From contig NZ_RHHM01000017.1 of assembly GCF_003846135.1 (NCBI RefSeq), positions 1 to 64,000 on the forward strand: a stretch of DNA of 64,000 bases, in the 5' to 3' direction. The position numbers were made by a program, and so were the translations under genes. Under the pieces are notes generated by a model. It had not been told where the DNA came from. It saw nothing but the letters and a program-made list of their open reading frames with translations, and made no database searches. This document shows, one piece after another, positions 1 through 64,000 of the stretch. The first letter of the stretch is position 1, and every line of letters begins with the position of its first letter. This DNA is from Erwinia psidii. GTDB lineage: Bacteria; Pseudomonadota; Gammaproteobacteria; Enterobacterales; Enterobacteriaceae.

Positions 1-117
1 CTGGCGGCTTTAGCGCGGTGGTCCCACCTGACCCCATGCCGAACTCAGAAGTGAAACGCCGTAGCGCCGATGGTAGTGTGGGGTCTCCCCATGCGAGAGT
101 AGGGAACTGCCAGGCAT
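1..117 (+). rRNA. rrf: 5S ribosomal RNA (5' end cut by window edge)
   Basis: The sequence matches enterobacterial 5S rRNA almost base for base, ending in the closing stem strand at 110-117. Only about three 5' bases lie outside the window. It is the last rRNA of an operon. The tRNA-Asp and tRNA-Trp genes that follow, and hdfR after them, give the arrangement of E. coli rrnC. The spacer at 118-231 shows no further gene and is presumably removed during rRNA/tRNA processing. Confidence 0.97.
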
Positions 118-231
118 CATACAGCAAGATGCAGGAACTATATTCTGCAAATTGAACGCCACTCAGATGACATGAATGGCGAAAGTAATACCTGAATCAG
201 AGGTTACTTCTGAGTTCAGTACAGAATCGGT

Positions 232-308
232 GGAGCGGTAGTTCAGTTGGTTAGAATACCTGCCTGTCACGCAGGGGGTCGCGGGTTCGAGCCCCGTCCG
301 TTCCGCCA
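232..308 (+). tRNA. aspT: tRNA-Asp (anticodon GTC)
   Basis: A 77-nt cloverleaf with encoded CCA. The anticodon GTC lies at 266-268, and acceptor strands at both ends pair. It is the distal tRNA of an rrnC-like operon, eight bases before tRNA-Trp. Confidence 0.97.
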
Positions 309-315
309 CCCTTTT

Positions 316-391
<76 letters not shown>

Positions 392-398
392 GAAAATT

Positions 399-428
399 AT
401 CCTTTACTTCGGTAAAGGATTTTTTTTG
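399..428 (+). terminator. Terminator of the rRNA operon
   Basis: A stem of ATCCTTTAC paired with GTAAAGGAT around a TTCG tetraloop, followed by a run of T. It sits directly behind tRNA-Trp and ends the 5S-Asp-Trp transcript. Confidence 0.9.
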
Positions 429-671
429 TCATTAATAATCCCTCCTTCTTTCATACAGACTGTCTCCTCAAATCTATAACGCGATGAAAATAAGTCTGGA
501 AAGGTTGTTCCTGATAGCCATAGCCAGAGAATATGCCACTTAAATACAGCGTGTAGCACATGAAAACCACCTGCATACAGGTGGGGTGTACCATTTCTTT
601 TTTAAAGTCTCTGTGTGGTTATGCAGAAAAATGCATGGATTAGTTGCATGACATTTTTCTGGAATAAACAA

Positions 672-1505
672 TTACTGAGAATTTACCGGGAATTTAAGTA
701 ACTGACGAATGTGGGTTTGCTGATCGCTGTTTTGCAACCAGACGGCATATAGTGGCCGTACGGCTACTGGTGTGTCCGGGATTAAGGTTAAGTCCGGGTA
801 GACTTTGTGCCAGATTTCCGGCAAAAAAGCACAGGAATTTGTGGTGTGTAACAGCTCCCTGGTAAGATGTGCCGATGTAGTGGTCAATACCGGGACATCA
901 TCAGCCCCCGCCAGGTAGCTTTCATGCTGATGAAAATCAGCACCCCACTCCAGCTTGATGTAATCATATTTTTCGTCGCATTTATCCGATTTTCCAGAAC
1001 GAAACAGTGATAATGAGATATGCCCGATTTGTTGGCTGGTCAGTTCGTCCATTTTGGGAGCTTCAGTGGTGATCAGTAAATCCAACTGACGTTCGTGGAG
1101 TTGCTTGACCAGTAAATGACGCTGGGCAACCCTGGCCTCAAGATGCAAGCTCTCCCGATTCTCATAGAGCGTTTTTAGCCAGGGGGTGAGATAGGCTTCC
1201 CAAAGTGATGCACTGGCCCCAACAGACAGCTCATGATGCTGCTGAGTATGTGATACTTCTTTCTTTGCCATAATCCAGGTACTCATCAGACTTTCAGCGT
1301 ACGGAAGTAAACGCTCACCAGCTGAAGTAAGTCTGATATTGTTACGATGTCTGGTAAAAAGATTCACTCCCAGTTGGTTTTCAAGCTGCCTGATGCGAAA
1401 ACTCACGGCGGATTGAGTGAGATAGAGTGCTTCAGCGGCACGTCCAAAGTGGCGGGTTCTGCTCACTTCAAGAAAGGTTTTAAGTAATTCCGTATCCACA
1501 TTCAT
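672..1505 (-). CDS. hdfR: LysR-type regulator HdfR
   Basis: A 277-residue LysR-family transcription factor. The N-terminal winged helix-turn-helix (about residues 6-65) is nearly identical to E. coli HdfR, which represses the flagellar master operon flhDC. The rest is the effector-binding domain. E. coli HdfR begins at the residues corresponding to Val3-Asp4 here, so translation could start two codons later, but the first ATG is used. It is divergent from maoP across 115 bp, as in E. coli, so the two promoters probably share that spacer. A hairpin at 567-584 (CCACCTG pairing with CAGGTGG), with four T on the minus strand, may be its weak terminator. The identification is firm; the regulated targets here are inferred from E. 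coli. Confidence 0.93.
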
Positions 1506-1620
1506 CTCCTAAAAAACATTTGTCGTTATGATTTAAATGTTTTGTTTTACACTCTGTCAAGCGTATCTAATACTCCGCGCCATAAATAGCACGGCCATAG
1601 AAGAGTTAGGAGCGTGTAAA

Positions 1621-1959
1621 ATGGCGGAAAGCTTCGCAACAACTAATCGTTTTTTTGATAACAAACATTATCCACGCGGATTCTCCCGTCACGGTGATTT
1701 CACCATTAAGGAAGCCCAACTTCTTGAGCGCTGTGGATATGCATTTAATGAATTAGACCTGGCGAAGCGTGAGCCAGTGACAGAAGAAGAGCGTCTGTTC
1801 ATTGAAGTATGTCGCGGTATCCGCGAGGCGGAAACTGAAGCAGAACGAGTGTGGTCGAAATACATGTCGCGTATCAAACGACCCAAGCGCTTTCACACCT
1901 TGTCTGGTGGAAAGCCGCAGATGGAAGGCGTGGAAGACTACTCAGACAGCGAAGAGTAA
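1621..1959 (+). CDS. maoP: MaoP, Ori macrodomain organisation protein (DUF413)
   Basis: A 112-residue protein matching E. coli MaoP (YifE) in length and nearly throughout, with an acidic C-terminus. In E. coli MaoP acts with the adjacent maoS site to organise the Ori chromosomal macrodomain. The frame is open upstream to 1537, but the ATG at 1621 gives the family N-terminus (MAESF) and is preceded by a GGAG-type ribosome site. It diverges from hdfR and ends at its own terminator. I did not try to locate maoS. Confidence 0.93.
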
Positions 1960-1965
1960 GAACAC

Positions 1966-1988
1966 AGGGGGCCAGTGCCCCTTTTTTT
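1966..1988 (+). terminator. Terminator after maoP
   Basis: A GC-rich stem (AGGGGGC with GCCCCT, loop CAGT) followed by seven T. It lies just beyond the maoP stop codon and before the convergent yifB gene. Confidence 0.85.
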
Positions 1989-2069
1989 AACGCATTCGTT
2001 CAGCACCTCTCTCACCGTCAGTTTACGTGCGCTCCTTTATCGCAAATGAATCAGTTTTTTTGCACGTTA

Positions 2070-3593
2070 TCACGACAAATTTTTTTGCAGATGGATAAGC
2101 AACCGGTCGATAGCCCGATAGCTCAGGGCTTCATTCAAATGTTCACGTTGTATTCTCTCTTCCCCAGCCAGATCGGCGATTGTTCGGGCGACTTTCAGGA
2201 TACGCTGCCATGCACGAACAGATAAGCCTAATCGGGTCAACACCTCTTCCAGCCAGTGTGCATCAGCCTGGTGAATATGGCAGCTGCACTTAATCTCATC
2301 AGGCCCAAGTGCGGCGTTAATGATCCCTGCACGGACAAGTTGTCGTTTGCGTGCTGCAAGTACGCGTTGACGGATTGTCTCGCTTGATTCACTTATGGCG
2401 TGTGTGGCGTTGCTGAGTGTGCCAGGGGGAAGAAGAGGGACTTCCAGCGATAAATCAAAACGATCCAAAAATGGCCCGGACAGACGGCTGAGATAGCGGA
2501 GGATTTGCTGCGGTGTACTGCGATTGTGCGTACCGCTGTGATGTCCGGTTGGACTGGGATTCATTGCTGCAACTAATTGAAAGTGGGCAGGATAGATAAC
2601 CCTGGCGCGTGCGCGTGAGATGCAAATAATGCCAGCCTCAATAGGCTCCCGCAGTGCATCCAGTGTTTTACGCTCAAATTCCGGTAGCTCATCCAGGAAA
2701 AGGATACCATTGTGCGCCAGGGATATTTCTCCGGGCCTGGGAAGGGAGCCACCGCCGACCAGCGCATAGCGGGAAGAGGTATGGTGAGGCGCTCTGAAAG
2801 GGCGCTGACGCCACTGACGTTGTATCTCTCCGCTACTGAGCAGACTTGCAATAGCAGCGCTCTCAAGCGCCTCTTGATCGTTTAAAGGGGGCATCAGACC
2901 AGGAAGTCGACTGGCCAGCATTGTTTTACCGGTACCGGGTGGCCCTATCAATAATAAGTTATGTCCTCCCGCTGCGGTAATTTCCAGCGCTCTCTTAGCC
3001 TGTTGCTGCCCAATAATATCCTGTAAATCTCCCTGTGCGGGGGGCAATTCATGTGACTCATAGTGGGCAATCTGTAATTCTGCCTGACCATTGAGGAAGG
3101 CACATATTTCCAACAGCTTATAACTAAGCAAACAATTTCCCTGACGGATCAACCCTGCTTCTTGCCGGTTATCGCCGGACAGAATGAGTTGCCGCCCATC
3201 GGCAATAGCAGCCATTGCGGCAGGAATAACGCCCTGAACTCCTCGTACAATGCCTGTCAGAGCAAGCTCTCCGAGGAATTCATAGTGCTCCAGTTTGTCT
3301 GCTGAGATTTGCTCTGAGGCTGCCAGAATGGCGATGGCGATGGGCAAATCATAGCGCCCACCTTCTTTGGGGAGGTCGGCGGGGGCCAGGTTGACCGTTA
3401 TACGTCTTGCCGGGAAAGTGAACCCACAGTTGATCATTGCACTGCGAACACGTTCGCGAGCTTCTTTAACGGTGGCTTCTGGTAAACCAACTAACGTAAG
3501 GGCTGGCAGACCATTGCTCAGATGAACTTCAACAGACACCAGAGGTGCTTTTACACCGATGGCCGCACGGGTATAAGTTACGGATAATGCCAT
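2070..3593 (-). CDS. yifB: YifB/ComM-family Mg-chelatase-like AAA+ ATPase
   Basis: A 507-residue homologue of E. coli YifB and Haemophilus ComM, a hexameric branch-migration helicase used in natural transformation. Visible parts are the N-terminal ChlI-like domain (about 1-180), a Walker A motif (GPPGTGKT), the Mg-chelatase AAA+ core with a LFLDELPEF Walker B, and a C-terminal domain ending in the conserved RAIDRLLIHL. The start was set at the ATG at 3593, which has AAGGAG five bases upstream. The GTG two codons earlier overlaps that ribosome site and is less likely. The gene points away from ilvL and converges on maoP. The role in Enterobacterales is not settled; the family assignment is firm. 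Confidence 0.92.
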   Translation of the reverse strand: MALSVTYTRAAIGVKAPLVSVEVHLSNGLPALTLVGLPEATVKEARERVRSAMINCGFTFPARRITVNLAPADLPKEGGRYDLPIAIAILAASEQISADKLEHYEFLGELALTGIVRGVQGVIPAAMAAIADGRQLILSGDNRQEAGLIRQGNCLLSYKLLEICAFLNGQAELQIAHYESHELPPAQGDLQDIIGQQQAKRALEITAAGGHNLLLIGPPGTGKTMLASRLPGLMPPLNDQEALESAAIASLLSSGEIQRQWRQRPFRAPHHTSSRYALVGGGSLPRPGEISLAHNGILFLDELPEFERKTLDALREPIEAGIICISRARARVIYPAHFQLVAAMNPSPTGHHSGTHNRSTPQQILRYLSRLSGPFLDRFDLSLEVPLLPPGTLSNATHAISESSETIRQRVLAARKRQLVRAGIINAALGPDEIKCSCHIHQADAHWLEEVLTRLGLSVRAWQRILKVARTIADLAGEERIQREHLNEALSYRAIDRLLIHLQKNLS

Positions 3594-3938
3594 ACACACT
3601 CCTTGTTAGTGGAGAGTGTGCAATGTTTTGGTTAGAGGTTCGATGCCTGATGGCGAATTCACTAACCGGCGCCGCAATTATTTTTCATTATCGACATGTA
3701 TTGCCATAGATTCTGGAGAATGCTCACAATGCTATAGCCCAGGGCAGAGCAAACGCGGTTATCTGTTGTGCAAAGTGAATAATTTTCAGTATCGCTGTTA
3801 TTACCTGAATATTCTTTGTTTTTTATAAAAATTCCAGAGGTGGACAAAAAACAAAATGATAAAAAAAGTTGAACATCTGGGGTTAACTGTGATAACTCTG
3901 TAGGCATTACTTCGAACAAGCGAAATTACCGAATTTAA
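3594..3938. other. Divergent yifB/ilvL intergenic region
   Basis: A 345-bp AT-rich gap holding the divergent yifB and ilv promoters. Small open frames here have no recognisable protein content and I do not call them. The likely ilv promoter is annotated separately. Confidence 0.7.
3869..3897 (+). promoter_or_regulatory. Probable ilvLGMEDA promoter
   Basis: A TTGAAC -35 hexamer at 3869-3874, a 17-base spacer and an ATAACT -10 hexamer at 3892-3897. This puts the transcript start about 35 bases before the leader peptide ATG. Assignment is by consensus and position only. Confidence 0.6.
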
Positions 3939-4037
3939 ATGAAAGCCCTTCTACGAGTTCTAAGCCTGGTCGTCATTAACGTCGTCGTGATTATTATCAC
4001 GCCGTGCGGGGCTACGCTCGGAGGAAGAAAGGCTTAA
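3939..4037 (+). CDS. ilvL: ilv operon leader peptide IlvL
   Basis: A 32-codon leader ORF homologous to E. coli IlvL. Ile, Val and Leu codons dominate residues 4-20, including a VVV and an III run, followed by PCGA and a basic end. Ribosome stalling at these codons when Leu, Val or Ile tRNAs are uncharged favours the antiterminator over the terminator at 4060-4093, so the operon is tuned by multivalent attenuation. The peptide itself has no known other role. Confidence 0.95.
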   Translation: MKALLRVLSLVVINVVVIIITPCGATLGGRKA

Positions 4038-4059
4038 AAATCAAGCCTGATTTCGAAAG

Positions 4060-4093
4060 AACCCCCGCACCGAAAGGTCCGGGGGTTTTTTTT
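4060..4093 (+). terminator. ilv attenuator (intrinsic terminator)
   Basis: AACCCCCG pairs with CGGGGGTT around an inner ACC-GAAA-GGT stem, followed by eight T. It lies between ilvL and ilvG in the position of the E. coli ilvGMEDA attenuator. Confidence 0.93.
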
Positions 4094-4177
4094 CGGCAAG
4101 GTATTAATGACTGAGGAACTAAAAATGAGTGGCAGAGCAAAATGCTGTTGTTCCCAAAACAGGACGGGGAAATAACT

Positions 4178-5824
4178 ATGAATGGTGCACAGTGGGTGGT
4201 TCAGGCGTTACGTGGGCAGGGTGTTGAAACTGTTTTCGGTTACCCCGGTGGAGCGATTATGCCCGTTTATGACGCGCTATACGATGGTGGCGTCGAACAC
4301 TTACTGTGCCGCCATGAGCAAGGTGCCGCTATGGCGGCCATTGGTTATGCACGCTCTACTGGTAGGGTGGGTGTTTGTATCGCGACGTCTGGTCCCGGTG
4401 CGACCAACCTGATTACCGGACTGGCAGACGCGATGATGGATTCTGTTCCAGTGGTTGCCATCACCGGGCAGGTGGCAGGTGGTCTGATTGGAACGGATGC
4501 TTTCCAGGAAATCGATGTACTGGGGTTGTCTCTGGCATGTACCAAACACAGTTTTCTTGTTGAGTCGCTGGATGAACTTCCGGCAGTGATGGCGGAGGCG
4601 TTTGCCATTGCTCAGTCAGGCCGCCCTGGTCCGGTACTTATTGATATTCCTAAAGATATTCAGTTGGCTTCGGGTGAGCTTACTGCACATTTAATGCCGG
4701 TTGAAGATGAATTTGAACATCCGCTTCAGGAACTTCAGCAGGCTCGCGAGATGTTGGCCAGGGCCCACAAACCAATTTTGTATGTCGGCGGTGGCGTTGG
4801 TATGGCAAATGCCGTTAATACGTTGCGCATCTTCGCAAAAGAAACCGGTATTCCTGCGGTAGCCACACTGAAAGGCCTCGGTACGCCAGATTCACAGGAC
4901 CCCTGCTATCTGGGAATGCTGGGGATGCACGGTACTAAAGCGGCTAACCTGGCCGTTCAGCAGTGTGATTTATTAATCGCCATAGGCGCTCGTTTTGATG
5001 ATCGTGTGACGGGTAAACTGAATGAGTTTGCGCCACATGCCAACGTTATTCATATGGATATCGATCCGGCTGAGCTTAACAAGCTGCGTCGGGCGCATGT
5101 GACTTTGCGAGGCGATCTCAATAAGTTAATGCCGGAACTGTACCATCCGGTGAATATTGCAGCCTGGCGCGAACATGTTCAGGCCATGAAAGCAGAACAT
5201 GGTTGGCGTTATGATCATCCGGGTGAGGTAATTTATGCTCCTCTGTTCCTCAAACAGCTTTCAGACCGCAAACCTGCCAGTGCCATTGTGACCACCGACG
5301 TCGGACAACATCAAATGTGGGCAGCACAGCATATGTGCTTCACCCGACCAGAAAACTTCATTACCTCAAGCGGGCTGGGCACCATGGGCTTTGGCCTGCC
5401 AGCAGCAGTGGGTGCGCAGGTTGCCCGTCCAAAAGACACGGTCATTTGTGTATCGGGCGACGGTTCCTTCATGATGAACGTGCAGGAGCTGGGTACCATC
5501 AAACGCAAACAGCTGCCAGTGAAAATCGTGCTGTTAGACAATCAGCGTCTGGGCATGGTGCGTCAGTGGCAGCAGCTGTTTTTTTCTGAACGTTACAGTG
5601 AAACCAACCTGTCCGATAATCCTGACTTCCTGACGTTGGCCAGCGCTTTTGATATTCCTGGCCAACGTATCACCCGTAAAGACCAGGTCGACGCTGCATT
5701 AGACGCTTTGCTGCACAGCGAAGGGCCATACATGCTACACGTCGCTATTGACGAAAATGAAAATGTCTGGCCGCTGGTTCCACCGGGTGCCAGCAACGAA
5801 AACATGATGGAGAGAATTTCATGA
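4178..5824 (+). CDS. ilvG: Acetolactate synthase II large subunit (intact)
   Basis: A 548-residue thiamine-diphosphate enzyme that condenses two pyruvates, or pyruvate and 2-oxobutyrate, to acetohydroxy acids, the first shared step of Val, Leu and Ile synthesis. The three ThDP-enzyme domains run in order: N-terminal pyrimidine-binding with the catalytic Glu in CRHEQGA, the central domain, and the C-terminal pyrophosphate domain with a [12 protein letters not shown] motif. The frame is open to 4142, but the ATG at 4178 matches the E. coli start. Unlike E. coli K-12, whose ilvG is frameshifted, this copy is complete. The stop overlaps ilvM by four bases, implying translational coupling with its regulatory subunit. 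Confidence 0.96.
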
Positions 5825-6078
5825 TGCAGCATCACTTGTCTATTCAGGCTCGTTTCCGCCCGGAAATACTGGAACGTATTTTACGTGTCGTCCGTCACCG
5901 GGGGTTTCGTGTGTGTACCATGAATCTGGCATCGGTGAACAATACCGACAGTGTTAATATTGAAATGACGGTTGCCAGCCAGCGTTCAGTCGATTTACTG
6001 TCAACACAACTTAGCAAGATAATGGATGTCGCGTACGTCCAAATCCAACACCAGACAACACAACAAATCCGCGCCTGA
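5821..6078 (+). CDS. ilvM: Acetolactate synthase II small subunit
   Basis: An 85-residue ACT-like small subunit matching E. coli IlvM in length and across the VVRHRGFxVC core. It is needed for full activity and stability of the IlvG large subunit. In the AHAS II type this subunit gives little valine feedback inhibition, a known family property that cannot be seen in the sequence. It starts inside the ilvG stop region (ATGATG at 5821) and is followed after 18 bases by ilvE. Confidence 0.95.
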
Positions 6079-6096
6079 GCGCGAAAGGAAATTAGC

Positions 6097-7026
6097 ATGA
6101 CGAAGAAAGCCGACTTTATCTGGTTCAATGGCGAGATGGTTAAGTGGGAAGAAGCAAAGGTAAGCGTGATGTCTCATGCATTGCATTATGGCACATCAGT
6201 CTTCGAAGGTATCCGCTGCTATGACTCGCACAAAGGTCCGGTCGTCTTCCGCCATCGTGAACATATGCAGCGCCTGCGTGATTCCGCGAAAATTTATCGC
6301 TTTCCTGTCGAAAAGAGCGTGGATGAGCTGATGGAAGCCTGCCGCCAGGTGTTGCGTGTGAATAACCTGAAAAGTGCTTACATTCGTCCGTTAATTTTTG
6401 TTGGTGATGTGGGGCTGGGCGTTAATCCACCAGATGGCTACAGCACCGATGTTATTATCGCTGCCTTCCCGTGGGGGGCTTATCTGGGGCCTGAAGCGTT
6501 GGAGCAGGGCATTGATGCGATGGTTTCTTCCTGGAACCGCGTTGCGCCAAACACGTTGCCAACCGCGGCCAAAGCAGGCGGCAACTATTTGTCTTCCCTG
6601 CTGGTAGGCAGCGAAGCACGCCGCCACGGCTACCAGGAAGGGATCGCGCTGGATACGCAGGGCTATATCTCTGAGGGAGCAGGCGAAAACCTGTTTGAAG
6701 TCAAAGACGGTATCCTGTTTACACCGCCGTTCACTTCTTCTGCCCTGCCCGGTATTACCCGTGATGCGATTATCAAACTGGCAGAGAGTATGGGCATTGA
6801 AGTGCGCGAGCAGGTGCTGTCCCGCGAATCCCTGTACCTGGCTGATGAGGTCTTTATGTCCGGTACCGCAGCGGAGATCACACCGGTTCGCAGCGTGGAT
6901 CGTATTCAGGTAGGTGCTGGTAAACGTGGCCCGGTAACCGAGCGTATTCAGTCTGCATTTTTCGGTCTGTTCACCGGTGAGACCGAAGACAAATGGGGCT
7001 GGTTGGATCCGGTTAACCCACAATAA
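6097..7026 (+). CDS. ilvE: Branched-chain amino acid aminotransferase
   Basis: A 309-residue fold-type IV PLP transaminase. It performs the last step of Val, Leu and Ile synthesis, using glutamate as amino donor. The PLP lysine is Lys159 in the TAAKAGGNY motif, and the phosphate-binding GTAAEI stretch is present near residues 255-260. Length equals E. coli IlvE. It is the third cistron of the operon and starts 18 bases after ilvM with an AAAGGAAA ribosome site. Confidence 0.96.
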   Translation: MTKKADFIWFNGEMVKWEEAKVSVMSHALHYGTSVFEGIRCYDSHKGPVVFRHREHMQRLRDSAKIYRFPVEKSVDELMEACRQVLRVNNLKSAYIRPLIFVGDVGLGVNPPDGYSTDVIIAAFPWGAYLGPEALEQGIDAMVSSWNRVAPNTLPTAAKAGGNYLSSLLVGSEARRHGYQEGIALDTQGYISEGAGENLFEVKDGILFTPPFTSSALPGITRDAIIKLAESMGIEVREQVLSRESLYLADEVFMSGTAAEITPVRSVDRIQVGAGKRGPVTERIQSAFFGLFTGETEDKWGWLDPVNPQ

Positions 7027-7035
7027 CGACATTTT

Positions 7036-7057
7036 GCGGGCGTCCTTTGACGCCCGC
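7036..7057 (+). other. Intercistronic hairpin between ilvE and ilvD
   Basis: A perfect 9-bp stem (GCGGGCGTC with GACGCCCGC) around CTTT in the 57-bp gap between ilvE and ilvD. No T-run follows, so it is unlikely to terminate. It may stabilise or punctuate the mRNA. Confidence 0.7.
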
Positions 7058-7083
7058 GTACTATCTGATTCTGGAGTATGAGC

Positions 7084-8934
7084 ATGCCTAAGTACCGTTC
7101 CGCCACCACCACTCACGGCCGCAATATGGCGGGTGCCCGGGCCCTGTGGCGGGCCACAGGAATGACCGATGACGATTTCGGCAAGCCAATTATTGCCGTG
7201 GTCAACTCGTTTACACAGTTTGTGCCGGGCCATGTACACCTGCGCGATTTGGGTAAACTGGTCGCGGAGCAGATTGAAGCTTCCGGCGGTGTGGCGAAAG
7301 AGTTCAACACCATTGCCGTGGATGATGGCATCGCGATGGGGCATGGTGGCATGCTTTACTCACTGCCTTCGCGTGAGTTGATCGCTGATTCTGTGGAGTA
7401 CATGGTTAACGCACACTGTGCTGATGCGATGGTCTGTATCTCTAACTGCGACAAAATCACCCCAGGGATGCTAATGGCCTCTTTGCGTCTGAATATTCCG
7501 GTGATTTTTGTTTCAGGTGGTCCGATGGAGGCCGGTAAAACCAAACTGTCTGACAAAATCATCAAGCTGGATCTGGTGGATGCGATGATCCAGGGCGCGA
7601 ACCCGAATGTCAGCGACGCTGACAGTGAGCAGATTGAACGTTCTGCCTGCCCGACCTGCGGGTCATGTTCGGGGATGTTTACCGCCAACTCAATGAACTG
7701 TCTGACCGAAGCGCTGGGCCTTTCGCAGCCAGGAAATGGTTCCCTGCTGGCGACCCATGCCGATCGTAAAGCGCTGTTCCTGAATGCCGGAAAACGTATT
7801 GTTGGCCTGGCGAAGCGCTATTACGAACAGGATGATGAAAGCGTATTGCCGCGCAATATCGCCAATAAAGCGGCTTTTGAGAATGCGATGACGCTGGATA
7901 TCGCGATGGGCGGCTCAACCAATACCGTTCTGCACCTGCTGGCAGCCGCACAGGAAGGTGAGGTTGATTTCAATATCTCCGACATTGATCGTCTGTCGCG
8001 TAAGGTTCCACATCTTTGCAAAGTGGCACCAAGCACCCAGAAATATCACATGGAGGATGTTCACCGTGCCGGTGGCGTGATTGGCATCCTCGGTGAGCTG
8101 AGTCGTGCCGGCTTGATGGATAACAGCGTAAGAAACGTGTTGGGTCTGAGCCTGAAGGAAACGCTGGAGCGTTATGACATCATGCTGACCACGGATGAAG
8201 CGGTTAAGAAAATGTTTCGCGCGGGACCCGCAGGTATTCGCACCACCCAGGCTTTCTCGCAGGATACGCGCTGGGACACGCTGGATGATGACCGCAAAGA
8301 GGGGTGTATTCGTTCCCGCGAATTCGCTTTCAGTCAGGATGGCGGTCTGGCCGTGCTGTACGGCAACATGGCTGAAGACGGCTGTATCGTGAAGACCGCA
8401 GGCGTAGACAAAGAGAGTCTGACCTTCCGTGGGCCGGCGAAAGTATATGAAAGCCAGGACGATGCGGTCAGCGCCATCCTCGGTGGTAAGGTGGTTGCCG
8501 GGGATGTGGTAGTGATCCGCTATGAAGGGCCGAAGGGCGGACCGGGTATGCAGGAAATGCTGTACCCGACTACCTACCTGAAATCGATGGGCCTTGGCAA
8601 AAGCTGTGCGCTGATCACGGATGGCCGCTTTTCCGGGGGTACCTCCGGTTTATCTATCGGCCATGCTTCACCTGAAGCAGCCAGCGGCGGCACCATCGCG
8701 CTGGTGAAAGAGGGTGACATGATCGACATTGATATTCCCGGTCGCGGCATCAAACTGGATGTACCGGATAACGAATTGCATGCCCGTCGTGAAGAGGAAG
8801 AAGCCCGTGGTGAGGCAGCCTATACGCCTCATGACCGTGAACGGCAGGTTTCTTTTGCCCTTCGTGCCTATGCCTTACTGGCAACCAGTGCAGACAAAGG
8901 TGCCGTGCGTGACAAGAGCCAGCTGGGAGGCTGA
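7084..8934 (+). CDS. ilvD: Dihydroxy-acid dehydratase
   Basis: A 616-residue iron-sulfur dehydratase converting 2,3-dihydroxy-3-methyl acids to 2-keto acids, the third step of Val and Ile synthesis. The cluster cysteines appear in [11 protein letters not shown] and in [20 protein letters not shown]. Length equals the E. coli enzyme. The ATG at 7084 gives the family N-terminus (MPKYRSATT); an ATG two codons earlier is also possible. It lies behind an intercistronic hairpin and five bases before ilvA. Confidence 0.96.
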
Positions 8935-8939
8935 TAACG

Positions 8940-10484
8940 ATGGCAGAATCTCAACCGCTACCCGTTGAGCCTTGCGGCGCGGAGTATCTGCGGGCGGTAC
9001 TTCGCTCGCCAGTGTATGAAGTGGCGCAGGTTACCCCGTTGCAAAAGATGGAGAAGATCTCTTCACGTCTCGGCAACACTATTCTGGTTAAGCGCGAAGA
9101 TCGTCAGCCTGTGCACAGCTTCAAGCTTCGCGGTGCTTACGCAATGATTGCCACGCTGAATGCAGAGCAAAAGGCGCGTGGGGTGATCACTGCCTCTGCG
9201 GGTAATCATGCTCAGGGCGTGGCGCTGTCGGCAACAAAAATGGGGATCAAATCCCTGATCGTGATGCCGGTGGCGACCGCTGATATCAAAGTGGATGCGG
9301 TGCGGGCGTTTGGCGGTGAGGTTTTCCTGTTCGGGGCTAATTTTGATGAGGCGAAAGGCAAAGCCATTGAGCTGTCTGAACAACAGGGGTATACCTTTGT
9401 ACCGCCTTTTGATCACCCGATGGTGATTGCCGGCCAGGGCACGCTGGCGATGGAGCTGTTGCAGCAGGACGCGCACATCGACCGCGTGTTCGTCCCGGTG
9501 GGCGGCGGCGGCCTGGCGGCAGGCGTGGCGGTGTTGATCAAGCAGCTGATGCCACAAATTAAAGTCATCGCCGTGGAATCGGAAGACTCTGCCTGCCTGA
9601 AAGCCGCGCTGGAAGCCGGTCATCCGATTGATTTGGCGCGCGTTGGGCTGTTTGCTGAAGGTGTGGCGGTGAAGCGCATCGGTAGCGAAACCTTTCGCCT
9701 GTGCCAGGAATACCTTGATGACATCATCACCGTGGACAGCGATTCTATCTGTGCAGCGATGAAGGATTTGTTTGAGGATGTTCGCGCGGTGGCTGAACCC
9801 TCTGGCGCACTGGCTCTGGCCGGGATGAAGAAGTATATCCAGCAACATCAGATCAAGGGCGAACGCCTGGCGCACATATTATCGGGGGCCAATGTTAACT
9901 TTCACGGTCTGCGCTATGTCTCGGAGCGTTGTGAACTGGGAGAACAGCGTGAAGCGCTGCTTGCTGTCACCATCCCGGAGCAAAAAGGCAGCTTCCTGAA
10001 GTTCTGTCAGTTACTCGGTGGCCGCTTTGTTACCGAATTCAACTATCGCTATGCTAACGCCGATAGCGCCTGTATTTTCGTTGGGGTACGTCTGACGCGC
10101 GGACGGGAGGAGCGAGGCGAAATTCTGACGTTGCTGAATGAAGGTGGCTATAAGGTGGTCGACCTGTCTGACGATGAAATGGCGAAGCTGCATGTTCGCT
10201 ATATGGTCGGCGGACATCCCTCGAAACCGTTGCGTGAGCGCCTGTTCAGCTTTGAATTTCCTGAAGCGCCTGGTGCGCTGTTACGCTTCCTGCAAACGTT
10301 GGGAACGCACTGGAATATCTCACTGTTTCACTATCGCAGCCACGGCACGGATTATGGCCGCGTGCTGGCTGGTTTTGAGCTGGGCGAAAATGAGTTGCAG
10401 TTTGAAGAGCATCTTCAGGCGCTGGGATATGATTTCCATGATGAGACCCATAACCCGGCGTTCAGGTTCTTCCTGGCGGGGTAG
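8940..10484 (+). CDS. ilvA: Biosynthetic threonine deaminase
   Basis: A 514-residue PLP enzyme forming 2-oxobutyrate from threonine, the committed step to isoleucine. The catalytic domain (about 1-325) has PLP Lys62 in HSFKLRGAY and the glycine loop VGGGGLAAG. Two ACT-like regulatory repeats follow (about 335-510) and carry isoleucine/valine control in the biosynthetic form. Length is identical to E. coli IlvA. It is the last cistron of ilvGMEDA. Its TAG stop abuts the ilvY stop with no bases between them, so its terminator lies within ilvY. Confidence 0.96.
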   Translation: MAESQPLPVEPCGAEYLRAVLRSPVYEVAQVTPLQKMEKISSRLGNTILVKREDRQPVHSFKLRGAYAMIATLNAEQKARGVITASAGNHAQGVALSATKMGIKSLIVMPVATADIKVDAVRAFGGEVFLFGANFDEAKGKAIELSEQQGYTFVPPFDHPMVIAGQGTLAMELLQQDAHIDRVFVPVGGGGLAAGVAVLIKQLMPQIKVIAVESEDSACLKAALEAGHPIDLARVGLFAEGVAVKRIGSETFRLCQEYLDDIITVDSDSICAAMKDLFEDVRAVAEPSGALALAGMKKYIQQHQIKGERLAHILSGANVNFHGLRYVSERCELGEQREALLAVTIPEQKGSFLKFCQLLGGRFVTEFNYRYANADSACIFVGVRLTRGREERGEILTLLNEGGYKVVDLSDDEMAKLHVRYMVGGHPSKPLRERLFSFEFPEAPGALLRFLQTLGTHWNISLFHYRSHGTDYGRVLAGFELGENELQFEEHLQALGYDFHDETHNPAFRFFLAG

Positions 10485-11366
10485 CTACATCAGGCTCCAG
10501 AATGCATCAATAAGCGGCTCGTTGAGCCGCTTTTTTTGTACGCAAACCCCAAGTTCAAACGGGGCGACCATCTCAATATTTTCCAGTACCAGAATACGGT
10601 TACGCACCGGTTCCGGGCTGTTCTCCAGCACCACATCCGGCAGTAACGCAATACCACAACCCAGCGCCACCATCGACACAATTGCTTCGTGTCCTGAGAC
10701 GGTGGCATAAATTAATGGATTGGCAATTCGGCGACGGCGAAACCAGAGATCAATACGCTGTCGGGCGGGTCCCTGGTCGGGCAGGATGAAAGGGATTTGC
10801 GACCAGTCTGGCTCTGGCTGGGTCGCCTGGTTGCGCACCGGACAGGGCAAAGCGGGTGCAATCAGCAGCAGCGGGATCAGCCCGAGAGGAGTAAATCCAA
10901 TACTGCCTGGCAGGGTCTCTGGCCTGCCTGCAATAGCGATATCAGCCTCGCTGCTTTGTACCTTCTCAACGGCATCGGCGGCATCGCCGGTCGTCAGTTT
11001 GATTTCGACCAGAGGATGCGCGGCACGAAAACGGTCAAGAATCGGCGGCAGATGGCTGTAGGCCGCCGTCACTGAACAGAACAGCCGCAGCTCGCCACTC
11101 AGTGATGGCCCATTCTGACCAATAACATGCCGCAGTTGCTGATAATGCAACAGGGTCTGCTGGGCAAACTGACGCAGCCTTTCTCCGGCGTCGGTTAGCG
11201 TAACGGTGCGGTTGTCCCGCAGGAACAGTGCCTGTCCCAGATCTTCTTCAAGACGTTGGATTTGCCTGGAGAGGGTGGAAGGACTGACGTGCATTGCTCT
11301 GGCGCTGCGGCCAAAATGGCGGCTCTCAGCCAGATGCAGAAACAGTTTTAAATCGCGTAAGTCCAT
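10485..11366 (-). CDS. ilvY: LysR-type activator of ilvC
   Basis: A 293-residue LysR-family regulator with an N-terminal HTH (about 3-62) and a C-terminal substrate-binding domain. In E. coli IlvY senses acetolactate or acetohydroxybutyrate and activates the divergent ilvC promoter while repressing its own. It is divergent from ilvC across 165 bp and convergent with ilvA at zero distance. Residues near its C-terminus are encoded by DNA that forms the ilvA terminator on the other strand. Confidence 0.94.
   Translation of the reverse strand: MDLRDLKLFLHLAESRHFGRSARAMHVSPSTLSRQIQRLEEDLGQALFLRDNRTVTLTDAGERLRQFAQQTLLHYQQLRHVIGQNGPSLSGELRLFCSVTAAYSHLPPILDRFRAAHPLVEIKLTTGDAADAVEKVQSSEADIAIAGRPETLPGSIGFTPLGLIPLLLIAPALPCPVRNQATQPEPDWSQIPFILPDQGPARQRIDLWFRRRRIANPLIYATVSGHEAIVSMVALGCGIALLPDVVLENSPEPVRNRILVLENIEMVAPFELGVCVQKKRLNEPLIDAFWSLM
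10512..10537 (+). terminator. ilvGMEDA terminator inside the 3' end of ilvY
   Basis: AAGCGGCTC pairs with GAGCCGCTT around a three-base loop, then seven T follow. It begins 27 bases after the ilvA stop codon and lies wholly inside the coding sequence of convergent ilvY. Confidence 0.85.
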
Positions 11367-11531
11367 GCGGCGGTGGCCTCATCTTGGCGTTGCATTTTTT
11401 GCAATGTGACGTTGTTAATATATCAATTTAAGCAATGGATTTCCTGTCATATGATAAGGGTTATTCAGGGCGAGCTGCCAAATGGTAGCCCCTGCCAATG
11501 AAAAATGTATATAACCCTATATGGAGTACCC
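11367..11531. promoter_or_regulatory. ilvY-ilvC divergent control region
   Basis: This 165-bp spacer must hold both promoters and the IlvY operators known from E. coli. The dyad TTGCA-N5-TGCAA at about 11391-11405 lies close to the ilvY start and is a candidate operator half. I cannot delimit the operators with confidence. Confidence 0.55.
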
Positions 11532-13010
11532 ATGGCTAACTATTTCAATACTTTGAACCTGCGCAATCAGTTAGCGCAATTAGGTAAATGTCGCTTTATG
11601 GCGCGTGATGAATTTGCTGATGAAGCGAGCTACCTGAAAGGTAAAAAAGTCGTGATCGTTGGTTGTGGTGCTCAGGGCCTGAACCAGGGTCTGAATATGC
11701 GTGATTCCGGTCTGGATATCGCCTATGCCCTGCGTGCTGAAGCGATTGCCGAGAAGCGTGCTTCCTGGCGTAAAGCGACCGAAAACGGTTTCAAAGTAGG
11801 GACTTACGAAGAGCTGATCCCGCAGGCTGACCTGGTGATTAACTTAACCCCGGACAAGCAGCACACCGCTGTGGTTCAGGCTGTGCAGCCGCTGATGAAA
11901 GACGGTGCGGCACTGGGTTATTCCCACGGCTTCAACATCGTTGAAGTGGGTGAGCAGGTGCGTAAAGATCTTACGGTAGTGATGGTCGCGCCGAAATGCC
12001 CTGGTACTGAGGTTCGTGAAGAGTACAAACGTGGTTTCGGTGTGCCAACCCTTATCGCGGTTCACCCGGAAAACGATCCAAAAGGCGAAGGTATGGCCAT
12101 TGCCAAAGCCTGGGCGGCAGCAACCGGCGGTCATCGTGCGGGCGTGCTGGAATCTTCCTTCGTGGCTGAAGTGAAATCCGATCTGATGGGTGAGCAGACT
12201 ATTCTGTGCGGTATGTTGCAGGCAGGCTCTCTGCTGTGCTTTGACAAGCTGGTGGCAGAAGGTAGCGATCCGGCTTACGCAGAAAAACTGATCCAGTTCG
12301 GTTGGGAAACCATAACCGAAGCGCTGAAGCAGGGCGGCATCACTCTGATGATGGACCGTTTGTCCAATCCGGCAAAAATTCGTGCCTTTGCCCTCTCTGA
12401 GCAGCTGAAAACCATTATGGCACCGCTGTTCCAGAAGCATATGGACGATATCATTTCCGGCGAGTTCTCCTCCGGGATGATGGCTGACTGGGCCAATGAC
12501 GATAAAAAGCTGCTGGGCTGGCGTGAAGAAACGGGTAAAACCGCGTTTGAAACGGCACCACAGTTCGAAGGCAAAATTGCTGAGCAGGATTACTTTGATC
12601 AGGGTGTGGTGATGATTGCCATGGTGAAAGCAGGCGTTGAGTTGGCGTTCGAAACCATGGTTGATGCCGGCATCATCGAAGAGTCGGCATACTACGAGTC
12701 CCTGCACGAGCTGCCGCTGATTGCTAACACTATCGCCCGTAAGCGCCTGTATGAAATGAACGTGGTTATTTCCGATACTGCAGAATACGGTAACTACCTG
12801 TTCTCTTATGCGGCGGTTCCGCTGCTGAAAGAGTTTATGACTACTTTGCAGGTGGGTGACCTGGGCAAAGCGGCGGCAGGTTCGACGACGGTGGACAATG
12901 CACAGCTTCGCGACGTTAACGAGGCGATTCGCCACCATCCGATCGAAACCGTGGGCTGCAAACTGCGTGGCTACATGACCGATATGAAACGTATCGCGGT
13001 CGCAGGTTAA
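11532..13010 (+). CDS. ilvC: Ketol-acid reductoisomerase (class II)
   Basis: A 492-residue NADPH-dependent, Mg-dependent enzyme that isomerises and reduces acetohydroxy acids, the second shared step of branched-chain amino acid synthesis. The Rossmann motif is [14 protein letters not shown] near residues 37-50. The long C-terminal region with duplicated knotted domain marks the class II enterobacterial form. The ATG at 11532, behind a GGAG ribosome site, gives the family start [11 protein letters not shown]. It is transcribed alone, under presumed IlvY control, and ends at a strong terminator. Confidence 0.96.
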
Positions 13011-13042
13011 TCTCCGTGCCGGTAACGTCCGGTGCTGAAAAC

Positions 13043-13069
13043 AAAAAGAGCGGCGAGCCGCTCTTTTTT
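13043..13069 (+). terminator. Terminator after ilvC
   Basis: AAAAAGAGCGGC pairs with GCCGCTCTTTTT around a GA turn, giving a T-rich 3' side. It is A-rich on the left, so it could also work on the minus strand. Confidence 0.88.
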
Positions 13070-13316
13070 ATGTGTAAATAAACACCACCTCCTGTGGAGG
13101 TGGTCAGCAACAAATTGGCTCTGCCAGTAATGCTACTCATGGGAAAATCCGAATCTGTTATCCCCATAGCTGATAAGGATTTAACCATGAGTAATGGGCA
13201 GGAAGAAGGCCAACCTCGTTAAAAGTAGTCTGAAGCGAAGGCTCTCAGAATCAGAGCTAAGTACGCCCCTCTGGGGCGCAATCATGCAGGTGGATTTTTA
13301 TTCCCGCCATTCAGGT
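13070..13316. repeat. Intergenic hairpins between ilvC and ppiC
   Basis: No convincing gene is present. The gap holds a 9-bp perfect stem at 13084-13104 (ACCACCTCC with GGAGGTGGT) and a 60-bp nested imperfect palindrome at 13134-13193. In the latter TACTCATGG, AAATCC and TTATC pair in order with GATAA, GGATTT and CCATGAGTA. A short ORF begins at the last arm (11 codons) but shows no family resemblance. The structure resembles a small interspersed repeat or RNA element. Confidence 0.5.
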
Positions 13317-13598
13317 TCAGTGACGGTACAGCACCTTAATGATGTGATAACCGAACTGAGTGTGCAGGGGGCCATAAGGCACCAGAAGTGGGCAGGAGAA
13401 CACCACTTTATCGAAAGCCGGGACCATCGCGCCCTGCTTGAATTCGCCCAGGTGACCGCCTTTCTTGCCCGACGGGCAGGTGGAGTGTTTTTTGGCCAGC
13501 TTTTCAAAATCAGCTCCCTGTTCCAGTTGAGCCAGAATGTCCTGTGCCTGTTTCTCTTCCTTAACAAGGATATGGAGTGCTGCCGCGGTTTTTGCCAT
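13317..13598 (-). CDS. ppiC: Peptidyl-prolyl cis-trans isomerase C (parvulin)
   Basis: A 93-residue single-domain parvulin, the same length as E. coli PpiC. It catalyses cis-trans isomerisation of peptidyl-prolyl bonds in the cytoplasm. The parvulin signature residues are present: ALHIL near the start, GGxLGEF and MVPAFD in the middle, FGYHIIKV at the end. It diverges from rep across 88 bp, as in E. coli. Confidence 0.95.
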
Positions 13599-13686
13599 GA
13601 ATCGTACCTTGAGTCGTATGGATGCTGCTGGCTATACTAGCACGCTGTGATTTTTTTCCCTCTGTCATTTCATTGAGCGACTCCCT

Positions 13687-15717
13687 ATGCGTCTTAATCC
13701 TGGCCAACAACACGCCGTTGAATTTGTCACCGGGCCTTGCCTGGTATTGGCAGGGGCTGGCTCAGGCAAAACGCGAGTCATTACCAATAAAATCGCCTAT
13801 CTGATCCGCGACTGTGGCTATCAGGCCCGTCATATCGCGGCGGTAACCTTTACGAATAAGGCCTCGCGTGAAATGAAAGCGCGCGTGGCGCAAACGCTTG
13901 GGCGCAAAGAGGCCCGCGGCCTGATGATCTCCACTTTTCATACGCTGGGGCTGGAGATCATCAAAAAAGAGTTCGCGGCGCTGGGAATGAAGTCGAACTT
14001 CTCACTGTTTGACGATCAGGATCAGCTGGCGCTGTTAAAAGCGCTGACGGAAACGTGGCTGGAGAATGACAAAAATCTGTTGCAACAGCTGATCTCGACA
14101 ATCTCAAACTGGAAAAACGATCTGATGGATCCTTCCCGTGCGGCGGCGGCCGCTCAGTCGGAGCGCGATAAAATCTTCGCCCATTGCTACGGCCTGTATG
14201 ACCAACATCTGAAGTCATGCAACGTGCTGGATTTCGACGATCTGATCCTGCTGCCAACGCTGCTGTTTCAGCGCAATGAAGAAGTGCGGGAGCGCTGGCA
14301 ACAGCGTATCCGCTATCTGCTGGTGGATGAGTATCAGGATACCAATACCAGCCAGTATGAGCTGGTGAAACTGTTGGTGGGGGCACGCGCACGATTTACC
14401 GTTGTGGGGGATGATGACCAGTCTATCTACTCCTGGCGCGGTGCAAGGCCGCAAAACCTGGTGCTGTTGAAGGAAGATTTCCCGGCGTTGCAGGTTGTCA
14501 AATTGGAGCAAAATTACCGCTCCACAGAGCGCATCCTGAAAGCGGCAAATATTCTGATTGCCAATAACCCCCACGTCTTTGAAAAACGGCTGTTCTCGGA
14601 GCTGGGCTATGGCGCTGAACTTAAAGTGGTCACGGCCAATCATGAAGATCACGAGGCCGAACGGGTGACGGGGGAACTGATTGCTCATCACTTCATCAAT
14701 AAAACGCAATACAAAGACTATGCCATTCTTTATCGTGGTAATCATCAGTCGCGCGTTTTCGAAAAAATGCTGATGCAAAATCGTATCCCATACCGGATTT
14801 CTGGGGGAACATCGTTTTTCTCCCGGCCCGAAATCAAAGACGTGCTGGCCTACCTGCGGGTGATCACTAATGAGAATGATGACAGTGCGTTTATGCGTAT
14901 TGTTAACATCCCGAAGCGGGAGATTGGTCCGGCCACGCTGCAAAAACTGGGCGAGTGGGCGCTACAACGAAACAAGAGTCTGTTCAGTGCCAGTTCTGAT
15001 GTCGGACTGGGGCAAACGCTGACGGGGCGTGGCCTGGAGTCGTTGCAACGTTTCACTGGCTGGCTGCGTGACATTGCGGTGCTGGCAGAGCGTGAGCCGG
15101 TCAACGCGGTGCGGGATTTGATTCGGGGCATTGATTATGAGAGCTGGCTGTTCGAAACCTCGACCAGCCCGAAAGCGGCTGAAATGCGCATGAAGAACGT
15201 GAACACGCTGTTCCAGTGGATGACGGAGATGCTGGAAGGCAGTGACATTGATGAGCCGATGACGCTGACGCAGGTCGTCACACGCTTCACGCTGCGTGAC
15301 ATGATGGAGCGTGGTGAAAGCGATGAAGAAACGGATCAGGTTCAGCTGATGACACTTCATGCTTCGAAAGGGCTGGAATTCCCCTACGTGTATCTGGTGG
15401 GTATGGAAGAAGGTTTACTGCCGCACCAGAGCAGTATCGATGAGAATAACGTTGAGGAAGAACGCCGCCTCGCTTACGTCGGTATTACCCGGGCGCAAAA
15501 AGAGCTGACCTTCACGCTGTGCCGGGAGCGCCGCCAGTACGGTGAGTTGGTGCGCCCGGAGCCAAGCCGGTTTTTACTCGAACTGCCGCAGGACGATCTG
15601 AAATGGGAAACTGAGCGCAAGGTTGTCAGTGCACAGGAACGAATGCAAACGGGGCAAAGTCGGGTGGCCGGATTACGGGCTATGCTGGACAAGGCAAAGA
15701 ACAATGCATCCTCATAG
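13687..15717 (+). CDS. rep: ATP-dependent DNA helicase Rep
   Basis: A 676-residue superfamily 1A 3'-5' helicase that clears protein road-blocks ahead of the replication fork. Walker A AGAGSGKT is at residues 22-29 (Lys28), DEYQD (Walker B) and [14 protein letters not shown] (motif III) follow, and [14 protein letters not shown] and [13 protein letters not shown] form motifs V and VI. The C-terminus is slightly longer than in E. coli (673). Between rep and gppA, adjacent in E. coli, this genome carries an effector gene. Confidence 0.96.
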
Positions 15718-16024
15718 CCTGTCTCTCTGACACGTCTGTCTGAGGCGTTATTTTCGTTCTGCACGATGATTTTTCGCACCTTTGACGATCTGATGGATTA
15801 AAGCCGATTCTGTTTTTTTACACGTCCTGGCAGCCTGCTTGTCATCTCGCCCACAGACGATGACGTTAACAATTCCCCTGATTTATTATCTCTAAGTGGG
15901 AACCTCATCTCATTGGTTACCACCTAAGTAACATTCTTGAGACTGTAATGTGCTTCTGGAGACACCAATACGTGCCCCACCAGCAACCATCGGGACAGAT
16001 CTCAGCTCTTTGTGAGGAATAATT
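15718..16024 (+). promoter_or_regulatory. Upstream region of the effector gene
   Basis: This 307-bp gap holds no gene. Its only clear signal is the hrp box at 15899-15926. The leader from there to the start codon is about 100 nt, and a GAGGAAT ribosome site lies just before the start. Confidence 0.7.
15899..15926 (+). promoter_or_regulatory. hrp box (HrpL alternative sigma factor promoter)
   Basis: GGAACC at 15899-15904, exactly 15 bases, then CCACCTA at 15920-15926. This meets the published consensus GGAACC-N15/16-CCACNNA recognised by the ECF sigma factor HrpL of plant-pathogenic Erwinia and Pseudomonas. It lies 99 bases before the effector start codon on the same strand. Confidence 0.92.
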
Positions 16025-17770
16025 ATGATGATACAAAACAGAGTGACGGATTTGTCCACGATGACGCGTTCCGCCACTACGGCCAGCGCTGCTCAGGATC
16101 CCTTGCAAAAATCCCTGTCAGGTTGCAGTGGTGGCGGCTCTTTTTCTCCGACGTCAAACTCGCCCATCTCTTATGGCAAGCCACTGTCAGCAGACTCTTT
16201 GCAATCTAATTCAGCCGGGACGAACTCCGGCCAGCCAACATTGCAGTCAGCATTGACGACAATTGCAGCCCTGCTGCGGGAACTGTTGCCGCAGTTGCTT
16301 TCCCGTTTGTCGCAGAATAATCAGTCTTCTGATGCGGGTGGTCAGTCGTCATCTGGCTCGTCTTCAGGAGGTTCGCAGGGTGATACCAACAGTCCAATCG
16401 ATTTTTCCAAATTTGCGTCAACGTCAGGCAGCGCCGCTGGCACTAACAGTGGTACATCGTCAGCGGGCAGTTTGAAAGGCACTTCGCTGGCGGCTGCATC
16501 CACGAGTGTGAATTCTGCGGCAAATGATTCGTCCACAGTAAAAATGACCTCGCTGGCAACGGCTCCCGCCAGCGATAATTCCACAGCAAAAGCGACTTCT
16601 CCGGCGGCCTCTTCAACTACTCAGTCGGCTGGTGGAAACGCCACGGCAGCCGATACCTCAGCAGTCAGCAGCACTGCCGGGACGACGGTCTCGAAACTGG
16701 CGACGTCTCAGTCTGCATCAGATGCTGTTGCCAGCGTATCTTCCTCCAGCTCAACAAGTAAAGTGGCTTCCTCCAGTTCAACAGATAAAGTGGCTTCTTC
16801 CAGCGCAACCTCTGCGGTTTCGGCCAGCAAGAGTAGTGGTCTTTCCGGGATGACGGGTTTCGCAAAAGCGGCTAACACCACCGGCGGTGCGGGAGGGAAA
16901 GTGGTGACGGTATCCACCGTTGAGGAACTGCAAAAAAGCCTGGAGGGTGATGAGCCGACAACTATTAAGCTTTCTAAAGATCTGTCATCTGCGAACAAAG
17001 TCGTACTGAAATTTGGGGCGAATAAAACGCTGGAAGGCACATCGGAAGGGACGGGGCTGCACAATATTTATCTCGCCAGTGACAAAACAGCGGGGAATGA
17101 TGTTTTCCAGAACCTGAATTTCACCCATGACGATCGTTATCGCGCTAACGGCGATATTCCGCTCTTTATCAGCAATGGGTCGGGTTATTGGATTGACCAC
17201 AATACGTTCTCCGGGACTAAAGATAAAGATGCTACCGGCGAGGATAAATTATTGTATGTAGGTGGCAAGGCAGACAATGTGACACTGAGCAATTCTGTCT
17301 TTAAAGATAATGAGTATGGCGTGATTCTGGGCCAACCCGATGATTCAGCGTCGGCGAAACAAACCTATGGCGGCTATCCGCGCATGACCATCGCGAATAA
17401 CGTGTTTGATAACCTGGATGTGCGTGCGCCTGGGCTGATGCGTCAGGGACAGTTTGATGTGTACAACAACACCATCAACAATTTCCATCTGGGTTATAGC
17501 ATTGCGTCCAATGCCACAGTGCTTTCGCAGTCTAACTATTTCCATGGGGGCTACGATGTTAATCACAAGAGTAGTAACGCTGGCGTACTGGATGATAAAG
17601 GCGATGCAGCAGGCTTTAAGGATATCGGCAGTAATGTCAGCTTTAAACAGAAATCAGCCACCACTAACTGGGTTCCTACAGAGTATAGCCGCACGGTGAA
17701 AACCCCTGAAGCGGCAAATGCCTACAATCTGGCAAATGCCGGTGCCGGGAAAGGTGGTTTCGCATCATAA
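16025..17770 (+). CDS. HopAK1/Eop2-like harpin with pectate lyase domain
   Basis: A 581-residue two-part protein. Residues 1-100 are Ser/Gly/Gln-rich with one amphipathic Leu-rich helix (about 77-101), typical of harpins. Residues 100-270 are a Ser/Thr/Ala linker with 9-residue repeats. From about 275 lies a PL1-type pectate lyase domain: GFAKAANTTGGAGG at its start, W389-I-D-H, and the R467-A-P-x-x-x-R473-x-G motif that carries the catalytic arginine of PL1 enzymes. There is no Sec signal peptide, as expected for type III export. It has a hrp box upstream and stands alone between rep and gppA. This architecture fits HopAK1 of P. syringae and Eop2 of E. amylovora better than HrpW, whose lyase domain is PL3-like. 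Whether it cleaves pectate is open. Confidence 0.85.
   Translation: MMIQNRVTDLSTMTRSATTASAAQDPLQKSLSGCSGGGSFSPTSNSPISYGKPLSADSLQSNSAGTNSGQPTLQSALTTIAALLRELLPQLLSRLSQNNQSSDAGGQSSSGSSSGGSQGDTNSPIDFSKFASTSGSAAGTNSGTSSAGSLKGTSLAAASTSVNSAANDSSTVKMTSLATAPASDNSTAKATSPAASSTTQSAGGNATAADTSAVSSTAGTTVSKLATSQSASDAVASVSSSSSTSKVASSSSTDKVASSSATSAVSASKSSGLSGMTGFAKAANTTGGAGGKVVTVSTVEELQKSLEGDEPTTIKLSKDLSSANKVVLKFGANKTLEGTSEGTGLHNIYLASDKTAGNDVFQNLNFTHDDRYRANGDIPLFISNGSGYWIDHNTFSGTKDKDATGEDKLLYVGGKADNVTLSNSVFKDNEYGVILGQPDDSASAKQTYGGYPRMTIANNVFDNLDVRAPGLMRQGQFDVYNNTINNFHLGYSIASNATVLSQSNYFHGGYDVNHKSSNAGVLDDKGDAAGFKDIGSNVSFKQKSATTNWVPTEYSRTVKTPEAANAYNLANAGAGKGGFAS
16741..16821 (+). repeat. 27-bp tandem repeat in the effector linker
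   Basis: Three consecutive copies start at 16741, 16768 and 16795, each beginning TTCYTCCAG. They encode SSSSTSKVA, SSSSTDKVA and a diverged SSSATSAV. Copies one and two differ at few bases, indicating recent slippage or duplication. Confidence 0.8.
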
Positions 17771-17800
17771 TAAAGCCCGCGTGTGCGGGTCTGGCATGGT

Positions 17801-19285
17801 TCAGTGAACGGTCAGTACCCAGTGCACGTAGCTTTGCCAGTGGCACTCCTGCTCAAGCAGTTCCGCTCTCAGAGGGTGAGAGGAGAGCCAGCCTGTAGGC
17901 AACGTCAGATTGAGCAGATCACCATCGGCATCAAGTTTTACCTTAGGTAATGTGTCATCACGTCGACGGCTGGCGAGGATGATTGCCAGTCTCAGCAGGC
18001 AACACAACCTTTCCGCAATACGTGGGGGAACGGTATTTTGCTGACTGAATAGCGCCAGATCGATACTGTTACTCTGGTTTTGTAGCAGGGTTGCTAACAG
18101 TTTTTTCTGTGCCGGGGTAAAGCCGGGGAGATCAAGATGACGGATCAGATAGGCGGCGTGTTGCGGAGCCTGCCTGAAATCAACGCTGAGGCCGATTTCG
18201 TGGATCAAACAGGCACTGTCGAGTAACTCCAGACAGCGTTCGTCCAGCTGCCAGCGCTGGCTGACCTGCTGAGCAAAGCTTTCGGCCAGCAGGCGCACGC
18301 GATCGGCCTGTTCTGCGTCAATATTGAAGCGGCGCTGAACGTTGCGCAGTGTGCGACTGCGAATATCGTGGTCGGTGGGCATATTCAGCATGCTGTACAC
18401 TAACCCCTCGCGTAGTGCACCTCCTGCAAGGGTCATGCTGGTGATGCCCAGCTCGGTGAAAATGGCGATCAAAATCGACAGGCCGCTAGGGAAAACCAGC
18501 GCCCGTTCCAGCGTCAGTCCCTCAATTTCAAGTTCTTCCAGCTTGCCACACTGGATAGCACGCTGCTTCAGCTGTTGCAGTTTGTTCAGGGTAATGCGTT
18601 CATCCATACCCTGGGCGATCATTATCTCCTGAAGTGCCTGCACCGTGCCTGATGCTCCGACACAAACTTCCCAGCCATGCTCACGTAGCTGACTGACCAC
18701 GGGGTGGATTATATTTTGTGCGGCCTGTTCTGCCTGGGCAAAATTATCTTTGGTCAGATGACGATTGCCAAAATAGCGCTCCAGCCAGGTAACACACCCC
18801 ATTGAGAGGCTCAGCAGGGCGGTTGTTTGCGCACCACTGCCGGTCACCAGTTCCGTGCTGCCACCACCGATATCCACCACCAGGCGTTTATCCGACCCAC
18901 CTGTAGTGTGCGCCACGCCCTGATAAATCAGGCGTGCTTCTTCCTCACCGCTGATCACATTCACCGGGCAATTAAGGATCTGCCGTGCTTTTTGCAGGAA
19001 AATATCGGCATTGGCAGCCAGACGCAACGTTGCTGTGGCAACCACGCAGATCTGGGCTGGCGGGATATCCTGTAATTGCTCGGAGAACAGGCGCAGGCAC
19101 TGCCAGCCCCGTTCCATCGCTTCATCTGAGAGCAGGCTTTCGTCATTAAGGCCTGCGGCCAGGCGGACTTTACGCTTGATGCGCGCCAGGGTCTGGACAT
19201 TGCCTGCCACTTCGCGCACCACCAACATATGAAAGCTGTTAGATCCTAAATCTATTGCAGCATAAAGCGATGATGCGCTCTGCAT
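17801..19285 (-). CDS. gppA: Guanosine pentaphosphate phosphohydrolase
   Basis: A 494-residue Ppx/GppA-family enzyme converting pppGpp to ppGpp in the stringent response, also able to act on polyphosphate. The N-terminal actin-like ASKHA domain shows [13 protein letters not shown] and [11 protein letters not shown]. The C-terminal HD-like region contains HEIGLSVDF. The frame is open to 19357, but the ATG at 19285 gives the family start and length. It starts eight bases after the rhlB stop, so the two are probably co-transcribed. Confidence 0.94.
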
Positions 19286-19292
19286 GGCAGTT

Positions 19293-20585
19293 TTAACCCG
19301 AACGTTTACGGTTAGCGTTACGCGGTGCACTGCCGCGACGATTGTTGGCGCCTCCACGACGTGGACCGTTACCAGAACGGTTTCGCGTCAGCCGCTTAGG
19401 CGGAGGCAAATCGGTCATTAGCGCATCACTGTTATAGCGGCTCACGCTGATACTGTGGCCGATATATTCTTCGATTGCCGGCAAGTTAAGCGCGTATTCT
19501 TCACAGGCCAGACTAATGGAGTGACCGTTTGCACCGGCGCGTCCTGTCCGACCAATACGGTGAACATAGTCTTCGCGGTCGTCAGGCAGGTCATAATTAA
19601 AGACATGGGTGACGGCGGGAATATGCAGACCGCGCGCGGCCACGTCTGTTGCGACCAGAATGTCCACATCACCTTTAGTAAAATCATCAAGAATACGCAG
19701 ACGTTTCTTCTGAGCCACATCGCCGGTCAGCAATCCTACCCGGTGACCATCAGCCGCCAGGTGGCCCCAGATATCTTCACAGCGGTGCTTGGTGTTAGCA
19801 AAGATAATGGCACGTTCTGGCCACTCTTCTTCCAGCAATGTTTGCAGAAGCCGCATTTTTTCTTCATTCGAAGGATAGAAAAGCTCTTCTTTAATACGAT
19901 GCCCGGTTTTCTGCTCCGGTTCTACTTCCACATATTCGGCGTTATTCATGTTTTCAAACGCCAGTTCGCGAACCCGGAAAGAAAGTGTGGCTGAGAACAA
20001 CATATTCAGCCGCTGGTCAGCTGCCGGCATACGACGGAACAGCCAGCGAATGTCTTTGATAAAGCCGAGATCAAACATCCGGTCTGCTTCATCCAGCACC
20101 ACTACCTGAATGGCACCTAAGTTAACGTGGTTTTGTTTGGCGTAATCGATAAGCCTACCGGTGGTGCCTATCAATATATCAACGCCGTTTTCCAGCACTT
20201 TTAACTGTTTATCATAGCCATCACCGCCATAAGCCAATCCTGACTTCAGGCCCGTCACCTGCGCCAGTGGTTCAGCATCTGCATAGATCTGCACAGCCAG
20301 TTCGCGGGTAGGTGCCAGAATCAGCGCACGTGGCTGATTCACCTGACGGCCTTCCGGTGCAGGGTGAGAAAGAAGATGATGAAACGTTGACGTCAGGAAC
20401 GCCATCGTTTTGCCAGTACCGGTTTGCGCCTGTCCCGCTATATCACGTCCTGAGAGCGTGAATGGTAATGCCAGTGCCTGAATAGGCGTGCAATAGTGGA
20501 ACCCTTTTTTTTCAAGGGATTCAACAACCTGTGGGTGCAGGGCGAAGTCGGAAAACTTCTTTTCGGTTAAGTGTGTTTTGCTCAT
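19293..20585 (-). CDS. rhlB: ATP-dependent RNA helicase RhlB
   Basis: A 430-residue DEAD-box helicase, the RNA-unwinding part of the RNase E degradosome. AQTGTGKT is at residues 53-60, DEAD at 165-168 and SAT at 198-200, followed by the second RecA domain with ATDVAARG and [10 protein letters not shown]. The basic, Arg/Asn/Gly-rich tail after about 390 is slightly longer than in E. coli (421 residues) and is expected to bind RNA. It diverges from trxA and precedes gppA. Confidence 0.95.
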
Positions 20586-20701
20586 AGTGTGGTAGAATAT
20601 CAGCTTATTATTGCTTTACGAAAGCGTATCCGGTGAAATAAAATCAAACCAGGTTGGCATATTTTACGCCTACCTGCCAGACCTAATATTTTGGAGAAGA
20701 C

Positions 20702-21034
20702 ATGAGCAGCGATAAAATTGTTCACCTGACTGACGACAGCTTCGAAATCGACGTACTGAAAGCTGAAGCTTTGACGCTGGTCGACTTCTGGGCAGAATGG
20801 TGTGGTCCGTGCAAAATGATCGCCCCTATTCTCAGTGAAGTTGCTGAAGAATACGACGGCAGACTGACAATCGCAAAACTCAATATCGACGAAAACCCCG
20901 GTACAGCACCGAAGTATGGTATCCGTGGTATTCCAACCTTGCTGCTTTTCAAAAATGGCGAAGTCGTGGCGACTAAAGTGGGCGCGCTTTCAAAAGGCCA
21001 GTTGAAAGAGTTCATCAACGCTAATCTGGAATAA
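20702..21034 (+). CDS. trxA: Thioredoxin 1
   Basis: A 110-residue cytoplasmic disulfide reductase with the WCGPC active site (Cys34 and Cys37) and the cis-proline in GIPTLLLF. It donates electrons to ribonucleotide reductase, methionine sulfoxide reductases and PAPS reductase. The ribosome site GGAG lies six bases before the ATG. It is divergent from rhlB and upstream of rho, as in E. coli. Confidence 0.97.
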
Positions 21035-21418
21035 ACCGTTTTTTTGGCGGCTGACAGTGGGGGCGTTCCTTATCTGTCAGGCGTCTGTTATATTTTCAGC
21101 TCACGGCTGGACGTTTGGCGTCAGGCATGTTAATTTAAATCATACTGCACTACGCACTTACCTGTAGTTTGAATCTTAGAATTGCTCCTTGTTGGACACT
21201 GTATACACCCTTTTACTACAGATATTCAGCAACCTGACGGTTAGTATCATCAGTATATCGGCCTCTTGTCCACTACCGTCTCCTCGTTTCGGATGCACGT
21301 TTTCCTGTACGTCATCGTCGGGAGAGTGACAAGAAAGCCATTAGCAGGCATGGATTTTTTACCATACCACTTACAACAAACATTTCGAGATTTACCTCTA
21401 GTTTAAGAACCCACCATT
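21035..21418 (+). promoter_or_regulatory. rho leader region
   Basis: This 384-bp gap contains no convincing gene; I do not see an ORF resembling the E. coli rhoL leader. It is rich in pyrimidines with scattered C, mainly at 21240-21330. That fits a rut-like region for Rho autoregulation, which is known in E. coli but only inferred here. Confidence 0.45.
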
Positions 21419-22678
21419 ATGAATCTTACCGAATTAAAGAATACGCCGGTTTCTGACCTGATAACTCTCGGCGAAAATATGGGGCTGGAAAACCTGGCGC
21501 GCATGCGCAAGCAGGACATCATCTTCGCCATCCTTAAGCAACATGCAAAAAGTGGTGAAGATATCTTCGGTGATGGCGTGCTGGAGATATTGCAGGATGG
21601 ATTTGGATTCCTCCGCTCTGCTGACAGCTCCTACCTTGCCGGTCCTGATGATATCTATGTTTCCCCCAGCCAAATTCGCCGTTTCAACCTCCGCACTGGT
21701 GACACTATTTCCGGTAAAATCCGTCCACCGAAAGAAGGTGAGCGTTATTTTGCCCTGTTGAAAGTTAACGAAGTTAACTATGACAAGCCGGAAAATGCCC
21801 GTAGCAAGATCCTGTTTGAAAACTTAACGCCGCTGCATGCAAACTCTCGTCTGCGTATGGAGCGTGGTAATGGTTCGACCGAAGACTTAACCGCACGCGT
21901 ACTGGACCTGGCCTCACCGATCGGTCGTGGTCAGCGTGGCCTGATCGTCGCGCCGCCAAAAGCTGGTAAAACCATGCTGCTGCAAAATATCGCGCAGAGC
22001 ATTGCTTACAATCATCCTGACTGTGTGCTGATGGTGCTGCTGATTGACGAACGTCCAGAAGAAGTGACCGAAATGCAACGCCTGGTTAAAGGCGAAGTGA
22101 TTGCTTCAACCTTCGACGAACCCGCTTCCCGCCATGTGCAGGTTGCTGAAATGGTGATTGAAAAGGCTAAACGCCTGGTTGAGCACAAGAAAGACGTGAT
22201 CATCCTGCTGGACTCCATTACCCGTCTGGCCCGTGCCTACAACACTGTCGTACCTGCCTCTGGAAAAGTTCTGACGGGTGGTGTGGATGCAAATGCCTTA
22301 CATCGTCCAAAACGCTTCTTTGGTGCCGCGCGTAACGTGGAAGAGGGTGGCAGTCTGACTATCATTGCAACGGCGCTGGTGGATACCGGTTCGAAGATGG
22401 ACGAAGTCATCTACGAAGAATTTAAAGGTACGGGTAACATGGAATTGCATCTTGCGCGTAAAATCGCTGAGAAGCGCGTGTTCCCGGCGATCGATTATAA
22501 CCGCTCCGGTACCCGTAAAGAAGAGTTGCTCACCAGCTCTGAAGAACTGCAAAAAATGTGGATCCTGCGCAAAATCATTCACCCGATGGGTGAAATCGAC
22601 GCAATGGAATTCCTCATTAACAAGCTGGCTATGACAAAAACCAATGACGAATTCTTCGACATGATGAAGCGCTCCTGA
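21419..22678 (+). CDS. rho: Transcription termination factor Rho
   Basis: A 419-residue hexameric RNA-dependent ATPase, identical in length to E. coli Rho. The N-terminal helical and OSN RNA-binding domain covers about 1-130, including GFGFLR for primary-site RNA contacts. Walker A is APPKAGKT (residues 178-185). The Q and R loops lie in the central part and the C-terminus is the conserved FFDMMKRS. It is followed by a strong terminator that separates it from the ECA operon. Confidence 0.97.
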
Positions 22679-22788
22679 GAAGGTAAACCTGCCAGAAAAT
22701 AAGGTAATGGCCGTATCTTACCCTTGCTTTCTGGCTTCTCAGGTCAAAATGAGCAGCTCAGTAGCAGCAAAAGCAACAAAACCAGCAG

Positions 22789-22816
22789 AACGCCACGCGC
22801 AGACGTGGCGTTTTTC
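22789..22816 (+). terminator. Terminator after rho
   Basis: AACGCCACG pairs with CGTGGCGTT around a six-base loop and is followed by TTTTCTTTT. It sits in the 316-bp gap between rho and wecA. The remainder (22817-22994) must contain the ECA operon promoter, but I cannot name its hexamers with confidence. Confidence 0.88.
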
Positions 22817-22994
22817 TTTTGTGAGCTATACGATTAGGCAACTGGAGAATTAAATACAAGGTGCAATTCAGCATAAAAGACAGTCAGACGCTGTATTTCA
22901 TACTGGATCACGACGGAAATCAGAGTTGAACATATGTTAATGGCCTGAAAATTGCTTACAACTATGCGCGATTCTTAGCAGAGAGCTGGTTAAT

Positions 22995-24074
22995 GTGAAT
23001 TTACTCAATATGAGTACTGAGCTTGCTTTAATTTTTGTGTTTTCGCTGGTTTTTCTTTTCTTCGCCCGTAAAGTGGCCAAACGCATTGGCCTGGTGGACA
23101 GACCTAACTACCGTAAGCGCCACCAGGGCGTGATCCCTTTGGTGGGTGGCATCTCTGTTTTTGCCGGGGTCGGTTTTGGCTTTCTTATCACCAACTACTA
23201 CATCCCTCATTTTCAGCTATACCTCGGCTGTGCCGGTGCGTTGGTGCTGGTTGGTGCGCTGGATGACCGCTTTGATATTAGCGTAAAAATTCGGGCCTTT
23301 GTGCAGGCGGCAATTGCCGTGGTGATGATGACCACGGGCAAACTCTATTTGCTCAGTCTCGGCTATATTTTTGGCCCATGGGAGCTGGTGGTCGGTCCGT
23401 TTGGCTATGTATTAACGTTGTTCGCGGTGTGGGCAGCAATCAACGCTTTTAATATGGTGGACGGTATTGATGGCCTGTTGGGCGGCCTCTCCTGTGTGAC
23501 CTTTCTGGCAATGGGCATCATACTGCTATTGGACGGACAGCAAAGTCTGGCCATGTGGTGTTTTGCCATGATCGCCGCCATTGTCCCCTATATTCTGCTA
23601 AACCTTGGCGCATTTGGTGGCCGATATAAAGTCTTTATGGGTGATGCGGGTAGTACCCTGATCGGCTTCACCATTATCTGGATCCTGTTGGAAGCGACTC
23701 AGGGCCAGTATCATCCTATTACGCCGGTAACTGCCCTGTGGCTGATTGCCATTCCGCTGATGGACATGGTTGCCATTATGTACCGGCGTCTGAGCAAAGG
23801 GATGAGTCCCTTTTCAGCCGATCGCCAACACATTCATCATCTGATCATGCGTGCGGGCTTTACCTCAAAACAGGCCTGTCTTCTGATAACCCTTGCGGCG
23901 GCTCTGTTGGCAGGCGTTGGCGTGCTGGGCGAATCCCTAAGCTTTGTGCCTGAGTGGTTAATGCTGGTGCTCTATCTGTTGGCATTTATGCTTTATGGCT
24001 ACTGCATCAAGCGTGCGTGGCGAGTGGCAAGATTCATAAAAAGAGTGAAGAGACGGCTACGCCGGACAAAATAA
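22995..24074 (+). CDS. wecA: UDP-GlcNAc:undecaprenyl-phosphate GlcNAc-1-phosphate transferase
   Basis: A 359-residue polytopic inner-membrane enzyme with about 11 hydrophobic segments. It starts lipid I of ECA, and in many species O-antigen, by placing GlcNAc-1-P on undecaprenyl phosphate. Family motifs are the Mg-binding ALDDRFD, the NAFNMVDGIDGL stretch, FMGDAGST and the cytosolic DRQHIHH loop. The basic C-terminus (RFIKRVKRRLRR) matches E. coli. It is the first cistron of the operon; wzzE follows after 54 bases. Confidence 0.96.
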   Translation: MNLLNMSTELALIFVFSLVFLFFARKVAKRIGLVDRPNYRKRHQGVIPLVGGISVFAGVGFGFLITNYYIPHFQLYLGCAGALVLVGALDDRFDISVKIRAFVQAAIAVVMMTTGKLYLLSLGYIFGPWELVVGPFGYVLTLFAVWAAINAFNMVDGIDGLLGGLSCVTFLAMGIILLLDGQQSLAMWCFAMIAAIVPYILLNLGAFGGRYKVFMGDAGSTLIGFTIIWILLEATQGQYHPITPVTALWLIAIPLMDMVAIMYRRLSKGMSPFSADRQHIHHLIMRAGFTSKQACLLITLAAALLAGVGVLGESLSFVPEWLMLVLYLLAFMLYGYCIKRAWRVARFIKRVKRRLRRTK

Positions 24075-24128
24075 CTGACGTCAACCGGTTAAAAAAACTC
24101 AATACCCTGAACACGAGGAATATTAAGT

Positions 24129-25157
24129 ATGACGCATCCTGACGTTGCAGATAACGAACTGGATATCCGTGGGCTTTGTTGCGCGTTGTGGCGAGGTAAG
24201 CGCTGGATTGTCGGTGGCGCGCTGCTGTTTGCGCTGCTGGCGGGTGTCTGGTCGCTGCTTGTGATGCCGCAATGGAGCACTACCGCGATCACCGATCGTC
24301 CAACGGTTAATATGTTGAGTGACTTCTATTCGCAGCAACAGTTTCTCAATAATCTGGATGCACGCGGTAGCAACAGTGCTTTCATGCCGCAATCCGTCAG
24401 TGATGATGCTTACCGTGAATTCGTTATGCAACTCTCGTCGTATGATACTCGTCGTGAGTTTTGGTTGCAGACGGATTATTACAAAAAACGCCAGGCCAAC
24501 AGTGCGCCTGGCAATGCGGCATTACTGGATGAGCTGATTGCCAACGTGCAGTTTCAGCCAGCAGATGCGGCAAAAAACCTGAATGATACCGTTAAGCTGG
24601 TGGCCGAAACCGCGGCCGAGGCGAACGTATTGTTGCGTCAGTATGTGACCTTTGCTAACCAGCGTGCCGTTACTCATCTGAATGAGCAGCTGTCTGGAGC
24701 ATGGGCGGCAAGGACGGTTCAACTGAAAGCGCAGGTTAAACGGCAGGAAGCGGTGGCGAAAGCCATCTATGACCGTCAGGTGAACAGCGTACAGCAGGCG
24801 TTAAAAATTGCACAGCAGCAAGGCTTCGAACAGGCGAAGACAGATACACCTTCCGGGCAGTTACCGGACTCCGAACTGTTTTTGCTTGGACGTGCAATGC
24901 TACAGGCCCGTCTGGAGAGTCTCCGGGCCAGCGGACCTGGCTATGATCTGGACTATGATCAGAACAAAGCGATGCTGAATACCCTGAATGCTGGTCCGAC
25001 GCTGATGACCACTTTCCAGACATGGCGCTACCTGCGGACGCCGGAAGAACCAGTGAAACGCGACAGCCCACGTCGCCTGTTTTTGATGATTATGTGGGGT
25101 GCGGTAGGTGCCATCACGGGCGCAGGGATTGCGTTGGTGCGTCGGCGTCGTGATTGA
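24129..25157 (+). CDS. wzzE: ECA polysaccharide chain-length regulator
   Basis: A 342-residue polysaccharide co-polymerase. An N-terminal transmembrane segment (about residues 27-45) and a second near the C-terminus (about 315-333) flank a large periplasmic domain rich in helices. WzzE sets the modal length of ECA chains together with WzyE. The order wecA-wzzE-wecB matches E. coli (348 residues). Conservation is lower than for the enzymes, as is usual for this family. Confidence 0.93.
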   Translation: MTHPDVADNELDIRGLCCALWRGKRWIVGGALLFALLAGVWSLLVMPQWSTTAITDRPTVNMLSDFYSQQQFLNNLDARGSNSAFMPQSVSDDAYREFVMQLSSYDTRREFWLQTDYYKKRQANSAPGNAALLDELIANVQFQPADAAKNLNDTVKLVAETAAEANVLLRQYVTFANQRAVTHLNEQLSGAWAARTVQLKAQVKRQEAVAKAIYDRQVNSVQQALKIAQQQGFEQAKTDTPSGQLPDSELFLLGRAMLQARLESLRASGPGYDLDYDQNKAMLNTLNAGPTLMTTFQTWRYLRTPEEPVKRDSPRRLFLMIMWGAVGAITGAGIALVRRRRD

Positions 25158-25205
25158 ATGCTGGCAGGCTGGCGTCATTTAACAGACGAAGGGAAGAGAG
25201 TAACA

Positions 25206-26336
25206 GTGAAAGTATTAACGGTATTTGGCACGCGCCCGGAAGCAATAAAAATGGCGCCGTTGGTTCATGCACTCACCCAGGACGGCGGGATAGAAGCGCG
25301 TCTGTGCGTCACGGCACAGCACCGCGAGATGCTGGACCAGGTATTGCAACTGTTTGCCATCGTCCCTGACTACGATCTCAATATTATGCGTCCCGGCCAG
25401 GGCCTGAGTGAGATCGCCAGTCGCATCCTCGAAGGATTGAAAGCCGTATTCAGCGAGTTTACGCCGGACGTGGTGCTGGTTCATGGCGACACCACCACCA
25501 CCTTTGCGGCCAGTCTGGCCGCTTTTTATCACCGGATACCGGTAGGTCATGTGGAAGCCGGTCTGCGGACCGGCGATCTCTACTCTCCCTGGCCGGAAGA
25601 GGCCAACCGTACTCTGACCGGGCATCTGGCTTCTTATCACTTTACGCCGACTGAAACGGCCAGGCAGAATCTGCTACGGGAAAACCTGCCGGCAAGCCGG
25701 ATGTTTGTTACCGGCAACACGGTGATAGACGCGTTATTTTGGGTGCGTGACAGGCTGATGCGCGATGAGGCATTACGTAATGGGCTGGCGACACGCTATC
25801 CCTTTCTCGACGCGAATAAAAAAATGATCCTGGTGACCGGGCATCGCCGTGAGAGCTTTGGCGGTGGATTTGAGCGTATCTGCAGTGCGCTGGCGGACGT
25901 TGCGCATCTTCATCCCGATGCACAGATTGTTTATCCGGTTCATCTGAACCCTAACGTCAGCGAGCCTGTTAACCGTATTTTGTGTGGCATCGACAACATT
26001 GTGCTGATCGAACCGCAGGAATATCTGCCGTTCGTGTATCTGATGGTGCGTTCCTGGCTGATCCTTACCGACTCTGGGGGTATCCAGGAAGAAGCACCGT
26101 CGCTGGGAAAACCGGTGCTGGTGATGCGCGATACCACCGAACGGCCTGAAGCCGTGGAAGCCGGAACGGTAAAGCTGGTGGGCACCGATGTCGAAAAAAT
26201 TGTCAGTGAGGTCACGCGTCTGCTGACAGATGAAGAAGCGTATCAATCCATGAGTCGCGCCCATAACCCCTATGGCGACGGCCTTGCCTGCGAACGTATT
26301 GTACAGGCACTCAAAAATAACCGGGTTTCTTTATGA
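25206..26336 (+). CDS. wecB: UDP-GlcNAc 2-epimerase (non-hydrolysing)
   Basis: A 376-residue GT-B-fold enzyme making UDP-ManNAc, the precursor of the ManNAcA residue of ECA. It begins with [14 protein letters not shown] and has the conserved Hx[17 protein letters not shown] and [12 protein letters not shown] stretches. The reading frame is open from 25158, but the GTG at 25206 gives the exact E. coli start and length, so a GTG start is preferred. Its stop overlaps wecC by four bases. Confidence 0.95.
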
Positions 26337-27595
26337 CGTTCAACACCATATCCGTTATCGGGCTGGGCTATATTGGCCTGCCCACCGCCGCCGCCTTCGC
26401 GTCGCGGCGAAAATCGGTCATCGGCATTGATATTAATGCTCACGCGGTTGATACCATCAATCGTGGCGACATTCACATTATTGAACCTGACCTTGATCGG
26501 GTGGTGAAAGCGGCCGTGGAACAGGGCTGGCTGCGGGCCGCCACCCAACCTGAACCGGCCGAAGCGTTTCTGATTGCCGTACCAACGCCCTTTCAGGAGG
26601 GGTATCAGCCCGACTTATCCTTTGTGAAAGCGGCGGCGGAGTCGATTGCGCCCGTGTTGAAAAAAGGGGATTTGGTGATCCTTGAATCCACATCTCCGGT
26701 AGGTGCTACCGAGCAGATGGCAGCCTGGCTGGCGACGGTGCGCCGTGATTTAACTTTTCCTCAACAGGCCGGTGAGCAGGCGGATATCCATATTGCCTAC
26801 TGCCCTGAGCGAGTGCTGCCCGGAAAGGTGATGGTTGAGCTTATCAAAAACGATCGGGTGATTGGCGGGATGACCGCGACCAGTTCGCAAATGGCCAGCG
26901 ATCTGTACAACATTTTTCTTGAGGGTGAATGCGTGGTGACCAACTCGCGCACTGCCGAGATGTGTAAGCTGACGGAAAACAGCTTCCGTGATGTCAATAT
27001 TGCGTTTGCCAATGAACTGTCGCTGATCTGTGCCGAACAGCAAATCAACGTGTGGGAACTGATCGCGCTGGCTAACCGTCATCCCCGTGTCAGCATTCTC
27101 CAGCCCGGTCCTGGGGTTGGCGGTCACTGTATCGCCGTGGACCCGTGGTTTATCGTGGCGCAAAACCCTGCCGAGGCTCGCCTGATCCGTACCGCCCGCG
27201 AAGTTAACGACGCCAAACCGCATTGGGTTCTGGAACAGGTGAAAAAAACCGTGGCAGCCTGTCTGGTTGCCAGTGACAAACGTGCCAGTGAACTGATCAT
27301 TGCCTGCTTTGGCCTGGCATTTAAACCGAACATTGACGATCTGCGTGAAAGCCCGGCGATGGAGGTGGCAGCAATGATTGCGGACTGGCATCCGGGCCGC
27401 ACGCTGGTGGTCGAACCGAATATCCAGCAATTACCGCAAGTGCTGGTTGATAAAGCCGTGCTGGTGCCGCTGGATGACGCTTTACCGCAGGCGGATGTGT
27501 TGGTGATGCTGGTCGATCACGCGCAGTTCAGGGCGATGGACAACGACCAGGTGAAATCTCACTGGATTGTTGATACCAAAGGCGTCTGGCAGTGA
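26333..27595 (+). CDS. wecC: UDP-N-acetyl-D-mannosamine dehydrogenase
   Basis: A 420-residue NAD-dependent UDP-sugar 6-dehydrogenase oxidising UDP-ManNAc to UDP-ManNAcA in two steps. The Rossmann motif [13 protein letters not shown] is near residue 8, and the catalytic cysteine lies in the [15 protein letters not shown] motif. In E. coli rffG and rffH follow; here the stop codon overlaps the wecD start by four bases, so both are absent from this operon. Confidence 0.95.
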
Positions 27596-28311
27596 GCTAT
27601 TCAGGCCAGTCAGTTAACAGGGTAAGGGGCCAGCTCACGCCGCTTGGCTGGGAGAACGCGTTCTTTAAGGTCAACAGCGCGTTGTTGCACCTGGATACAC
27701 ACCAGACAGCCATTGAAGATGCGCAGTTGCAGGCATTCCAGCGGGTGCAGGTTAAAGTACTTTCTCAGCAGACGGCCGAGCTGGATGCCCTGAATAGGCT
27801 GGGCTTTCGTCTGGTTGAGGGCGAAGCTGAACTGGTGCTGGGAATTAACACAGCTGGCAGACCGGATGGTATCCGTATTGCAAAGAAAGAACATATTCCT
27901 GCCCTGCGTGAGGCGGCCAGTGAAGCTTTTGCCTACAGCCGTTTCCGTTCGCCCTGGTATCAGCCCGGCGACAGCGGACGTTTCTATGCACAGTGGGTGG
28001 AAAATGCCGTGTTGGGTACCTTTGATCACCAGTGCCTTCTGGCGGTCAATGCGCCGGGCGATTTGCAGGGCTTCGTTTCCCTGCGTGAATTATCTGACGG
28101 CAGTGCGCGTATCGGCCTGCTGGCAACGTTGCCTCATGCGCAGGGATTAGGGGTGGGACAGCGGATGGTTGCGGCGGCGATTGACTGGTGCCGCGCCCGG
28201 CGTCTCAATCGCCTGCATGTGGCGACCCAAATGGGCAATCTGCCTGCGTTGCGGCTTTATCTTCGCTGCGGTGGCGTGATTGAGCGCACCGCATACTGGC
28301 TTTACAGGTAA
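27592..28311 (+). CDS. wecD: dTDP-fucosamine N-acetyltransferase
   Basis: A 239-residue GNAT enzyme that acetylates dTDP-4-amino-4,6-dideoxygalactose to give dTDP-Fuc4NAc. The N-terminal domain has the family stretch LGWENAFFKVNSALL, and the C-terminal GNAT domain ends in TAYWLYR as in E. coli RffC. It starts with GTG inside the wecC stop (GTGA overlap), implying coupling. It is about 15 residues longer at the N-terminus than the E. coli protein. wecE starts five bases after its stop. Confidence 0.93.
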   Translation: MSYSGQSVNRVRGQLTPLGWENAFFKVNSALLHLDTHQTAIEDAQLQAFQRVQVKVLSQQTAELDALNRLGFRLVEGEAELVLGINTAGRPDGIRIAKKEHIPALREAASEAFAYSRFRSPWYQPGDSGRFYAQWVENAVLGTFDHQCLLAVNAPGDLQGFVSLRELSDGSARIGLLATLPHAQGLGVGQRMVAAAIDWCRARRLNRLHVATQMGNLPALRLYLRCGGVIERTAYWLYR

Positions 28312-28315
28312 CCTT

Positions 28316-29446
28316 ATGATTCCGTTTAACGCGCCACCCGTCATTGGCACCGAGCTTGAATACATGCAGTCTGCTATGAGCAGTGGCAAGCTGTGCGGCG
28401 ACGGCGGTTTCACCCGACGCTGCCAGCAGTGGATGGAAAATAAATTCGGTAGCAAAAAAGTGCTGCTGACCCCGTCCTGCACCGCGTCGCTGGAAATGGC
28501 GGCGATGCTGATTGATATTCAGCCGGGCGATGAAGTGATTATGCCCAGCTATACCTTTGTTTCCACCGCCAATGCGTTTGTGTTGCGGGGGGCGACCATT
28601 GTTTTTGTGGATATTCGCCCGGACACGCTCAACATTGATGAACGCCTTATTGAAGCTGCGATCACCGACAAAACCCGCGCTATCGTGCCGGTTCACTATG
28701 CCGGCGTGGCCTGTGAGATGGATACCATTATGGCGTTGGCAGAGAAGCACAAGTTGTGGGTAGTGGAAGACGCGGCTCAGGGCGTGATGTCCACCTGGAA
28801 AGGCAAAGCGCTGGGCACCATTGGTCATATTGGCTGCTTCAGCTTTCATGAAACCAAGAACTACACCGCGGGCGGTGAGGGTGGGGCAACGCTGGTCAAC
28901 GCGCCTGAGCTGATCGAGCGGGCGGAAATTATTCGTGAAAAAGGCACCAACCGCAGTCAGTTTTTTCGTGGGCAGGTGGATAAATACACCTGGCGGGACA
29001 TCGGCTCCAGCTACCTGATGGCCGATTTACAGGCCGCTTATCTGTGGGCGCAGCTTGAGGCGGCTCAGCGTATCAATGACCAACGTTTGCGCCTGTGGCA
29101 GAACTATTTTCAGGCGCTGGAACCGATCGCGGCCAGCGGCAGAATAGCGTTGCCATCGTTGCCGGCAGCCTGCCAGCACAATGCGCACATGTTTTACATC
29201 AAGTTACGCGACAACGATGAACGCACGGCGTTGATCAACTGGCTGAAAGAAGCCGAGATCCTGGCGGTGTTTCACTATATCCCACTGCATTCCTCGCCTG
29301 CCGGGCAGCGTTTTGGTCGCTTCTATGGCACGGATCGTTACACCCGGTCTGAGAGCGAGCGCCTGTTACGTTTGCCGCTGTTTTATAACCTCTCTGATAA
29401 TAATCAAAAGACGGTGATCAACTCTTTACTGAGCTATTTTTCCTGA
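28316..29446 (+). CDS. wecE: dTDP-4-amino-4,6-dideoxygalactose transaminase
   Basis: A 376-residue PLP sugar aminotransferase of the DegT/DnrJ/EryC1 family. It aminates dTDP-4-keto-6-deoxyglucose to supply Fuc4N for ECA. The PLP lysine lies in CFSFHETKNYTAGGEGG near residue 181. The start at 28316 gives MIPFNAPP, the E. coli N-terminus. Its substrate is normally made by RffH and RffG, which are missing here, so RmlA and RmlB enzymes encoded elsewhere must supply it. Confidence 0.96.
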   Translation: MIPFNAPPVIGTELEYMQSAMSSGKLCGDGGFTRRCQQWMENKFGSKKVLLTPSCTASLEMAAMLIDIQPGDEVIMPSYTFVSTANAFVLRGATIVFVDIRPDTLNIDERLIEAAITDKTRAIVPVHYAGVACEMDTIMALAEKHKLWVVEDAAQGVMSTWKGKALGTIGHIGCFSFHETKNYTAGGEGGATLVNAPELIERAEIIREKGTNRSQFFRGQVDKYTWRDIGSSYLMADLQAAYLWAQLEAAQRINDQRLRLWQNYFQALEPIAASGRIALPSLPAACQHNAHMFYIKLRDNDERTALINWLKEAEILAVFHYIPLHSSPAGQRFGRFYGTDRYTRSESERLLRLPLFYNLSDNNQKTVINSLLSYFS

Positions 29447-29447
29447 T

Positions 29448-30698
29448 ATGTCACTGGCAAAAGCGTCGGCCTGGACGGCCGCTTCCACACTGATAAAAAT
29501 CGTTGCCGGGCTGCTGGTGGTAAAAATGATGGCGGTGGCTTTTGGCCTTGAAGGCGTCGGTCAGGCGGGCAACTTCCGCCAGCTGATTACCGTGCTGGGC
29601 GTGCTGGCGGGGGCGGGGATCTTTAACGGCGTCACCAAATACATAGCGGAATATCAGCAACAGCCACAGCGTTTACGGGCAGCCACCGGCACCGCATCAG
29701 CAATGGTACTGGCGTTTTCCACCATGCTGGCGGTGGTCTTCCTGCTGTTTGCCGGGCCAATCAGTATTGGGCTGTTTGCTCACAGCGATTATCAAAATGT
29801 GGTACGCATTGTCGCTTTTCTTCAGTTCGGTATTGCCTGGGCTAACCTGTTGCTGGCCATTATCAAGGGGTTCCGTGATGCCAGAGGCAGCGCACTGGCA
29901 TTAATTTGCGGTAGCCTGGCTGGCGTGGCGGCCTGGTTTGTTTGTTACCGACTGGGCGGCTACAGCGGTGCGTTGGTGGGCATGGCGCTGGTGCCGGCAC
30001 TGCTTATCGTGCCTGCGGCGACAGTACTGGCGAAACGCGGTCATGTGCCTCTCCGCTTTCTCATTCCGACGTGGGATACAGGGATCGCCCGCAATCTCAG
30101 TAAATTTACCCTGATGGCGCTGATCACCTCGGTGACGCTGCCGGTGGCGTGGATGATGATGCGTAATCTGCTGGCAGAACATAGCGGCTGGGAGCAGGTT
30201 GGGCTGTGGCAGGGCGTGACCAGTATTTCCGATGCCTACCTGCAATTTATTACCGCCTCCTTTAGCGTATACCTGTTGCCGACCCTCTCCAGACTGACCA
30301 CGCGCCAGGCTCTGTCACAGGAGATCTTTCGGGCGTTGCGCTTTGTGCTTCCCACCGTGATGGCGGTGAGTCTGACGGTCTGGTTACTGCGCGATTTGGC
30401 TATCTGGCTGCTGTTCTCCAGCAAGTTTACCGGTATGCGCGACCTCTTCGTCTGGCAGCTGACCGGCGATGTGTTCAAAGTGGGTGCTTACGTTTTTGGC
30501 TACCTGGTGATTGCCAAAGCGTCGTTACGTTTCTATATCCTGACGGAGGTGAGCCAGTTTCTGTTGCTGACGCTGTTCGCTCACTGGTTGATCCCTTTGC
30601 ACGGGGCCACCGGAGCAGCACAGGCTTATATGGCCACCTACATCACTTATTTCGCGCTTTGCAGCGGCGTATTTTTTCTTTATCGCAGACAAATATGA
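29448..30698 (+). CDS. wzxE: ECA lipid III flippase
   Basis: A 416-residue MOP/PST-superfamily membrane protein with about 12 hydrophobic segments. It moves undecaprenyl-PP-linked ECA trisaccharide across the inner membrane. It begins [18 protein letters not shown] as in the E. coli protein. It starts one base after the wecE stop and overlaps wecF by four bases, so translation is tightly coupled. Confidence 0.94.
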
Positions 30699-31762
30699 CG
30701 ACAATGATTCATGTGCTCGGATCGGCCATTCCTCATCATAATCAGACCGTACTGACATTCTTCAACGACATCCTTGCAGAGGCGGTTCCCCGCACTGTGC
30801 GTCGACAGTTCTGGGTCGTCGGGCAACCTGTCGTGCAGTGGGAAAACCTGGATATTCGCTGGTTTGCGGATAAACGATCGCTGGCCAGGGAAATCGTGGC
30901 CCTCGCCAGTGCGGATCGCAGCAGGCGTTTCTTTTTCCACGGACAGTTTAATGCGGCCTTATGGCTGGCAATACTGACGGGTAAGCTGCGGCGATCGCAG
31001 GTTTGGTGGCATATCTGGGGGGCCGATCTCTATGAACAGGCCACCGGTGTTAAATTCCGCCTGTTCTATCTGATGCGCCGACTGGCCCATCGGCGGGTTG
31101 GGCACGTATTTGCCACGCGAGGGGATATCAGCTATTTCCGGCAACGTCATCCGGCTGTGTCAGCGTCCCTGCTTTACTTTCCAACGCGGATGGCGCAGGT
31201 CGATCTGCCGATGCCGCAAAAGCGTGACCGGCTGACTATCCTGGTTGGCAACTCAGGGGATGCCAGTAATCGTCACATTCAGGCATTACAGGATATTCAC
31301 CGACAGTTTGGCGATAAGGTTGAGGTCATTGTGCCGCTCGGATACCCGGAAAATAACAGCGTTTATATCCGCCAGGTTCGTGAGGCCGGCCATGCATTAT
31401 TTGCTGAAGAAAATCTGCATCTCCTCACTGAAAAGCTCGATTTTCCAGCCTATTTGCAGCTGATCTCCCGCTGCGATCTGGGTTATTTTATTTTTGAGCG
31501 CCAGCAAGGCATTGGCACGCTATGTTTGCTGATTCAGGCCAATATCCCTTTTGTGATTAACCGTAAAAATCCATTCTGGCAGGATTTAACCGAACAACAG
31601 GTGCCGGTGTTATTCGCCGGCGATCGGCTTGATGCTCCCGTAGTCACTGAGACAAAGCGGCAGATGAAGCAACTGGATAAAAGCGCCATTGCCTTTTTTG
31701 AGCCAACGTATGTGGCAGGCTGGAAACAGGCGCTGGCGCTGGCGGAAGGAGAAAATGCATGA
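30695..31762 (+). CDS. wecF: Fuc4NAc transferase (ECA lipid III synthase)
   Basis: A 355-residue GT56 glycosyltransferase that adds Fuc4NAc to lipid II, completing the ECA repeat unit. Family stretches are [12 protein letters not shown] at the start, [19 protein letters not shown] and [13 protein letters not shown]. The in-frame ORF extends upstream into wzxE, but the ATG at 30695 gives the E. coli-like N-terminus. It overlaps both neighbours by four bases. Confidence 0.95.
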
Positions 31763-33114
31763 TGCTGTCGCAATTTTCCGGCCTGTTGTTGATATGGCTG
31801 ATGTCGCTGGGGGTGATCCTGACTCTCACCTGGCGTGAGTTCCTGCGGGTGCGCTTTAACTTTAACGTATTCTTCTCACTGCTGTTTTTACTGACCTTTT
31901 ACCTGGGTTTTCCGCTGACTGCTCTGCTGGTCTTTGGCTTTCATGTAAAGGTGGTGCCGCCCGAATTTTTGCTGGAGGCGATGCTCTCTGCCACCGGCTT
32001 TTATGCCATCTACTATGTCAGCTATAAAACCCGTCTGCGGCCCGCAAGCGGCAGCGTGTCGCGTCAGGTTTTTACCCTCAATCGTGTGGAAGCCCATCTT
32101 ACCTGGGGTATCCTGACCATCGTTGCACTCGGTACGTTGCTGGTGTTTTTTATACATAACGGGTTTCTGTTGTTCAAATTGCGTAGCTACAGCCAGATAT
32201 TCTCGGCTGATGTTTCCGGCGTGGCGCTGAAGCGTTTTTTCTATTTCTTTATCCCGGCGATGCTGGTGGTCTATTTCCTCAATCAGAACCTTCGCCGCTG
32301 GCTGTTCTTTCTGGTGGCAACGGTAGGATTTGGCCTGTTGACCTACATGATTGTGGGGGGAACGCGGGCCAACATCATCATCGCGTTTGCGCTGTTTTTG
32401 TTTATTGGCATTATTCGCGGATGGATTACGCTCTGGATGCTGGCGATGGCCGGCGTGGCGGGCATAGTGGGGATGTTCTGGCTGGCACTGCGACGTTATA
32501 ACCTTGATGTCAGCGGCGCTGAAGCGTTTTACACTTTTCTCTATTTAACGCGGGATACCTTCTCACCGTGGGAAAATCTGGGGCTACTGCTACAGCATTA
32601 CGACAAAATTGATTTCCAGGGGCTGGCACCGTTGATTCGCGATTTCTATGTATTCATCCCCGGCTGGCTGTGGCCTGACCGCCCTTCCATCGTGCTGAAC
32701 AGCGCGAATTATTTCACCTGGGAAGTACTGAATAATCACTCTGGTCTGGCTATCTCGCCAACGCTAATTGGTTCGCTGGTGGTGATGGGCGGCGTCTGGT
32801 TTATTCCTTTGGGGGCGGTAGCGGTAGGCATGATCATTAAATGGTTTGACTGGCTTTATCAGCAGGGGCTGCGTGAACCAAATCGTTACAAGGCGGCGGT
32901 GTTGCAAAGTTTCTGTTTTGGCGCGGTGTTTAACATGATCGTGCTCACGCGTGAGGGTCTGGACGCTTTTGCCTCCCGTGTGGTGTTCTTCTGCCTGATT
33001 TTTGTTGCGGTGGTGGTGGTAGCGAAACTGCTTTTTTGGCTGCTTGACAGCGCGGGCCTGATCCGCAGCCGTAAAGTGGCGGTATCCCTGCCGGTACAGA
33101 ACCGGCCTTTTTGA
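31759..33114 (+). CDS. wzyE: ECA polymerase
   Basis: A 451-residue polytopic inner-membrane protein with about 11-12 hydrophobic segments, polymerising ECA repeats in the periplasm. The conserved cores [31 protein letters not shown] and [17 protein letters not shown] match E. coli WzyE closely. It begins with ATGATG overlapping the wecF stop. Confidence 0.95.
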
Positions 33115-33144
33115 TATGTCGCCGTTGAGCGTAAGGAATCGTTA

Positions 33145-33885
33145 ATGGATGCCGTTTCTGCTGTCCCGCAGTATCAAATTCGTGGCTTTGTGCTATTAGG
33201 GTTTAGCGATATGGCCGGGATGCTGGACTATCTTTGCCGCGAGGGTGAGGTGAAAACCGGCACGCTGGTGGCGATCAACGCTGAGAAGGTGCTGACTGCT
33301 GAAAGTCAGCCGGAAATTTATCAGCTTATCCAACGGGCGGAATATAAATACCCCGATGGCATCAGTATTGTGCGTTCTATTCGCAAAAAATATCCGCAGG
33401 CCAGCGTGTCACGGATCGCCGGTGCCGATCTCTGGGAAGGGCTGATGGAGAGGGCCGGGCAGGAGGGGATACCGGTTTTTCTGCTTGGCGGTAAACCTTC
33501 GGTCCTGGCACAAACGGCGGATAAACTTCGTCGTCAGTGGAATGTGAATATTGTTGGTACTCAGGACGGTTATTTTTCGCCCGCCGAGCGCGATGCCGTG
33601 TTCGCCCGCGTTGCCGACAGCGGGGCGAAGATTGTCACCGTGGCGATGGGCTCACCACGGCAGGAAGTCCTGATGCAGGACTGTAAGGCTGTTTACCCTC
33701 AGGCACTTTATATGGGCGTGGGAGGAACCTATGACGTTTTCACCGGGCATGTGAAGCGTGCCCCGCTCCTCTGGCAAAAAATGGGTCTGGAATGGCTGTA
33801 CCGCCTGATTTCACAGCCTTCGCGTTTACCACGCCAGCTCAGACTGCTGAAATATCTCAACTATCACTGGCGCGGCGAACTTTAA
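33145..33885 (+). CDS. wecG: UDP-ManNAcA transferase (ECA lipid II synthase)
   Basis: A 246-residue WecG/TagA/CpsF (GT26) glycosyltransferase adding ManNAcA to lipid I. Family motifs [27 protein letters not shown] and [17 protein letters not shown] are present. It is the last cistron, 30 bases after wzyE. In E. coli yifK follows; here the tRNA operon begins about 180 bases downstream and yifK is absent. Confidence 0.95.
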
Positions 33886-34014
33886 TTTTGCTTTTTCTGA
33901 CGCGGTATGGTGCCAAAAAACCGTGGTTTAGCATCAGAAACGACCTGAAAATGATTGTGCTTTAGACAGAATGCACAAAGCGTAAGCAAACTGACTTCAT
34001 TGTGAAAAAAGCAC

Positions 34015-34043
34015 TGGACAGGATCGGCTCAAATCCGTAGTAT
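34015..34043 (+). promoter_or_regulatory. Promoter of the argX-hisR-leuT-proM tRNA operon
   Basis: TGGACA at 34015-34020, 17 bases, then TAGTAT at 34038-34043, followed by a C/G-rich discriminator. This is typical of a stringently controlled stable-RNA promoter and lies about 20 bases before tRNA-Arg. Confidence 0.7.
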
Positions 34044-34064
34044 GCCCATCCGCAACGGCGCTAC

Positions 34065-34141
<77 letters not shown>

Positions 34142-34205
34142 TTAAGTTGTGCGCAAGAGCTGCGGTGGTGGTTTTACCGCGTTAGTAAGATGAAGTAGCA
34201 GTAAT

Positions 34206-34282
34206 GGTGGCTATAGCTCAGTTGGTAGAGCCCTGGATTGTGATTCCAGTTGTCGTGGGTTCGAGTCCCATTAGCCACCCCA
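34206..34282 (+). tRNA. hisR: tRNA-His (anticodon GTG)
   Basis: A 77-nt cloverleaf including the extra 5' G typical of tRNA-His and encoded CCA; anticodon GTG at 34240-34242. Confidence 0.97.
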
Positions 34283-34297
34283 GATTTTGAATGGTAC

Positions 34298-34384
34298 GCG
34301 AAGGTGGCGGAATTGGTAGACGCGCTAGCTTCAGGTGTTAGTGTCTTAACGGACGTGAGGGTTCAAGTCCCTCTCTTCGCACCA
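34298..34384 (+). tRNA. leuT: tRNA-Leu (anticodon CAG)
   Basis: An 87-nt type II tRNA with a long variable arm and encoded CCA; anticodon CAG at 34332-34334. Confidence 0.97.
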
Positions 34385-34411
34385 CAAAATCATTAGTACA
34401 GAAGAATTTGA

Positions 34412-34488
34412 CGGCGAGTAGCGCAGCTTGGTAGCGCAACTGGTTTGGGACCAGTGGGTCGGAGGTTCGAATCCTCTCTCGCCGACCA
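34412..34488 (+). tRNA. proM: tRNA-Pro (anticodon TGG), copy 1
   Basis: A 77-nt cloverleaf with encoded CCA; anticodon TGG at 34446-34448. It is followed by a terminator hairpin (AACCTTGC with GCAGGGTT, then T) at 34497-34520, and then by a second identical tRNA gene. Confidence 0.97.
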
Positions 34489-34496
34489 TATTTTAA

Positions 34497-34521
34497 AACC
34501 TTGCTGAGGCAGGGTTTTTTG
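34497..34521 (+). terminator. Terminator after tRNA-Pro copy 1
   Basis: An imperfect stem, CCTTGC with GCAGGG around TGAG, followed by six T. It probably ended the original tRNA operon before the tRNA-Pro duplication. Confidence 0.75.
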
Positions 34522-34555
34522 CTTAAAGCCTGACGTATATAGTAAAAGCAGTATC

Positions 34556-34632
34556 CGGCGAGTAGCGCAGCTTGGTAGCGCAACTGGTTTGGGACCAGTG
34601 GGTCGGAGGTTCGAATCCTCTCTCGCCGACCA
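34556..34632 (+). tRNA. tRNA-Pro (anticodon TGG), copy 2
   Basis: Identical base for base to the copy at 34412-34488, with which it has a 144-bp period, but the sequence after it differs. E. coli has one such gene here, so this is a local duplication. Confidence 0.96.
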
Positions 34633-34680
34633 TTTTCACAGAAAGCCAGCCTCCGGGCTGGCTTTTTCGTCTCTGCGGCT
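34614..34680 (+). repeat. 67-bp direct repeat, left copy (tRNA-Pro 3' end plus terminator)
   Basis: It runs from the T-arm of tRNA-Pro copy 2 through CCA into a terminator hairpin (AGCCAGCC with GGCTGGCT, then five T, at 34643-34667). The same 67 bases recur at 34763-34829. Confidence 0.93.
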
Positions 34681-34762
34681 GACAGAGGATGAGAACCTCC
34701 GAAGGAGGTTTGCGCCGAGCGGAGCGAGACAACGTTGCGTCAGCAACGGCCCGCAGGGGAAT
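34681..34762 (+). other. Structured spacer between the 67-bp repeats
   Basis: Contains two clear hairpins: AACCTCC-GAA-GGAGGTT at 34693-34709 and CGTTGC-GTCA-GCAACG at about 34733-34748, plus a GAGCGGAGCGAG purine stretch. It lies where the body of a third tRNA-Pro would be. It has no coding content and does not fold into an evident tRNA. Confidence 0.65.
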
Positions 34763-34829
34763 AATCCTCTCTCGCCGACCATTTTCACAGAAAGCCAGCC
34801 TCCGGGCTGGCTTTTTCGTCTCTGCGGCT
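34763..34829 (+). repeat. 67-bp direct repeat, right copy (tRNA-Pro 3' fragment)
   Basis: Identical to 34614-34680. Bases 34763-34781 are the last 19 bases of tRNA-Pro, including CCA, with no matching 5' half upstream, so this is a broken tRNA end. Its terminator hairpin is at 34792-34816. Such a truncated tRNA 3' end beside an accessory island is the usual trace of element integration or recombination. Confidence 0.92.
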
Positions 34830-34937
34830 TGACCGTAGTGATATGGGGTTCCGGCGTAGAACCCTGAGATGATGGATGCCCTTTCCTGAGGTGATCAGCG
34901 TCATACCTGGAGCGCATGGATCCGGGAGTCATATCAC

Positions 34938-35131
34938 ATGAACAAGCGCAGAGTGGTGGGTATCGATATTGCCAAATCTGTTTTTCAGATCTGTGCCTGG
35001 ATGGTTCCGTTGCCCTGAACCGAAAAATAGCGCGTCATAAATTGCTGGATACATTTCGCCAGCCTGAACCGGGCTGTTATCCGCGCATGACTCATGCCGG
35101 GCGCATAACTGTCCTCGCTGTCAGCCTGTAA
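34938..35131 (+). pseudogene. IS110-family transposase remnant
   Basis: The ATG at 34938 opens a frame beginning NKRRVVGIDIAKSVFQIC, the N-terminus of IS110-family DEDD transposases. It meets a stop after about 27 codons. The continuation (DGSVALNRKIARHKLLDTFRQ) is in another frame, so at least one frameshift has occurred. After about 35075 the similarity fades. The downstream 35132-35590 shows only scrambled open frames and may be further decayed element DNA. It marks the left edge of the accessory island. Confidence 0.8.
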
Positions 35132-35974
35132 AGTGACCGCTGCGGACCCCCTTTGATCGGTTTGCCTGACCGTTGCCAGCGCGCTGATTGTGATCACGCG
35201 GTATGGACAGCACGGTATCGCCCAGTCCACTGGTTTGCTGGCGAACAGCGCGCGGAAAACAGTAAGATATGTCCGGCGTCTTGCGGTCCAGGTCTCAGTT
35301 ACATCGTGCCTGGGTCGGTGGCTGCGAACTGGCGCTCAGGGTGACTCGGCATGGCTGTATGTGCCTGCCCGCTCCGGTTTGCCAGCAAGCCAGTCCCTAC
35401 CAGGACGTCTTCAGGCGTTGTCATAGTGCACCGGCATTGTGTAACCCCTGCACCTCTGCCTGATATCCAGTTGGTCAGGAGGGGGTGTTGCAGCGACGGT
35501 AAAGCGCAAAAAAATGACAGCCCATGGCCACCGGATAACGTGTCCTGAGCTTACCCATTAACGGGAACGATTCAGGAAGCCAGACATCAGGAGCGCGGCT
35601 GGCTTTTTAACACAACGATGCCTGTTTCTTTATTTTAATGTTTCTTCTTTTTTCACTGCACCATCTGTATTGATCTGTGGTGAGCATATCACCTTTATTC
35701 AGGTGACCTGATTCAATAAGCCACCGCATCAAAATAACGCTCAGTGATGTAAACTTGCTGTCTTATTGATGTTTTTTTGAAACGGTCAAGTTATTTACTA
35801 ATAAATAGTACTCAACTGAATTTAAATGTTCTTTGATAAAATTCCAATAAAATTACCCTGGAAGATAATGATCGATTAATTGCGTTCAAAAGTGGTTTTT
35901 TTTTAAAAAATATAGAATGATTGGTTTTCAGTCTGTCGCAGATGCTATTTTTACAAGGATGATACCCGTTTCTT
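35132..35974. other. Decayed element DNA and AT-rich upstream region
   Basis: No supportable gene. 35132-35590 is GC-rich, with overlapping short frames in several phases, consistent with decayed insertion-element DNA. 35600-35974 is strongly AT-rich and must hold the promoter of the following efflux gene; I see no named operator there. The shift in base composition suggests a junction near 35600. Confidence 0.5.
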
Positions 35975-37234
35975 ATGATTAACTCATTGCTTCCTATCAG
36001 CTCCAGAAAATCGATTATATTTTGTGTTGTGCTGGCTTTATTCGAGTTCATGACCTATATCGCCAGTGACGTAATTATGCCGGGGATGTTGACGGTAACG
36101 GCAGACATGCATGCTAAGGAAAGTTATGTGCCCTGGTCACTGAATGCTTACCTGCTTGGCGGCGTTGCTTTTCAATGGCTGCTGGGACCGCTATCCGATC
36201 GTTTTGGTCGGCGCCCTTTATTGTTAACCGGTTGCGCATTATTTTCCGTATCTTTATGTGTTACCGCATGGGCCAATAATATTCATTTATTTACTGTTCT
36301 ACGCTTTATTCAGGGAATGGGGCTGGGGTTTGTAGTAGTGGTGAGTTACCCGGCCTTGCAAGAGTCGTTTAACGAGTCCGATGCTATTCGCCTGATTGCA
36401 CTCATCGCTAATATTGCACTGCTTTCGCCTCTGCTTGGCCCGCTGATCGGTAGCTTCTTGCTCACGTTAATGACGTGGCGAACAATGTTCATTGTCATTG
36501 CCGTTCTGTCGGGGCTTTGTTGGCTGGGGTTACTGCGGTGGATGCCGGAGTCCATCGGCGTTCGGCGTAATGACGGTAGCATCATTGCTCCACGGCCAAT
36601 GCAGATAGCAGCGATCGGCCGCGTCTATGGTGATTTACTGCGGCATAAACAATTTTTGTCTGGCTGCGTTGCACTGGGACTTATCGGTTTGCCGCTGATG
36701 ACCTGGATTGCGCTTTCGCCGCTGTTGCTTATGCGCAACCTGGGACTGAGCACTCTGCATTACGCGCTGTGGCAATTTCCGATTTTTGGTGCGTTAATCG
36801 CAGGCAATATTACGCTTAATTTCATTGCGGACAAATTTAAAATAGAAAGATTGTTATTAATTTCCACCCTTCCTGTTTATTTTGGTTTGATATTGTCTCT
36901 CATTTTGACACCGTTGTTTAATAATATGGTTGTCCTTATTGTCGGTCTGTCTGTTTATGCTTACGGTTTTGGTATTTGTAACGCCACACTCTACAGAGTT
37001 ACACTTTTTTCCAGTTCACACGGTCTTGGCGCAATTTCTGCCATGCTCGGCATGGTGTCAGTTGGCGTATTCAGTATAGGTGGAGCACTGCTGGCGCTTG
37101 CTGGAGCAGGCAACAGCCTTGGTAGCTATATCATTGCCGTCGCCATTCCGGCAGGCTTTGCGTTCTTACTTATTATGAACCTGCTAAGACATAAAGAGCG
37201 TAATAATGCTGCTCCGGGATCTGATGACTTCTGA
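35975..37234 (+). CDS. MdfA-like MFS multidrug efflux transporter
   Basis: A 419-residue major facilitator with about 12 hydrophobic segments. It resembles E. coli MdfA (DHA1 drug:H+ antiporters). The two membrane-embedded acids of MdfA are kept: Glu24 and Asp32 in FEFMTYIASDVIMPGML. Motif A (GPLSDRFGRRPLLL) and motif C-like SPLLGPLIG are present. It is the first gene of a co-directional set followed 38 bases later by a LuxE-like gene, so the likely job is export of, or self-protection from, the product made by these enzymes. The export role is inference; the family is clear. It could also act as a general drug pump. Confidence 0.88.
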   Translation: MINSLLPISSRKSIIFCVVLALFEFMTYIASDVIMPGMLTVTADMHAKESYVPWSLNAYLLGGVAFQWLLGPLSDRFGRRPLLLTGCALFSVSLCVTAWANNIHLFTVLRFIQGMGLGFVVVVSYPALQESFNESDAIRLIALIANIALLSPLLGPLIGSFLLTLMTWRTMFIVIAVLSGLCWLGLLRWMPESIGVRRNDGSIIAPRPMQIAAIGRVYGDLLRHKQFLSGCVALGLIGLPLMTWIALSPLLLMRNLGLSTLHYALWQFPIFGALIAGNITLNFIADKFKIERLLLISTLPVYFGLILSLILTPLFNNMVVLIVGLSVYAYGFGICNATLYRVTLFSSSHGLGAISAMLGMVSVGVFSIGGALLALAGAGNSLGSYIIAVAIPAGFAFLLIMNLLRHKERNNAAPGSDDF

Positions 37235-37272
37235 TTATTCAATGGACGTAACGACTATTAAGGAAATATAAC

Positions 37273-38400
37273 GTGATATCCGTCCCTGCTGTCGATGAAC
37301 TCTGTGCGATCGCCAGACCTTATCAGTGCGATGCAATGAGTGACCAGTTATTCCATAACGCCATGCTGGAAATCGTCTCTTTCCATGTTAAAAATACGCC
37401 GGGATACGCGCAATGGTTAATTCACCATCGCATCAACCCGGACGATCCGCAGTTGAAATCATGGGGAAATCTGCCGCCAATATTTGCCAATTATTTCAAA
37501 CGTCATCTTTTGCTCAGTAGCACAGGTCAGAATGCACTGGAGCTGACATCGTCAGGAACCAGTGGGCAAAAAAGTCGGATGCGTTTTGACCACCGAAGCA
37601 TCAAGGCCGCGCAAGGCATGGTCGACCATATTTTTCATCATTATGAATGGGTTACACCAGCCACACCCTGTAATTACCTCCTGCTGAGTTATGAACCTGA
37701 TGAGGCGATCACGCTGGGTACAGCCTATACCGATCGGTTTTTGTGCAAATATGCCCCCGTCAAACAGGCCGTTTATGCCCTGCGTAATACCGGAAAAGGT
37801 CATGAATTCGATCCATTTGGCGTGATCCGCACACTCCAAACCTTCTCACAGGATGACGCCCCGGTACGCATTTTTGGGTTCCCTGCATTTATGTGGTTTG
37901 TTCTGGAAAGGATGCGCGATATGCATTTGCCCCCACTGACGTTGCCGCCAGGTTCATTAACGTTTTTCGGTGGTGGTTGGAAAACGCATGCTGATAAAGA
38001 AATACCAAAAGCAACGCTGTACGCACGGCTTGGTGAACAGTTAGGGCTGCCTGATGCACGTTGTCGGGATGGCTACGGTTCTGTTGAACACTGCGTTCCC
38101 TACGTTGAGTGCCCCCATCACCATTTTCATATTCCGGTCTACGCCAGGGCGTGGATCCGTGATACCCGCACGTTTGAGATTAAAGCATACGGCGAACGGG
38201 GATTCTTGCAGTTTGTCTCGCCCTACATCACTTCCAGTCCGGCCCATAGCATCGTGATGAGCGATGTAGCGATTCTGCATCGCGCCGATGAGTGTGGGTG
38301 TGGACTGGCGACAGACTGGTTTGAACTGCTGGGGCGCGCCAGTCAGCATCAGGCAAGGAGCTGTGCACTGGCGGCCTCAGAATTACTACAAGGAAAGTGA
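37273..38400 (+). CDS. LuxE-family acyl-protein synthetase
   Basis: A 375-residue ANL-superfamily protein of the LuxE type (acyl-protein synthetase/acyl-activating). The ATP-binding P-loop TSSGTSGQKS is at residues 92-101. Further family marks are the GYGSVEHCVPYVECPHH block, FVSPYITSSPAHSIVMSD, paired cysteines ECGCG, and the C-terminal SCALAASELL. In Vibrio lux operons LuxE activates a fatty acid as acyl-AMP and passes it through a cysteine thioester to LuxC for reduction. The start is a GTG behind AAGGAAA. It lies one base before the luxC-like gene, so the pair probably acts in sequence. The substrate is unknown; no luciferase genes are nearby. Confidence 0.85.
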   Translation: MISVPAVDELCAIARPYQCDAMSDQLFHNAMLEIVSFHVKNTPGYAQWLIHHRINPDDPQLKSWGNLPPIFANYFKRHLLLSSTGQNALELTSSGTSGQKSRMRFDHRSIKAAQGMVDHIFHHYEWVTPATPCNYLLLSYEPDEAITLGTAYTDRFLCKYAPVKQAVYALRNTGKGHEFDPFGVIRTLQTFSQDDAPVRIFGFPAFMWFVLERMRDMHLPPLTLPPGSLTFFGGGWKTHADKEIPKATLYARLGEQLGLPDARCRDGYGSVEHCVPYVECPHHHFHIPVYARAWIRDTRTFEIKAYGERGFLQFVSPYITSSPAHSIVMSDVAILHRADECGCGLATDWFELLGRASQHQARSCALAASELLQGK

Positions 38401-38401
38401 T

Positions 38402-40810
38402 ATGTATTTCATTTATGGCAAAGGTTACCCCTCCTTCACACCGGAACAGGCGTTAGTCTTGCTGACAGAGATGTTGGACGATACGTTGAGCCAGCCGCTG
38501 CCCACGGATGCGTTGTTTGCCTGTGTGGGACAGTTTGTGAAGCGACTGGAAGATAACGCCTTTTTACCCCAGCTTGATGCGGCGGTCCGCGAAGAAGTGA
38601 GCCAGTTCTGCCAGCCAGAGGCGTTGCGCTTCAAGCTTGAGCATGAGCTGGGTGATGCCCCCTTCTCGTTACGCCGTTTTAATTTCTCACGGCCGCATTT
38701 CGAGAGCTGGCGTCCGCTGGGCGTGGTGCTACATATTACCCCAGCTAATGCGCAAGCCCTTCCTTTTCTGGCGATCGTGGAAAGCCTGTTGGTGGGCAAT
38801 ATTAACTGGCTGCGTCCCAGTGCCAGCGAAAAAGGGCTGACCCTGGAACTGTTGCAGGGTTTTCTTGACTGCGATGCGACGAATACGCTGGCGAAATACT
38901 TCGCCATCCTGCCTGTGTCGACCGACAGGCTCGCTCTACTGATGGCGCATGTGGATGGGATTTCCGCATGGGGTGGCGATGCCGCGCTCAACGCTATACG
39001 TCATCAGCTTCCCGGCGGCTGTCGCTGGATCCCATGGGGACATAAAATCAGCTTCTCCTGGCTGATGCCGGATGCGATCGATGACAGGCAGATGGATGCG
39101 CTGGCGGATGAAATTTGTCGTTTCGATCAGCTGGCATGTTCCAGCTCACAGATAGTATTTGTCGATACGGAGTCGCTGTCCGCATTAACGGACATTGGCG
39201 ACAGTCTGGCGCAGGCAATGCATCGCCGTTGCGGTCACTGGCCCTTTCAGCAACCGGATGAAAAGTCGGCGGCAGACATTACCAGTGCGCAAGCTATTAG
39301 CGAACTTGACAGGGTTTTTACCGGCGCGGACAACCGATGCTGGAATGGCGATAACTGGCGTATCTTGCTGCAAAACACGGTCGGGATCGAGCCTTCTCCG
39401 CTTTACCGCACGCTGTTGTTGCGTCCGCTACCACGGCACAAACTGATTCAGACCTTGCGTCCCTGGCGTCGTTATTTGCAAACCTGTAGCCTGGCGGCGA
39501 CAGAGAAGGATATGGTGTTCCTCAGTCAGCTTCTGCTGACCGCTGGGGTTAATCGCATCACCCCCCTTGCTGGCATGCATTCAGGCTATAGCGGTGAACC
39601 GCACGACGGCATATTTGCGTTAAGCCAGCTGGTACGACGCGTTACTGTCACCCTCGACGCCGGGATATTGCCCGGATTAGCGACGCTCGATCTCCCGTCT
39701 CAGGCACCTTGCTTACCCGTCGATCAGCCTGTCATGGATAGAGCCGCCTTCACTGAAAATGCGATCCAGCCAGGCGCAAAGCTCTTTTTCCGCAGCGGTG
39801 GCAGCAGCGGCGTACCTAAACTGGCGGGCTTTACGTATCGTGACTACCACCTTCAGATGCAAGCCGCTGCCGATGGCATGTTCGCCGCAGGTCTCGATCC
39901 TGCGAAGGATAAAGTGCTGAGTCTGATGTACGCCGGAAATCTGTATGGTGGTTTGCTGAGTTTCTTCACCGTACTCGACAAAGCGGGCGTTATGCACCTG
40001 CCCATGGGGGGGCCGCATGATGATAATTATGAAGAGATTGCGAAAACGATCGTCAGCCAGCAGGTCAACACCCTGACAGGCATGCCCAGTACCCTGTATC
40101 AGTTGTTCCACCAGCAGGCGTCATTGCTGCGTAGTTATGGTGGCATTCACAAATTGCTGACCGGCGGTGAACATATAAGCGCCATTCAGCGTGCGTTTTT
40201 TCATGGCTTTGGTATTGAAATGGTTCGTTCCGCGCTATATGGCTCCGTCGATGCCGGGCCATTGGGATACAGCTGTAGCGCGAGTCCTGAAGGTGTGTTT
40301 CATCTGATGGCGGATATTCAGTGGCTGGAGATCGTCAATACGGAATGCGACAAACCTGTCGGGCCGGGAGAAGTGGGGCGTCTGCTGTTTACCTCCAGGG
40401 TCCGTGAAGGTCATCGCGTGGTTCGCTACGATATTGGCGACCTGGGTCGCTGGGTGGAAGGACGCTGCGCCTGTGGTGCGCTGACACCCCGGTTTGAACT
40501 GCTCGGCCGCCACGGCAACCTGATACGTATTGGCACGATGTTTATCCCTGTACAGCAACTGGCGCAGCTGGCAGAGGTGCCAGTACAGCTCATCCTTGAC
40601 CATAATCCTTCCAGCGGATGGGAGCGTATCCGTATCCTGGCGGAGGGGGATACCACTGAGGTACAACGCCGGGTCAGTAGCCATCCTGAACTGCTGATGG
40701 GGCTGGAGGCGGGATTATTGGAGATTGAGGTCACATGCTGCCCGTTTGTCGCGTTTGAACGACACCCTCAAAGCGGTAAAACGCCACTGGTCATCGATAA
40801 ACGTCGCTGA
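38402..40810 (+). CDS. LuxC-type acyl-CoA reductase fused to a PaaK-like adenylation domain
   Basis: An 802-residue two-enzyme protein. Residues 1-420 match LuxC acyl-CoA/acyl-protein reductases (aldehyde-dehydrogenase fold): the NAD(P)-domain stretch LGVVLHITPANAQALPFLA, the catalytic cysteine Cys246 in DQLACSSSQ, and the closing HDGIFALSQLVRRV. Residues 440-802 form an adenylation domain of the PaaK/F390-synthetase type, with P-loop RSGGSSGVPK at 464-473, YGSVDAGPLG, and RYDIGDLG. The fused protein could adenylate an acid and pass it for NADPH reduction to an aldehyde. The true start is the ATG at 38402; the open frame extends 38 codons upstream inside luxE. Fusion and neighbours are seen; substrate and product are unknown. 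Confidence 0.87.
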   Translation: MYFIYGKGYPSFTPEQALVLLTEMLDDTLSQPLPTDALFACVGQFVKRLEDNAFLPQLDAAVREEVSQFCQPEALRFKLEHELGDAPFSLRRFNFSRPHFESWRPLGVVLHITPANAQALPFLAIVESLLVGNINWLRPSASEKGLTLELLQGFLDCDATNTLAKYFAILPVSTDRLALLMAHVDGISAWGGDAALNAIRHQLPGGCRWIPWGHKISFSWLMPDAIDDRQMDALADEICRFDQLACSSSQIVFVDTESLSALTDIGDSLAQAMHRRCGHWPFQQPDEKSAADITSAQAISELDRVFTGADNRCWNGDNWRILLQNTVGIEPSPLYRTLLLRPLPRHKLIQTLRPWRRYLQTCSLAATEKDMVFLSQLLLTAGVNRITPLAGMHSGYSGEPHDGIFALSQLVRRVTVTLDAGILPGLATLDLPSQAPCLPVDQPVMDRAAFTENAIQPGAKLFFRSGGSSGVPKLAGFTYRDYHLQMQAAADGMFAAGLDPAKDKVLSLMYAGNLYGGLLSFFTVLDKAGVMHLPMGGPHDDNYEEIAKTIVSQQVNTLTGMPSTLYQLFHQQASLLRSYGGIHKLLTGGEHISAIQRAFFHGFGIEMVRSALYGSVDAGPLGYSCSASPEGVFHLMADIQWLEIVNTECDKPVGPGEVGRLLFTSRVREGHRVVRYDIGDLGRWVEGRCACGALTPRFELLGRHGNLIRIGTMFIPVQQLAQLAEVPVQLILDHNPSSGWERIRILAEGDTTEVQRRVSSHPELLMGLEAGLLEIEVTCCPFVAFERHPQSGKTPLVIDKRR

Positions 40811-40847
40811 ATGTCCACAGTCTGTTTGACCATAAGGATATATAAAC

Positions 40848-42149
40848 ATGACAAAGCAAGAGACGCACACTGCGAACGATATGCTCTTAGCCCTTGAAGA
40901 ACTTGTAGCGTTCGCCCGCCGACACTCTTCATATTATGCCCGGCATTACCAGCACCTTCCGCAGAGTGGCTGGCAAATAGGCGACCTGCCGCTGGTGGAA
41001 CCCTGCAATTACTGGCAAGGGAGCAGCGGGCTGACTCATTGGCCGGTTTTGACCGGACCGGTTAGCGATGGCATGGTATTTAAAACTGGCGGCACCACCG
41101 GTGCCGGCAAACTGTCCGTTTATACACGCAGCGAATGGCTTGCCTTTGTCACCAGCTTTGGCCGGAGCCTGGCCAACCATTTGCAGCCCGGCGATCGCGT
41201 TGCGAATCTGTTTTTTGCCGGGGACCTTTACTCCAGTTTCTTATTTATCCACGCTTCTCTTGCCCACATGGATACGCCGGTATGCGAATATCCGTTTAGC
41301 GGCGCGATGAAGCCACAGACGCTGTTTGACCAACTCAACCAACATAATATCCATGTCCTGGCTGGCGTTCCTTGCATGTTATTACAATTTGCGGCAAGAA
41401 CAGCGGAGCGACAGCAGCAACTACCGGGTATTACGCTGCTTCTCTTTGGCTCTGAGAGCATATTTGCAGAACAGCTGTTGCTGCTTAAGCAGGTTTTCCC
41501 TAATGCCCGTGTAGCCTCTATTGGATGCGCAAGCGTGGATGCAGGTCTGATTGGTGCCAGCGATACGACCTGTCTTGTCGGAGAGCACCGGGTGTTTGAA
41601 CCTGAAACGATCGTCGAAATCATTGATGAAGCCACTGGCGAACCCATTTTTGAGGAAGATCGCACCGGCATGTTGGTTATCACTAATCTGACGCGCAAAC
41701 TCATGCCGCTGATACGTTATCCGGTTGGCGATCTTGCTGCCTGGCGTGAACCGCCGGGAACACCCGCCCGTAAGTTTATTCTGCAAGGACGAAGCAGCCT
41801 CGGATATCGTCTTCGCGTGGGCTTTTCCTCTGTTTTCCCTGATGAGTTCAATACGCTGATAAGCGAAACCTTAGGCAGACAACAGTGGCAGATGGTGCTG
41901 GATCATCACGACCATTGCGATTGGCTGACTCTGCGTATTGCCTTCTCCGGCAGTGATAGCCAGGCCGACGCGCTCTGTCACGCCATTCTGGAAAAAGACA
42001 GCTCACTCGCTGGCCTACTTGAAGCAGGTCAACTGCGTATGATCATTGAGTGGTGCAGGCAGGATGAGCTTGTCTGCAATTCCCGTACCGGTAAATTGCA
42101 GCGCGTTATGGACCGTCGTGCGTATTTAACAGAGGAAACGGAAAGATGA
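40848..42149 (+). CDS. PaaK-like adenylate-forming ligase
   Basis: A 433-residue ANL-family enzyme related to phenylacetate-CoA ligase and coenzyme F390 synthetase. The P-loop is TGGTTGAGK (residues 80-88). The central FGSES and the VRYPVGDLAAW-like block (LIRYPVGDLAAW here) mark the AMP site, and a shortened C-terminal lid ends near TGKLQRVMDRR, with the usual lid lysine position present. It is the third acid-activating module in a row, after LuxE and the LuxC-fused domain. It follows 37 bases after the fusion gene and overlaps the next gene by four bases. It may activate a second acid building block; the substrate is unknown. Confidence 0.85.
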   Translation: MTKQETHTANDMLLALEELVAFARRHSSYYARHYQHLPQSGWQIGDLPLVEPCNYWQGSSGLTHWPVLTGPVSDGMVFKTGGTTGAGKLSVYTRSEWLAFVTSFGRSLANHLQPGDRVANLFFAGDLYSSFLFIHASLAHMDTPVCEYPFSGAMKPQTLFDQLNQHNIHVLAGVPCMLLQFAARTAERQQQLPGITLLLFGSESIFAEQLLLLKQVFPNARVASIGCASVDAGLIGASDTTCLVGEHRVFEPETIVEIIDEATGEPIFEEDRTGMLVITNLTRKLMPLIRYPVGDLAAWREPPGTPARKFILQGRSSLGYRLRVGFSSVFPDEFNTLISETLGRQQWQMVLDHHDHCDWLTLRIAFSGSDSQADALCHAILEKDSSLAGLLEAGQLRMIIEWCRQDELVCNSRTGKLQRVMDRRAYLTEETER

Positions 42150-43036
42150 TTGTTATCAGAGACTTCGTGGCAGATGATGCTGATGGCATCAGCGAACTGT
42201 TTCGCGAGGTTTACGGCGATCGCTACGTTTATTCTGACCTTTATATGCCCACGATGATCGTCTGGCATAACGCACAGCGTCACTGGCACAGCGCGGTGGC
42301 CGTTGAAAATGGTTGCATCATAGGCCATGCGGCGCTGTGGATGAATGAAGATGCACCCTGCGCCGAGCTGGCTATGTTTGCGACACACCCCAAAACCCGA
42401 CGTCGTGGCGTGGCCACCAGACTGGGCAGACATCTGCGTTGTGAGGCCCGTAAACAACAGCTGACTATGCTGACGATAAAAATGGTATGTAGCCATCCTC
42501 ATTCACAGCGGATGGCGAAAAATCTGGGCTTTGATGCTATTGCCCTGTTACGGGACTACGTGGTGTCGCCGTTTGAATCAGGGTCTCTTGAGAGTGTGAT
42601 TTTGGGTGTTCTGCCCTTGCAGCCATGTCCGGTGCCCCAGATCGTGGGAATGCATGGGCAGCATCACTGGCTGTCGCTTTTAAGCGCCCGGTTTGGCAGT
42701 ACACTACCTCCCTGTACGGTACAGACGACTTCAGCTCTGGAGATGACCGACATCGGCAATCGCGTGGAGGTCACACTCTACCAACCGACAAACAGAATCA
42801 CAGATGAAATCACCCGACTTCCGCATAGCCGACTCATCTATCTGCGGGCTCAGATCAGCACGGCTCTGGCAGAGGCCCTGCCCATGCTTTACCGCGCAGG
42901 CTACCGGGATTCTGGCCTGATGCCTGATAACAGGGGGGGCTGGTTTTGGTTATTTCAGCGCGGCTTCAGACGACAGGAACTGCAATTGTGCTGCCCGATA
43001 GCCCAGATGTTACAAACGTATTTACTCTCAGCCTGA
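42146..43036 (+). CDS. GNAT-family acyltransferase with C-terminal extension
   Basis: A 296-residue protein. The first 150 residues form a GNAT N-acyltransferase, with acetyl-CoA motif A RRRGVATRLG at residues 85-94 preceded by the beta strand CAELAMFATHP. The remaining 145 residues contain no domain I recognise and may be a second, degenerate GNAT-like half. It overlaps the preceding ligase by four bases, so it belongs to the same transcript. It could transfer an activated acyl group to an amine, or modify the product for self-protection. Both are inferences. Confidence 0.8.
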   Translation: MIVIRDFVADDADGISELFREVYGDRYVYSDLYMPTMIVWHNAQRHWHSAVAVENGCIIGHAALWMNEDAPCAELAMFATHPKTRRRGVATRLGRHLRCEARKQQLTMLTIKMVCSHPHSQRMAKNLGFDAIALLRDYVVSPFESGSLESVILGVLPLQPCPVPQIVGMHGQHHWLSLLSARFGSTLPPCTVQTTSALEMTDIGNRVEVTLYQPTNRITDEITRLPHSRLIYLRAQISTALAEALPMLYRAGYRDSGLMPDNRGGWFWLFQRGFRRQELQLCCPIAQMLQTYLLSA

Positions 43037-43440
43037 TGGGGCCAGCTACAGCTGGCTGGTGGCTTTACCGGTCCACAACCGGGATATCGCCGTGCTGATA
43101 GCAGTCCTTTTCGGCAACCGTGTTGCATTATTCATTCCCCCTACGCCCGGACACCCGGCATTTACAGACTGGCTGAACGGAGTGTAATTCTTAACCAGGA
43201 ATGTTACATACAGGGATGCTTTACCGTGTCGGCATTACTGCTTCCCTGCACGGTATTCAACACTCAGAAATGGATGACGACGATGCAACAGAGATGTGTT
43301 TCGGCGACGCAACGGAGATACAGCGACGCTTACTGCAAAAGAGTAACCCATGAAAATGCATGGGTTATCGTAGTCTGGCACAGATTCTGTTCTGAATGGC
43401 GGGTGCCATATCATCACCATACGGCACCTGCTCAACGCGG
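43037..43440. other. Intergenic DNA between the acyl-modification genes and the NRPS remnant
   Basis: No supportable gene. A 50-codon open frame at 43035-43187 (+) has protein-like composition (containing ALFIPPTPGHPAF) and ends in TAA, but has no start of its own and no recognised family; it could be a gene remnant. A short stem GCCAGC-TACA-GCTGGC lies at about 43041-43056 without a T-run. Confidence 0.4.
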
Positions 43441-44520
43441 TCAGGTGCGCGACCGCAGAACCTCAGTGATACGCTGCCCCAGCAGGTGGCGATTTTCCTT
43501 ATCGCTCATTATACCGGCATGATCACCCTTCACCTGCCCGATACGAAGCTGGCCGTCATGGTATAACCAGCTCCAGCCCAAATCCTCCAGGCTGGCCGTT
43601 TGCGCGACAAACCGGTTAAATCTGGCGGCATCGGCGAGCACCAACGGATCGACATCCGGCACCGGCAACGTTTCCTGTGCTGCCATCAGATGAACACGCG
43701 GAAGGAGGCGCATCAGCAGCGCGACGGCACTGAGCCAGATAACAGGCTCTTTGACCTGTTGCTGGTTGGCTGATAAGCGCATACGCGAGCGTTTTTCTGC
43801 CGCCAGACGTTGGATATAACGCACGTTTAGCGGTTTTCTCTCTTCGCCAATAACACGCTGCGTCATCACCGCAGAAGGCAACCCGCTAACGTATTGTTGC
43901 CAAAATGCGGCATCGTCCTGGCTGGCTGAGTCAGCCAGCCAGGACTGTTCTTCCTTGGGCAAAACGGCACTGTCCAGCTGTGGAAATGTCGGAAGTGGTG
44001 AACCTGCGACTAAAGCGTTATAGCTCTCTGCCAGCAGGGATTTCAGGATGGTCCATGAGCGTACATCGATCAGGCTGTGATGAAGCCACGCGGCCAGACA
44101 GTAGCGCTCGTCGTCGAGTTGATACCACCGGAAATGAGAAAGTGCGCCATCAGTACATTTGCGATTTGGCGTATTTTGCGTCAGCTGCTTCAGAAATTCC
44201 GCTTCTGGTGAAGTAAGTTTGCGCAAATCGGTCAGTTCGGGGAGAAGCCGACTGGCGCAAGTGCGCTGCTGCCATAAACGGCCATCCAGCCAGAGCAGTC
44301 GCGTTTACAACACAGGAACCTGCTGACCCAAATGTTCCAGCGCCTGTCTGAGCTTATCGACATTCAGTCGCTCATTGATATCCAGTGAGAATGAAAGCCA
44401 ACAATTCGCCTGCTGATGCGTCTCCTCGATCAGGGCGATTTCCTGTTGTGCCAGCGTTGATGGCGTCATGTACGGGTAGTGGTTATCGGAAGAATGTAAG
44501 GTTGGGATGTTCGCATTCAT
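43441..44520 (-). pseudogene. NRPS remnant: condensation domain joined to thioesterase tail, with in-frame stop
   Basis: The minus strand reads continuously in one frame for 360 codons from the ATG at 44520, except for a TAA at codon 72 (44305-44307). On both sides the translation fits a condensation domain: LAQQEIALIE and LRQALEHLGQQVPVL before the stop, TRLLWLDGRLWQQ after it. The active-site motif appears as HHSLIDV (codons 147-153) instead of HHxxxDG. After about codon 274 (near 43698) the sequence changes to a thioesterase-like C-terminus with LGWSWLYHDG and the His of GDHAGIM. Adenylation and carrier domains are absent, so this looks like an NRPS collapsed by internal deletion and then stopped. 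Domain calls are by eye. Confidence 0.72.
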
Positions 44521-45101
44521 AGTAATATCATGACCTTATTTTTTATTTACTTAATCTGCGCTCCAGGGCGCGATGAAGAGAGGGCAACTAACCGACGTTT
44601 CTGCACCGATATCTTTTGGCCGTTTTATCGGCGCATCGGGATTTCCGGTTGGCGGATAAAGGATTCAGACCGACGTGCATAGCTAAGGGTAAGGTGTGGT
44701 ACCGGTAGGTAATCAGGGGGATCAACATCCAGTTACTCCATATTTATCTATAAGAAAAACCGGACTCTTTTTTTCTTATATCTCCGGTAATTTCTGGTTT
44801 TAAAATTATTTTTGTCGAAAAAAAGGCGTAACCACATAAGAAAAACTACCTTTTTTCGGAAGATTTCTGTTTTTCTGTTGCACAGGTGGGGATTGTGCAG
44901 GCAGCTGAAAACCGCGTGCGATACCAACCAAGATACGTGTTATCACCACTGACTGAGGCAACTCAGGCCTCGTTCATAAGGAATACCGTGAAGTGTTGTG
45001 CTGGCGTGACAACTGACTTTGGATACGGGGTATAGCGGCAATGTTGTTGGAATAAAGCCTGACAGGCTGCTTCACCCTGATATTTACCTCACCACTCGCG
45101 C
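44521..45101. other. Intergenic DNA left of glmZ control region
   Basis: No gene is supportable. Much is AT-rich. An inverted repeat at 44816-44858 (CGAAAAAAAGG with CCTTTTTTCG, arms 22 bases apart) could form a hairpin. The upstream part must hold whatever promoter the NRPS remnant once used. Short ORFs show no family resemblance. Confidence 0.5.
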
Positions 45102-45119
45102 TGTCTCATTTTGGTGACA
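45102..45119 (+). promoter_or_regulatory. GlrR (QseF) binding site 1 for glmZ
   Basis: TGTC-N10-GACA, a perfect match to the binding consensus of the sigma-54 activator GlrR/QseF. It lies about 195 bases before the -24/-12 promoter of glmZ. Confidence 0.75.
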
Positions 45120-45164
45120 TATAATACTATGATTTTTATGTTATTTAATTATTCCTGTGCAGTC

Positions 45165-45182
45165 CGTCGTCAGCAGGCGACA
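45165..45182 (+). promoter_or_regulatory. GlrR (QseF) binding site 2 for glmZ
   Basis: CGTC-N10-GACA, one mismatch from the TGTC-N10-GACA consensus. It lies about 63 bases after site 1, as expected for a multi-site enhancer. Confidence 0.65.
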
Positions 45183-45258
45183 TCTTTAGCGAAGCGTTCC
45201 CTAATGTGAAGCGCTGCTGCCAACGGGTGTTTTAAGGTTTTTTAAATAACGTATTATT

Positions 45259-45271
45259 AATCAAGTTGTTA
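45259..45271 (+). promoter_or_regulatory. IHF binding site before glmZ
   Basis: AATCAAGTTGTTA fits the IHF consensus WATCAANNNNTTR exactly. It sits between the GlrR sites and the sigma-54 promoter, where DNA bending would bring them together. Confidence 0.65.
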
Positions 45272-45299
45272 TATAAAAAATTGCGCACGGTTTTTGCTC

Positions 45300-45315
45300 T
45301 GGCATGAGTTATGCA
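45300..45315 (+). promoter_or_regulatory. Sigma-54 (-24/-12) promoter of glmZ
   Basis: TGGCATG-N4-ATGCA, with GG and GC exactly ten bases apart and two mismatches from TGGCACG-N4-TTGCA. The predicted start is at about 45326-45327, which coincides with the GTAGATGCTCATTCC 5' end typical of GlmZ. Confidence 0.78.
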
Positions 45316-45326
45316 ATAGTTGAAAT

Positions 45327-45527
45327 GTAGATGCTCATTCCACATTTTATGCTTGCGCAAGCTTCATAAAGCCGGGAATGATGCAGAGCCCTTACGGTAC
45401 CTGTTGTCCAGCCGCCACTATCGCCGCGAGGCCTTAATGGTACAGGGACACTACGTTGAGTCAGGTACCAGCCAAATTGTCTTACCGACCTGAACGTTTA
45501 CACCTGCCGGACTGGCAGGTGTTTTTT
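45327..45527 (+). ncRNA. glmZ: Small regulatory RNA GlmZ
   Basis: A sequence of about 201 nt whose 5' end (GTAGATGCTCATTCC), the GGAATGATGCAGAGCC block and the GGACAC-ACGTTGAGT block are recognisable from E. coli GlmZ (207 nt). It ends in the terminator ACACCTGCC-GGACT-GGCAGGTGT plus seven T at 45500-45527. In E. coli glmZ also lies next to hemY. GlmZ with Hfq activates translation of glmS (glucosamine-6-phosphate synthase) until it is cleaved by RNase E guided by RapZ. Here the gene is preceded by a sigma-54 promoter and GlrR and IHF sites, a control type known for glmY and glmZ in several Enterobacterales. Confidence 0.88.
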
Positions 45528-45598
45528 TATCTGCAGAAACTCCCGGCTTTGCACGATGTCTGAGGGGGCTGATTTGTCAGGGGAGCAGAGCCGGACAG

Positions 45599-45624
45599 TA
45601 AAAAGCCGGGTGATCAACCCGGCT
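45599..45624 (-). terminator. Terminator of hemCDXY
   Basis: AGCCGGG and CCCGGCT form a perfect stem, and on the minus strand it is followed by TTTTTA. It lies 23 bases after the hemY stop codon. Confidence 0.85.
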
Positions 45625-45646
45625 GATGGCAAAGCACGCGCTGAGG

Positions 45647-46837
45647 TTAAGGATTGTTTTTCAGCGTCAGTAACAGTCCGTCGCGACGCATCTCTGCTGC
45701 TTCTTCCGGTTTATGCTGGCGATCCAACGTGTCTGCCAGCCATGCGTAGTCAAAGGCATCAGGACGCTGTTTTAACGCTGCCCTGAAAGCATCGCTTGCC
45801 TGCTGCCATTCGCCATGCGTCATTAACAGTTGTCCCAGGGTGCTGTAAAGCAGTGGTGTGGCACCGTGCTGTTTAATCTGTTGATTAAGCGCTTTTTCCA
45901 GTTGCTCCGGGTTGCCGGTTTTCAGGCGTGGCATCAGTAGCACCAGGCGTTCGTCATAATGACGTTTCAGACCGGCCAGGATAATCTCCTGAGCGGTGGC
46001 ATGATCATCACAAACAATAAGATGATCCGCCATTGCCACCTGTAACGCTGCGTCGTAACGGGTTTTACGACTCTGATTTTGCCACCAGCGCTTCAGGCCT
46101 TCACTGCCCTGTTCGGCCATTGCCTGGTTCATTAACCCCAGCCAGGCTTGTTGCTGCAACGTATCACGGTGGGTCTCATCAAAGACCTGCACTTTATTCA
46201 TTGCGGGCAGGATATCCAGCAGAGAATTCCATGCGCCGGTCCGCACGTAGGCCTGTTCTGCAAGGCGCAGAACCTCAGGATGACGCGGTGCCACTTCCAG
46301 CAGGCGATCGATACCATGACGGGCCGCATGATCCTCATTTCGTGCCAGCTGGATCCGTACCCGCGTGATCTCCACCGGCAGCTGATCGTTACCGGCCAGC
46401 TCGGCTGCCCTTGCAAGATGCTGATTGGCGCGAATTTCATCACCGCGTTGCTGTGCAGCTTCACAGGCCAGCAGGTAGTTGACTACCGGCTGCTCTGCGT
46501 GATCGGCATTCTTCGACAGCAGTTTTTCAACCTGGCGGTGATCCCCTTCGGCCAGTTTCATCAGGGCAGCGTGCGTTTGCTTGCGGGCACGGTTACGTTT
46601 TCTGCCCAAAAACCAGCCGCGTGTGCGGCTACCGGTCCGTAATAAGCGACGCAGTAGCCACTCAACCAGCAGAATGACGATTAACGACAGGATCAGAATA
46701 ATCGCAAGCCCGGTAACGCTGGTTTCAATGTTCCAGTTGCTGGTCTGGATCAGGACATAGCCCTGGTGACCTGCCAACATCGGGCCAAGTACGACGCCTG
46801 CCATCAGTAATAAAAAAAGTATCAGGACCTTAAGCAT
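45647..46837 (-). CDS. hemY: HemY, TPR membrane protein of the hem operon
   Basis: A 396-residue inner-membrane protein with two hydrophobic segments near the N-terminus (about 1-22 and 40-60), a basic RLLRTGSRTRGWFLGRKRNRARKQ linker, and cytoplasmic tetratricopeptide-like helices to the end. It belongs to the HemY_N family of E. coli. It is not the protoporphyrinogen oxidase of the same name in Bacillus. Its biochemical role is uncertain; it is linked to porphyrin metabolism by operon and phenotype. It is the last of four cistrons, two bases after hemX. Confidence 0.92.
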   Translation of the reverse strand: MLKVLILFLLLMAGVVLGPMLAGHQGYVLIQTSNWNIETSVTGLAIILILSLIVILLVEWLLRRLLRTGSRTRGWFLGRKRNRARKQTHAALMKLAEGDHRQVEKLLSKNADHAEQPVVNYLLACEAAQQRGDEIRANQHLARAAELAGNDQLPVEITRVRIQLARNEDHAARHGIDRLLEVAPRHPEVLRLAEQAYVRTGAWNSLLDILPAMNKVQVFDETHRDTLQQQAWLGLMNQAMAEQGSEGLKRWWQNQSRKTRYDAALQVAMADHLIVCDDHATAQEIILAGLKRHYDERLVLLMPRLKTGNPEQLEKALNQQIKQHGATPLLYSTLGQLLMTHGEWQQASDAFRAALKQRPDAFDYAWLADTLDRQHKPEEAAEMRRDGLLLTLKNNP

Positions 46838-46839
46838 GG

Positions 46840-47964
46840 TTATTCTCCCTGCTGCCGTTGTCCGGCACCGGGCTGGGCCAGCAGGTTGCGCACGCGCGTT
46901 TGCATCAGTTGATCCAGCATTGGCTGGCTTTGCAGTGAATCCGGTACGTCCATGGAGATGCTCTGCTGACTCAGTTCATCCAGCTGAATGAGATAGGCTT
47001 TAGTAGCGGGATCGCGGGTATCAAACCACGCGCGAACCCAGGCGGAAACGGTATCGATAGATTGCTTATAGATCTCGTTCTGATGGCGTGGCACGGCCTG
47101 GGCAGCAACCAGTAAGCGTGAGCGAATATTTTCACGCAGGTAGATTTCCTGATTGGGTGCCAACAGAGGTTCTGCGGTGGTATCGCGGCGACGGATGGTA
47201 ATAAAGTCATCCATAAAGTTATGCCAGCTTTTCACCAGATTTTGCCGCCATTCGCGCAGTGAGGACGAAAGCTCCCCACTGTCTGAATCCATTGGCGAGT
47301 CATCGTTGTCATTATCGGCAAGACGCAGGTTATCAACCCCGTTGGACAACTGATTCAGCTTGAGGATCACCCCGTCGTAATCAACCTGGCTGATTGCTGA
47401 TAGCGAACTGATATCGTTGGTCAATGCCCGACGCACTTCAATCAGGCTGGGATCGTTCATCTCTGCCAGACTGTTATCGGCGCTTTTCAGCAAGGCGGCG
47501 GCCGTGGTTACATCCTGATCGCTCCAGAGCTTACGCCCAGCCAGTTTCACCAGATAATCGGCCTGAGCAAGAAGCCAGGTATGTGCATCGTTACCGGAGA
47601 TCGTCGCTACTTTTTCTTTTAGCTGGTCAAGCTGCTGGCTCATGGTGGCCTGCTGCTGACGGGCAGTATTCAGCGCGTCAGTCTGTGCCGTCAGTTGCTG
47701 TTGCAAAGTCTGTGTATTGCTCAATGACTGCTGTTGCAGCTCTGAAAGCTGATTAGCCAGCGTCTGGTTAGCGGCGGACAGTGCCGCGGTCTGGTGCTTA
47801 TCATTGATATACAGCCCAATGCCTGAAGCCAGTGCAATGGCAATCGCCAGCACGGCCAGTGCTGTTGCAGCATTACGAGGCTGGCGGCCAGGCTTTGGTG
47901 CTGTACTCTCTGCCGTTGGCGTGTTCTCATCAACCAGGACAGAGGAATCTTTTTGTTCCGTCAT
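46840..47964 (-). CDS. hemX: HemX, membrane-anchored hem operon protein
   Basis: A 374-residue protein with a short cytoplasmic N-terminus, one transmembrane segment (about 35-53), a Gln/Leu-rich coiled coil (about 60-118), and a helical domain matching E. coli HemX (once annotated as uroporphyrinogen methyltransferase without support). The conserved core [22 protein letters not shown] is present. It lies 17 bases after hemD and two before hemY. Function unknown. Confidence 0.92.
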
Positions 47965-47981
47965 TGTGGTATATCCCCTAT

Positions 47982-48728
47982 TTAAGTTTGTTGTAACGCC
48001 CGCAGCAACGCGTCGTTATCGGCACCCTCGGCCACCCTGATATCACGCCACCCCAGTTCTCTGGCTCGGGTGGCCAGACGTTCACTGACGACAATTACCC
48101 GGCAGTGCAGAAGCCATTCCTGACGATCATCATTGGGAAACAGTGAAAAAAGCTGTTCCAACATCTCACCGCTGGTCACCACCAGCGTGGTAATACCCAG
48201 ATTACGCCAGCGGCGTCCTTCCGTCGCCCCTTGATACTGCTTTGCACTACGTTGATAGCACTCAACAAACTGTACATTAGCACCGCGCTGTCGCAAGGTT
48301 TCAGCCAGAAGATCACGTCCGCCATTCCCGCGCAGGATCAGCGCCTGCTTACCCGCGATCTGTTGTAACGCAGGTAATTGTATCAGCACTTCGCTGGTTT
48401 CTCGTCCCTCTGGCCAGACCACATCACGACCACTGGCGGCGTGAAAGGCCTGCCCGGTTGCACGACCTATAGCATAATAGTTCAGGTTGGCAGGCCAGCA
48501 TCTGTCGTTTTTCGCCAGCGCCCTCTCTGCATAGTGAACAGCTTGCTGCGAAACAATAAACACCAAATCTCCCGCCTGCAACCCGGCCAGCCGACCGGGT
48601 AAACTGTCCAGTTCACGACCCGCGGTAAATTCAATCAGGGGCATTGACCAGGCAGCCTTTCCCGCCTGGCGTAAACGCTGTACCAGTTTTTCAGCGGCGG
48701 GGGCAGGTCGGGTGATGAGGATGGTCAT
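47982..48728 (-). CDS. hemD: Uroporphyrinogen-III synthase
   Basis: A 248-residue two-lobed enzyme that inverts ring D and closes hydroxymethylbilane to uroporphyrinogen III. It begins [15 protein letters not shown] as in E. coli HemD. The [11 protein letters not shown] and [12 protein letters not shown] stretches fit the family, which is otherwise poorly conserved. Its start overlaps the hemC stop by four bases. Confidence 0.94.
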
Positions 48729-49666
48729 CCGGGCGGCTTCCCCTGATAGACGTTAGCCAGGATCTCGCGACCACCGTTGTTAAGTAGCTCTTCTGCCAGT
48801 GAAATGCCCATTTTCTCCGCGTCTTCGCGTGGACCACGGCGTTCACCGCTGATCATGGCTTTACCGTCAGGAGAACCTATCAGTCCACGCAACCACAGCT
48901 GGTCATCCTGGAGAACAGCAAAGCTGCCAATAGGCACCTGGCAGCCACCTTCCAGGCGGGTATTCATTGCCCGCTCTGCCTTAACGCGTACGGCGGTATC
49001 TTCATCATTCAGGGCAGAGAGCAGAGCGATAGTCCGGCGATCATCAAGACGGCATTCAATTCCCACCGCGCCCTGACCTACCGCAGGCAGTGACTCTTCT
49101 GCGGGCATGGCATGACGAATTCGCGCTGACAGCCCCAGGCGTTTCAGCCCGGCGACGGCCAGAATAATGGCGTCGTAATCACCTGCATCGAGTTTGCCAA
49201 GCCGCGTACCGACATTGCCACGTAGCGAGCGAATAATCAGGTCAGGACGTCGTGCGCTGAGCTGACACTGGCGACGCAGGCTGGATGTGCCAACGACGGC
49301 GCCTTGCGGTAAGGCGTCGACTGAATCGTAGTGATTTGAAACAAAGGCATCAAGTGGGTCTTCCCGCTCGCAAATGGTTACCAGCCCCAGTCCTTCGGGG
49401 AAGGCAACTGGCACATCCTTCATCGAGTGGACGGCGATATCGGCCCGATCGGAGAGCAGCGCCTGTTCCAGTTCCTTAACGAATAATCCCTTGCCGCCGA
49501 CCTTCGCCAGCGGCGTATCAAGGATCACATCACCTTTGGTTATCATGGGCACCAGTTCCACGCAAAGCCCTGGGTGAAAGGCCATCAGACGTTGTTGAAC
49601 ATAACGTGCCTGCCACAGTGCAAGCGGGCTCTTCCTGGTGGCAATTCTTAAAATTTTGTCTGGCAT
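48725..49666 (-). CDS. hemC: Porphobilinogen deaminase (hydroxymethylbilane synthase)
   Basis: A 313-residue enzyme polymerising four porphobilinogens. Cys242 in [11 protein letters not shown] carries the dipyrromethane cofactor. [11 protein letters not shown] contains the catalytic Asp region, and basic residues in [12 protein letters not shown] bind the acidic side chains. Length equals E. coli HemC. It is the first gene of hemCDXY and diverges from cyaA. Confidence 0.96.
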
Positions 49667-49952
49667 GCTGGTTACCGTTTTTATCGTTCAACGATTATCC
49701 TAACATTGACAGGTGAAGTCTGTCAGTTGCCACGGGCAGGGCGGGTGTTGAGACGGGGTATATGCTTTAGCTGGTCAGGTTGGTTTTAATCCGTGCTAAA
49801 CTTTGTAGTAGCGCAACTTTCTTTACGGTCAACCAGCCAGATGTTAGATTGATCACGTTTCCGGCACTCATTCGCACGATTATTTTTAAATCAAGGGGCG
49901 AATTGAGGAAACAGGGTTATTTGTAAGCACTGGGACAATCAGGCGAGACGTC
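49667..49952. promoter_or_regulatory. hemC-cyaA divergent promoter region
   Basis: A 286-bp spacer with no gene, holding the divergent promoters of hemC and cyaA. The clearest signal is the CRP site annotated separately. The long cyaA leader is also found in E. coli. Confidence 0.7.
49842..49857 (+). promoter_or_regulatory. CRP site upstream of cyaA
   Basis: TGTTA-N6-TCACG with GATTGA as spacer. The surrounding bases (TTAGATTGATCACGTTT) resemble the E. coli cyaA CRP operator, through which cAMP-CRP represses cyaA. Confidence 0.75.
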
Positions 49953-52508
49953 TTGTACCTCTATATAGAGACATTGAAACAGAGACTGGATGCCATCAAC
50001 CAATTGCGCGTCGATCGCGCTCTTGCTGCCATGGGACCTGCGTTTCAACAGGTTTACAGTCTGCTGCCAACCTTATTGCATTTTCATCATCCGCTGATGC
50101 CGGGTTACCTTGAGGGTAGCGTTCCACATGGCATCAGCTTTTACACGCCCGATGAAAACCAGACGCTCTGGCTCAATGATTTACAAACTAAAATTGGGTC
50201 CAGCCTCGCGCGCTCCCGGCCTGGTGAAATGCCGATCACCGGCGTTTATTCTATGGGTAGTACCTCATCCGTCGGTCAGAATCTTACCTCGGATCTTGAT
50301 ATCTGGGTCTGTCACCAGTCATGGCTGGATAATGGCGAGCGCCTCTCCCTGCAAAAAAAATGCACGCTGCTGGAAAAATGGTGTGCGTCAATGGGGGTTG
50401 AAGTCAGCTTCTTCCTGATTGATGAAAACCGCTTTCGGCACAACGAAAGCGGTAGCCTGGGCGGCGAAGACTGTGGTTCAACCCAGCACATTTTGCTCCT
50501 GGATGAGTTTTATCGTTCCGCTGTCCGTCTGGCCGGCAAACGTATCTTGTGGAATATGGTGCCGGGCGAGGAAGAAGAGCACTACGACGACTATGTTATG
50601 TCGCTGTATCAAAAAGGCGTGCTGACGCCCAATGAATGGCTGGATTTGGGAGGGCTGGATACGCTCTCTGCCGAAGAGTATTTTGGTGCCAGCCTGTGGC
50701 AACTCTACAAAAGTATCGACTCGCCCTACAAGGCGGTGCTGAAGACGTTGCTGCTGGAAGCCTATTCCTGGGAATACCCAACGACCCGGCTGCTGGCGAT
50801 GGATATCAAACAGCGTCTGCACGATGGTGAGATTGTGTCCTACGGCCTTGATCCTTACTGCATGATGCTGGAAAGAGTGACGCACTACCTTACCAGTATT
50901 GATGATCCTGCCCGTCTCGATCTTGTCAGACGCTGTTTCTATCTGAAAGTGCGTGAAAAACTGTCGGAACAGCGCGGAGAATCCGGCTGGCGGCGTCAAA
51001 TTCTTACGCAACTGGTCAACGAATGGGGCTGGGACGCAGAGCGTGTGGCGATCCTGGACAGCCGGGCTGACTGGAAAATCGAGCGTGTGCGGGAAGCGCA
51101 CAATGAGTTGCTCGACGCGATGATGCAAAGTTACCGTAACCTGATCCGCTTTGCCCGCCGTAATAATCTGAGTGTCAGCGCCAGCCCACAGGATATCGGG
51201 GTACTGACCCGTAAACTTTATGCCGTGTTTGAAGCTTTGCCCGGCAAAGTGACGCTGGTTAATCCTCAGATTTCGCCGGATCTGTCTGAACCACATCTGA
51301 CTTTTATTCATGTGCCACCGGGCCGGGCGAACCGTGCCGGCTGGTATCTCTACAATCAGTCGCCTGATATGCAGTCGATCATCAGCCATCAGCCGCTGGA
51401 ATATAACCGCTACCTTAATAAGCTGGTGGCCTGGGCGTGGTTCAACGGGCTGCTGACCAGCAAAACCCGACTGCATATCAAAGGGAATGAAATTTGCGAT
51501 CTTGCTCGCCTGCAGGAGCTGGTGGCCGATGTCTCGAATCATTTCCCTTTGCGGTTGTCGGCACCCACGGCAAAAGCACTTTACAGCCCATGCGAGATCC
51601 GCCATTTAGCGATTATCGTCAATCTGGAGCACGATCCTACCGCTGCTTTTCGTAATCAGGTGGTTCATTTTGATTTTCGCAAGCTGGATGTGTTCAGTTT
51701 TGGCCAGCAGCAGCAGTGTCTGATTGGCAGTATCGATCTGCTGTACCGCAATTCGTGGAATGAAGTGCGGACGCTGCATTTTAGCGGTGAGCAGGCGATG
51801 ATCGAAGGGCTGAAAACCATACTCGGCAAAATGCACCAGGATGCGGCTCCGCCCGACAGCGTTGAGGTGTTTTGCTACAGCCAGCATCTGCGTGGGCTGA
51901 TCCGCACCAGGGTCCAGCAACTGGTTTCGGAATGTATTGAACTTCGCCTGTCCAGTACTCGCCAGGAGCCTGGCCGGTTCAAGGCGGTGCGAGTGGCGGG
52001 TCAGACTTGGGGACTGTTCTTTGAGCGGCTCAGTGTGTCGGTACAGAAGCTGGAAAACGCCATCGAGTTTTATGGCGCGATCTCTAACAATAAGCTACAT
52101 GGACTATCAATAAAGGTAGAAACTGACCATGTGAAGCTGCCTTCGGTGGTGAATGGCTATGCCAGCGAGGGGATCATTCAGTTCTTTTTCGAAGATACCA
52201 GGGACGAGCGTGGCTTTAATATCTACATTCTGGATGAAACCAACAGGGTGGAGATTTATCACCACTGCGAAGGGAGTAAAGAAGAGCTGGTTCGCGATGT
52301 CAGCCGTTTCTATTCCTCATCACACGATCGCTTTACTTACGGCTCCAGCTTTACCAATTTTAACCTGCCGCAGTTTTATCAAATTGTGCAGGCTGACGGG
52401 CGTTTTCAGGTTATCCCTTTCCGCAGCCAGACGCTGGCACAACTCTGTGTCACCCTGTCAGAGAACGAACATAACGACGATTACGATCAGCGCTACCAGA
52501 TGCACTGA
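49953..52508 (+). CDS. cyaA: Class I adenylate cyclase
   Basis: An 851-residue enterobacterial-type adenylate cyclase making cAMP for CRP control. The catalytic N-terminal half has the nucleotidyltransferase motif [19 protein letters not shown] with Asp114 and Asp116. The C-terminal half is the regulatory domain linked to PTS enzyme IIA-Glc. The start codon is TTG, as in E. coli, where this weak start limits expression; [12 protein letters not shown] follows. The last 25 residues differ from E. coli. In E. coli cyaY follows on the other strand; here an accessory locus does. Confidence 0.96.
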
Positions 52509-52673
52509 CATCGTGCGCCGCTGGTAAATAAATGCCATCTCTGACCCGGTTTTGGCATTAAAAGACAAATCATAATGACACTATTCACAGAGCAATACCG
52601 CCAGCCTCGTTTCTGCCAGATTTAAACCTATACTCGCACCATATTGGATAAAGGGAAATCCTGTGGGGAATAT

Positions 52674-53939
52674 ATGGATAAAGGAAATGAATTAACGGGC
52701 AATCAGGGAAATGAATTTGGTCTTTTTATTTCCATTCTTCTGTTGTTACTCGGCTGTATTTTGTTTTTTTTCTCTTTTGACCGACAAATTGTCTCTATTC
52801 TGAAAACGACGCTGATGCATGAAATGGGTATTGGCAATAAAGAGTATTCCTGGCTGATAACCGCCTTTATGTTCCCCTATATCATGATGTATTTCGTTTC
52901 GGGCGCGTTGGTGGATAAATTTGGCAGCCGCTATGTGCTGACTTTGCTGATGATCCTTATGTCGGTAGCCACATTGATTACCGGTTTCTCACGTTCGCTA
53001 ACCGGTATGCTGGTAGGCCGCTTTATTCTTGGCGTGGCGGAATCCGGCGTGGTACCTGCCTTGACGTTGGCGATATTTACCTGGTTCAAGGCGCAACAGC
53101 GGGCTTTTGCTTTTCAACTGACCAATATCATTCAGTCACTGGGGTTGATCGTTGCGCCACCTTTTATCGCCTGGGTCACACTGGCTGGTGGCTGGCGCTG
53201 GGCATTTTTTATTCCCGCACTGGCCGGTATTATGATTGGTCTGATGTGGTTTATCGCCAGCCGCCGTCAGCCAGCTTCAGTGCAATCGCTGCCTGAAAAC
53301 CAACACGACAGCATTTCGGTGTTGCAGCGTTATAAGTTCGTGCTCACTTCGGCTCCCGTCTGGACATTAATTATCGCCCGCCTGCTGACCGATCCTTTCT
53401 GGTTTTTTTATCAGTACTGGCAGATTGGCTTTATGCAGGAAAAACTGGGACTGAGCCTTGCGCGCGTGGGTGAACTGATGTGGTTTCCGCCTCTGGCGGC
53501 GGTGTTTGGGGTCCTGTTGGTGTGCCGCATTTCCGATCGGCTGGTGACCAGGGGAGTGGAGCCAACCCGCGCACGTCTCAATCTGATCTGGGCGGTGTCC
53601 TGCCTTGCGCCGCTGATTTTCTTCCTGCCAACGGTAGAAAATGTCTGGCTGGCGGTAGGCATCATGACGGTCATTAACTTTATGTGCACGGCCTGGCTGA
53701 GTATGGTGACGATCATGATGGGTGGCCTGGTACCGCGCGCGGCCATTGCCACCGCTATTGGCATTATGAGCGCTCTTGGAGGCATCAGCGCCATGCTTTT
53801 CAACGGTTTCGTCGGCACTATCATCGATATCTATGGCTATGCGTTGCCCGTTTATGTCGGTGCCGTCCTTCATCCCGCTGGCGCTATCGTGCTGGCCGTT
53901 TATTTCCTGCGCCGCAAAAATATTAAGGAGAAGATATGA
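52674..53939 (+). CDS. MFS transporter, probable saccharide/uronate importer
   Basis: A 421-residue major facilitator with about 12 hydrophobic segments. DRQIVSILKTTL in the first helix and the SGALVDKFGSRY loop recall anion:cation symporter (ACS) carriers such as hexuronate transporters. The ATG at 52674 has a GGGGA ribosome site seven bases upstream; a TTG at 52644 is less likely. It overlaps the following BNR_4 gene by four bases, so both work together. As that partner lacks a signal peptide, the transporter probably imports the intact saccharide. Family is clear; substrate is inferred. Confidence 0.82.
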   Translation: MDKGNELTGNQGNEFGLFISILLLLLGCILFFFSFDRQIVSILKTTLMHEMGIGNKEYSWLITAFMFPYIMMYFVSGALVDKFGSRYVLTLLMILMSVATLITGFSRSLTGMLVGRFILGVAESGVVPALTLAIFTWFKAQQRAFAFQLTNIIQSLGLIVAPPFIAWVTLAGGWRWAFFIPALAGIMIGLMWFIASRRQPASVQSLPENQHDSISVLQRYKFVLTSAPVWTLIIARLLTDPFWFFYQYWQIGFMQEKLGLSLARVGELMWFPPLAAVFGVLLVCRISDRLVTRGVEPTRARLNLIWAVSCLAPLIFFLPTVENVWLAVGIMTVINFMCTAWLSMVTIMMGGLVPRAAIATAIGIMSALGGISAMLFNGFVGTIIDIYGYALPVYVGAVLHPAGAIVLAVYFLRRKNIKEKI

Positions 53940-55246
53940 GTGTGAGTGTCTCAACCATCGGCGAGGCATGTGCAGACTTTAACGTGTTGTATTGCCTACT
54001 GCATCATCAGGGAACGCTGTTTGCCGCCTGGTATGACGCTGGCCATCGCATCACGGTAGGATGCCGCCGTCCCGGCGCGTCAATATGGGAAATTTTTCAG
54101 CCTGACGGATTCTGGCTGCCGCAGCGCAATCGTCACGCCAATATCACCGACTATGACTCCCATAACTATCTGACGATGGCGACCGACAGCGAAGGCTATC
54201 TACATCTTTCCGGCAATATGCATGTTGATCCTCTGATCTACTTCCGTTCTGAGAAGCCGTTGGATATTTCTTCCCTGCGCGTTGTCCGATCAATGACCGG
54301 CGATCGTGAAGATCGCACTACCTACCCGCTCTTTTTTAAAGATCGTCAGGGGCGTTTGCTGTTTCGCTACCGTGATGGCTGTAGCGGCAACGGTGATGAT
54401 ATTTATAACGTCTATGATACCGCGCGACAGCAATGGTCCCGGCTTCTGGCGTCGCCGCTGTTAGATGGCGAAGGCCTGCGTAACGGCTATGCGCGCCCCC
54501 CGGTTGCCGGAGCGGATGGCTGGTGGCACATGATTTGGATGTGGCGTGAAACGCCACACTGTGAGACGAACAACAATTTATCTTATGCGCGCAGTCGTGA
54601 CCTGCAACACTGGGAAACGTCAGCCGGACAGCGCCTGACGCTGCCCATTTCACGGGAGAGAGGTGAAATTGTCGATGACGCCGATGTGGGGGACGGTCTG
54701 ATCAATATGGTGCAGGAGGTGGGCTTTGATCATCAGGGCAGGCCGCTGCTGATTTATCACCGCTACGACGAAAACGGTCATTCACAGGCCTTTCTTGCCA
54801 GACCGGATGGCGCGGGGAAATGGCAAAAAAAACAGCTAAGTCAGTGGCATTTTCGCTGGGATTTTAAAGGGCCGGGTTCTATTCCGCCGGACCTGATTCT
54901 TCAGCCGCCACGCCCGGTAGCGGACGGTATGCTGGAGGTCAGCTGGACGTCGCGATGGACAGGTTCCGGTCGCTGGCTGATTGAGGAAGCGTCATTAAAG
55001 GTGGTGGCTACGCTTCCCGCCAGCGTGACACTGCCTGAAAAGCTTTTCCAGCCCAACCAGCAGCTACATTCGGCCGCAGAAGTGCAGGTCCATGCGGCGC
55101 AAAACAGCGACTACAGCCCGCAGAATCAGTACTGGTTGCGATGGGAAGCGTTGCCAATTTGTCGCGACGAGCCTTATCCGGCAACGGTGGCGGCGGGCAG
55201 GCTGGAACTGGTTGAAGCCGTGCCGCACTGCGATGCCCCGTCTTAA
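53936..55246 (+). CDS. BNR_4 beta-propeller protein, putative carbohydrate lyase or hydrolase
   Basis: A 436-residue protein of the BNR_4 type (seven-bladed propeller). The signature is SHNYLTMATDSEGYLHLSGN (residues 75-94), with blades marked by repeated RDLQHWET, LLFRYRDG and LLIYHRY patterns. No signal peptide is visible, so it is likely cytoplasmic. Enzymes on this fold include ulvan lyases (PL24, PL25) and enzymes that cleave L-rhamnose-alpha-1,4-D-glucuronate (PL42, GH145). With a RhaS/RhaR-like regulator and a KdgF-like cupin next to it, cleavage of a rhamnose-uronate linkage giving an unsaturated uronate is a reasonable inference. Catalytic residues were not assigned. Confidence 0.78.
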   Translation: MSVSVSTIGEACADFNVLYCLLHHQGTLFAAWYDAGHRITVGCRRPGASIWEIFQPDGFWLPQRNRHANITDYDSHNYLTMATDSEGYLHLSGNMHVDPLIYFRSEKPLDISSLRVVRSMTGDREDRTTYPLFFKDRQGRLLFRYRDGCSGNGDDIYNVYDTARQQWSRLLASPLLDGEGLRNGYARPPVAGADGWWHMIWMWRETPHCETNNNLSYARSRDLQHWETSAGQRLTLPISRERGEIVDDADVGDGLINMVQEVGFDHQGRPLLIYHRYDENGHSQAFLARPDGAGKWQKKQLSQWHFRWDFKGPGSIPPDLILQPPRPVADGMLEVSWTSRWTGSGRWLIEEASLKVVATLPASVTLPEKLFQPNQQLHSAAEVQVHAAQNSDYSPQNQYWLRWEALPICRDEPYPATVAAGRLELVEAVPHCDAPS

Positions 55247-55273
55247 AAGGTGTAGACAACATTCCGGCCAGGC

Positions 55274-56086
55274 TCACAGACACTGGCCGGGCGAAATTCC
55301 AAACTGCTTACGAAACAGGCGGGAAAAATAACTGGCTTCACTCAGCCCGACATATTTTCCCGCTTCCGATACCGTCATATTGCTGTACTGGAGGTGATAC
55401 TTTGCCTGCAGCAGTCTCATGGTGGTCAGGTATTTTTGCGGCGATACGCCGGTATAGTCAGTAAAGCCTCTTTGCAACGTCCGGCGTGAAATCGAAAAAT
55501 CACGGCACAGGCGATCAAGATCCAGCGGTTCGGCCAGATGAGTGTTCAGCCAGATAATAATCTGGCTAATGCGATCGTCGCTGGAAGAGAAGTCCTGGGT
55601 TTTATAACGCCACTGATTAAGCACGTGTAATGCCTCCAGGAAAATCATCTCCTTGTGGCTTTCGCAAAGCAGTTTATTTTCATATTGCATTGCCGAATGC
55701 GACAGCAATTTGTTTATAATTTTTTGCATAATGTGCGTGTTAATTTGCCACACGTTGCTTTCTTCAGGACGAATAAGCAGATGCTCAATATTTTTCAGGA
55801 TGTTAAATTTGTCCGGTGCGAGATAAAGCAGATTGACCTGCTTTAAATTTTTCATTTCTTCAAACAGGTGATAGTCATGGCGATTGAGATAACATAACGT
55901 TCCGGCGGTTAATAAATAAGGCTTTTCATTAATGATATGAATGCCGCTGCCTTTTTCGACAAGAAATAATTCACAATATTCGTGCCGGTGTTCCACACAG
56001 AGGCTTTTTTCCGGCTGCCAGAAATGAAAAACGACTTTTTCATCAGGATGGCGAAAGTGCGTCTCGCGTGGAAGTGTAATGGTCAT
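55274..56086 (-). CDS. AraC-family regulator resembling RhaS/RhaR
   Basis: A 270-residue regulator. The N-terminal cupin half (HRHEYCELFLVEKGSGIHIINEK at 32-54, then LTAGTLCYLNRHDYHLFE) lines up with the L-rhamnose-binding domain of RhaS and RhaR. The C-terminal half holds two AraC helix-turn-helix motifs (ISRRTLQRGF and SEASYFSRLFRKQF). It is convergent with the BNR_4 gene and divergent from the KdgF-like gene, so it probably controls the locus in response to rhamnose or a related sugar. It is distinct enough from true RhaS and RhaR that I give no symbol. Confidence 0.85.
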   Translation of the reverse strand: MTITLPRETHFRHPDEKVVFHFWQPEKSLCVEHRHEYCELFLVEKGSGIHIINEKPYLLTAGTLCYLNRHDYHLFEEMKNLKQVNLLYLAPDKFNILKNIEHLLIRPEESNVWQINTHIMQKIINKLLSHSAMQYENKLLCESHKEMIFLEALHVLNQWRYKTQDFSSSDDRISQIIIWLNTHLAEPLDLDRLCRDFSISRRTLQRGFTDYTGVSPQKYLTTMRLLQAKYHLQYSNMTVSEAGKYVGLSEASYFSRLFRKQFGISPGQCL

Positions 56087-56349
56087 TGCTGAATATCCTT
56101 ATCACGGGCACTCCCAAAAAATAAACTGTTATAATTAAACAGTTGGTCACGCTTGTAATTGCCACACATCACAAAAACGGAAAAACAGGCCCCGGGTTAT
56201 AACACTCGCGTCAGCCAGACTGTTTTGCTGGCATGTTTGTACCAACACGTTTGATTCCCGTCACAATTCATTTTCCACCCGCTGGTAACTTACCGCCAGG
56301 TGGGCAGAATAGTGATTTGATTTACTGGTTCATTATTAAGGGAAGCGCC

Positions 56350-56670
56350 ATGTTTTTTTTCTACAAAAATTCAAACCAGCAAAGAGCAGGTGAAGGCGTA
56401 ACGCGCCGCGTGCTGGCTCACGCGGGTGGCATGATGTGCGTGGAGGTTCGGTTTGCGCAGGGGGCGATTGGTCCGATGCACACTCATCCTCATGAACAGC
56501 TTACCTATGTGCGGTCCGGCGTTTTCCTTTTTACCATCGGCAGCGAGCAGCATGAGGTAAGAGCGGGCGATACCTTATATAAAAAACCCAATATTCTGCA
56601 CGGTTGCGTCTGTCTGGAAAGCGGGGTGCTGGTCGATATGTTTACCCCGCAGCGTGAGGATTTTTTGTAA
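56350..56670 (+). CDS. KdgF-like cupin, unsaturated uronate conversion
   Basis: A 106-residue single-domain cupin closely resembling pectin-degradation protein KdgF. It starts MFFFYKN and ends DMFTPQREDFL, like KdgF. The metal site is visible as His44, His46, His48, Gln50 and His84. KdgF turns 4,5-unsaturated uronates, the products of polysaccharide lyases, into linear ketouronates for catabolism. The start at 56350 has GGAAGC upstream. Divergent from the AraC gene, it fits a pathway in which the BNR_4 protein acts as a lyase. Confidence 0.83.
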   Translation: MFFFYKNSNQQRAGEGVTRRVLAHAGGMMCVEVRFAQGAIGPMHTHPHEQLTYVRSGVFLFTIGSEQHEVRAGDTLYKKPNILHGCVCLESGVLVDMFTPQREDFL

Positions 56671-56844
56671 GGGGCTGGTGTAAAACATCGGGGGAAAAGA
56701 CCGCCCTGCCGTTTCACAGCAAGGCCGTGACATCATCCACATCCGCCGCCTGAGATGCGCTTTCCTGCACGTTTGCCATTTCCTGTTGCTTTTAACACTT
56801 CACCTGCGATGATAGGTAACCAACAGGCATTAATAACGAGCAGA

Positions 56845-57036
56845 ATGAGCATGGACAAAATGACTTGCCGGATGGCGCTGGTGCTGGCTGTGACCAGCCT
56901 GGCGGGATGTGGATTGAAAGGGCCATTGTATTTCCCCCCCCCGGAACAACCTCAGAAACAGACGTCGACTGGCAGTAAACCAGCGCAGCAGCCAGAGGCC
57001 ACCGCCACAGGCTCGGACCAACAAGCGGCTCATTAA
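56845..57036 (+). CDS. lptM: LptM (YifL) small lipoprotein
   Basis: A 63-residue lipoprotein with a signal peptide ending in lipobox SLAGC (Cys22) followed by [11 protein letters not shown], the hallmark of LptM. In E. coli LptM helps the LPS translocon LptD form its correct disulfides. The Gln/Pro/Thr-rich tail is variable. The ATG at 56851 is an alternative start. It precedes dapF by 26 bases, as in E. coli, but cyaY is not found on its other side. Confidence 0.9.
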
Positions 57037-57062
57037 CGATGAAGCAACCACCGGAGCCAAAA

Positions 57063-57887
57063 ATGCAGTTCTCCAAAATGCACGGTCTTGGCAATGACTT
57101 TATGGTGGTCGATGCCGTGACGCAAAATGTTTATTTCTCACCAGAGTTGATCCGCCGTCTGGCGGATCGGCATCTGGGGATCGGTTTCGATCAGCTACTG
57201 ATTGTCGAACCACCCTATGATCCTGATCTTGATTTTCATTACCGTATCTTCAACGCTGACGGCAGTGAAGTCGCACAGTGTGGCAATGGCGCACGCTGTT
57301 TTGCTCGCTTTGTCCGCCTGAAAGGGCTGACCAACAAAAGTGATATTCACGTCAGTACTCAGACCGGCCGCATGGTGCTCAGTGTGACCCAGGATGAACT
57401 GGTGTGCGTTAACATGGGTGAACCTAATTTTGAACCACAGCAGGTTCCGTTCCGTGCCAACAAAGCGGAAAATCTCTATCTGATGCGGGCAGCTGAACAG
57501 ACGGTGATGTGCGGTGTGGTGTCAATGGGTAATCCACACTGTGTGCTGCAGGTGGACAGTGTTAACACTGCCCAGGTTGAAATCCTTGGTCCGGTGCTGG
57601 AAAGCCATGAACGTTTTCCTGAGCGGGTCAACGTCGGTTTTATGGAAATTGTCAGCCGCGAGTATATCCGCCTTCGCGTCTATGAGCGCGGTGCCGGTGA
57701 AACGCAGGCCTGTGGCAGCGGGGCCTGTGCCGCCGTTGCGGTGGGGATCCAACAGGCCCTGCTGACGGAAAAAGTCCGTGTCGATCTGCCCGGCGGCACG
57801 CTGAACATATCCTGGAAGGGGCCCGGCCAGCCGCTGTACATGACCGGTCCTGCCACTCACGTTTATGACGGATTTATTCATCTATGA
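57063..57887 (+). CDS. dapF: Diaminopimelate epimerase
   Basis: A 274-residue PLP-independent racemase converting LL- to meso-diaminopimelate for lysine and peptidoglycan. The two catalytic cysteines are Cys73 (QCGNGARC) and Cys217 (QACGSGA). Length equals E. coli DapF. The ATG at 57063 gives [13 protein letters not shown]; the frame is open eight codons upstream. Its stop overlaps yigA by four bases. Confidence 0.96.
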
Positions 57888-58588
57888 AAAATCTCGGGGA
57901 ACAACAGGCGCTTCACAATCTGCTGGACGACGGTGTTGTCAGCGATTACCTGCTGCAAAATCCGAACTTCTTTATTCGTAATGCCCGTCAGGTTGAACAA
58001 ATGCAGGTTCCGCACCCGATTCGCGGGACAGTGTCTCTGGTTGAATGGCAGTTGGGCCGCCAGCGACATCATATTGCACAACTGGAAGAAGAGATCACCC
58101 TGCTGATGGAGCAGGCCTGTGCCAATCAGCAGCTGTTTGAGCGCCTGTTGTCATTACAGGCCCGGTTGGCATCATCTTCCAGCCTGCATGAGATGCTCAA
58201 TCGCCTGCACCGCTGGGCGCGGGAACTGGGCCTGGCAGGTGCCAACCTGCGGTTGTTCAGCGACAAATGGCGCATTGGTGCGCCCTCTGATTTCACCCAG
58301 CTGGCGCTGTCACGTCCGGCATTTGAGCCGGTTCGTGTTCAGCGTCTGGGAAAAGAACGCCACTATCTGGGCAGTCTGAATGGTCCCGAACTGCTGCTGC
58401 TGTTACCCCAGGCCAAAGCGATTGGTTCCGTTGCCCTTTCGCTGATGGGCGAGCAGGGGGATCTGGGTGTACTGATCTTCAGCAGCCGCGATAATCAGCA
58501 CTACCAGTCCGGGATGGGCACGGTGCTGTTGCAGCACCTGTCACAGATGCTGCCGGAACTCCTGCTGCGCTGGATTGAACGGGCATGA
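57884..58588 (+). CDS. yigA: DUF484 family protein YigA
   Basis: A 234-residue GAF-like (DUF484) protein matching the E. coli YigA locus between dapF and xerC. A short N-terminal helical part is followed by a coiled coil around residues 60-85 and a GAF-like domain. Function unknown. It overlaps dapF and xerC by four bases each, so it is part of a dapF-yigA-xerC-yigB operon. Confidence 0.92.
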
Positions 58589-59493
58589 GTATCGACTCAT
58601 CTCTACAGTCAGCCGTTGAGGGATTTTTGCGCTATCTGAAGGTAGAGCGACAGCTCAGTCCGCTGACGCAGCTCAATTATCGACGTCAGCTTAGCGCTTG
58701 TGTCTCTCTGCTAGATGAGATGAAGCTTGCTGACTGGGACAGCCTCGATGCCGCTCAGGTCCGTTCTCTCGCCGCCCGCAGTCGACGCACCGGATTAAAG
58801 CCAGCAAGCCTTGCACTGCGGCTCTCTGCCTTGCGTAGCTTTCTGGACTGGCTGACTGACCAGGGGGTGCTGAAGGCGAATCCGGCAAGAGGCATCGCCA
58901 CACCCGCCGCGCCGCGCCATCTGCCAAAGAATATTGATGTGGATGAGGTCGATCGCCTGTTGGCGATTGATCCCAACGATCCGCTTGCGGTACGTGACCG
59001 GGCGATGTTGGAAATCATGTATGGTGCGGGTTTGCGTCTGTCTGAACTGGTTGGCATCGATACCGGCCATCTTGATCTGGCTTCCGGCGAGGTGTGGGTG
59101 GTCGGTAAAGGCAGTAAAGAGCGTCGCCTGCCGATAGGCCGCATGGCGGTGCAGTGGATCGATCACTGGTTGGAAATGCGTGACCTGTTTATGCCGGAGG
59201 ACAACGCGGTCTTTCTGTCGAAGCAGGGAAAACGTATTTCGGTGAGAAACGTGCAGAAGCGCTTTGCCGAATGGGGGGTGAAGCAGGGCATTTCCAGCCA
59301 TATTCATCCCCACAAGTTACGCCACTCCTTTGCTACCCATATGCTGGAATCCAGCGGTGATTTGCGCGCCGTGCAGGAGCTGCTGGGCCATGCCAACCTC
59401 AGCACCACGCAAATCTACACTCATCTTGATTTCCAACACCTGGCGTCGGTTTACGATGCTGCTCATCCCCGTGCGAAACGAGGTAAATCCTGA
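58585..59493 (+). CDS. xerC: Site-specific tyrosine recombinase XerC
   Basis: A 302-residue tyrosine recombinase which with XerD resolves chromosome dimers at dif. The N-terminal SAM-like core-binding domain spans about 8-105. Catalytic residues are visible: Arg151, Lys175, His243, Arg246, His269 and Tyr278 (TQIYTH). It shares one base with yigB. It is housekeeping XerC, not an island integrase. Confidence 0.96.
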
Positions 59494-60209
59494 TGCACTT
59501 TTACCGACCGCTGCGCCCGATTGCGGCAATGACGTTTGACCTGGATGACACGCTGTACGATAACCGTCCGGTGATTTTTCGTACCACTGAAGCATCTCAC
59601 GCCTTTCTCCGGGCATATCATCCGGCGCTAAGTGATTTCAGTCTGGAACAGTATCAGCAGTTGCGCGACAGCCTGCGTGAGCAGGAGCCGGAGATTTATC
59701 ACGATGTCACCGAATGGCGGCGTCGTGCTGTCGAACTGGCGATGCTCAGGGTGGGTCTCAACAGCCATCAGGCCAGTGAAGGTTCGCAGAAAGTGATGGC
59801 GCATTTTGCTTACTGGCGAAGCAAAGTTGAGGTACCTGATGAAACCCACTGTACCCTCAGTGCTCTGGCAAAACGTATCCCACTGGTGGCGATCACCAAT
59901 GGTAATGCCGAACCGCATCTGTTCGGTCTGGATAAGTACTTTCAGTTTATTCTGCGCGCCGGACCGGATGGCCGCGCCAAGCCGTTTCATGATATGTATC
60001 ATCTGGCTGCTTCCCGGTTGAATCTGCCGCCGGAGCGCATTTTACACATCGGAGACGACCTTACCACTGATGTGGCTGGTTCCTTACGCGCTGGATTTCA
60101 GGCCTGCTGGATCAATCTGCATGAAGGTAATCTGATGAACATGGCGGACTGCCGCCTGTTACCCACGCTGGAAATTTCGCGGTTGGCATCGCTGACGGCG
60201 CTGGTATAA
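59493..60209 (+). CDS. yigB: HAD-family phosphatase YigB (FMN/5-amino-uracil phosphatase)
   Basis: A 238-residue haloacid dehalogenase-like hydrolase with motif [11 protein letters not shown] (Asp16, Asp18), motif II ITNGN, and motif [11 protein letters not shown]. coli YigB dephosphorylates FMN and a riboflavin-pathway intermediate. Its final codons overlap the uvrD promoter -10 box (60205-60210). Confidence 0.94.
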
Positions 60210-60210
60210 T
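60183..60210 (+). promoter_or_regulatory. uvrD promoter
   Basis: TTGGCA at 60183-60188, 16 bases, and a consensus TATAAT at 60205-60210 that contains the yigB stop codon. The LexA box begins four bases downstream. Confidence 0.82.
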
Positions 60211-60213
60211 ACG

Positions 60214-60229
60214 CTGGTTAAATATCCAG
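60214..60229 (+). promoter_or_regulatory. LexA (SOS) box of uvrD
   Basis: CTGGTTAAATATCCAG, a full CTG-N10-CAG match with an AT-rich centre. It covers the expected transcription start, so LexA would block initiation; uvrD is a classical SOS gene. Confidence 0.88.
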
Positions 60230-60266
60230 TGGAGTGCTGACCGCTCCCCCTTTACTGACGGTGCTT

Positions 60267-62429
60267 ATGGACGTTTCTGACCTGCTCGACAGCCTGAATG
60301 ATAAACAGCGCGACGCCGTTGCCGCGCCGCGTAGCAACCTGTTGGTTCTGGCGGGAGCAGGCAGTGGTAAAACCCGCGTACTGGTGCACCGGATCGCCTG
60401 GCTGCTGGCGGTAGAGAACTGTTCCCCCTGGTCCATTATGGCGGTGACTTTTACCAACAAGGCCGCGGCTGAAATGCGCCACCGCATCGGAGAGCTGGTC
60501 GGCACCAGTCAGGGCGGCATGTGGATTGGGACTTTCCACGGGCTTGCCCATCGTCTGCTGCGGGCGCACCATCTTGATGCCGGTCTGCCGCAGGATTTCC
60601 AGATCCTCGACACGGAAGATCAGCTGCGGCTGTTGAAGCGCCTGATCAAGGCGATGAACCTTGATGACAAGCAGTGGCCTGCCCGCCAGGCGATGTGGTA
60701 TATCGGCGGCAAGAAAGATGAAGGGCTTCGGCCAAAACATATCGACAGCTACGGTAACCCGGTTGAGCAGACCTGGCTGCGGATTTATCAGGCCTATCAG
60801 GAGGCCTGCGATCGTGCGGGTCTGGTAGATTTTGCCGAGTTGCTGCTACGTGCCCACGAGCTGTGGCTGAACAAACCGCATATCCTCAACCATTACCGCG
60901 AGCGTTTCAGCAATATTCTGGTGGACGAATTCCAGGATACCAACAATATTCAGTACGCATGGATACGTCTGCTGGCGGGTGACACGGGAAAAGTGATTAT
61001 CGTTGGTGATGATGACCAGTCAATCTATGGCTGGCGTGGGGCGCAGGTGGAAAATATCCAGCGCTTTCTTAACGATTTCAGCGGGGCGCAAACCATCCGT
61101 CTGGAGCAGAACTACCGCTCCACCAATAATATCCTCAAGGCCGCTAACGCGCTGATCGCCAACAATAACGGGCGACTGGGTAAAGCGCTGTGGACCGATG
61201 GCAGCGACGGAGAGCCCATTGCCATTTATTGCGCGTTTAACGAGCTTGATGAAGCGCGCTTTGTGGTCAACCGTATCAGGGTGTGGATGGAAAACGGCGG
61301 TGCGCTGAATGACTGTGCCATCCTTTATCGCAGTAACGCCCAGTCGCGTGTGCTGGAAGAGGCACTGTTGCAAACCAGTATGCCTTACCGTATCTACGGC
61401 GGGATGCGCTTCTTTGAACGTCAGGAAATCAAAGACGCACTGGCCTATCTGCGGCTGATTGCCAATCGCAATGATGATGCGGCTTTTGAGCGTGTGGTCA
61501 ATACCCCCACACGGGGTATCGGTGACCGCACGCTTGATGTTGTGCGGCAGACTTCCCGTGAGCGTCAGCTGACGCTGTGGCAAACCACCCGCGCTTTACT
61601 ACAGGAAAAAGCGCTGGCTGGTCGGGCGGCCTCCGCGCTGCAACGCTTCACCGAGCTGGTGGATTCCCTTGCCCATGAAACCAGTGAACTGCCGTTGCAT
61701 GTTCAGACCGACCGCGTTATCAAGGATTCCGGTCTGTGGCTGATGTACGAGCAGGAAAAAGGCGAGAAAGGCCAGGCGCGCATCGAAAACCTTGAGGAGC
61801 TGGTCAACGCCACCCGGCAATATAGCTATCAGGATGAAGATGAAGATTTAATGCCGTTGCAGGCTTTTCTGTCCCATGCCGCGCTGGAGGCGGGGGAAGG
61901 CCAGGCCGATAAGTGGCAGGATGCGGTGCAGCTGATGACATTGCACTCGGCGAAGGGCCTTGAATTTAAGCAGGTGTTTATCGTTGGTATGGAAGAGGGA
62001 ATGTTCCCAAGCCAGATGTCGCTTGATGAAGGTGGCAGACTGGAGGAAGAGCGTCGTCTGGCCTATGTCGGCATAACGCGTGCGATGCAAAAGTTAACGC
62101 TGACCTATGCAGAAACCCGCCGTCTTTACGGCAAAGAGGTGTATCACCGTCCGTCACGCTTTGTGGGGGAACTGCCGGAAGCGTGCGTCGAAGAAGTACG
62201 CCTGCGTGCCAGCGTCAGTCGGCCGGTCAGTCATCAGCGTATGGGTACGCCTGTGGCGAAGAACGACAGCGGTTTTGTGCTTGGTCAGCGCGTGCGTCAT
62301 ACCAAATTTGGAGAGGGCACCATTGTTAATCTGGAAGGCAGCGGTGAACACAGCCGCCTGCAGGTGGCTTTTCAGGGGCAGGGCATCAAATGGCTGGTGG
62401 CCGCCTACGCGAAGCTGGAATCGGTCTGA
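60267..62429 (+). CDS. uvrD: DNA helicase II UvrD
   Basis: A 720-residue superfamily 1A 3'-5' helicase for mismatch and nucleotide-excision repair. Walker A AGAGSGKT at residues 29-36 (Lys35), [19 protein letters not shown] and LEQNYRST follow in order. The C-terminal KFGEGTIVNLEGSGEHSRLQV segment forms the Tudor-like RNA polymerase-binding domain. Length equals E. coli UvrD. The ATG at 60267 is the family start. It is under a LexA box. Confidence 0.96.
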   Translation: MDVSDLLDSLNDKQRDAVAAPRSNLLVLAGAGSGKTRVLVHRIAWLLAVENCSPWSIMAVTFTNKAAAEMRHRIGELVGTSQGGMWIGTFHGLAHRLLRAHHLDAGLPQDFQILDTEDQLRLLKRLIKAMNLDDKQWPARQAMWYIGGKKDEGLRPKHIDSYGNPVEQTWLRIYQAYQEACDRAGLVDFAELLLRAHELWLNKPHILNHYRERFSNILVDEFQDTNNIQYAWIRLLAGDTGKVIIVGDDDQSIYGWRGAQVENIQRFLNDFSGAQTIRLEQNYRSTNNILKAANALIANNNGRLGKALWTDGSDGEPIAIYCAFNELDEARFVVNRIRVWMENGGALNDCAILYRSNAQSRVLEEALLQTSMPYRIYGGMRFFERQEIKDALAYLRLIANRNDDAAFERVVNTPTRGIGDRTLDVVRQTSRERQLTLWQTTRALLQEKALAGRAASALQRFTELVDSLAHETSELPLHVQTDRVIKDSGLWLMYEQEKGEKGQARIENLEELVNATRQYSYQDEDEDLMPLQAFLSHAALEAGEGQADKWQDAVQLMTLHSAKGLEFKQVFIVGMEEGMFPSQMSLDEGGRLEEERRLAYVGITRAMQKLTLTYAETRRLYGKEVYHRPSRFVGELPEACVEEVRLRASVSRPVSHQRMGTPVAKNDSGFVLGQRVRHTKFGEGTIVNLEGSGEHSRLQVAFQGQGIKWLVAAYAKLESV

Positions 62430-62480
62430 TCCTGCCAGATGACCGGGTAGCAAAGCGTTTTGCCGCCCGGCGACAGCCAA

Positions 62481-62954
62481 TCAGCGTGAGAATCGGTCGC
62501 CCGGTTGTGCACCAGCGTACCAGGCCATCACCTCCGTCGTTCCCTCGCCCCCTTCCGCTGGTGCCCAGTGCATACAGTCATCTTCGGTCAGTGCCTGATA
62601 AGGGCCGTGTTTCACCTCAAAAATCACCCCGCCTTCATCCAGTGACAGCACCGCGTGCCACGTAAATGCCGGCATTTCCTGTAACAAAATATCTTCGCCC
62701 AGCACGGTGCGATCGGTAACCTCGCCCGCGTCGTTGAACTGCAACACCACAAAGCGCCCCTTCAGTGGCGTCAGCAACTCCCAGGTCTGGGGATGGCGGT
62801 GGGGACGGATGTAAGTGCCTGGCTCCATTGCGATAGCCAGGCGTTGTACCGGATCGCTGAGTTCTTCATGCAGGGTACGATGTGAACGCAAACGGGCCAC
62901 GCTGGCCGCCTGCTGACTCATGCTGCTTAAGTCGGAACGGGAAATCTGTTTCAT
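62481..62954 (-). CDS. WbuC-family cupin protein
   Basis: A 157-residue cupin-fold metalloprotein resembling WbuC, a small protein often coded beside O-antigen genes. The motif IRPHRHPQTWELLTPLKGRF holds the likely metal histidines. The ATG at 62954 has an AAGGA ribosome site; the frame extends upstream to 63011 without support. It stands alone between uvrD and corA, where E. coli has yigE, and converges on uvrD. Function unknown; no O-antigen genes are near. Confidence 0.8.
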   Translation of the reverse strand: MKQISRSDLSSMSQQAASVARLRSHRTLHEELSDPVQRLAIAMEPGTYIRPHRHPQTWELLTPLKGRFVVLQFNDAGEVTDRTVLGEDILLQEMPAFTWHAVLSLDEGGVIFEVKHGPYQALTEDDCMHWAPAEGGEGTTEVMAWYAGAQPGDRFSR

Positions 62955-63043
62955 TCTGGTCCTTATTAACCGGGGGTTGTTATTGACGCCATTTTCGGCA
63001 CAGCGTAACATGCGCGCACCATTACCCTAAGAGGACATTTGCC

Positions 63044-63100
63044 TTGGACACACCCAGTAGATACTGGCTCAAAGACCTGGACAACAGGTATAACTCCTAA
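63044..63100 (+). CDS. corL-like leader ORF of corA
   Basis: An 18-codon ORF starting with TTG behind AAGAGGA, reading MDTPSRYWLKDLDNRYNS if the TTG is used as start. It lies 130 bases before corA. In Salmonella the corA leader encodes a short ORF, corL, whose translation controls Rho-dependent termination before corA according to Mg2+. Position, size and coding fit that role; identity with corL is inferred. Confidence 0.62.
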   Translation: MDTPSRYWLKDLDNRYNS

Positions 63101-63126
63101 GGCTATCCTCTTCTGCTGATAGCCTT
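63099..63126 (+). promoter_or_regulatory. Hairpin in the corA leader
   Basis: AAGGCTATC pairs with GATAGCCTT around a ten-base loop. The hairpin begins at the leader ORF stop codon, so a translating ribosome would affect its folding. No T-run follows, which suits a Rho-linked rather than intrinsic switch. Confidence 0.65.
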
Positions 63127-63229
63127 CGTGGTTGTTGGCGACCCCATTTTTGTCGCTCTGAGTCAGATCGACCGAATCCCCTTGTGTTCAGGCGTTAGTC
63201 CCATGTTACTGCGATTTGGGAGTAGAGCC

Positions 63230-64000
63230 ATGCTGAGTGCATTTAAACTTGATCACGGCCGTCTGGCCCGTCTGGAGCTGGAAGAACCCACCGATGAACT
63301 GTCCAGTTCGGTCTGGGTTGATCTGATCGAGCCAGTTGACACCGAGCGCGAGCGCGTCCAGAACGAGCTGGGCCAAAGCCTGGCGACCCGCCCTGAACTG
63401 GAAGATATCGAGGCCTCTGCCCGTTTTTTCGAGGATGAAGATGGGCTGCATATCCACTCATTTTTCTTTTATGAAGATGCGGATGACCACGCCGGAAACT
63501 CAACGGTGGCCTTTACCATCCGTGAGGGACGCCTCTATACCCTGCGTGAACGTGAACTGCCTGCTTTTCGCCTTTACCGTATGCGTGCGCGCAATCAGAC
63601 CTTGATCGATGGTAACGCATGGGAACTGTTGCTGGATCTGTTTGAAACCAAAATAGAACAGTTGGCCGACGAGATAGAAAATATCTACAGCGATCTGGAA
63701 AAACTCAGTCGGGTCATCATGGAAGGGCAGCAGGGCGATGAATTTGACGCCGCCTTATCAACGCTGGCAGAGCTGGAAGATATCGGCTGGAAAGTGCGCC
63801 TGTGTCTGATGGATACGCAGCGGGCACTGAATTTCCTGGTGCGCAAGGCGCGACTGCCGGCAAATCAGTTGGAACAGGCGCGGGAAATCCTGCGCGATAT
63901 TGAATCGCTCTTACCGCATAACGAATCGCTGTTCCAGAAGGTTAACTTCCTGATGCAGGCGGCAATGGGCTTTATTAACATTGAGCAGAACCGCATTATC
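63230..64000 (+). CDS. corA: Magnesium/cobalt channel CorA (3' end outside window)
   Basis: The first 257 residues of CorA, the main constitutive Mg2+ uptake channel. The visible part is the cytoplasmic funnel domain, closely matching E. coli up to INIEQNRII, where the long stalk helix approaches the first membrane segment. The two transmembrane helices and the GMN selectivity motif lie beyond the window. The start ATG at 63230 has GGGAGTAGAG upstream and gives [12 protein letters not shown]. Confidence 0.96.

Follow-up and report, generated by a model that had tools for sequence, protein, structure and literature searches.

The five genes at positions 35975-43036 of the window, by which we mean the whole analysed stretch of 64,000 nucleotides from Erwinia psidii, form an intact MFS-leupABCD cluster, that is a leupeptin operon acquired by horizontal transfer, and we put the probability of this reading at about 90%. 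The assignment is based on exact matches of published leup primers within the orthologous genes of Klebsiella michiganensis, on the conserved gene order and on a phylogenetic tree. The window therefore holds a real, intact cluster of a kind that has already been described in other bacteria. Most probably the operon makes leupeptin or one of its close analogues, such as the lysinal reported for Klebsiella.

Gene content of the cluster

According to the list of open reading frames of the window, five intact and co-directional genes are located on the plus strand at 35975-43036:

35975-37234, plus strand: leup-associated transporter, an MdfA-type MFS exporter (419 aa; Pfam MFS_1, 1.2e-36)
37273-38400, plus strand: leupA, LuxE-like acid-activating acyl-protein synthetase (375 aa; GTG start; Pfam LuxE, 7.3e-27)
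38402-40810, plus strand: leupB, LuxC-type acyl reductase fused to a PaaK-like AMP-dependent ligase (802 aa; Pfam LuxC, 1.8e-100, and AMP-binding)
40848-42149, plus strand: leupC, PaaK-like AMP-dependent ligase (433 aa; Pfam AMP-binding and a sub-threshold PaaK-type C-terminal domain)
42146-43036, plus strand: leupD, GNAT N-acetyltransferase (296 aa; Pfam Acetyltransf_1, 3e-13)

The genes are separated by 38 bases (MFS-leupA), 1 base (leupA-leupB) and 37 bases (leupB-leupC), and leupC and leupD overlap by 4 bases (spacing -4), if leupB starts at 38402. The reading frame of leupB also contains an earlier in-frame ATG at 38288, within leupA. We settled on 38402 because the corresponding frame in K. 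michiganensis encodes 802 aa as well and begins 1 base past leupA, and because both Salmonella plasmids carry annotated genes of the same length and spacing. With this start the arrangement described in the first-pass annotation is correct, and its naming of the parts as an MdfA-type exporter, LuxE, a LuxC-ligase fusion, a PaaK-like ligase and a GNAT agrees with the Pfam and NCBIfam families. The best NCBIfam match of the transporter is the MdfA family, below the cut-off of that profile, and the window proteins also fall short of the NCBIfam equivalog cut-offs for LuxE, LuxC and PaaK, so that none of these profiles names the pathway. Among known structures LeupA matches the LuxE of PDB 7xc6, LeupB matches its LuxC as well as PaaK-type ligases, and LeupC matches PaaK-type structures. 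A promoter scan upstream of the operon gave 2 sites compared with a mean of 2.1 after shuffling.

With luxCDABE the operon shares LuxE- and LuxC-type enzymes with aligned cysteines, but its five genes include neither a luciferase nor a LuxD-type protein, its LuxC is fused to a PaaK-like ligase, and a second ligase and an acetyltransferase are additional. The Pfam and NCBIfam scan of the five proteins found no luciferase, polyketide synthase or fatty acid synthase, as had been stated from the bare sequence. A lux operon, already dismissed in the first-pass annotation for want of luciferase genes, was rejected as no luciferase family match occurs in the five proteins or in the adjacent scanned fragment. 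Also comparable are the NRPS-type clusters of Streptomyces (antipain/leupeptin family, livipeptin), which according to excerpts of PMC10548850 and PMC11212599 yield the same product class, namely small N-acyl peptide aldehydes inhibiting proteases. In contrast to these, the peptide bonds in the window system are attributed to discrete AMP-dependent ligases, and none of the five proteins has a Pfam match to an NRPS condensation or carrier domain. An NRPS peptide-aldehyde cluster was thus rejected, since the only related element is a broken condensation-domain fragment beyond the cluster (43441-44226, minus strand). This fragment was also discarded as a part of the pathway, being broken and on the opposite strand. 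None of 25 leup loci matches the window DNA that holds it (43034-45330), and besides its own genome the fragment has one weak match (E 1e-15) among 198 family genomes.

Identification as a leup operon

K. michiganensis carries a leupeptin operon leupABCD with a transporter, as described in excerpts of PMC8283571 and PMC11480411, and the legend of Figure 2 in PMC8283571 speaks of 'the transporter and leupABCD'. The same source gives the primers leupA_f and leupB_r, which lie 1,235 bp apart. Each of them has a single exact match in the K. michiganensis locus L005, leupA_f at 8924-8944(+) and leupB_r at 10139-10158(-), which again corresponds to 1,235 bp and agrees with the published distance. 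The first primer is located inside a LuxE-like reading frame (8863-9999) and the second inside a LuxC-ligase reading frame (10001-12409), preceded by an MFS gene and followed by PaaK-like and GNAT genes. From the primer positions and these neighbours it follows that the LuxE-like protein is LeupA, the LuxC-ligase fusion LeupB, the PaaK-like ligase LeupC and the GNAT LeupD. The window proteins are 71% (LeupA), 65% and 68% (the two domains of LeupB), 67% (LeupC) and 54% (LeupD) identical to those of K. michiganensis. The window transporter shows 62% identity to the MFS protein encoded directly upstream of leupA in L005, compared with 43% to its nearest paralogue in its own genome. The four enzymes, their order and the LuxC-ligase fusion are the same as in leupABCD of K. 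michiganensis/oxytoca, Photorhabdus and Xenorhabdus, and with K. michiganensis the window also shares the adjacent MFS transporter. A paper by Li et al. from 2020 is said to be the defining one for this cluster in Klebsiella, Photorhabdus and Xenorhabdus.

This result overturns the first-pass statement that no named pathway has such a composition: primers, gene order and tree all identify the leupeptin operon. Nor can the cluster be called undescribed, since the same gene set occurs in a characterised one, which that annotation itself had named as grounds for giving up the claim. An undescribed acyl activation and reduction pathway unrelated to leupeptin could still appeal to the generic nature of the Pfam and NCBIfam matches and to the unreached LuxE, LuxC and PaaK equivalog cut-offs. 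The exact match of the published primers to the orthologous genes of K. michiganensis, together with the same order and the same transporter, makes this reading so improbable that we regard it as refuted in the sense of an unknown cluster.

The conserved neighbourhood that had been proposed as a check is indeed found, as the order A-B-C-D is kept in 21 of 25 related loci, three of which have damaged leup genes (L007, L013, L042). Locus L011 has A-B-C with no D detected, and in three Streptomyces-group loci C is separate from A-B. A homologous MFS gene is present upstream of leupA in ten of the 25 loci, in four of these as a partial copy (L007, L012, L013, L032); among the 15 loci lacking it, L036 and L041 have contigs that extend just ~1.0-1.3 kb upstream. 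Five of the 25 (L007, L012, L013, L032, L042) carry damaged leup or MFS genes.

We reconstructed a tree from concatenated LeupABC sequences (1587 columns) of the window and 22 of the 25 loci, omitting L007, L013 and L042 as damaged, and rooted it with the Streptomyces-group and Obscuribacterales copies. The window falls into a clade with a support of 100 together with Erwinia sp. 198, G287, the Salmonella plasmid, Morganella, K. michiganensis and Mixta. Pseudomonas branches next (100), followed by a group with the Photorhabdus-like and g13 copies (100); the placements of G064 (36) and Herbaspirillum (63) have low support. Four genomes (G138, G301, G361, G233) are labelled Photorhabdus-like because their luxE is 92-96% identical to luxE of the lux cassette on a laboratory plasmid, and their leup copies have no homologous MFS gene upstream. 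Genus g13 may be Xenorhabdus. Locus L065 is part of neither the tree derived from the 25-locus comparison nor the invariant-residue count given below. From the topology the window groups with one named producer genus, and probable copies of another are located just outside. Orthologues of leupA and leupB, the A-B-C-D order, an adjacent transporter and a position in a clade with a producer genus, the features by which we recognise a leup operon, are all present in the window.

As the proteins are just 54-71% identical to the K. michiganensis set, the residue specificity could differ, and the same enzymology might lead to another product, either a peptide aldehyde with other residues or another acyl group, or a derived pyrazinone. 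According to an excerpt of PMC11480411 the leup operon of K. oxytoca/michiganensis gives leupeptin and a Lys analogue, and leup operons of Xenorhabdus and Photorhabdus a homoarginine pyrazinone. The expected m/z is 427.303 for leupeptin (PMC13273461) and 252.182 for the Leu-Arg pyrazinone (PMC11480411), and the Klebsiella operon was elicited by Neu5Ac. We nevertheless consider another product rather unlikely, as the window copy stands among those of genera reported as leupeptin makers, with K. michiganensis inside the clade and the Photorhabdus-like copies just outside. As this reading partly coincides with the close analogue allowed for in our main interpretation, the respective probabilities do not add up to one.

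Catalytic residues, selection and proposed biosynthesis

In lux enzymes the cysteines of LuxE and LuxC act as acyl carriers. Cys364 of LeupA aligns with Cys360 of LuxE and Cys246 of LeupB with Cys288 of LuxC, and all 23 copies compared (the window and 22 of the 25 loci, again without L007, L013 and L042) keep both residues. A second invariant cysteine of LeupB, Cys239, aligns with Cys281 of LuxC; because of the aldehyde-dehydrogenase-like motif surrounding it, we take Cys246 to be the acyl-carrying residue.

Compared with Erwinia sp. 198, dN/dS of the five genes ranges from ~0.08 (leupA) to 0.20 (leupD) with no stops, and compared with the Salmonella plasmid copy it is ~0.06 to 0.19 for four genes, while dS is saturated with respect to K. 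michiganensis. With dN far below dS, the window operon is under purifying selection. This bears on the idea of a degenerate and non-functional leup relic left behind by a mobile element, for which the transposase-like remnant upstream, the broken condensation-domain gene downstream and the damage at five of the 25 related loci could be cited. We regard such a relic as very unlikely, since none of the five window genes is interrupted, the catalytic cysteines identified by alignment are conserved, and in both comparisons dN is much smaller than dS.

For the intact leupeptin operon we propose the following biosynthesis, in which LeupD would acetylate an amino acid, presumably leucine. LeupC and the C-terminal ligase domain of LeupB would then make the two peptide bonds of Ac-Leu-Leu-Arg without any NRPS. 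The LuxE-like LeupA would adenylate the tripeptide acid and load it onto its own C-terminal Cys364, from where the acyl group may pass to Cys246 in the LuxC-type domain of LeupB. This domain would use NAD(P)H to reduce it to an aldehyde, the C-terminal argininal, and the MFS protein would probably export the product. The assignment of these steps, from acetylation by LeupD through the two ligases to the LuxE-to-LuxC relay, is our own interpretation, framed on the summary of the Xenorhabdus pathway in PMC11212599. As stated there for X. bovienii, leupeptin is formed independently of NRPS: separate AMP-dependent ligases make the amide bonds, and the aldehyde is produced by a reductase. The guess made from the sequence alone, namely acid activation, reduction to an aldehyde, N-acylation, condensation and export, fits the leupeptin pathway well. 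This scheme would agree with early biochemical work in Streptomyces, which reportedly described a leucine acetyltransferase as well as an ATP-dependent synthetase and a reductase for leupeptin acid.

Insertion site, distribution and related Streptomyces loci

The window copy also differs from K. michiganensis in its location: it is part of an insertion of ~10.5 kb that separates the proM tRNA from glmZ. In all five congeners checked (L066-L070, out of ten located genomes of the genus) the cluster is missing at this site and the proM-glmZ gap amounts to ~0.2-0.7 kb; in one of them, L068, a different insertion of ~5 kb separates glmZ from hemY, and G392, also among these five, has leup elsewhere. 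In all seven other leup genomes with hemY located (G392, G397, G287, G093, G230, G154, G064), leup and hemY are on different contigs or ~1.9 Mb apart. The window DNA at 45300-50000 has no match in any of the 25 leup loci, and for 30000-34640 just tRNA-sized stretches match, in L011. Upstream of the operon the transposase-like remnant includes two 84-base stretches that are ~79-80% identical, in inverted orientation, to DNA that closely follows leupD on the Salmonella plasmids. The insertion, this match and the conjugative nature of the Salmonella plasmids point to repeated horizontal transfer, which would be the simplest history of the leup operon.

A contig scan with the fusion protein revealed nine loci, namely in Erwinia sp. 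198, Morganella morganii, K. michiganensis, two Pseudomonas, Rosenbergiella, Mixta, Herbaspirillum and an Obscuribacterales MAG. Leup operons are present in Morganella, Mixta, Pseudomonas and Herbaspirillum, and damaged ones in Rosenbergiella and on the conjugative Salmonella plasmids. Of 107 matching plasmid records, six, all among the 40 matches listed, have a query coverage of at least 80%; two are from Salmonella and four from the Streptomyces group. Within the genus six of 37 genomes pass E 1e-20, three of them with the full fusion (including the window) and three with the LuxC part alone (28-31%), and in the wider family 15 of 392 genomes, the window included, pass E 1e-60. Phages gave three records, each a partial match, and the complete E. 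coli genomes gave no leupB match at the DNA level. Judged by titles and the openings of abstracts, we found no leup operon reported from Erwinia.

Homologues of LeupC, the GNAT, LeupA and LeupB are also encoded on plasmids of S. cattleyicolor, Streptomyces sp. NBC_00158 and BHT-5-2, and on the NBC_00158 plasmid the order PaaK-MFS-GNAT-LuxE-LuxC/ligase forms a single run. The LeupD profile gave weak matches to reading frames in three Streptomyces-group loci (E 2e-10, 4e-6 and 6e-5). The MFS protein of NBC_00158 has no recognisable kinship with that of the window, for which phmmer found no homologue in L014, L015 and L016. This speaks against the Streptomyces link, although the leup-like locus L015 does encode an MFS protein of a different kind. 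As excerpts of PMC10548850 and PMC11212599 attribute the leupeptin-type compounds of Streptomyces to NRPSs, these leup-like plasmid sets represent a testable alternative. Tentatively, and with clearly less confidence than in the identity of the operon, one might see the window operon as a representative of a mobile peptide-aldehyde system that works without NRPSs and is also found on Streptomyces plasmids. Under this possible view discrete ligases could, besides NRPSs, be a source of classic Streptomyces leupeptin, a known producer of which is Streptomyces roseus, and LuxE/LuxC would be a general cap turning an acid into an aldehyde, reused even on ribosomal peptides.

On a plasmid of S. europaeiscabiei NBC_01735 (L073), a LuxE/LuxC pair is encoded next to three other proteins: a nitroreductase-YcaO protein, one with an MBL fold and a DUF692-type RiPP enzyme. 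A 53-aa reading frame with four FPFR repeats follows 80 bases past luxC. This frame could encode a ribosomal precursor, the freed peptides of which would end in Arg and be reduced to the argininal. Search listings of the literature gave no ribosomal peptide-argininal cluster of this kind. Besides its own record no plasmid LuxC exceeds 46% identity to that of L073 at E 1e-30, and a scan of viral contigs for it found nothing.

In summary the analysis names the likely product of the cluster and corrects the tempting call of an unknown pathway; clusters of this type readily escape notice, because the generic profiles used here do not identify the pathway. One may speculate that the association with a plant or an insect is where a protease inhibitor and its pyrazinone would have a role.

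DNA flanking the operon

Upstream of the leupeptin operon the window carries two tandem tRNA-Pro(TGG) genes (four of the five congeners examined also have two tRNA-Pro genes) and a decayed stretch that is partly common to the DNA downstream of leupD on the Salmonella plasmids L012 and L013, where it lies in inverted orientation. On the other side, remnants of a condensation-domain gene extend to about position 44520, and among 198 genomes of the family this gene has one weak relative besides its own genome's copy.

Features flanking the operon in the window
34412-34632 and 34668-34781: two tandem tRNA-Pro(TGG) genes, then RtT RNA
about 34938-35730: decayed stretch, whose start may be IS110-family transposase-like, going by a motif
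43441-44226 (-): broken stand-alone NRPS condensation-domain gene downstream of leupD (Pfam, 1.4e-11)

Incomplete and plasmid-borne copies

LeupABCD is also carried by conjugative IncF plasmids of Salmonella enterica (L012, CP054717.1; L013, CP053580.1). The MFS gene is truncated on both and leupD is interrupted in L013. In two other Salmonella plasmid records, no more than a part of leupA is present. In Rosenbergiella gaditana (L007) an internal deletion brings the beginning of the LeupB ligase domain up against the last part of leupC, and the MFS gene is present as a fragment only.

Leup-like gene sets comprising LeupC, a GNAT, LeupA and the LeupB fusion were also seen on three linear plasmids, one from Streptantibioticus cattleyicolor and two from Streptomyces (L014, L015 and L016). 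The set of L015 additionally includes an unrelated-looking MFS gene and has three peptidase-inhibitor I36 genes nearby. Separately, an unverified record whose label describes it as a human faecal phage (L075, MT835565.1) encodes a LuxC-type reductase matching LeupB at about 30%.

LuxE and LuxC beside RiPP genes in Streptomyces europaeiscabiei

A plasmid of Streptomyces europaeiscabiei (L073) encodes a LuxE matching LeupA at 42% and an unfused LuxC, both beside RiPP genes.

Gene set on L073 (NZ_CP109155.1)
1025-9725: LuxE, unfused LuxC, YcaO-nitroreductase, MBL-fold and DUF692/MNIO-type RiPP genes

After this set comes a 53-aa ORF that contains four FPFR repeats and has a purine-rich stretch 5' of its ATG. 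The ORF has the appearance of a multi-core ribosomal precursor from which a peptide argininal would be made, and the gene set possibly represents a new RiPP type.
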